Source: an uncultured Prevotella sp. (GTDB taxonomy: Bacteria > Bacteroidota > Bacteroidia > Bacteroidales > Bacteroidaceae). Taken from it: a DNA stretch of 32,840 bases. This document shows, one piece after another, positions 1-32,840 of the stretch; within the stretch, counting starts at the first letter, position 1, and each line of letters starts with the position of its first letter. The position numbers and the translations under genes are program-made. Below the pieces are notes generated by a model. It was given only the letters and a program-made list of their open reading frames with translations. It had not been told where the DNA came from and searched no databases. The stretch lies in contig CAMHPC010000001.1 in assembly GCA_946186945.1 (NCBI GenBank), positions 92,555 through 125,394 of the forward strand. The letters are read 5' to 3'.

Positions 1-1414
1 TTGCTACTATGCTGAAGTTGTAGGTGGTGCCGCCGTTCAGACCTTTCACAGTCACTTGGGCTGCCTCGCCTGCTTTGTTGCCTTCCAGTGCGTAGATGGC
101 TGTGGGCAGGCCCTCGGCACTGATCTCGTATGCTAAATATTTGGCGCTGTTGTCATTGCCGGTGATGCTGAGCACCACTTCTTCCTCAGCGGCACTTTCC
201 AGACTGGCTGTCACTGTGGGGGCGGTTGCATCTACGGTTGGTGTACCGGTGCCATATACAGAGAAGTCATACAACTTTACACCCCATTGGGTGGCTGCCT
301 TGGTGCTTACAAACTTCACATAGCGTGCCTGCAAGGTGTTATCAGGATAGTATTCCTCAGTATGAGCATTGATGCCGGTACGTCCGCCGGTGTAGGCTGC
401 CTCGCCGAATACGCCGTCCTCACCTGCAAACTGCAGGGTGAATTTCTCCGAGCAAGCGCCCTCGAAGTTCATGCTCACTTCGGCTATGTCGTACAGACCA
501 CCTAGGTCTGCCACGAATCCTACTGTGTAAGTGCGTGAATTATCGTCGGCAGCGGTCTCACCTTTAATGAGTGCCCACACGCTGCCCAAATTATCGTCGA
601 AGGCACCTACGATGGATGAGCGGTCAAGCTTCTCGCCAATGCCGAATATGCGGTACTGGTAGTTGCTGAACAGGTCTATCTTCTCTGCACCTAACACAGT
701 CACTTCAATAGCATTAGAGGTCACACCGTCAGCCACAGCGGTGATGGTAGTGGTGCCGGCGGCTGCTGCTGTCAGCACGTTGCCGCTGATGGTAGCCACA
801 GTGGGGTCGCTGCTGTTGTAGGTGAGTGTGGTGGGCTCTATGCTGCCACCCAATTGGTTGGTGCAGGCTGCATTCAGAGTCAAGGTGCCACCCACGGTCA
901 AAGGCTGATTGCCAGTGGCGGTTAGGTTCACGTTGGTCACAGCGAACGCCTCGGTGAAGTTGTACACCTCAAACTCATAGAAACTGTAGCCGTAAGGTGT
1001 GGCGCGCTCAGTTCCCTCAAACAGTACATAGCGGCCTGTCACAGTGTTATCTGTAGAGTACAGCGCAGTGAGATTTGCCAGGTTCTGGTCGTTCACTGTC
1101 ACAACTGTAGTACCGTCGCTCAGCCAACCCTCACCGTCGAGGGTGTTACCCACCTTGATGGTGAAATCCTTGGCATACGCACCTTCCCAAATTATCTTGA
1201 AGGTGTTCATGCTCTGTTCTGAACCCAGATCCACCTGCCATTTCTGAGGATCTTGACCGTGTACTGACTCCCAGCGGGTGCCTTTGTTGCCGTCAACGGC
1301 TGCCGCTGCATCACCTGTTGTGGCTATAGCAGTCTTGCTCAGCGCCAGGTTTGTTTGCGCCGATGCTGCCAGTGTTGCCGCGCAGGTGAGAAGTGTGAAT
1401 AAAAATTTTCTCAT
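1..1414 (-). CDS. Secreted multidomain protein, 3'-truncated by window edge: signal peptide, F5/8 type C (discoidin/CBM32-like) domain, Big_2-like domain, second discoidin-like domain, start of an FN3-like domain
   Basis: Own translation from ATG at 1414 (MRKFLFTLLTCAATLAASAQTNLALSKTAIATTGDAAAAVDGNKGTRWESVHGQDPQKWQVDLGSEQSMNTFKIIWEG...). Open to base 1, so absent from the ORF track. Discoidin-like 'ALSKTA..AVDGNKGTRWES...WQVDLG' and Big_2-like 'LTVGGTLTLNAACTNQLGG...TYNSSDPTVATISGNVLTAAAAGTTTITA'. Confidence 0.75.
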   Translation of the reverse strand, partial: MRKFLFTLLTCAATLAASAQTNLALSKTAIATTGDAAAAVDGNKGTRWESVHGQDPQKWQVDLGSEQSMNTFKIIWEGAYAKDFTIKVGNTLDGEGWLSDGTTVVTVNDQNLANLTALYSTDNTVTGRYVLFEGTERATPYGYSFYEFEVYNFTEAFAVTNVNLTATGNQPLTVGGTLTLNAACTNQLGGSIEPTTLTYNSSDPTVATISGNVLTAAAAGTTTITAVADGVTSNAIEVTVLGAEKIDLFSNYQYRIFGIGEKLDRSSIVGAFDDNLGSVWALIKGETAADDNSRTYTVGFVADLGGLYDIAEVSMNFEGACSEKFTLQFAGEDGVFGEAAYTGGRTGINAHTEEYYPDNTLQARYVKFVSTKAATQWGVKLYDFSVYGTGTPTVDATAPTVTASLESAAEEEVVLSITGNDNSAKYLAYEISAEGLPTAIYALEGNKAGEAAQVTVKGLNGGTTYNFSIVA

Positions 1415-1482
1415 AAATTTTTTTTAATTTAAGTTGATAAAAAGGTTGATTATGTGTTTCCTATGTCGATTGAAGCGGGGTG

Positions 1483-3012
1483 TCAGTTCTTGTATTGCTT
1501 GATGCTGCGTATGCTCCCGTCATCCATCGTCTGCTGCATGATGTACAGTCCTTCGGTGGGTTGCTGCATCTCCATGCCTGCGGGGGTGTAATAACGGGTG
1601 CTCACCACGCACCCTTTCGTCTGCTCTGCAGTCTCTATGCCGGTGGTGGTGGACAGTTTCAGATGGTTCACGTGCATTTCCTGTGTGCTGCCGTTATATA
1701 CGTACAGTGTGTGCTTGCCTGCCGTCAGCGTTATGTTCACGTTGTGGTCGGTCCACACACCGCCGGTAGACTCTACAGTCTCGCGTGCAGCGTAGTTGTT
1801 GATGCGGTCCAGACAGATATACACCTTGTTCTGTGCGGTAGACTTCATGCGCAGGGTGAGTTGGTACTCACCGTCCCATGGCACCTCTATCTGGTGTACC
1901 GTGTAACTGCCGGTGCGGTAGCCCACCTGCAGCACCTCGCCGTTGCTGTCGCTATTGCGGCGCAGTTGCACTGCCTGGTCGTTGAGCGAGGCGTCTATAT
2001 AGTCCTTGGCGCTTATCTCGTCGTTCACGGTATAGTACTTGTCCTTGTCAAACGACGACATGTACGTATATACCAGTCCCAGTTCGGAGAGTTCACTCTG
2101 GCTGTTGTTGCTCTTGAAGATGCTCATGTAGGGGAACGAGTTCTCACCGCCGCTGGGGTTTGCCATGAACCAGGCGTAGCCTGCCACCAGGTCGCTCTTC
2201 TCCAGGTACTGCAACTTCTGCGTCATCTGGTCTATCTGAAACTCCTTGGTCATACCCGCACGGTAGGGGTATACATTCTCCTCCCATGAACAAAACTCGG
2301 TGAGCATCATCTTCGGGAAGTGGCCGTGCTCGTTCTTGTAGTTGTCTAAGAAAGCCACTAGGTTGGGATATTTCTCCTTGTTGGCCTGGCGGTAGAGGTC
2401 GTTCTCGCCAGCATCGGTATAGAAGTAGCGACTGGCTATCCAGTCCACGTTCTCTGCCCAGTTCATATAGCAGTGCATAGCCAGATAGTCTACCTTGGCA
2501 TTGGGCACCAGACGGAAGAACTCGTCGTACCAGTCCATGGGGTTCCACACCTTTCCTCCCACCTTCTCACCGGTGAAGTTGAGTGCGGGTGCCACTATCT
2601 GCAGTCCGTAGTCGGCGGCTATCTGTTCCACCTTTGCCCAGGCATTGGCTGCTGCCTGCGGGGTCATGCTCGCCTGCGAGGAGAAGTTGGGCTCGTTGAA
2701 TGCCAACAGGTATTTGGCTCCAGGGTGGTTGCTGAGCCAGTTGCGCAGGTTGGCCTCGTTGTAATCGCTGTTCCAGCACATAGGTGCAAACTCCATGGCA
2801 AGGCCCGGACCGAGGTTCGAGGGGTTGCCCGTGGGTGCCACACCCCAGTTGTACACCCAACTCACTCCGGGTGCCATCTTCTCTATGGTGGTGTTGGATA
2901 GGGCGTGGGTCTTCTCGTCCCAGCACATGCCACGCTTGGCACTACGCTGTTGTGCGTGGGTGCCAAGCGTGATTAGTGTCATGGCGAGGGAAAGTATTAT
3001 ATATTTCCTCAT
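1483..3012 (-). CDS. Asl1-like glycoside hydrolase (GH128-type, predicted endo-beta-1,3-glucanase) with C-terminal CBM6-like domain and T9SS-like tail
   Basis: 509 aa with signal peptide; 'KRGMCWDEKT...GVSWVYNWG', 'YLLAFNEPNF', 'MMLTEFCSWE' typical of the Asl1/GH128 catalytic core; C-terminal beta-sandwich 'WDGEYQLTLRMKSTAQNKVYICLD...LTAGKHTLYVYNG'. Confidence 0.75.
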   Translation of the reverse strand: MRKYIILSLAMTLITLGTHAQQRSAKRGMCWDEKTHALSNTTIEKMAPGVSWVYNWGVAPTGNPSNLGPGLAMEFAPMCWNSDYNEANLRNWLSNHPGAKYLLAFNEPNFSSQASMTPQAAANAWAKVEQIAADYGLQIVAPALNFTGEKVGGKVWNPMDWYDEFFRLVPNAKVDYLAMHCYMNWAENVDWIASRYFYTDAGENDLYRQANKEKYPNLVAFLDNYKNEHGHFPKMMLTEFCSWEENVYPYRAGMTKEFQIDQMTQKLQYLEKSDLVAGYAWFMANPSGGENSFPYMSIFKSNNSQSELSELGLVYTYMSSFDKDKYYTVNDEISAKDYIDASLNDQAVQLRRNSDSNGEVLQVGYRTGSYTVHQIEVPWDGEYQLTLRMKSTAQNKVYICLDRINNYAARETVESTGGVWTDHNVNITLTAGKHTLYVYNGSTQEMHVNHLKLSTTTGIETAEQTKGCVVSTRYYTPAGMEMQQPTEGLYIMQQTMDDGSIRSIKQYKN

Positions 3013-3039
3013 TATGTGTGTTATATGTGTTGTACGTGA

Positions 3040-6000
3040 TTATTTCACCATCACCTTGCGCACGTCGTTGCCGTGGCGCACGATGTAGATGCCGGGTCGC
3101 TTCATGTCGTTCACACGCATGCCGCTCAGTGTCCATATACCGTCGGTACCGCCCTGACGGGTGGTGGTGGTCACCTGGTCTATGCCGCTCACCGACTCCT
3201 TGTTGCGCCAGAAGAATATCTGGTCCAACTGTATCTCGTCGTTCAGGTGGCTGCCGCTCTGGAACCACACCAGGTTGCCGTGGTATGCCTGGGCACCGCC
3301 GTTGCTGCTGGGCAGCAGGTTGGGATACATGCCCTTTATCACCTTCCAAGGTATGTCGTATGAGTACCACTCACCGTTGCGCTCGTAGTTGCCTATCACT
3401 GGCGACTCACCGTCGAAGGGTGCCGAACCGATGGTGAACTTTGCCTCGGCGAAGCAGATGCGGTGGTTGCAGTTGTCGGTGCCGCGCATGGCGAAGTGCA
3501 GATGCCAGTCGCCGTCATCGAGCACGCTCAGGTCTGCACCGTCCTGCTCCAGGAAGCCGCCGCCCGACCATAGGTTGTCGGTGCCTATGCGCCAGTTGAG
3601 CCAACCCTCGTTGTCGCCAAGGGAGTTGACGGTGGTCCCGCTCTGTGTGCCGTCCACGTAACTGTTGCCGCCCCAGTTGTACAGGGTGTAGTAGCCTGCC
3701 AGGATGTTGTCCTCGCCCTGACGGTCTATGGCACCGCCCGACACGTAGAAGTTGATGAAGTCCTTACCCTCGAAGTCGAAGGTCGACTCGCCGCTGGCAT
3801 CCAGACTCTTGGTGGTATAGTCACCCAGCGGGTTCACTGCAGGGGTGCTGCCATCGGCAGGACGCCAGAAGAACACGTTGTCGAAACTGAACCAACTGCC
3901 GCTGAGGTAGGTGGGCATGGTGTATATGCACAGGGCATAGCCCTTGTAGGCGTTCAGGGGACCGTTGTTTTCGGTGCCTGCCTCGCCCCACAGTTTGCCG
4001 TAGCGCTTCAGTTCTGCCACGGGTATGTCGAATGAGTACCACTCACCGTCGCGGTTGAAGTCGCCTATGAGGGCGCGGTTGCTGTATTCACCCAGTACTA
4101 TGGCAGCATCGTCGTCCTTGCTGCCCAGACGGAACATCACGGGCACATGACCCACGGCGGCATCGCTGCGCACGCTCAGGTGCAGGTAGTATCTGTCGTC
4201 GATGATGCTCAGGTCCTTAGGCTCGGGGTTGAAGCCCATGCCGGCGTCGGAGGAGAAGCCCATGCCGTTCCAGCCCGGACCGATGGTAGAGGCATACGAG
4301 GTGATGGGACCGGTGAACACACCGGTAGAGTTGGTCACGTTGTCGCCCTCGTTACGGCTCTTGAAGGTGTTATCCCAGATGAAGAAGTTGCTCTTGCCAC
4401 CCTGCATGGTGTAGTCGTGCTCTGCCTTCACCAGGTCGCCCTCTTGGTAGGTGCCGTCGCTGGTCACACCCTTCCACATGTCCTCGGTCATACTCAGGGG
4501 GATGATCTCGGCACACTGGGTCGGGTCAAACACGGCATTGCCGTCCTCGTCCAGACTCTTGTAGCCGTATTTGCCCAGGTCCACATTGGTGGTGAATGAG
4601 GGTATGGCCTTCGATTTGCTCTTGTAGAAGAAGATATTGTCCATGCTTATCTCGGTGTCGGTCACACCGCCGCTCATCACTGCCCATGCATTGCCCTCAT
4701 AGGCGTTGGGATTGGCAAACATGGGGTCTGCCATCTCGCGCACCACCTTCATGGGTATGTCGAAGTAGTACCACTCGCCGTCGCGCTTGAAGTCGCCTAT
4801 AGAGGGTAGTTTGCCGTCGCTCTCGCCGATGATGAACTGTGCATCGCCTATGAGTATGGTGTGTGAGGCGTGCATGTCAGGGTCGGCGGCACGCAGTGCG
4901 AAGTGCAGCCAGTAGTTGTCGTCGAGCATGGAGAGGTCCTTGCCATTGCCGGCACTCGATGCGAAGCCCAAGCCCGACCAGCCTGCAGAGGTGACGTAGT
5001 AGGTGGTGTAGCCTTCCTCCCATCCGAAGGAGTTGACGGCACCTGTGTGGCCCTCAGAGGCGTAGGTGCCACTCCATATATACATGAAGTTCTTCTGCTC
5101 GTCCACATTGTAGTTGGCGAGCACAGCATCGTTGGCGAGGAAGTGTCCGGTCACACCGTCGCTGGTGCTGATGAGCACCACGTCCTCGCAGTCGTCGAAG
5201 TCGAAGGTGGTCTCGCCGTTCTCGTCGAGTGCCTTGGTGGCGAAGCCGCTGAGTACGGTCTTCTCGTCGGGCACCACGGGGTCTACGGGTGTCTCGGGTA
5301 TGTTGGTCACCTTCTCGCCGTTCTCATAGTACAGGTACTGTGCGTTCTCGTCGCTCTCGTCCTGGTACACGCGCACCCAGTCCACCATCATCTTCTTCTC
5401 AGTGCCCTCGGGCAGTGCAGAGATCTGTGCGGGGTTGTACAATCCGGTATAGGTACCACCCACTGCCACGTTGAACAGGAAGAAGAAAGGCTTCTGGAAG
5501 TACTTGCCAGGGGCGTAGTCGTCGGTAGAGGGCTCTATGCTGCGTGAGAAGTACATGGCGTTTGCCATTACAGAGGGGTTGTTCTCCTCCCACTGCTCCA
5601 GGGTGATATCATAATACATCTCCAGGGTATACTCGTCCCAGTAGATGGTCACCAGGTGGTATTCATCGTTCTGGAAAGGGTTGATAGTCTCGAATACCGA
5701 CTGTGGGAACTCCTGCGAGTACTGCTGGTGTGCCTCGTTCGATGCATTCGGACCGTAGTGTATGGTGCCGGAGAAGTAGCGGTCCTGCCATCCGTTGTAT
5801 TTACCGCCGGGCAGGGCATTGTAGTGTCCCATCTCGATGATATCTATCTCACCGCAGCGGGGCCATCCGTAGCGGTCTATGTCGTTACCCATCATCCAGT
5901 AGGCGGGCCACAGACCGTTGGCTGTCTTAGGCATCTTGATACGTGCCTGCATCAGTCCGTGCTTGAACACCGACTTGTTCTTGGAGTTCACCCTACCAGA

Positions 6001-6273
6001 GGTGAACTGCTTGCCCATGTAGTTCTCACGACGTGCGGTAAGCACCAGGTTGCCGTCCTCCACACTCACGTTCTCACGACGGTAGTACTGCAACTCCTGG
6101 TTGCCGCCGCCATCGCCGTTCACCTCCACGTTCCATGCATCTTCGTCGAGGGCACTGCCGTTGAAATCATCGCTCCACACCAGTTTGAAACCGCTGGGCA
6201 CATAGTCCTGTGCCAGGGTGGGGAAGCAACAGACGAGCATAAGTGCTGCCCAAAGCGTAAGTCTCTTTCTCAT
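3040..6273 (-). CDS. GH16 endo-beta-glucanase/laminarinase with three tandem ~210-240 aa C-terminal accessory modules and T9SS-like C-terminal tail
   Basis: 1077 aa; signal peptide; GH16 catalytic motif 'CGEIDIIEMGH' (codons near 5833-5853); three repeats each with 'DLS.(L/I)DD...LH...R' then 'IG(D/N)(F/Y).R(D/N)GEWY..DIP' then '(D/Q)(N/I)(I/V)FF(Y/W)'; C-term 'GIYIVRHGNDVRKVMVK'. Confidence 0.88.
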   Translation of the reverse strand: MRKRLTLWAALMLVCCFPTLAQDYVPSGFKLVWSDDFNGSALDEDAWNVEVNGDGGGNQELQYYRRENVSVEDGNLVLTARRENYMGKQFTSGRVNSKNKSVFKHGLMQARIKMPKTANGLWPAYWMMGNDIDRYGWPRCGEIDIIEMGHYNALPGGKYNGWQDRYFSGTIHYGPNASNEAHQQYSQEFPQSVFETINPFQNDEYHLVTIYWDEYTLEMYYDITLEQWEENNPSVMANAMYFSRSIEPSTDDYAPGKYFQKPFFFLFNVAVGGTYTGLYNPAQISALPEGTEKKMMVDWVRVYQDESDENAQYLYYENGEKVTNIPETPVDPVVPDEKTVLSGFATKALDENGETTFDFDDCEDVVLISTSDGVTGHFLANDAVLANYNVDEQKNFMYIWSGTYASEGHTGAVNSFGWEEGYTTYYVTSAGWSGLGFASSAGNGKDLSMLDDNYWLHFALRAADPDMHASHTILIGDAQFIIGESDGKLPSIGDFKRDGEWYYFDIPMKVVREMADPMFANPNAYEGNAWAVMSGGVTDTEISMDNIFFYKSKSKAIPSFTTNVDLGKYGYKSLDEDGNAVFDPTQCAEIIPLSMTEDMWKGVTSDGTYQEGDLVKAEHDYTMQGGKSNFFIWDNTFKSRNEGDNVTNSTGVFTGPITSYASTIGPGWNGMGFSSDAGMGFNPEPKDLSIIDDRYYLHLSVRSDAAVGHVPVMFRLGSKDDDAAIVLGEYSNRALIGDFNRDGEWYSFDIPVAELKRYGKLWGEAGTENNGPLNAYKGYALCIYTMPTYLSGSWFSFDNVFFWRPADGSTPAVNPLGDYTTKSLDASGESTFDFEGKDFINFYVSGGAIDRQGEDNILAGYYTLYNWGGNSYVDGTQSGTTVNSLGDNEGWLNWRIGTDNLWSGGGFLEQDGADLSVLDDGDWHLHFAMRGTDNCNHRICFAEAKFTIGSAPFDGESPVIGNYERNGEWYSYDIPWKVIKGMYPNLLPSSNGGAQAYHGNLVWFQSGSHLNDEIQLDQIFFWRNKESVSGIDQVTTTTRQGGTDGIWTLSGMRVNDMKRPGIYIVRHGNDVRKVMVK

Positions 6274-6339
6274 TGTTTTTTAGATTGGTAATTAGATATA
6301 CAATGGGTTCTCGGATTGAAAATCTTAGGTATATTGGTT

Positions 6340-7269
6340 TTATTTCTTTATTACCTTGCGAGTGCCGTTGTTGGTTTTGATGATGTACACGCCCGGGCGG
6401 TTCATCTCAGCACGGCGACCGGAGAGGTCGTACACCTGCTCTACCTGGCTCTCACCCTCTGTCTTCATCTCGCTGATACCGTCCACGTCGGCGGGCTTGT
6501 AGAAGAAGAAGGCATCCAGACCGATCACCGAACCCAGCTTGGTGATGGTGTAGGTATAAACTGGCGAACCGGGTTCCTGTTCCTTAGTGCAGGTAGAGGC
6601 GGTGCCGTTGTCGAAGGCAAACTGGAAGAAGTTGTCACCAGTCTGCTTCTGCAGTTTTAGGCTTCTAAACAGGCTCTTCAGTTGGCTCACCTTTATCTCC
6701 ACATACTGCCAGCCGCCGTTCTTGGGCAGATTGCCCACCTTTTGGTAGCCGCTCAGACGGCTCTTGCTGCCGGCATAGAGTTTCACGGCATCACCATCGC
6801 CGAAGATGAGGGTCATGCCAGTGTTCTTGGTTACACTGCTGCCGTCGTTGTTCATGATACCTATGTGCAGTACGTGGTCGTCGGTCACCTGTGAGAGGTC
6901 AAATTTGTCTGTGATGCTGCGGAAGCAGGCAGTGCCGCTGCCACCCCAGAAACCGGTGGGAGTGATGCTGAAGCAGTCGTCGTCGCCCCATGAGTTCAGA
7001 TCGCCCTGGTTGGCATTGCATACACTCAGGTCGGGATTGGTGCCCCAGTAGTCGCAGGTGCTGGTCACGCTGTTGGGGTCCAGGTTCTGGTTGGAGAGCA
7101 TGGTGTTGTTGGCTTCTATCTTAGATACGAAAGAAGCGGGAGCGTAGAACACTATATAGTCGCTACCCTTCGACACATCGAAGCCACCGGCAGGGGCTTG
7201 CTCTGTATACTGTGCAAAACTGTTTGCGGCGCAGAGCGCCATCACTGATAAAAGTAAATGTTTTTTCAT
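6340..7269 (-). CDS. Secreted protein carrying one copy of the accessory module seen in the adjacent GH16, plus T9SS-like C-terminal tail; function unknown (predicted glycan binding)
   Basis: 309 aa; signal peptide MKKHLLLSVMALCAANSFAQ; 'FWGGSG...FDLSQVTDDHVLHIGI...VGNLPKNGGWQYVEIKVSQLKSL...GLDAFFFYKPAD' aligns with the GH16 modules; C-term 'GISEM...VYDLSGRRAEMNRPGVYIIKTNNGTRKVIKK'. Confidence 0.7.
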   Translation of the reverse strand: MKKHLLLSVMALCAANSFAQYTEQAPAGGFDVSKGSDYIVFYAPASFVSKIEANNTMLSNQNLDPNSVTSTCDYWGTNPDLSVCNANQGDLNSWGDDDCFSITPTGFWGGSGTACFRSITDKFDLSQVTDDHVLHIGIMNNDGSSVTKNTGMTLIFGDGDAVKLYAGSKSRLSGYQKVGNLPKNGGWQYVEIKVSQLKSLFRSLKLQKQTGDNFFQFAFDNGTASTCTKEQEPGSPVYTYTITKLGSVIGLDAFFFYKPADVDGISEMKTEGESQVEQVYDLSGRRAEMNRPGVYIIKTNNGTRKVIKK

Positions 7270-7321
7270 ATTTCGATGATTTGATGATTTTTCTCTGGTA
7301 AAAGGTCTATGTTTTCGATTG

Positions 7322-7383
7322 CAAAATTAGTGCTAATATATATACATACAAAAATAAATACTACGCAAAAAACTCACTTTTTG
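7322..7383 (-). promoter_or_regulatory. Candidate promoter of the 309-aa gene: TAATTTTG -7 element (7322-7329) plus upstream 20-bp element (7364-7383)
   Basis: Minus strand CAAAAAGTGAGTTTTTTGCG - 34 nt - TAATTTTG; same layout upstream of the LRR gene at 30658-30719. Confidence 0.6.
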
Positions 7384-7395
7384 AAAATTTACAAT

Positions 7396-7434
7396 TATAC
7401 CTGATAAACAGCATCTCGCTGTTTATCAGGTATA
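7396..7434. terminator. Strong hairpin between GH3 and the 309-aa gene
   Basis: tatacctgataaacagc atctc gctgtttatcaggtata: 17-bp perfect arms, 5-nt loop, 29 nt downstream of the GH3 stop; T-tract weak. Confidence 0.6.
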
Positions 7435-7462
7435 TAACGTTTTTGCAATCCACTTTTTTCTA

Positions 7463-9721
7463 CTACAACTTCAGTTTCATGGTGGTCAGGTCCCTGCTGT
7501 TGGGTCCCACCATGATATCGAAGTCGCCTGGTTCAAGCACCTGCTCTCCCTCGCCGTTGTAGTATTTCAGCATGTCGGTGGTGATGTTGAATCGCACCAC
7601 TTTGCTCTCACCTGGTTCGAGGTGTATGCGCTCGAAAGCCTTCAGTTCCTTCACAGGTCGGCTGATGGATGCCACGCGGTCGCGGATGTAGAGTTGCACC
7701 ACTTCGTCGCCGGCGCGCTTGCCGCTGTTGGTCACTGTCACGGTGGCTGTCACCTGTGCGTTCTCGCTTATCGTGGCACTGCTCAGTGCTGCCCCGCTGT
7801 ATGTGAACTGCGTGTAACTCAGTCCGTAGCCGAAGGGGTAGAGGGGATCGTTGCGCACATCAAGGTAGTTGGACTGGTATTTATAGAACTCCTTGGCACC
7901 CTCAGCCACCGGACGGCCTGTGTTCAGGTGGTTATAGTAGAGGGGAGCCTGACCGGTGGCTTGCGGCATGCTCATGGTGAGGTGGCCGCTGGGGTTCTTG
8001 TCGCCGAATACTACATCGCAGATGGCTGGGGCTGCCTCACTGCCACCAAACCACACGTTGAGTATGGCGGGCAGGTTCTCGCTCTCCCATTTCAGCACCG
8101 TGGGACGACCGGAGAAATTGAGCAGCACCACGGGTTTGCCCAAGGCTGCCAGTTCGCGCAGCAGTGACATCTGCACGTCGGGCAGGGTCAGGTCGCTGCG
8201 CGAGGCACACTCGCCGCTCATGTCGGCACACTCACCCATGGCACAAACAATCACGTCGGCTTGACGTGCTACCTTCAGCGCCTCCTCACGACCTTTGACA
8301 TCGTCTATGCGGGGTATGGTCTTGCCAAACTCCGCTGCCACCTGCAACTTCTCGTCGGCGGCAATGTTGCAACCCTGGGCATAGAGCAGTGTGCCCTCCT
8401 TGCCTATGGCCTCGGCCATGGCTTCGCGCAGGGTGCTGTAGCGGTCGGGTGTCATGGCCACACACCAGGTGCCGGCCATGTTGCTGCGGGTGTCTGCCAG
8501 CGGACCGATGAGAGCAATCTTTTGGTTGCGCTTCAGCGGCAGTGTCTGGTTCTCGTTCTTCAGCAATACGAAGGTCTCTGCGGCAATGTCGCGGGCAGTC
8601 TGACGGTTCTCCTTGGTGAAGATGTCACGACTGCGGCGCTTCTCGTTGCAGTACTTGTATGGGTTTTTGAAGAGTCCCAGTTTGTATTTAGCCTCGAGCA
8701 CGCGTCGACAGGCCTGATCCACGGCCTCCATGCTCACCTTGCCCTCGTCTATACTCTTCTTCAGAGTGCCAAGGAAGCCCTGGGCGCACATGTCCATGTC
8801 AGTGCCGGCATTGAGTGCCTGGGCAGACGCCTCCTGCAGGTCGGCGGCTGTGCCGTGGTTGAGTATCTCGCCTATTGACCCGTAGTCGGTCACCACCATA
8901 CCATTGTAGCCCCACTGGCCGCGCAGCACTTCGGTGAGCAGCCAGCGGTTGGCGGTGGCGGGCACACCGTCCACCACGTTGAACGAACTCATCACCGTGC
9001 CCACGCCGGCCTCGGCACAGGCGCGATAGGGAGGCAGGTACTGGTTGTACATGCGTACGCGGCTCATGTCCACGGTGTTGTAGTCGCGACCACTCTCGCT
9101 GCCACCGTACAGGGCGTAGTGCTTCACGCAGGCCATGATGTTGTCTTCACGGCTGTAATCGCCCTGATAGCCGCGTACCATGGCCTTGCCTATCTCACCG
9201 CTCAGCCATGGGTCCTCGCCGTTGCCTTCGCTCACTCGTCCCCAGCGGGCATCTATGCAGATGTCCACCATAGGCGAGAAGGTCCAGTTAATACCGTCGG
9301 CAGAGGCCTCAAGGGCTGCTATGTGCGCACTGCGCTCCACTGCCGAGAGGTCCCACGAGCACGAGAGTGCCAGGGGGATGGGGAAGATGGTCTCGTAGCC
9401 GTGTATCACGTCCATACCCACGATGAGGGGTATGCCCAGCCGACTCTTCTCCACTGCTACCTGCTGCAAGGCCTTGATTTTGTCGGCTCCCTTGATGTTG
9501 AATATACCGCCCATCTTGCCGGCGGCAATGTCGCCTGCCACCTGATTGTTCATGGCAGCACCTGTGGTGATGTCACCTGCTACCATCAGGTTCAGCTGAC
9601 CCAGTTTCTCTTCTAAGGTCATCCGTCCCATCAGGTCGTCGATGAAGCGTTTCATGTCGTCTTGTGCATGCGCTCCCACCATGGCGGCGCATACGCCGAT
9701 GAGCATCAGCAGTCTTTTCAT
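7463..9721 (-). CDS. GH3 beta-glucosidase (BglX-like)
   Basis: 752 aa; 'MTLEEKLGQL', 'GMDVIHGYETIFPIPLA', 'VKHYALYGG', nucleophile context 'GMVVTDYGSIGEI', C-terminal FnIII-like 'NSGKRAGDEVVQLYIRD'. Start overlaps the upstream GH3 stop by 4 nt (ATGA). Confidence 0.93.
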   Translation of the reverse strand: MKRLLMLIGVCAAMVGAHAQDDMKRFIDDLMGRMTLEEKLGQLNLMVAGDITTGAAMNNQVAGDIAAGKMGGIFNIKGADKIKALQQVAVEKSRLGIPLIVGMDVIHGYETIFPIPLALSCSWDLSAVERSAHIAALEASADGINWTFSPMVDICIDARWGRVSEGNGEDPWLSGEIGKAMVRGYQGDYSREDNIMACVKHYALYGGSESGRDYNTVDMSRVRMYNQYLPPYRACAEAGVGTVMSSFNVVDGVPATANRWLLTEVLRGQWGYNGMVVTDYGSIGEILNHGTAADLQEASAQALNAGTDMDMCAQGFLGTLKKSIDEGKVSMEAVDQACRRVLEAKYKLGLFKNPYKYCNEKRRSRDIFTKENRQTARDIAAETFVLLKNENQTLPLKRNQKIALIGPLADTRSNMAGTWCVAMTPDRYSTLREAMAEAIGKEGTLLYAQGCNIAADEKLQVAAEFGKTIPRIDDVKGREEALKVARQADVIVCAMGECADMSGECASRSDLTLPDVQMSLLRELAALGKPVVLLNFSGRPTVLKWESENLPAILNVWFGGSEAAPAICDVVFGDKNPSGHLTMSMPQATGQAPLYYNHLNTGRPVAEGAKEFYKYQSNYLDVRNDPLYPFGYGLSYTQFTYSGAALSSATISENAQVTATVTVTNSGKRAGDEVVQLYIRDRVASISRPVKELKAFERIHLEPGESKVVRFNITTDMLKYYNGEGEQVLEPGDFDIMVGPNSRDLTTMKLKL

Positions 9722-11952
9722 TTCAAAGTGAATTTAACGCGTTGTTTCAGATTGTCTGAGGCATTACCAACCAGAGCCTCGAAGTCGCCGGCCTCAGCCT
9801 TCCAACTCTTGCTCTGCTCGTCATAGAAACTCAGTGCACTGCTGTCTATGGTGAGACTTACCTGGCGGCTCTCGCCCGGCTGTAGCATCACCTTTTCAAA
9901 GGCCTTCAGTTCCTTGAAGGGGCGGTCTACCGACGCCTTCACATCGTGTATGTACAGTTGCACCACTTCGGCACCAGCACGCTTACCAGTGTTCTTCACT
10001 GTTGCGGTAAAGGTGATTTTGTCATTCTGTCCCATCACTTTCTTGTCGGCAGTGAGTCCGCTGATTTCAAAGGTGGTATAGCTCAGTCCGTGACCGAAGG
10101 CGTAGAGGGGACGGGTCTTGAAGTGTTCCACACCTCTATAGCCCACGTAGATGCCTTCCTTATACTCCTCGTCAATGATATCCTTGCTTGCACGCCATAC
10201 GCCGGGGAAGGCATTCAGGCGGTGGGCACCCACGTCCTGCAATGACACAGGCCAGGTGAAGGGCAGTTTGCCCGAGGGGTTCACGTCGCCGCTCAGCACG
10301 TCGGCGAGTGCCTCGCCTGCCTCGCTGCCTATGAACCAGCCCTGTACTATGGCTGCCACCTCCTTGTTCCATGGCATTGCCACGGGGTTGCCGGAGATGT
10401 TCACATACACCACGTTCTTGTTGGCTTTTGCCAGAGCCTTTATCAGGTCGTTCTGGGCGTAGGGCAGTCCGTACTCCTTACGGTCGTGACCCTCGCAGTC
10501 CTGATAGTCGCTCTTGTTCAGTCCACCGAAGATAACCACATAGTCGGCTTCACGTGCCTTGGCCACGGCATCATCGATGAGCTGTTTGGCTGTGCGGCTG
10601 TCGTTCAGGTCCTGACCGGTGGTCACACCGTTATAGTTGCCTGTCACGTCACCTACATAGCCGCGCTCATACTCTACATTGGCAAAGCGGGCACGCATGC
10701 CATTGAGGGGAGAGATTTCCTTCTGCACCTTGAGCGAAGAGGAACCGCCGCCTACGGTCATCATCTTTATGGCGTTCTCGCCAACGACGAGTATGTGGGC
10801 ATCAGAGCGCAGAGGCAGGATCTGACGCTCATTCTTCAGCACCACGATACCCTCTCCGGCGATGGTGCGGGCGGCATCGTAATGACTCTCGCTACACATG
10901 CTGCCATAGCCGCGCTGGCGGTTCATGGTGGTGCGGTAGTAGAGGCGAAGTATGCGGCGCACCTTTTCGTTCAGTTCCTTGTCGGTGTACTTGCCCTCCT
11001 CCAATGCCTTCTTGTAGGGATTGGCCAGATAGTAGTTCTCGTAGGCGTTGGTGGCACCCATCGTCAGACCGTCGGTCCAGGTGCCAAACTCCATGTCGAG
11101 ACCGTTCTTCACAGCCTGGTCGGTATCGTGCACACCGCCCCAGTCGCTCACTACCACACCGTCAAAGGCCCAGTCGCCCTTGAGTATCTGGTTGAGCATG
11201 ATGCTGTTGTGACAGTTGTGCTCGTTCTTGTACAGGTTGTACGCGCCCATGATGCCCCAGGTCTTGCCCTCCGTCACTGCGGCACGGAAGGCAGGCAGGT
11301 AGATCTCGTGCAGGGCACGGTCGCTGATTACCACGTTTACCTGATGGCGGTATTCCTCATCGTTGTTGAGTGCATAGTGTTTCACACAGGCTGCCACACC
11401 GTTCTCCTGCATGCCCTTGATGTAGGGCACCACCATGCGCGAGGCCAGATACGGGTCCTCACCCATGTATTCGAAGTTGCGTCCGCCCAGCGGGGTGCGC
11501 AGTATGTTCACGCCAGGACCCAGTATCATGTCCTTGCCGCGATACAGTGCCTCTTCGCCCAGGCTCTTGCCGTAGCGGTGAGCCAGTGAGGGGTTCCAGG
11601 TGGCTGTCAGACAGGTGAGGGCGGGGAAGGCCACACACGAGTCGTTGGTCTGGCCGGCCTGTTCCCATTCGTCCCACAGCACGTCGGGGCGCACACCGTG
11701 AGGACCATCGTCGGTCCAGAAGTCGGGAAAGCCCAGGCGGGGCACGCCTGCAGCTGAGAATTTCGACTGTGCATGTATCACACGCAGTTTCTCGTCGCGC
11801 GTCATGCGGCTGAGAGCATCCTCTATGCGCTGCTCCACAGGCATGCTCTCATCCAGATACACTGGAGTCTGAGCGTTGGTGCTGAGTGCTGTCATGAGCA
11901 GGCATGTGCTCAATAGTATCTTCCTAAGATGTTTCATAAGGGTATTTGTCAA
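9718..11952 (-). CDS. GH3 beta-glucosidase
   Basis: 744 aa; 'MTRDEKLRVIHAQ', 'GPGVNILRTPLGGRNFEYMGEDP', 'VKHYALNNDE', 'GVVVSDWGGVHD', FnIII-like C-terminus 'NTGKRAGAEVVQLYIHD'. Confidence 0.92.
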   Translation of the reverse strand: MTNTLMKHLRKILLSTCLLMTALSTNAQTPVYLDESMPVEQRIEDALSRMTRDEKLRVIHAQSKFSAAGVPRLGFPDFWTDDGPHGVRPDVLWDEWEQAGQTNDSCVAFPALTCLTATWNPSLAHRYGKSLGEEALYRGKDMILGPGVNILRTPLGGRNFEYMGEDPYLASRMVVPYIKGMQENGVAACVKHYALNNDEEYRHQVNVVISDRALHEIYLPAFRAAVTEGKTWGIMGAYNLYKNEHNCHNSIMLNQILKGDWAFDGVVVSDWGGVHDTDQAVKNGLDMEFGTWTDGLTMGATNAYENYYLANPYKKALEEGKYTDKELNEKVRRILRLYYRTTMNRQRGYGSMCSESHYDAARTIAGEGIVVLKNERQILPLRSDAHILVVGENAIKMMTVGGGSSSLKVQKEISPLNGMRARFANVEYERGYVGDVTGNYNGVTTGQDLNDSRTAKQLIDDAVAKAREADYVVIFGGLNKSDYQDCEGHDRKEYGLPYAQNDLIKALAKANKNVVYVNISGNPVAMPWNKEVAAIVQGWFIGSEAGEALADVLSGDVNPSGKLPFTWPVSLQDVGAHRLNAFPGVWRASKDIIDEEYKEGIYVGYRGVEHFKTRPLYAFGHGLSYTTFEISGLTADKKVMGQNDKITFTATVKNTGKRAGAEVVQLYIHDVKASVDRPFKELKAFEKVMLQPGESRQVSLTIDSSALSFYDEQSKSWKAEAGDFEALVGNASDNLKQRVKFTLK

Positions 11953-11968
11953 TTGGTTTCTTACTAAT

Positions 11969-13207
11969 TCATTTGTTCACCTTCAACCCCATGCTCTCTA
12001 TGTAAGCCTTCTGAGGTGTGCAGTTCTCATAGCGGCATAGGCGGATGAAGTCTTTGAGCAGGGCGCGGGCCTTCTGCATGTCGGGACGCTCCTTGCGGAT
12101 GTTCTCGTATGTGCTGCGGTCGGCCTCGGCAAAGGTTTCTACCAGTTCCCAGCCCTCGGGACGGGTGATGCCGTTGAAGCAGGAGTCGCTCATCTTCTTG
12201 TAGGGCCAGAAGGTGTAGCCGATGTTGTTGTCCTTCATCATCTTCACTATGTCGGCCTGCCACTCCATGGTGTTGTGTCCAGTCTCGCCCATGTACATAG
12301 GCAGTCCGGTGCGGTCTCTGAACTCAATGATGTTCTTAAACGCCTCGGCATGCGGCGAGCCACCGTAGCGGTGACAAGTGTACATTATCTTGTCGTCAAA
12401 CTTCCAGTCAGTGAAGGATTCGAAGTTGCCGTTCCACTGCGAACCGCCCAGCAGTATGATGTGGTTGCGGTCTACCTCACGTATGGCGGCTGTCGCACGC
12501 TTGTACAGGGGTTCCAGTAGCTTGTTTATCTCCTCCTTGTTGTCGAAGTAATGTGCTATAGGCTCGTTCATCAGTTCGTAGCCCAGTATCACGGGCTCGT
12601 CCTTATAGCGTTCGGCAATGTGCTTCCAGATGTCGCAGAAGAGTTGCTGACTGGTCTCGCTCTCAAACAGCCAGGGGTATCCGAAACTGTTGTCTATGTT
12701 GTCGCCTGTCTGTCCGCCTGGGCAGTCGTGCATGTCGAGTATCAGGAACAGACCGTACTTGCGGCACCATTTCACCACGTCGTCCACACGCTGGAAACCG
12801 TCCTGCGCCGAAGAGAGTCCCATGTAGTCCTCGTCGGTGAACGACTTGTAGTTGAACGGCAGGCGGATGGTGTTGGAACCTGTTGAGGCTATGAACTGTA
12901 TGTCTGCCTCGGTGATGTAGTTGTCCTTGAACTCACGCCAGAACAGTGCCGCATCATCCGGACCCACCATCTCGCTCAGCATCTGGTCTATCATCCAGTA
13001 GCTGTTGCAGCGTTTGAAGCCAAACATATATCCCTCCGGGTTGAGCCAGTTGCCCAGGTTGGTGCCGAGGATGAACAGGCGTTCGCCGTTGGGCTGCACC
13101 AGGTGGGTGCCGTCTATGCTTACAAACTTGCTCTTGGATTTGCCGGCACTCACGGGCAGTGCCATGAGCATTGCCATAAGTATTATGGCGAGTGTGTGTC
13201 TTCTCAT
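11969..13207 (-). CDS. GH5 family glycoside hydrolase (predicted glucanase)
   Basis: 412 aa; signal peptide; 'GTNLGNWLNPEGYMF', 'NTIRLPFNY', 'LILDMHDCPGGQ', 'ILGYELMNEPIAH' (acid/base), 'MYMGETGHN' (nucleophile). Confidence 0.88.
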   Translation of the reverse strand: MRRHTLAIILMAMLMALPVSAGKSKSKFVSIDGTHLVQPNGERLFILGTNLGNWLNPEGYMFGFKRCNSYWMIDQMLSEMVGPDDAALFWREFKDNYITEADIQFIASTGSNTIRLPFNYKSFTDEDYMGLSSAQDGFQRVDDVVKWCRKYGLFLILDMHDCPGGQTGDNIDNSFGYPWLFESETSQQLFCDIWKHIAERYKDEPVILGYELMNEPIAHYFDNKEEINKLLEPLYKRATAAIREVDRNHIILLGGSQWNGNFESFTDWKFDDKIMYTCHRYGGSPHAEAFKNIIEFRDRTGLPMYMGETGHNTMEWQADIVKMMKDNNIGYTFWPYKKMSDSCFNGITRPEGWELVETFAEADRSTYENIRKERPDMQKARALLKDFIRLCRYENCTPQKAYIESMGLKVNK

Positions 13208-13211
13208 GGCA

Positions 13212-14579
13212 TCAGTCTTTTTGGAATACGCGTATATAGTCCACTTCCATGGTCAATGGCAGTGCATTCTCGTCCACTCCGTTCATGCCGCCCCACGAGC
13301 CGCCCCAGGCCAGATTGATGATGGGGTAGAAGGCGTAGTGGAAGGGCCACTGGTTATGACCTGAGCCCATGGCTTTCTTGGTTACTGCCAACTGCACCTT
13401 GCCGTCTACGTATGTGGTGATGGCATCCGCGGTCCACTCCAGTGCGTAGGTGTGGTATGCCCCCTCGGCATCGGCTATGGTCATAGCGTGGGTTTTCTGT
13501 GTACCCTTGGTGTGGTTGTAGTCCTGGGTGTGTACCGACGATGACACTTCGTTGGGCACGCAGCCCACCTCTTCCATGATGTCTATCTCGCCGCACATGG
13601 GCCATGGGTTGGTGTTCCAGTCGTTGCCCACTGGCATCATCCAGAAAGCGGGCCAGGTGCCCTTGCCAGCAGGCAGTTTCATGCGTGCCTCGAAGTAGCC
13701 ATACTCCCAGCCGCTGCCCACATGGGCGTACACACGACCGGAGTACACCTTGCCGTCCTTGCCCTTGAAGCAGTTGATGTTCAGGTGGCCGTCCACCAGT
13801 TCGGTGATGTTCTTGCCGTCTATGGCACCCTTGCGGTAGTTCTGCAGTTCGTTGTTCACCCAGCCAGAGTTCTGCACCTCGTGGGTCCAGTCGCTGCTGT
13901 TGAGTTGTGTGCCTTCGTCAAATTCGTCGTGCCACACCAAGTGGTAGCCCTCGGGGGTGTTTATGGTGCGGTCCTCGGCACTCGACTGTGTCACGGTCAC
14001 CTCTGCCGCGCTGTTGCCATCGCTCACTACCACGCTACCTGTACGGTTGCTCATGGCATCGTTCTGTGCTGCGGTGATGGTGAGGGTATTGCCGCTCTTG
14101 GCAGTGGTTATCCAACTCTCGCTGGCTGTGGCGGTCCAGTCGTTACCATCCACGGTCACGGTTTTTGAGCCACCCACCGAGGGCATGTATATCTTGTCGG
14201 TAGACACCTGCAGGGGTGCTGCCTGTGTCACTGTCACGTTCTCTCTTGCGGTGCCGCACTTCACGGTCACGGTGCCGTTGCGGCTGCTTGTGCTGGTGTT
14301 CTTCTTCACCGTCACGGTCACGGTGCCCTGGGTAGAGGCTGAGCCGCTGGAGGTGATGCTTATCCATTCGCTATTGTTGGCAAAAGCGGTCCATTCGCCA
14401 GAGGTCTGCACGTTCACTGTGAAGGTGCCGCCGGCAGAGGAGGCGCTGATGCTGGTGGGGTTGAGGGTCACGCTCCCTTTCTTGTCGGGGGGGTTGCTGT
14501 CGCCGCCGTCATCGTCGCTGCCACAGGCACTCAGGGTTAGTGCAGCAAACAGCAGGGGTAGAAACAGGAATTTCTTCAT
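13212..14579 (-). CDS. BACON-domain GH16 endo-beta-glucanase lipoprotein
   Basis: 455 aa; lipobox 'LTLSACGSDDDGG'; two BACON-like domains ending 'ENVTVTQAAP' and 'AEVTVTQSSA'; GH16 'WPMCGEIDIMEEVG' and 'MEVDYIRVFQKD'. Confidence 0.92.
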   Translation of the reverse strand: MKKFLFLPLLFAALTLSACGSDDDGGDSNPPDKKGSVTLNPTSISASSAGGTFTVNVQTSGEWTAFANNSEWISITSSGSASTQGTVTVTVKKNTSTSSRNGTVTVKCGTARENVTVTQAAPLQVSTDKIYMPSVGGSKTVTVDGNDWTATASESWITTAKSGNTLTITAAQNDAMSNRTGSVVVSDGNSAAEVTVTQSSAEDRTINTPEGYHLVWHDEFDEGTQLNSSDWTHEVQNSGWVNNELQNYRKGAIDGKNITELVDGHLNINCFKGKDGKVYSGRVYAHVGSGWEYGYFEARMKLPAGKGTWPAFWMMPVGNDWNTNPWPMCGEIDIMEEVGCVPNEVSSSVHTQDYNHTKGTQKTHAMTIADAEGAYHTYALEWTADAITTYVDGKVQLAVTKKAMGSGHNQWPFHYAFYPIINLAWGGSWGGMNGVDENALPLTMEVDYIRVFQKD

Positions 14580-14623
14580 TATGTCTGAAAACTAAGGTAT
14601 TACTAATAAGTGTATTGAAGTGA

Positions 14624-14667
14624 AAAGAAAAAAGAGCCCCCTCCTCCAGAGGGAAGAGCGGGGCTCT
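14624..14667 (-). terminator. Intrinsic terminator/attenuator after the susCD-SGBP genes
   Basis: Arms agagcccc (14633-14640) / ggggctct (14660-14667) with a smaller inner stem; on the minus strand followed directly by a T-rich tract (GGGGCTCTTTTTTCTTTTCAC). Confidence 0.7.
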
Positions 14668-14685
14668 GTATAAGAGTTACTATAA

Positions 14686-16089
14686 TCAGTGTTTGATGAC
14701 AGTCACGTTCTTGATGGTTATCACGGTACCTTCCTCAGCACCAGCGAAGTCGAACACGAACTTCATGTTGGGAGCATCCTCACCCTTGCTCAGGCTCACA
14801 CCTTCGTAGCGTACTACGTAATTGCCAGCCTTGATGGGTATGCGGTCAGCGAAGAAGAAGTTCTCGTCGTTGTCGCTCTGTGTGAACTTGAAGGTAGCAC
14901 CGGGCAGGTTCTTTGTGGTGGTCACCTCGCAAGAGAAGTCTATCACGTCGTTGCCGCTGAAGGGGAGTGTTATATCCTTGTTTAATTCCCATTTGTACTG
15001 TGCGTGCCACTGCTCGTTCATTGTGGTAGCAGGAATAGTAATCTGGTGGCTGCTACCCTCGTGTACACTCTTCAGGTCTTCAGGCTTTACACCCATGTCA
15101 CCCCAGCCGGCATCGCCGAACCAGCAACCCTCGGTGAAGGCCTGTGCCTGGTCTATCTGCTTCCATACGTTGTTTGCATCATCGTAGTTGAATGGAATAG
15201 CCAGTTCCTCGGGAGCTTCAATCTCGTTCAGGTCGTGACGTATCAGACACAAGTTCTCAATGATTACTTCGGTCTCAGCCTCACCGCCGCCGAAGTCGAA
15301 CACTATCTTCAGGTTGTCGGTGTCTATACCACTCAGTTCGCTGGCATAGAAGCATACGGGTTCGTTGGCCTCAGTAACTTTGAAGTCCTTGTCAAGCAGG
15401 ATGATGTTGTCTTCGTCTTCCTGAGCGCATAGCTTTATCTTGAAGCCATTGTGCTTTTTGCTCATGGTCACGATTGCAGAGAAATCGTACTCGTATTCAG
15501 AAGAGGTCTGTATGCCGGTGTTTTCGCATTTCAGCTGTCCCTGCCAGCGCTGTGAACCCATACCTTTGGGCAAAGTAATCTTTATCTCGCCGCCATTCAC
15601 TGAAGGAACTGGTTGTGGGTCGAGTTTGCCCCAACCTTCATCGGCAAACCATGTGTCATTGTTGTTGAGAGGAGCACCGTTGAGCAGGTTGTTGGGATTG
15701 TTGCCATCGGGGTCGAAACCGCTGAAGCCGTTCATCTTGGTCTTCTCGATGGTGATGGGGAAGTCGATGGCACCGTCGCTGATACCGTTGCGGTTTTTCA
15801 CCTTGGCCTGTATCTGGTGCTCACCCTTCTTGCGCCAGTAGCGTGTGAACTGGGTCTGTCCGGAATAGGTCTCGCCGTCTACTATCCATACGGGAGTCAC
15901 ACCGGGAGCCTCCTTGAAAGTCATGATAGCGGTATTGGTAGACTGGTCTACTGTCACGCTGAAGTTATCGGCATAGTCGGTGATAGAGGGGAGGTTGCCG
16001 TTGGCACCATCGTAACTATCGGGCGAGCAAGCCGTCATGGTCAGTCCTGCGAAGAGGACGCCAGCCATATATTTAAATACGTTTTTCAT
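14686..16089 (-). CDS. Surface glycan-binding lipoprotein (SGBP-B/SusE-position), PKD-like N-terminus plus two CBM4/16-like repeats
   Basis: 467 aa; lipobox 'LTMTACSPD'; duplicated module ('WFADEGWG...QRWQGQLKCE...LKIVFDFGGGEAETEVIIENLCLIRHD' versus 'WFGDAGWG...EQWHAQYKWE...MKFVFDFAGAEEGTVITIKNVTVIKH'); sits directly after SusD. Confidence 0.82.
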   Translation of the reverse strand: MKNVFKYMAGVLFAGLTMTACSPDSYDGANGNLPSITDYADNFSVTVDQSTNTAIMTFKEAPGVTPVWIVDGETYSGQTQFTRYWRKKGEHQIQAKVKNRNGISDGAIDFPITIEKTKMNGFSGFDPDGNNPNNLLNGAPLNNNDTWFADEGWGKLDPQPVPSVNGGEIKITLPKGMGSQRWQGQLKCENTGIQTSSEYEYDFSAIVTMSKKHNGFKIKLCAQEDEDNIILLDKDFKVTEANEPVCFYASELSGIDTDNLKIVFDFGGGEAETEVIIENLCLIRHDLNEIEAPEELAIPFNYDDANNVWKQIDQAQAFTEGCWFGDAGWGDMGVKPEDLKSVHEGSSHQITIPATTMNEQWHAQYKWELNKDITLPFSGNDVIDFSCEVTTTKNLPGATFKFTQSDNDENFFFADRIPIKAGNYVVRYEGVSLSKGEDAPNMKFVFDFAGAEEGTVITIKNVTVIKH

Positions 16090-16110
16090 ATCGCTTGTGT
16101 CTATGTGTGT

Positions 16111-17649
16111 TTATTTGTAATCGTTCTGCTTCAGGGCGGGGTCAGAGTTGAGCTCAGCCTGTGCGATAGGAATATACTTCTTCTTCTCACTCCAAGTGTT
16201 GGTACGGTAGTCGGGGAATTCGGGATCGGGCTTGAGTACTGAGGGAGCCATACCTGTGCGCACGAGGTCCCAGTAGCGCTTGCCTTCACCAACAAACTCC
16301 AGGTGACGCTCCTCTATCACATCAGCCTTGGTCACGGAAGCAACGGTAGAGATACCTGCACGTGCGCGCACCATGTTCACATACTGAGCAGCCTCGCCGG
16401 CGCTACCATTGGTCTCGAGAATGAGCTCTGCTGCGTTGAGCAGGGTCTCAGCATAGCGATAGTAACGGTAGTTGTTGTTGTAGTTCAGGTTGTTGTCGAA
16501 GCTTGCTGCGGCATTGTTCTTTGAGTAGGGACGGTATTTGCCCAGCCACAGGTGGGTGTCCTCGTAGCGTTCAGTGTACTCCACACCACGCACGTCCCAG
16601 ATGGTTGCATCGCGACGCAGGTCATTTTCAGCGTACATGTCGTAGGTCTTCTGTTTCACAGGCAGGAAGCCCCAGCCGTCTGCACCGGCATCCCAGCCAT
16701 CACCACCAGGCCATGAGTTAGGTGAAATCAGTGTGGGCAGCACGGTACCACCTACAGCCAAAGGACTGTTCCAACCGCGCTCGTTACCTCCTGACTCGTA
16801 GTTGATTTCCCAGATGCTCTCTGAGGTCCACTCACCCTCGGTCTCCCAGATATTGGCGAAACTCGGGTTCAGCTGGTACTGGCTGTCGTTGATGATAGCC
16901 TTCATGTATTCCAGAGCTTTCGGATAGCGAGCCTTGTCGTTTTGGTACATCACCATCTCGGCATACATCATGTAGCAGAAAGCCTGTGAAGCACGACCGG
17001 CATCAGTGTAGGCCCAGCGCATGGGCAGTACCTTAGAGTTGATTACCTCTTCCAGTTCCACTATCAGTTGGTCGTACACCTCGTCGGCAGATAACTGGGG
17101 AGCGGTGTAGTTGGTAGCGGCAGTCAGGTTCTCCAGATAGAAGGGGATGTTTCCGAAGTAGTGCCACAGCATATTGAAGTAGAACACGCGCATGGCACGG
17201 CCCTGCATCTCATAGTTCTTCTTGGCAGCATCGGTCACCGACTCGTCGGCCCAGTCCAGGTATCTCATCAGGTCGTTGCAACGCTTGATACCGGAGTAGC
17301 ACACAGTCCACAGACTGCTCAGTGTGTTGTTCTCGTCAGCCTCGTAGTTGGACAGCAGGTGCCAGTTGTGCATATCGTCACGGTTTGAACCGCCCACCCA
17401 GAAGTCATCACCCATGATTTCTGAGTCGATGTTGAGTGCGTTGTACTGTCCCAGTCCCCAGTCAGGCCAGTGGATGGGGTCGTAGGCAGCGATGAGAGCC
17501 TCTTGCAGGTGCTCATCAGTCTTGTAATAGTCCTCCAGGTCATCACCATTGGGATTGGTCACCTCCAGGAAGTCGTCGCTGCAAGAAGTGGTGCTGAACA
17601 CCATGCCGGCAGTGAGCAAGCCTATTGCGAATATCTTTAAAGTTTTCAT
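16111..17649 (-). CDS. susD: SusD/RagB family outer-membrane lipoprotein (start corrected to the Met at 17649)
   Basis: MKTLKIFAIGLLTAGMVFSTTSCSDDFLEVTNPNG...; lipobox TTSC; 'YRYAETLLNAAELILETNG...AAQYVNMVRARAG', 'FVGEGKRYWDLVRTG'. The ORF-track start at 17718 adds 23 aa without signal character and overlaps susC. Confidence 0.93.
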   Translation of the reverse strand: MKTLKIFAIGLLTAGMVFSTTSCSDDFLEVTNPNGDDLEDYYKTDEHLQEALIAAYDPIHWPDWGLGQYNALNIDSEIMGDDFWVGGSNRDDMHNWHLLSNYEADENNTLSSLWTVCYSGIKRCNDLMRYLDWADESVTDAAKKNYEMQGRAMRVFYFNMLWHYFGNIPFYLENLTAATNYTAPQLSADEVYDQLIVELEEVINSKVLPMRWAYTDAGRASQAFCYMMYAEMVMYQNDKARYPKALEYMKAIINDSQYQLNPSFANIWETEGEWTSESIWEINYESGGNERGWNSPLAVGGTVLPTLISPNSWPGGDGWDAGADGWGFLPVKQKTYDMYAENDLRRDATIWDVRGVEYTERYEDTHLWLGKYRPYSKNNAAASFDNNLNYNNNYRYYRYAETLLNAAELILETNGSAGEAAQYVNMVRARAGISTVASVTKADVIEERHLEFVGEGKRYWDLVRTGMAPSVLKPDPEFPDYRTNTWSEKKKYIPIAQAELNSDPALKQNDYK

Positions 17650-17687
17650 ATATGTCTTCTTTTTTATTTGAAAGGTTTCAGTCTGGA

Positions 17688-20600
17688 TTAAAATGACAGG
17701 TTCAGTCCTACGTACCATGTGCGAGCCTGGGGATAGATACCGCGGTCGATACCCAGTGAGGTGCCGCTTGAAGAGATTTCGGGATCGAAACCATGATACT
17801 TGGTCCAGGTGATCAGGTTCTCAGCCATCACATAGAAGCGCAGACGGTCGATACCAATCTTCTGGGTGAAGGTCTGAGGCAGGGTGTAACCCAGTGATAT
17901 GTTCTTCAGACGCAGATAAGAAGCATCGTGTATGTACAGGTCGCTCATCTGCCAGTTGGTGGTGTTGCCACTCATCAGGATAGGATACTTGTTGGAGGTG
18001 CCGGGACCAGTCCAGCGACCGAGCATCCACTCGGGGAAGTTGGCTGAGAAGATATCCTGACGATAGGTAGCGTCGAACACATCAGCACCTGCCACACCCT
18101 GGAAGAAGGCACGGAAGTCGATGCCACGCCATTCTGCGTTGATATCCAGACCGAAGGTCCAACTGGGAGTACCGTTACCGATGTTGGTGCGGTCGTCGGG
18201 AGTAATCTGTCCGTCGCCGTTCACATCTACGAAGCGTGTGAAACCAGGCTGTGCATCGGGCTGTATCAGACCACCGTCGGCATTCTGGTATGCGTTCACC
18301 TCATCCCATGTCTGGAAGATACCGTTGGTCTTGTAACCATAGAAGTAGGGGAAGGGTTGGCCGTTCTCACCACGGGTGCCACCACCGTCGATACCGTGCA
18401 CGCCATCCAGGTCTATGTAACCGGTGTCGTTACCCAGGTTCTTCAGGGTGTTCTTCAGGTAAGAGGCATTACCTTTCACAGCGAAGCGAGCGTCAGCCAC
18501 GTTGAACTTGTAACCGATTTCAAACTCCCAACCTTTGTTCTCCATGTCACCCACGTTGGCAAGAGGCTTGTTCTCACCTACGTATGAGGGGATGGGGCTG
18601 GTGATGATCATACCGTTGGTCTTCTTGATGAAGTAGTCTACGGTGAAGGTCAGACGGTTGTCGAAGAAACCGAAGTCGAGACCTATGTCAGTCTGCTCAC
18701 TCTCCTCCCATTTCAGGTCGGGGTTGGCAGTGGTAGAAGCCTTTGAACCAGAGTATTTCACTGCGGGATTACCAAAGAGTACGTTGCTGCCCATGGCACT
18801 GGCTACGGTATAGGCGAAGTCGCCTATGTTATCGTTACCGTTCTTACCCCAACTGGCGCGCAGTTTCATGTTGGTGAGCCAGTTGCGGGTCTGCTCCATG
18901 AATTTCTCATTGTGGATGTTCCAACCGATAGATGCTGAGGGGAAGGTACCATACTTGTTGTTAGGACCGAAGCGGCTGGAACCGTCACGACGGATAGTGG
19001 CCTGCACCATGTAGCGCTCGTCGTAGTTGTAACTCACACGACCGAAGAGAGAAGACACGCGGTGCTCTACGTTGGGACCACCGTAACCGTTGAACTCAGC
19101 ATAGGGAGTGCCATCCAGTTTACCGTTTTCGTCCACCTTATATATGACATTGGCATTGGTATAACTCATGTAGGGCTTGTCCAGATTCACCAGGTTCCAA
19201 CGGCTGGCACCCACATAGTCGCTCTTGTTCTTCATAGCACTCTGACCCAGCACCACAGCGATGTTGTGCTTGCCTATCTGCTTGTCCCATGTCAGGGTGT
19301 TCTCCACCTGCCATACGGTGCCTTTGTTGGACTGGCTCCAGGCAGAGGTGTGGTTGCGGAAGTTGTTACCAGAGAGGTAGTAGAGAGTCTTGTCGCTACC
19401 GTCGTTGCCCCAGAAACTCATGTCCACACTGTAGGTGAAGTGATATTTGATGTTGTCCCAAATCTGCAGGTCGAACGAGAACTTAGGCACAAACTTGTGC
19501 GACCAGTTCTGGTCTACGGGCAGTGCGAGCATAGCCAGCGGGTTGTTGATCTCCTGATACGAGCCGCCGTAGCCGGGGATGGTATAGAGGTTGCCATTGG
19601 CATCGCGCAGCAGTTGATAGCCCTGAGCATCCTCGTAGGCAGCGATCATGCCACGACCTACTGTGCTCTCGGGGTCAACTGTCGGGGTGAGGGTGGGAGC
19701 CAGATACAGGGCAGAACCCAGGATTGAACCCCACTCAGAGTTGGTAGTGATACCGCGGCTCTTCACGCGGGTGTATGCAAGGTTCACGGTCAGGTCCAGT
19801 TTGTTCAGGAAACTGCGGTCCTGTGTGGCATCCAGCAGATTGTAGTTGGTATTGCTGCGCAGTGACAGACGCTCGTAGTTTGACACGCCCTTGTTACCAC
19901 CGATGATACCGTCCTGGGTGTAGTAACCCATAGAGAGGAAGTAGTTGATCTTCTCTGTAGCACCAGAGGCAGACACCTCGTGGTTCATCACAGGAGCATT
20001 GTCGTTGAACACCAGACTCTGCCAGTCGGTACCGAATCCCTTGATGAGGTTGCCGTTGGTATCCACCATATTATAAGGATCGGCAAAGATGGGAGCAGCA
20101 CCGCCGTTCACAGCACGCTCGTTCTGCAGTATAGCATAGTCGGTGGCACTGGTCACGTCGCGCTTGCGCCATGCACTCTGCCATCCGTAAGAGAAGTTGT
20201 AGTTCAGAGAGGTCTTGCCCAACTTACCCTTCTTGGTGGTCACAAGTACCACACCATTGGCAGCACGAGCACCGTAGATGGCAGCCGAGGCAGCATCCTT
20301 CAGCACTTCGATACTCTCAATGTCGCTGGGGTTAACAAAGTCGAGACCGCCGGAGATAGGCATACCGTCGACGATGTAGAGAGGGTCGTTGCCGCTGTTC
20401 ACAGAACTGGTACCACGCACACGCACACGGGGAGCCTCACCGGGCTGACCGGATGCTGAGGTCACCTGCACACCGGCAGCCAGACCCTTCAGAGCGTTAT
20501 CCATACGAACGGGGGTCTTGCCCTCCAGGTCCTGAGCACTGACCTTGGCAATGGCAGCAGTCACCACGCTCTTCTTCTGAACACCGTAACCTACTACCAC

Positions 20601-20909
20601 CACGTCGTTCAGACTGATGGCCTCGTCCTCGGCGAGCACTATGCGCATGTTCTGACGAGCAGTCACCTCCTGACTCTGATAACCGATATAGGATATCACA
20701 AGAGTTGAGCCTGCATCAACAGACACATTGAAACGGCCGTCGACATCGGTCACCGAACCTTGTGAGGTGCCTTTCTGCACCACCGAGGCTCCGATGATGG
20801 GTTCTCCCTGTCCGTCGACCACAACACCAGAATAGTTTGTCTTCTGGGCGAAAGCAGTCATTGACGCTACGAGCGCCAACAACAAGAACAGAAACTTTCT
20901 TCTTTTCAT
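17688..20909 (-). CDS. susC: SusC/RagA family TonB-linked outer-membrane transporter
   Basis: 1073 aa; '[35 protein letters not shown]', '[11 protein letters not shown]', plug '[24 protein letters not shown]', '[29 protein letters not shown]', C-terminal aromatic '[10 protein letters not shown]'. Confidence 0.96.
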   Translation of the reverse strand: [1073 protein letters not shown]

Positions 20910-21052
20910 ACTTGGTATTTATTGGTTAAAAGTGTTTGATAAAAGTCTTCTATAAAATAAGGTAATTAAGGGACTCACCCCTCTAAGTTCTTCTCATGCC
21001 ACTCGGGCTACTCTCATTTCACCCAAGGGCGGTATTAGAGTGTTAACGGATG

Positions 21053-21060
21053 CAAAGATA
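21053..21060 (-). promoter_or_regulatory. Candidate Bacteroidetes -7 element (TATCTTTG) for susC
   Basis: Plus-strand caaagata reads TATCTTTG on minus, matching TAnnTTTG; about 145 bp upstream of the susC start. Confidence 0.5.
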
Positions 21061-21093
21061 TTATAAAATATGACACAAAAAAACCTCCGTGAC

Positions 21094-21183
21094 TCTAAAA
21101 GTGGACAAATAAAATGGGTAAATTGATGGTAATAGGTTGAGTATGAGCGTGTTAATACTGTGCTATGCCAGTCTAAAAGTGGA
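21094..21183. repeat. 12-bp direct repeat upstream of susC (candidate regulator sites)
   Basis: tctaaaagtgga at 21094-21105 and again at 21172-21183, 78 bp apart. Confidence 0.5.
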
Positions 21184-21243
21184 TATGATATAGATATTTA
21201 TATGGAAATAATGGCTCTCACACACCTCATTTTTTCCTCACTT

Positions 21244-21618
21244 TCACACTTCTGCCACTACTTCTATCTCTACCATGGCTCCCTTGGGCAGGTCCTTCAC
21301 TGCCACTGCCGAACGGGCAGGGTAGGGCTCGCTGAAGTACTCGGCATACACTGCGTTCATCTCTGCAAAGTCCTTCATCTCTGCCATATACACCGTGGTC
21401 TTCACCACACGGTCCATGCCACTGCCGGCAGCCTCGAGTATGGCACGCACGTTCTCCAGTGACTGACGGGTCTGCTCCTTTATACCTCCCTCGGGAAAGG
21501 CACCCGTGGCAGGACAGATAGGCAACTGACCCGAAGTATAAATAAGGTGACCTACGGAGATTGCTTGACTGTAAGGACCAATGGCTCCGGGAGCCTTGTC
21601 AGTGATGATTGCCTTCAT
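21244..21618 (-). CDS. ridA: RidA family enamine/imine deaminase
   Basis: 124 aa; 'APGAIGPYSQAISVGHLIYTSGQLPI', 'QSLENVRAILEAAGSGMDRVVKTTVYM', 'YPARSAVAVKDLPKGAMVEIEVVA'. Confidence 0.95.
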   Translation of the reverse strand: MKAIITDKAPGAIGPYSQAISVGHLIYTSGQLPICPATGAFPEGGIKEQTRQSLENVRAILEAAGSGMDRVVKTTVYMAEMKDFAEMNAVYAEYFSEPYPARSAVAVKDLPKGAMVEIEVVAEV

Positions 21619-21657
21619 AGTATTTTGGTTTTAAGAAAATTTACTAAGCGTCGGCGG

Positions 21658-21665
21658 CAAAGATA
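21658..21665 (-). promoter_or_regulatory. Candidate -7 element (TATCTTTG) for ridA
   Basis: caaagata on plus reads TATCTTTG on minus, 40 bp upstream of the ridA start. Confidence 0.5.
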
Positions 21666-21727
21666 ATATTTCTTTTTTAATTAACAAAAATTAGCAAATA
21701 AAAATTATAGTGAATTGAAGAAAAAAT

Positions 21728-21735
21728 TATATTTG
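21728..21735 (+). promoter_or_regulatory. Candidate -7 element (TATATTTG) for rocD
   Basis: TATATTTG 34 bp upstream of the rocD ATG; divergent from the ridA promoter. Confidence 0.5.
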
Positions 21736-21769
21736 CAAGAAAATCGCATAAATATTTAATCTGATAACT

Positions 21770-23020
21770 ATGAACACAAACAATCCATCCACACACACAC
21801 ACACCACCCGTGACTATATGGCACTCGAAGAACAGTACGGTGCTCACAACTACCACCCACTGCCCGTAGTGCTCCACCGCGGCGAGGATATTTACGTATG
21901 GGATGTGGAGGGCAAGCGCTACTTCGACTTCCTCTCATCCTACTCTGCTGTCAACCAGGGTCACTGCCATCCGCGTATAGTGCGAGCCCTCAAGGAGCAG
22001 GCAGACATGCTCTGCCTCACCTCACGCGCCTTCTACAGCGATGCCCTGTGCGAGTATGAGGAGTACATGCACCAGTTCTTTGGCTACGACCGCATACTGC
22101 CCATGAACACGGGAGCCGAGGGAGTGGAGACGGCACTCAAACTGGCACGCCGCTGGGGAGTGGTGAAGAAAGGCATACCCAACGACCGCGTAAAGGTGAT
22201 ATGCTGCGAGGGCAATTTCCACGGACGCACCGTCACCGTCATCACCATGAGCAACGACCCCTCATCCTTCGACAAGTACGGACCACTCACACCGGGGTTC
22301 ATACGCATACCCTACAATGACACCGAGGCACTGCGACGGGTGCTCGAGGAGCAGGCAGACGAGATATGCGCCTTCATAGCCGAACCCATCCAGGGCGAGG
22401 CAGGCGTCTATGTGCCCGACGACGGTTACCTGAAGTCCTGCTACGACCTGTGCCATGCACACCACGTGCTGCTCATAGCCGACGAGGTGCAGACGGGCAT
22501 AGCACGCACCGGACGGATGCTGTGCAGCGAGCACGACGGAGTGCGACCCGACATCGTGATACTGGGCAAGGCTCTCGGTGGCGGCGTGCTGCCTGTCTCT
22601 GCCTGTCTGGCAGACGATGAGATTATGCTCAATATCATGCCCGGCGAGCACGGCTCTACCTTCGGCGGCTTCCCTCTCGCCGCACGCGTGGCAGTAGAGG
22701 CGCTACGTGTGGTGCAGGACGAACACCTGGTGGACAACGCACAACGCATGGGCGAGATCTTCCGCGACGAGGTGCGGCGCATACAGTCGCCTTTCATTGC
22801 CCAGGTGCGCGGACGCGGACTGCTCAATGCCATAGTGACCACACCCGTGGCAGGACGCACGGCATGGGACCTCTGCATACGCATGATGGAGAAAGGACTG
22901 CTGGCAAAACCCACACACGACCATATCATACGTTTCGCACCGCCGCTCACCATCACCGAGCCGGCTCTGCGCCAGGCGATAGAGATCATACGCGAGACCT
23001 TCGAGGAGATGAGTCGCTGA
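21770..23020 (+). CDS. rocD: Ornithine--oxo-acid aminotransferase
   Basis: 416 aa PLP fold-type I; 'YGAHNYHPLPVVLHRGEDIYVWDVEGKRYFDFLSSYSAVNQGHCHP', 'MNTGAEGVETALKLARRWG', 'LLIADEVQTGIARTG', 'VILGKALGGGVLPVSA'. Confidence 0.95.
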   Translation: MNTNNPSTHTHTTRDYMALEEQYGAHNYHPLPVVLHRGEDIYVWDVEGKRYFDFLSSYSAVNQGHCHPRIVRALKEQADMLCLTSRAFYSDALCEYEEYMHQFFGYDRILPMNTGAEGVETALKLARRWGVVKKGIPNDRVKVICCEGNFHGRTVTVITMSNDPSSFDKYGPLTPGFIRIPYNDTEALRRVLEEQADEICAFIAEPIQGEAGVYVPDDGYLKSCYDLCHAHHVLLIADEVQTGIARTGRMLCSEHDGVRPDIVILGKALGGGVLPVSACLADDEIMLNIMPGEHGSTFGGFPLAARVAVEALRVVQDEHLVDNAQRMGEIFRDEVRRIQSPFIAQVRGRGLLNAIVTTPVAGRTAWDLCIRMMEKGLLAKPTHDHIIRFAPPLTITEPALRQAIEIIRETFEEMSR

Positions 23021-23034
23021 CAACTACACACGCC

Positions 23035-23946
23035 ATGACTATACAGACTACCAACCGTGTGCTCATGGTACGCCCCACCTGTTTCGCGTTTAATGAACAG
23101 ACGGCTGCCAACAACGTGTTTCAGCAGCGCGCCGAGGGCGAGGACGTCACCCGCCAGGCGCTCGCTGAGAGCGATGCCTATATACATCTGCTGCGCTCGC
23201 ACGGGGTGCAGGTGCTCGCTGTGGACGACACCCCCGACCCTCCCACACCCGATGCCGTGTTTCCCAACAACACCTTCTCCACACACCGCGCCGATGACGG
23301 CACACGCACGCTGGTGCTATACCCTATGTTCGCACCCAACCGCCGCAGGGAGCGTGACAAACTCATGCCACTGCTTATGACGATGGAGTTTGACAGGGTG
23401 GTAGACCTTACCCACTGGGAGGAGAAGGGTGAATACCTGGAGGGTACGGGCTCGCTCATCCTCGACCGCCAGCACCGACATGCCTTCGCCTGCCGCTCGC
23501 CCAGAACCTCCGAGCGTGTGTTGCACGAATGGGCTGAGGCAATGCATTATGACTATACGCTCTTCGACAGCGTGGATGCCGGCGGCACGCCCATCTATCA
23601 CACTAATGTGATGATGCACGTGGGTTCGCGTCTGGCTGTGGTATGTATGGAGTCGGTGGCGGACGGTGGGCAGCGGCAGACACTCGCCGATACGCTCCGC
23701 CGCTTGGGCAAGGTTCTGCTACCTATCACCCTCCGGCAGGTCTCTGCCTTCGTGGGCAATATGCTCGAGGTGCACGCCTCCGACGGCTCTCCTCTACTGG
23801 TGATGAGTAGCACTGCCCTCGAGGCGCTCACCTCCTCTCAGCGCAGTCAGATAGTGCAGTCGCTCACCATCCTCGCCCCCCGCATCACCACCATAGAACA
23901 AATAGGCGGCGGCAGCGCCCGCTGCATGCTCGCCGAACTCTTTTGA
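23035..23946 (+). CDS. ctlX: Citrulline utilization hydrolase CtlX-type amidinotransferase-superfamily protein (start corrected to 23035)
   Basis: Met at 23035 gives MTIQTTNRVLMVRPTCFAFNEQTAANNVFQQ...; 'DAVFPNNTFSTH', 'EGTGSLILDRQHRHAFACRSPRTSE', 'YHTNVMMHVG', C-terminal Cys motif 'IGGGSARCMLAELF'. The track start at 22864 runs through the rocD 3' end. Confidence 0.85.
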   Translation: MTIQTTNRVLMVRPTCFAFNEQTAANNVFQQRAEGEDVTRQALAESDAYIHLLRSHGVQVLAVDDTPDPPTPDAVFPNNTFSTHRADDGTRTLVLYPMFAPNRRRERDKLMPLLMTMEFDRVVDLTHWEEKGEYLEGTGSLILDRQHRHAFACRSPRTSERVLHEWAEAMHYDYTLFDSVDAGGTPIYHTNVMMHVGSRLAVVCMESVADGGQRQTLADTLRRLGKVLLPITLRQVSAFVGNMLEVHASDGSPLLVMSSTALEALTSSQRSQIVQSLTILAPRITTIEQIGGGSARCMLAELF

Positions 23947-24078
23947 TAGAATAAAACGTTCCGAAGTAAGAATAGAATGGAAAACGGCCGTCGACCGTTG
24001 GTTCAGGCCGTTCTGATGGGCGTTGCCCTGGGTACGCAGGTTCCCCCCTGTCGCCCCGAAGGGTCAAAAGCAAAACAT

Positions 24079-24114
24079 CACAATAACCATAAAAACCACA
24101 ATAACCATAAAAAA
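24079..24114 (+). repeat. Two tandem copies of an 18-bp unit (cacaataaccataaaaac) just upstream of pruA
   Basis: 24079-24096 cacaataaccataaaaac and 24097-24114 cacaataaccataaaaaa. Confidence 0.75.
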
Positions 24115-24125
24115 CCAAAAACACT

Positions 24126-25751
24126 ATGAACAACGCAGTCATTACATTCCCATTGCCCGAGAACGAACCCGTAAAGGCATATATGGAAGGGTCGCCCGAA
24201 CGCGAAGCCCTGGAAAGAGAACTGGAGCGACAGAGCAATACCGTGGTAGACATACCTATTATAGTAGGTGGAAAAGAGATACGCACAGGCGACGTGGGAC
24301 AAGTGACCTGCCCACACGACCACCAACACGTGCTCGCCACCTACCACAAAGTGAGCCGCTGCGAGATAGAGATGGCAATAGAAGCAGCCATGAAAGCATG
24401 GCAAGAGTGGAGCCTCACACCATGGACCACACGAGCCGCCATAGTGATGAAAATGGCACACCTGCTCGCCACCAAATACCGCCCCATCATGAACGCCGCC
24501 ACCATGCTCGGACAGAGCAAGAACATCTATCAGGCAGAGATAGACAGCGCCTGCGAGACCATCGACTTCTTCCGCTACAACGTGCACTACGCATCCAAAA
24601 TCTATGCCATGCAACCCAAGGACGGCACCGGACAGATCAACCATACCGAGTACCGACCACTCGAAGGCTTCGTGCTCGCCGTCACACCCTTCAACTTCAC
24701 CTCCATAGCCTCCAACCTCTGCATGACACCAGTGCTCATGGGCAACGTGGCACTGTGGAAACCCTCCACCACGGCACTGCTCAGCAACTACTACCTCATG
24801 CAACTGTACCGCGAGGCAGGACTGCCCGACGGCGTGGTCAATTTCCTGCCAGGCAGCGGAGCACTCATCGGCGAGGTAGCCACACAGTCGCCATACTTCG
24901 CAGGCATACACTTCACAGGCAGCACAGACACGTTTAAGAGCCTGTGGCAACAGGCATGCCAGGGACTCGACCGCTACCTGTCGTACCCACGACTGGTGGG
25001 CGAGACGGGCGGCAAGGACTTCATCTTCGTGCACCCCACAGCCGACCCGCAGGCAGTGGCTACTGCCGCATTCTGCGGCGCGTACGAATTTCAGGGTCAG
25101 AAATGTTCGGCTGCCTCGCGCATGTACATACCGCGCAGCCTCTGGCCCACGGTGCTCGCCGCCATACAGCGCATGGCAGCAGAGATAAGCATGGGCGACG
25201 TGCGCGACCCGCGCAACTTCGTCAATGCCGTCATCGACGAGGCCTCGTTCCGCCGCTGCCAGTACTACATAGACCGGGCACATGAGGCAGAGGACGCACA
25301 GGTGGTGATGGGCGGCGAATGCCACGGCGAGAAAGGGTGGTTCGTGACACCCACGGTGATAGAGACCACCAACCCGCATTTCCTCACTATGCAGGAGGAG
25401 ATCTTCGGTCCTATACTCACTGTCTATCCCTACGACGACGACAAGGTGGAGGAGACACTCGACCTCTGCGACCATACCTCACCCTACGGACTCACAGGTG
25501 CCGTCTTCGCACGCGACCGCTATGCCGTGGAACAGATCACACACCGTCTGCGCTATGCCGCCGGCAACTTCTATATCAACGACAAACCCACAGGAGCCGT
25601 GGTGGGCATGCAACCCTTCGGTGGGGCACGGGCAAGCGGCACCAACGACAAGGCAGGAGGCGAATTCAACCTCATACGATGGATCATACCACGTGTGGTG
25701 AAGGAGACACTGCTTTCACCCACCGACTACCGTTACACTTATATGAAATGA
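24126..25751 (+). CDS. pruA: L-glutamate gamma-semialdehyde (1-pyrroline-5-carboxylate) dehydrogenase
   Basis: 541 aa; 'CPHDHQHVLATYHKVS', 'SAKIYAMQP'-like region, 'EYRPLEGFVLAVTPFNFTSIASNL', 'GNVALWKPS', 'HFTGSTDTF', 'ETGGKDFIFVH', 'EFQGQKCSAASRMYIP', 'QPFGGARASGTNDKAGG'. Confidence 0.95.
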   Translation: MNNAVITFPLPENEPVKAYMEGSPEREALERELERQSNTVVDIPIIVGGKEIRTGDVGQVTCPHDHQHVLATYHKVSRCEIEMAIEAAMKAWQEWSLTPWTTRAAIVMKMAHLLATKYRPIMNAATMLGQSKNIYQAEIDSACETIDFFRYNVHYASKIYAMQPKDGTGQINHTEYRPLEGFVLAVTPFNFTSIASNLCMTPVLMGNVALWKPSTTALLSNYYLMQLYREAGLPDGVVNFLPGSGALIGEVATQSPYFAGIHFTGSTDTFKSLWQQACQGLDRYLSYPRLVGETGGKDFIFVHPTADPQAVATAAFCGAYEFQGQKCSAASRMYIPRSLWPTVLAAIQRMAAEISMGDVRDPRNFVNAVIDEASFRRCQYYIDRAHEAEDAQVVMGGECHGEKGWFVTPTVIETTNPHFLTMQEEIFGPILTVYPYDDDKVEETLDLCDHTSPYGLTGAVFARDRYAVEQITHRLRYAAGNFYINDKPTGAVVGMQPFGGARASGTNDKAGGEFNLIRWIIPRVVKETLLSPTDYRYTYMK

Positions 25752-25755
25752 CAAC

Positions 25756-27021
25756 ATGAACAAACCAAGCACCATACCGTGCAGGGTGAGCGTGACTTCG
25801 GAGACAGGACGACTGAGGGCGGTGCTGCTCCGAAGACCAGGGGTAGAGATAGAACGCATGACTCCGCTCAACGCACAACAAGCCCTGTATAGCGACATAC
25901 TCAACAAACCCGACGTGGACGAGGAGTACAGCAACTTCTGCGGGGTGCTGGAACGGTGGACGAAGGTGTACTACGTGCGCGACGTGCTGGCACTGCTGCT
26001 CGAAAACGACCACCTGCGCCGAGAACTGGTGGGCGTGAGCGTGAGACACGACCGCAAACGACATGCCGACGAGGGCGAGGTGGAGACACTCACACAACGG
26101 CTCTGCCAACTGCCGCCCGCCACTCTCGCCGAGGTGCTCATAGAGGGCTACGAGAACCCCACGTGGGACGGACAGAGCGATGACCGCTACCTGCTGCACC
26201 CACTATACAACCTGCTCTTCACACGCGACGCCTCATCCACACTCTACGACCGCGTGCTCATCAACAGCATGCGCTTCGAGGTGAGAGAGCGCGAGGCATA
26301 CCTCTACGAGAGCATCTTCCGACATTTCTTCGGCGTGGACACCCTATGCGCCGAACGGTGGGACGGCGAGGCACGTACCGAGGGCGGCGACGTGCAGATA
26401 GCATCGCCAGATATGTTGTGCATAGGCGAGGGCATACGCACCAACGCCAAAGGCATACAGTACCTCACACAGACCTTCGCACGCGAGAGGGAGACCTTCC
26501 ATATCCTGGTGCAGGAACTGCCACACGAGCCGGAGTCGTTCATACACCTCGACATGGTGTTCACCTTCCTCGGCAGACATGAGTGCATGTGCTTCGAACC
26601 GATGTTGCGCAAACAGGGACTCTTTTCCAACAAAGACACATGGCTCATCACCATAGACCACGGACGGGTGACACACAGCAGGGTGAAGAATATAGTGGAG
26701 GGGCTCAACACCTTAGGGTGGGACATGCAACCCATCATCAGCGGGGGCAAGGACCCGTGGGTGCAACTCAGGGAACAGTGGCACAGCGGGGTGAACTTCT
26801 TCGCTCTCGACGACTGCCGCGTGATGGGATACCGGCGAAACACACATACCATAGAGGCACTGGACCGTGCAGGATATGTTGTGCTCAAGGCGGAGGATAT
26901 CATCAACGACCGAGTGAAGATGAGCGACTACAAGAAATTCGTGGTTGCCTTCCCCGGCAGCGAACTGCCACGAGCCGGCGGTGGGGCACGCTGCATGACC
27001 ATGCCCGTATGGCGCGACTGA
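25756..27021 (+). CDS. arcA: Arginine deiminase family protein
   Basis: 421 aa; 'GRLRAVLLRRPGVEIERMTP', 'LLFTRDASS', 'EGGDVQI', 'IHLDMVFTFLGRHECM', C-terminal Cys motif 'PRAGGGARCMTMPVWRD'. Starts 4 bp after the pruA stop. Confidence 0.92.
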   Translation: MNKPSTIPCRVSVTSETGRLRAVLLRRPGVEIERMTPLNAQQALYSDILNKPDVDEEYSNFCGVLERWTKVYYVRDVLALLLENDHLRRELVGVSVRHDRKRHADEGEVETLTQRLCQLPPATLAEVLIEGYENPTWDGQSDDRYLLHPLYNLLFTRDASSTLYDRVLINSMRFEVREREAYLYESIFRHFFGVDTLCAERWDGEARTEGGDVQIASPDMLCIGEGIRTNAKGIQYLTQTFARERETFHILVQELPHEPESFIHLDMVFTFLGRHECMCFEPMLRKQGLFSNKDTWLITIDHGRVTHSRVKNIVEGLNTLGWDMQPIISGGKDPWVQLREQWHSGVNFFALDDCRVMGYRRNTHTIEALDRAGYVVLKAEDIINDRVKMSDYKKFVVAFPGSELPRAGGGARCMTMPVWRD

Positions 27022-27050
27022 CCTGCAGCGTCAGACGGAGGAAAGAAGAA

Positions 27051-27080
27051 GGCGACAGAAGCATCACTGCTTCTGCCGCC
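27051..27080. terminator. Stem-loop between convergent arcA and the 69-aa ORF (possible terminator)
   Basis: ggcgacagaagca tcac tgcttctgccgcc: 13-bp stem with one mismatch, 4-nt loop; no T-run directly adjacent on plus, a T-run lies ~28 nt further on. Confidence 0.4.
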
Positions 27081-27183
27081 CTCGCTTGTAAAACCTAAAA
27101 TACTAGTCTTTTTTTACCCTAAAGATGAAACTATTTGTTTTTTTTTACTGAATAACAAGGTATTTATTGGTATCATTATCTTC

Positions 27184-27393
27184 TTACCAGTCAGTGTCCC
27201 ACAGGTCAACTTTCGGTGCAGGAATGTCTATGTACTCTTCCTTGCTGTCGTCATCAAGAATGTACTTCTGCTGCCCCGTGCCATAACTAAACCGTGAGGC
27301 ACGCAGCATGGTACCGTCCATGTCCTTCTCATGCAACATCAGGTTGCCTATGGTTACTACGCTTATATCGGGAGTGTTGTATGCTTTTTTCAT
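27184..27393 (-). CDS. Small protein of unknown function (69 aa)
   Basis: MKKAYNTPDISVVTIGNLMLHEKDMDGTMLRASRFSYGTGQQKYILDDDSKEEYIDIPAPKVDLWDTDW; starts 23 nt after the stop of the upstream LRR gene; 'MKK.Y..P....V' N-terminus seen in many small Bacteroidales ORFs. Confidence 0.65.
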   Translation of the reverse strand: MKKAYNTPDISVVTIGNLMLHEKDMDGTMLRASRFSYGTGQQKYILDDDSKEEYIDIPAPKVDLWDTDW

Positions 27394-27416
27394 TTCTTTT
27401 ATCCTCTCAGTCTGGT

Positions 27417-30400
27417 TTAGTCTACAAATATTTTTTTGCCATTCACTACATACAGTCCGCGAGGCAGACCCTCGGTGCTGGCACCTTTTCTTACCAACTG
27501 TCCCTGTGTGTTGTACACATTGCCGGTCTGGTTGGTGGTCATGCCCTCTATGCGCACATCCTCTATGCCTGTCACCACGCCGTCCAGGTCTATGCCAAGT
27601 ACCGACATGTTGGAGGGTTCTGTCACATCATTGCTGCCGCCGGTGATATATCCGCGCAGGGCCTTCCTGATTTTTCTGCCAGGCTGAGTCACGCGATACA
27701 CGTTTCCTTCCTCACCCACGTAGTAGCCGTACTGGGGCATCTCAGCGTCCTTCTGCCATGTGGGGTTGAAGGCATAGTTGAAGGTCACACCAGTCACTGT
27801 CTCGTCCTGCGCGTTTACAGTGGTATTGCCGGTGGTCTGCTGATCAGCACCCGTACCTACTACTGTGCTTTCGTCGATGGCTTTGGCAGTGGGTGTGCTG
27901 TTGCGCAGGTCTATCATATATGATGTAGCCTTTCTGGCGGGCTTTATCAGTACGGCAGTGCCGGCAGGTATGGTGTGGGCAGAGGTGAAGTTGAGCACGC
28001 GGTCGGTACGGCCGGTGAAGTGGTAGATCTGTGTGCCCTCGCCGAAGGTGGCAGTCACCTCGTCGGCAGTCATGGCTACCGGCAGGGAGAGGGTGTAGAG
28101 TGTGTTCTCGTTGGCGCTGTCAAACTTACGATACAGGGTGATGAAACTGTAGTTGTTGGCACTGGTCTGGTTCTTGTAGGTGGGGTTGGTGGTGAGGAAC
28201 TGGTTGCTTGCATCCCAGTATTCGCCTGCTGCTATCGGGGCATAGTCCTCGGTGATGGCGCGGTGATACATGTCGGTGATTGTGGCACCCTTGTCGGCTG
28301 CATCGCCCCAACCCATGTCACCTCTGCCCTCGACGTGCTTGGCAGCCCGGTAACCTGTTACGAGATTGTTGCCACCCTCGCTGTATTCGTTGCTCACGTA
28401 TATTGTGAGTCCTTGGAATGTTGCGTCTTGCACGTTGTAGAACTCATTGAAACGTTTTTTGTTACCGTCCACCTGTCCCAGCACTTCCTCAGCGAGAATG
28501 TAAATATTCTTCAGTTTATTGCAACCCTGGAACCAGTCTATGTATGTGTGGGCGCTGGTCATAGAGTGAGGTATCACCACTGTCTCCACACTGGAGTTCT
28601 GAAATGCACCTGTCTCGATAGAGTACACGCCCTGGGGTATCACCACCTCTTTGATGTATTTGCAACCGTCGAAAGCGGCAGCGGTGATGATTTGCAGGGT
28701 GTGGGGCAGTTGCACCTTGCCGTCCCATTGGGTAGGATCTGCTACACTGTTGGCGTAGGCAGCAGGACAGATGAGCAGTTCGGTGTCGTCTTCGTTGCAG
28801 AGCATACCATTGTTGATAGTGTGATAATGGTCGCTTGCACCATTGCTGTCTATTGATTTCAGGTTGCTGCAACCGCGGAAGGGAGCATCGCCGAAACCAG
28901 CCACACCACCTTCGTTGGGAGTAGGATTCAGATTGCTGGGCAGGGTGAAGGTCTCGAGAGCCTCGCAGTATTCGAAGGCATGACGGCCGAGGGTCTGTAC
29001 TGTGTTGGGCAGTTGCACACTTGTCAGATTCTTACATTTAGAGAATGCTGCATATTCCACGTGGGTTATTGTCTCGTTGCTACTCAGGTCGAGTGATGTG
29101 ATGGCATCGCCGTTGGCATCTGCATACTGCTCAGGGCAGCGATACAGTATGCCTTTTTTCTTATACAGCAGTCCGTCGGTACCGTTGGTGTAGTATGTGG
29201 TGCCGTCAACAGCACCGTTGAACCATCTGAAATTTTTGGTGTTGGCAAAGGCTCCATGATTCACGTCGGCGAGGGCGGTGTTGATGGTGATGGTTTCTAC
29301 TGCACTCTCGTTAAACACAAGTTCGCCTACTGTGGTCATTCCACTACCGAAGGTCACGTTCTTGAAATATGTCTGGTAGCAGGAGTTGTCTGCCAGTGTG
29401 GTTATCTGATCGCGGAAGATATAGTCAGTATTTGCAGCCTTACCCTCGGGGAATACTATCACGGTGTCGCCGGCCTTGTTGCACAGCAATTGGTCTACGG
29501 AACTATAGTTGTTGTTGTTGGAGTCAACGTTTATCTCAGTAAGATTGATGCACAGGTCAACAAAGGAACGGTTTATCGTGGTGATGTGAGAAGGTATATC
29601 TATGGTTTGCAGAGATGTGCATCCTGCAAAACAACCTTCGGGTATCTCGGTGCAGGAGGTGCTCCATTTGTTACAGTCTGTAGCAGTGAAGGGCAGTGCT
29701 GTCATGGTTTTGTTCTCCTGGAAAGCAAATTTGCCAATGCTGGTAACAGGTTGCATCACCAGTTTCGTCACTTTACTGCCAGCAAAGCACCAGGCGGGTA
29801 TCACCGAAGTATCGTGCAGGGTAATGGTGGGAATAGATGAATTTCTAAATGCACCCTCACTCAGTGTCAGTGTCGTTCCTACGGTACCAACAGTGAGGGA
29901 ATTGGCAGTGCAACCGCTGAAAGCCCATCCGTTAACTTTAGTCACTCCGGGAAGACTTAGGTTACCATTTATCTTCATGCCATTAAAAGCATCAGAGGGT
30001 ACGGTGGTAATAGCAGGCAGTGACAGACTTGTGAATGAACTGCAATTTCCGAATGCATTGTTTCCTATGCTTGTGCAATTATCTAAATTGATGCTGGTGA
30101 GCTTTTCGCAGTTATTAAAAGCCAAATTGCCAACAGAGGTTATAGCAGATGAGCCTGTGCCGAAGGTGATGCTGGTGGCTTCTTTGCAACCGTTAAATGC
30201 GTTGTTGCCTATGGTGGTGATGGTACTTGGCATAGACCATATACGTACCAGGTCACGACCGCTGAAAGCACCATCGGGCAGGGTGGTGAGGGTGGTGCAG
30301 GCAGTGAGGTCTATCTCGCGGTAGATACCATAACGGTCGTTCAAGTAATTATTGAGCACTCTAACGGCATCTTCATCGAAGTTGGCACCGGTACCAAGGG

Positions 30401-30608
30401 TAACTACCAGTTTAAGTTTTTCTTCGCCGTTGCCCCAGCCATCGCTTCCTTTTGCAGTTGTATACTCTTCAGTTTGGTCAATTGCCTCAAGTGCGTTCTT
30501 GAAAGCATCGTTAGCAGTTCCTGTGTAGGTGACGGTGACAGTGGTATATCCCCATGAATATGCTACTGCCATCATTAACAATAAAGTAATTGTAAATAGT
30601 TTCTTCAT
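27417..30608 (-). CDS. BspA-type leucine-rich repeat (LRR_5) surface protein with T9SS-like C-terminal tail
   Basis: 1063 aa; signal peptide; repeated 'TTIGNNAFNGCKEATSITFG', 'SVGNLAFNNCEKLTSINLDN', 'SIGNNAFGNCSSFTSLSLP', 'TLGRHAFEYCEALETFTLP'; C-term 'VYNTQGQLVRKGASTEGLPRGLYVVNGKKIFVD'. Confidence 0.92.
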   Translation of the reverse strand: MKKLFTITLLLMMAVAYSWGYTTVTVTYTGTANDAFKNALEAIDQTEEYTTAKGSDGWGNGEEKLKLVVTLGTGANFDEDAVRVLNNYLNDRYGIYREIDLTACTTLTTLPDGAFSGRDLVRIWSMPSTITTIGNNAFNGCKEATSITFGTGSSAITSVGNLAFNNCEKLTSINLDNCTSIGNNAFGNCSSFTSLSLPAITTVPSDAFNGMKINGNLSLPGVTKVNGWAFSGCTANSLTVGTVGTTLTLSEGAFRNSSIPTITLHDTSVIPAWCFAGSKVTKLVMQPVTSIGKFAFQENKTMTALPFTATDCNKWSTSCTEIPEGCFAGCTSLQTIDIPSHITTINRSFVDLCINLTEINVDSNNNNYSSVDQLLCNKAGDTVIVFPEGKAANTDYIFRDQITTLADNSCYQTYFKNVTFGSGMTTVGELVFNESAVETITINTALADVNHGAFANTKNFRWFNGAVDGTTYYTNGTDGLLYKKKGILYRCPEQYADANGDAITSLDLSSNETITHVEYAAFSKCKNLTSVQLPNTVQTLGRHAFEYCEALETFTLPSNLNPTPNEGGVAGFGDAPFRGCSNLKSIDSNGASDHYHTINNGMLCNEDDTELLICPAAYANSVADPTQWDGKVQLPHTLQIITAAAFDGCKYIKEVVIPQGVYSIETGAFQNSSVETVVIPHSMTSAHTYIDWFQGCNKLKNIYILAEEVLGQVDGNKKRFNEFYNVQDATFQGLTIYVSNEYSEGGNNLVTGYRAAKHVEGRGDMGWGDAADKGATITDMYHRAITEDYAPIAAGEYWDASNQFLTTNPTYKNQTSANNYSFITLYRKFDSANENTLYTLSLPVAMTADEVTATFGEGTQIYHFTGRTDRVLNFTSAHTIPAGTAVLIKPARKATSYMIDLRNSTPTAKAIDESTVVGTGADQQTTGNTTVNAQDETVTGVTFNYAFNPTWQKDAEMPQYGYYVGEEGNVYRVTQPGRKIRKALRGYITGGSNDVTEPSNMSVLGIDLDGVVTGIEDVRIEGMTTNQTGNVYNTQGQLVRKGASTEGLPRGLYVVNGKKIFVD

Positions 30609-30657
30609 CTTTTTGGATTTATAGCGATAGTTTTTATTGTTTTCGTTTTTACTGGTG

Positions 30658-30719
30658 CAAAATTATCCTCGTTAAATAATAGCAGCAAAAAACGCGCTTC
30701 GCAAAAACCTCACTTTTTG
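30658..30719 (-). promoter_or_regulatory. Candidate promoter of the LRR gene: TAATTTTG -7 element (30658-30665) plus upstream 20-bp element (30700-30719)
   Basis: Minus strand CAAAAAGTGAGGTTTTTGCG - 34 nt - TAATTTTG. Confidence 0.6.
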
Positions 30720-30945
30720 GCTTGTGGGGGGGTAAAAATAACCTTTTTTCTACATTTCATCCACTTTTCTTTACCTCACACACTAATCGGAAAAGTCAGT
30801 GTTCATCGGGGGTTTGTCCATTTCATCACCCCACTCCAATCTATATTCATGCCAATTTGTCCACCTCACCTGTTTCCACGTCATGTTTAGTCCCTATCTA
30901 CCCGCATAGCACCCACAAAAGTCCCGTAGGCGCGTCATAATACAG

Positions 30946-31332
30946 GTGCGTAAAACAATGTCAAAACCTTTATTTGGTCGGCCTGACGGCCTCAAAAATA
31001 TAAAAAATTGATTCAAAAAATTATATAACAACTGGCTGAACCAACGGTCTATGGTCGAAGGGAAAGTCAAAGATGTTCAAGGATGCTCAAGGAAGTTTAA
31101 AGAAACTCATCGGGATTTGCAATCCCGATGCCTCTAATATCGGCATCTGTTATGCCCCAAAAATAATACCTATAAGCCAGCGGAAATAGGTATGATTATA
31201 TCGATTGCAAATGCTCATTGCCCTTCCAGCGTCATGAAGTCAACAATTATTATAATTTTTTGAGTCAAATTTTTTATAATTTTGAGCGCAGCGACCCCAA
31301 ATAATAGGTTCTGACGACCTTTTTTATGCGCA
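30946..31332. mobile_element. MITE-like or dispersed-repeat element with ~90-bp imperfect inverted repeats
   Basis: Left arm (30946-31032) '...aaaacctttatttggtcgg...ctcaaaaatataaaaaattgattcaaaaaattata' matches the reverse complement of the right arm (31238-31332) '...agaacctattatttggggtcg...ctcaaaattataaaaaatttgactcaaaaaattata'. No credible ORF inside. Confidence 0.55.
31109..31131. repeat. REP-like perfect palindrome
   Basis: catcgggatt tgc aatcccgatg: 10-bp perfect arms with 3-nt loop, inside the inverted-repeat element. Confidence 0.7.
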
Positions 31333-31397
31333 GCAAGATGCCGCGCGCTCCTATACGCGCCCCTATAATATGCCTTCATAAGTGTCTCACAGTCTTA

Positions 31398-32429
31398 TCA
31401 CTCCTCGGTGCGGCGGCGACGGCGGAAGAGCACCATGGCGATGATGGGCGCACCTACCAGAGCAGTGACAGAGTTGACGGGGAGAGCACCCTCGAAACCC
31501 GGCATGCGCGCAATGAGGTTGCACACCAGAGCCAGGAGGGCACCACAGAGAGCCGTGGCAGGCATGAGGATACGGTGGTCTGACGTGCGGAAGAGCGCAC
31601 GCGCCAAGTGAGGCACCGCCATGCCGATAAACATGATGGGACCGCAGTAGGCAGTGACAATAGCCACCAACACCCCCGAACAGGTGATGACCCACAGACG
31701 GGCACGACCGATGTTAAGACCCAGACTCGTAGCATAGCGGTCGCCAAGGAGCATGACATTCATCCATTTCACCATGAGCATGCTCACAGGCAACAACACA
31801 CACATGATAACCACGAAGAGCAACATCTCATCGCCAGACACACGCGAGAACGAGCCTAACCCCCACACCACAAACGCCTTCACATCCTCCTCGGGACTGA
31901 GGAATTTCAGTACACCGATGATGGCATTCGCCATATAACCTATCATCACACCTATGATGAGCAGCGTGACATTGCCCTTCACCCTGCGCGCTATCCATAC
32001 TATAAGGGCGAGCACGAGCAGCGCACCCGCTATGGCAGCCACCGACATGGCAGCCTCGCCCAGGTAACCCAGACGACTGAGTGCCACACCACCCACGCGC
32101 CCAGAGAGCAGCACCACGAATGCCACACCCAGAGCCGAACCGTTGCTGATGCCCAGCACCGACGGACCCGCCAAGGGGTTGCGAAATACCGTCTGCATCT
32201 GCAATCCACTCACCGCCAGTCCCGCTCCTGCCACTATCGCGGTGAGCGTCTGCGGCAGGCGCGACTGCACCACTATGTTGCGCGAAATCTCGTTCACTGT
32301 GTCGTCGCCAAGGAGCGCACCCACCACATCGGCGACGGGCAGCGACACCGACCCCACCAACAGGTTGACCACCACCATCAATATGATGGCTGTCAAGAGG
32401 AGCAGTATGAGTGGCTGTGGGCGACGCAT
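31398..32429 (-). CDS. FecCD/BtuC-type iron-chelate or cobalamin ABC transporter permease
   Basis: 343 aa, multi-TM; 'RLPQTLTAIVAGAGLAVSGLQMQTVFRNPLAGPSVLGISNGSALG', 'YCGPIMFIGMAVPHLARALFRTSDHRILMPATALCGALLAL'. Confidence 0.92.
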   Translation of the reverse strand: MRRPQPLILLLLTAIILMVVVNLLVGSVSLPVADVVGALLGDDTVNEISRNIVVQSRLPQTLTAIVAGAGLAVSGLQMQTVFRNPLAGPSVLGISNGSALGVAFVVLLSGRVGGVALSRLGYLGEAAMSVAAIAGALLVLALIVWIARRVKGNVTLLIIGVMIGYMANAIIGVLKFLSPEEDVKAFVVWGLGSFSRVSGDEMLLFVVIMCVLLPVSMLMVKWMNVMLLGDRYATSLGLNIGRARLWVITCSGVLVAIVTAYCGPIMFIGMAVPHLARALFRTSDHRILMPATALCGALLALVCNLIARMPGFEGALPVNSVTALVGAPIIAMVLFRRRRRTEE

Positions 32430-32430
32430 A

Positions 32431-32840
32431 TCACTTCAGCAAATGATAGTAACGGGGTTGGTAGTCCTTCTCCACCAGTTCGGGGTGGAACACGGCGATG
32501 AAGTCCTTCAGCAGCACATCGGGCTCCACGGGCGAACACTCGTAATAGGGCGTCTGTTTCATGTTGCAGTAGATGACATGACGCTCGCGGTAGGCACGAA
32601 ACATCTCGTTGCGAGGCTCAGAGGCACGCAGCGCCTCGTAGGAGAAGTCGCCGTCGTGACTGTTGAGTATGCGCCAGTAGTCGGCATTGGCAGCCAGAGA
32701 GTACATCTTCTCCAGTTCCAGGTTTTCGCCCGCCGTCTCATCATCGTCTATCACATACTCAGCCCCTGCATCGCGGAATATCTGTGCCAGGTAGTTCTTG
32801 CCACCCACGGCATGCCAGGTGCCGCTATGCATCTCGCCGC
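32431..32840 (-). CDS. Periplasmic iron-chelate/cobalamin binding protein (FepB/BtuF-like), N-terminus outside window
   Basis: Frame stays open to 32840 (GE-MHSGTWHAVGGKNYLAQIFRDAGAEYVIDDDETAG...); C-terminal SBP features 'YCNMKQTPYYECSPVEPDVLLKDFIAVFHPEL'; ends 1 nt before the permease start. Confidence 0.8.
   Translation of the reverse strand, partial: GEMHSGTWHAVGGKNYLAQIFRDAGAEYVIDDDETAGENLELEKMYSLAANADYWRILNSHDGDFSYEALRASEPRNEMFRAYRERHVIYCNMKQTPYYECSPVEPDVLLKDFIAVFHPELVEKDYQPRYYHLLK

Follow-up and report, generated by a model that had tools for sequence, protein, structure and literature searches.

The window, by which we mean the whole 32,840-nucleotide stretch analysed here, was taken from a 2.65 Mb draft genome of a member of the Bacteroidales; its closest named relative was an uncultured rumen Prevotella (locus L036, with 90% identity in module 1). 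The genes considered below lie on the minus strand, where they read from position 20909 down to 1483 in the order SusC, SusD, SGBP, BACON-GH16, GH5, GH3, GH3, a 309-aa protein, a GH16 with repeats and a GH128. The features, with the evidence for each in brackets, were as follows:

17688-20909, minus strand: SusC-like TonB-dependent transporter (translation, and position adjoining SusD)
16111-17718, minus strand: SusD homologue (Pfam PF07980, E 2e-29)
14686-16089, minus strand: SGBP-B of the PUL, a relative of BtSGBP-B (PDB 7kwb, E 3e-73)
7463-14579, minus strand: remainder of the PUL, made up of the next four genes (domain search)
13212-14579, minus strand: BACON-GH16 (domain search)
11969-13207, minus strand: GH5 (domain search)
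9718-11952, minus strand: GH3 (domain search)
7463-9721, minus strand: GH3 (domain search)
7213-7269, minus strand: probable signal peptide of the 309-aa protein, aa 1-19 (read from the sequence)
6484-7194, minus strand: stand-alone module of the 309-aa protein, aa 26-262 (repeat profile, profile-profile alignment, AF2 model)
6343-6477, minus strand: C-terminal tag of the 309-aa protein, ~aa 265-309, a candidate T9SS-type sorting signal (sub-threshold TIGR04183 match, shared tail)
3040-6273, minus strand: GH16 with three modules, 1077 aa (translation)
5335-6273, minus strand: GH16 catalytic domain and signal peptide, ~aa 1-313 (structure matches and motif)
4609-5268, minus strand: GH16 module 1, aa 336-555 (translation, domain search, AF2 model, Foldseek)
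3850-4608, minus strand: GH16 module 2, aa 556-808 (domain match, 344 bits)
3193-3849, minus strand: GH16 module 3, aa 809-1027 (domain match, 335 bits)
3043-3183, minus strand: C-terminal tag of the GH16, ~aa 1031-1077, T9SS-like (sequence pattern)
1483-3012, minus strand: GH128-type glycosidase (Glyco_hydro_cc), third gene of the cassette described below (Pfam PF11790, E 1e-42)

The E-x-D-x-x-E motif of GH16 was read from the sequence of the repeat-bearing enzyme within CGEIDIIEMG, and the solved structures closest to its catalytic domain were the GH16 5nbo and the laminarinases 8xph and 4crq. The GH128-type protein carried a weak CBM6-like region and a T9SS-like tail. BtSGBP-B is a proven beta-1,3-glucan binder that binds laminarins and yeast beta-glucan (PMC7157763). 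Since the SGBP of the window resembles this protein, a beta-1,3-glucan utilisation locus is the best reading of the gene cluster, and the same resemblance, together with a GH16 nearest to laminarinases, points to beta-1,3-glucan as the substrate.

An earlier note on this DNA had proposed three tandem repeats in the GH16 and a fourth copy in the 309-aa protein encoded upstream. The three repeats proved to be real, with boundaries near those first drawn and lengths of ~220-250 aa (n=3), and the motifs quoted for them were found in the translations. When local alignment scores were compared with those of 500 shuffles, the repeats resembled one another with z=45 (1 and 2), z=40 (1 and 3) and z=21 (2 and 3); the 309-aa protein scored z=11.4, 6.8 and 7.3 against repeats 1, 2 and 3, beating the best shuffle each time. 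The fourth copy, a diverged homologue, was also recovered with a profile of the three repeats (i-E 2e-11, aa 29-261). Two profiles with no sequence in common, one built from GH16 modules (A8) and the other from 309-type proteins (A7), aligned over 194 columns with 99.5% probability and an E-value of 2.5e-23, which is that of a single comparison without database correction. Four residues (W65, W97, H122 and W166 in module 1 numbering) were invariant across 68/68 diverse members. Judged by their sequences, the four copies are one homologous module family.

The tail of the 309-aa protein resembles a signal for type IX secretion. TIGR04183 aligned to it at E 0.019 (15 bits vs a cut-off of 23), and its last ~45 residues formed the extreme C-terminus in 23/23 other proteins checked, which were mostly larger and came from related genomes. 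The TIGR04183 cut-off was passed by two stand-alone relatives (L076 and L085). The C-terminal tag of the GH16 had no library match of its own; by eye, the GH16 and GH128 tails look alike, and the GH5 and GH3 proteins have no such tail. SprA, the T9SS translocon, was present in the source genome as two halves on two contigs, above the model cut-off. The shared tail and the presence of SprA agree with the cell-surface location suggested earlier for the 309-aa protein, to which it is likely exported. No lipobox cysteine was seen by eye after its signal peptide, so that it differs from SGBP-B in not appearing to be a surface lipoprotein.

AlphaFold (AF2) modelled module 1 as a beta-sandwich of the CBM30/CBM11 type with a pLDDT of 97.4, in keeping with the glycan-binding fold type that had been suggested. 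The best solved matches in Foldseek were CBM11 (E 2.5e-5) and CBM30 (1wmx: prob 1.00, TM 0.48/0.59), with TM-scores that, for this predicted model, reflect a shared fold class rather than a close relative. Matches of lower rank were to CBM16, CBM22, the ExoP C-domain 3ut0, the beta-1,3-glucan-binding CBM6 1w9s and the laminarin-binding CBM X584 8qx6. The model of the 309-aa protein (aa 20-309) was less certain, with a pLDDT of 85.9; its top match was the xyloglucan SGBP-B 7k44, with low TM-scores. This match and weak matches in 9/68 members (best E 1e-4) recall SGBP_B_XBD (PF18329), but profile comparisons of that domain with the module family gave 0.7-40% over short stretches only, and membership was rejected.

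The module regions of the GH16 and the 309-aa protein had no meaningful match in Pfam or NCBIfam, and no match by sequence among solved structures (PDB), where a search with the family profile likewise returned none up to E 10. Pfam CBM30 (PF21582) had no match anywhere in the source genome, and in the Pfam search the window proteins had none to Exop_C (PF18559), the C-domain of the exo-1,3/1,4-beta-glucanase ExoP. Connections to both families were found through intermediates. Modules attached to GH16 enzymes in other orders of the class matched the family at 97.7% in profile comparison, and just two of them, the distant relatives L162 and L164, passed the CBM30 cut-off. Proteins encoded next to SusD (see below) joined the GH16 modules and 309-type proteins in one family at 100% and matched L088/L089-type modules at 99.8%; L088 (29.5 bits) and L089 (28.7 bits) exceeded the Exop_C cut-off of 26.1 bits. 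A separate match of L088, to a small part of the PDB chain VopV, was taken as chance. Compared directly, the family profile and the CBM30 set gave 90.9%. Controls for these profile comparisons gave 0.1-8%, and the E-values are those of single comparisons without database correction.

Because intermediates pass the Exop_C and CBM30 cut-offs, the module is not wholly undescribed in kind. The earlier note, which had recognised no standard CBM family in it, was correct insofar as no Pfam or NCBIfam family matches at the usual cut-offs, and has to be amended for the intermediates. Most likely, the module represents a Bacteroidota-centred family that is distant kin of CBM30 and the ExoP C-terminal domain; direct kinship of the window modules to CBM30 would be remote. 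The likeness to CBM30 and CBM11 (PF03425) lies in the beta-sandwich and, for CBM30, in a position C-terminal to GH16 in the intermediates, whereas the window module is longer (about 220 aa vs about 175). Exop_C shares with the module the intermediates above its cut-off and the 3ut0 fold match, but in ExoP it is attached to a GH3. Resembling CBM30/CBM11 and SGBP-B by fold and setting while failing the sequence cut-off of every named family, the module was filed under none; its unnamed status is provisional, since it rests on Pfam and NCBIfam and a CAZy number may exist.

A scan of one genome per species yielded 42 loci, mostly from Prevotella, Muribaculaceae and other Bacteroidales, plus Flammeovirga. 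The module loci include those of two cultured relatives, Xylanibacter rodentium (L053) and Prevotella sp. tf2-5 (L047). The family was present in 15/394 genomes of the order, counting the source genome, and a plasmid search for the module gave no match. When the full-length 309-aa protein was searched against 301 genomes of the taxonomic family, one true 309-type relative was found (G147); the remaining matches beyond the source genome were mostly to the C-terminal tag.

A GH16 with two or three modules occurred in 31 loci, some of them from species that are close kin and hence not 31 independent events. A stand-alone module gene lay just upstream in 23/31, so that the adjacency of free copy and enzyme pointed out in this window is a conserved arrangement. 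In the same 23 loci a GH128 lay just downstream, and the other 8 had neither partner; the cassette of stand-alone module, GH16 with modules and GH128 is therefore all-or-nothing. In a quick tree with several long branches, modules 1, 2 and 3 of most loci clustered by position, window modules 2 and 3 falling with modules 2 and 3 of other loci, which suggests that the triplication is older than the species sampled.

The family is wider than a GH16 appendage and occupies the SGBP-B slot after SusD in many loci. Among 21 SusD genes in module loci, 14 were directly followed by a stand-alone module gene; because L076 and L078 represent one and the same locus, these make up 13 distinct loci. Three others were followed by an SGBP resembling that of the window. 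In L064 and L065 SusD adjoined an SGBP-like gene, the module gene lying on the other strand; in L069 and L084 the module gene followed SusD with a gap. Downstream of the SusD-adjacent module gene, the next recognised gene was a GH16 or GH128 and, once, a second module gene. The loci were fetched by searching for the module, so that the link to SusD and GH16 depends on how they were sampled and the inference runs in one direction, from a module to beta-glucan genes as its neighbours. In other Bacteroidota, homologues of the module thus share with SGBP-B (BtSGBP-B, BuSGBP-B, BfSGBP-B) both the post-SusD slot and the types of neighbouring enzyme, but the module has no sequence homology to the solved SGBP-Bs. 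In the window, the relative of BtSGBP-B holds that slot, with the 309-aa gene five genes farther along, and the window's copies of the module are carried on proteins with predicted T9SS tags. Homology between the module and the window's own SGBP was considered and rejected (hhalign 0.2%).

Taken together, we consider it probable that the window encodes four copies of one beta-sandwich carbohydrate-binding module, a distant relative of CBM30 and of the C-domain of ExoP, with beta-1,3-glucan as its most likely ligand and with export to the surface alongside its enzyme. From this analysis we infer both what the module binds and why a free copy would be useful, and most likely the module also serves as an SGBP besides being a glucan-binding CBM. 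A type IX system would export the GH16, the 309-aa protein and the GH128 to the cell surface, where the three modules would keep the GH16 on long or insoluble beta-1,3-glucan and the 309-aa protein would capture glucan on its own next to the SusC/SusD/SGBP-B complex. Oligosaccharides set free would enter via SusC, and the GH3 and GH5 enzymes would finish them after import.

It is possible, although unlikely, that beta-1,3-glucan binding is confined to the GH16 modules and the SusD-adjacent relatives and that the 309-aa protein is a diverged paralogue, engaged for example with another polymer or in enzyme docking. The 309-type proteins form a branch with 100% support that stands apart from nearly all GH16 modules; its length (1.67 changes per column) leaves room for altered function, and their ligand may have changed or been lost. 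They also hold invariant residues of their own, and a BtSGBP-B-type SGBP is already available in the window. Nevertheless, the overall module is retained by these proteins, as are the four residues invariant across the family (W, W, H, W), and L059 forms an exception in the tree: all of its copies cluster together and its stand-alone copy pairs with module 3 of its own GH16, which argues that free and attached copies can be equivalent.

Somewhat more doubtful is the view that the ligand is another beta-glucan or a wider range of them, mixed-linkage or cellulose-like chains for example, which would fit CBM11 and CBM30. These two families supply the best fold and remote sequence matches, the CBM11 match 6r31 is a complex with a beta-1,3-1,4 tetrasaccharide, and some SGBPs of 1,3-glucan loci also bind barley mixed-linkage glucan (PMC7157763); the surrounding PUL, with its BtSGBP-B relative, laminarinase-near GH16 and GH128, points instead to beta-1,3-glucan. 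Several surface proteins use beta-sandwich spacers, and an assembly role could suit three tandem copies beside a free one, but it is highly improbable that the modules serve as structural spacers or as domains for protein-protein contact, holding the secreted enzymes together rather than glycan binders, given that their closest folds are glycan-binding modules and not Ig-like spacers and that stand-alone members occupy the SGBP-B position, several of them bearing a separate Big_2 spacer of their own.

Beyond the glucan-binding module of this window, we put forward a broader proposal, for and against which we see the case as evenly balanced: that many Bacteroidota have a new CBM/SGBP family for beta-1,3-glucan in the SGBP-B slot, and that in Prevotella and Muribaculaceae of the rumen and gut this family was transferred to a cassette (a free binder, a GH16 with three modules and a GH128) that is exported by the T9SS and works beside the classical lipoprotein PUL. 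A parallel design is known for CBM112, a mannan-binding module found within an enzyme, within SGBPs that follow SusD, and also as separate proteins (PMC13357471). The window module differs in its probable ligand and was rejected as a member, having no profile similarity (hhalign 0.1%) to a GH26 insert presumed to be CBM112.

Should beta-1,3-glucan prove to be the ligand, a function would be assigned to an uncharacterised gene that recurs in the SGBP-B slot of glucan loci in Bacteroidota, and annotation pipelines that call it hypothetical could be corrected. The three-gene cassette further suggests that some Prevotella-type bacteria may route part of their PUL surface machinery via type IX secretion and not as lipoproteins. 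Among other members of the family the anchors varied while the module stayed, and included T9SS tails, dockerin-like tails and Big_2-carrying proteins.

The three-module GH16 enzymes of three related loci in other genomes carry an extra 390-660 aa with Ig-like/fn3 domains, and both the stand-alone module gene and the GH128 neighbour are absent beside them. In module relatives at four loci, a dockerin type I-like tail replaces the T9SS-like tail.

L057:3531-8561, three-module GH16, Ig-like/fn3 extension
L058:9056-13468, the same
L055:9011-13096, the same
L063:7055-10222, relative with dockerin type I-like tail
L066:9857-10828, the same
L067:9926-11551, the same
L068:5990-7582, the same

Some proteins with the mannan-binding module CBM112 are reported to end in a 30-40-aa C-terminal 'DUF' (PMC13357471), which may be the same element as the T9SS-like tag. 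The C-terminal tail of a window protein with BspA-like repeats, located outside the PUL, is similar to this tag. Other beta-1,3-glucan loci likewise contain a BACON-type GH16 with a lipoprotein signal, as does the window, where plus-strand genes resembling those of ornithine/arginine metabolism apparently have no relation to the PUL.

13212-14579, second GH16, two BACON domains and lipoprotein-type signal
21770-27021, plus strand, aminotransferase, amidinotransferase-like and aldehyde dehydrogenase genes, by sequence resemblance
27417-30608, 1063-aa protein, leucine-rich BspA-like repeats
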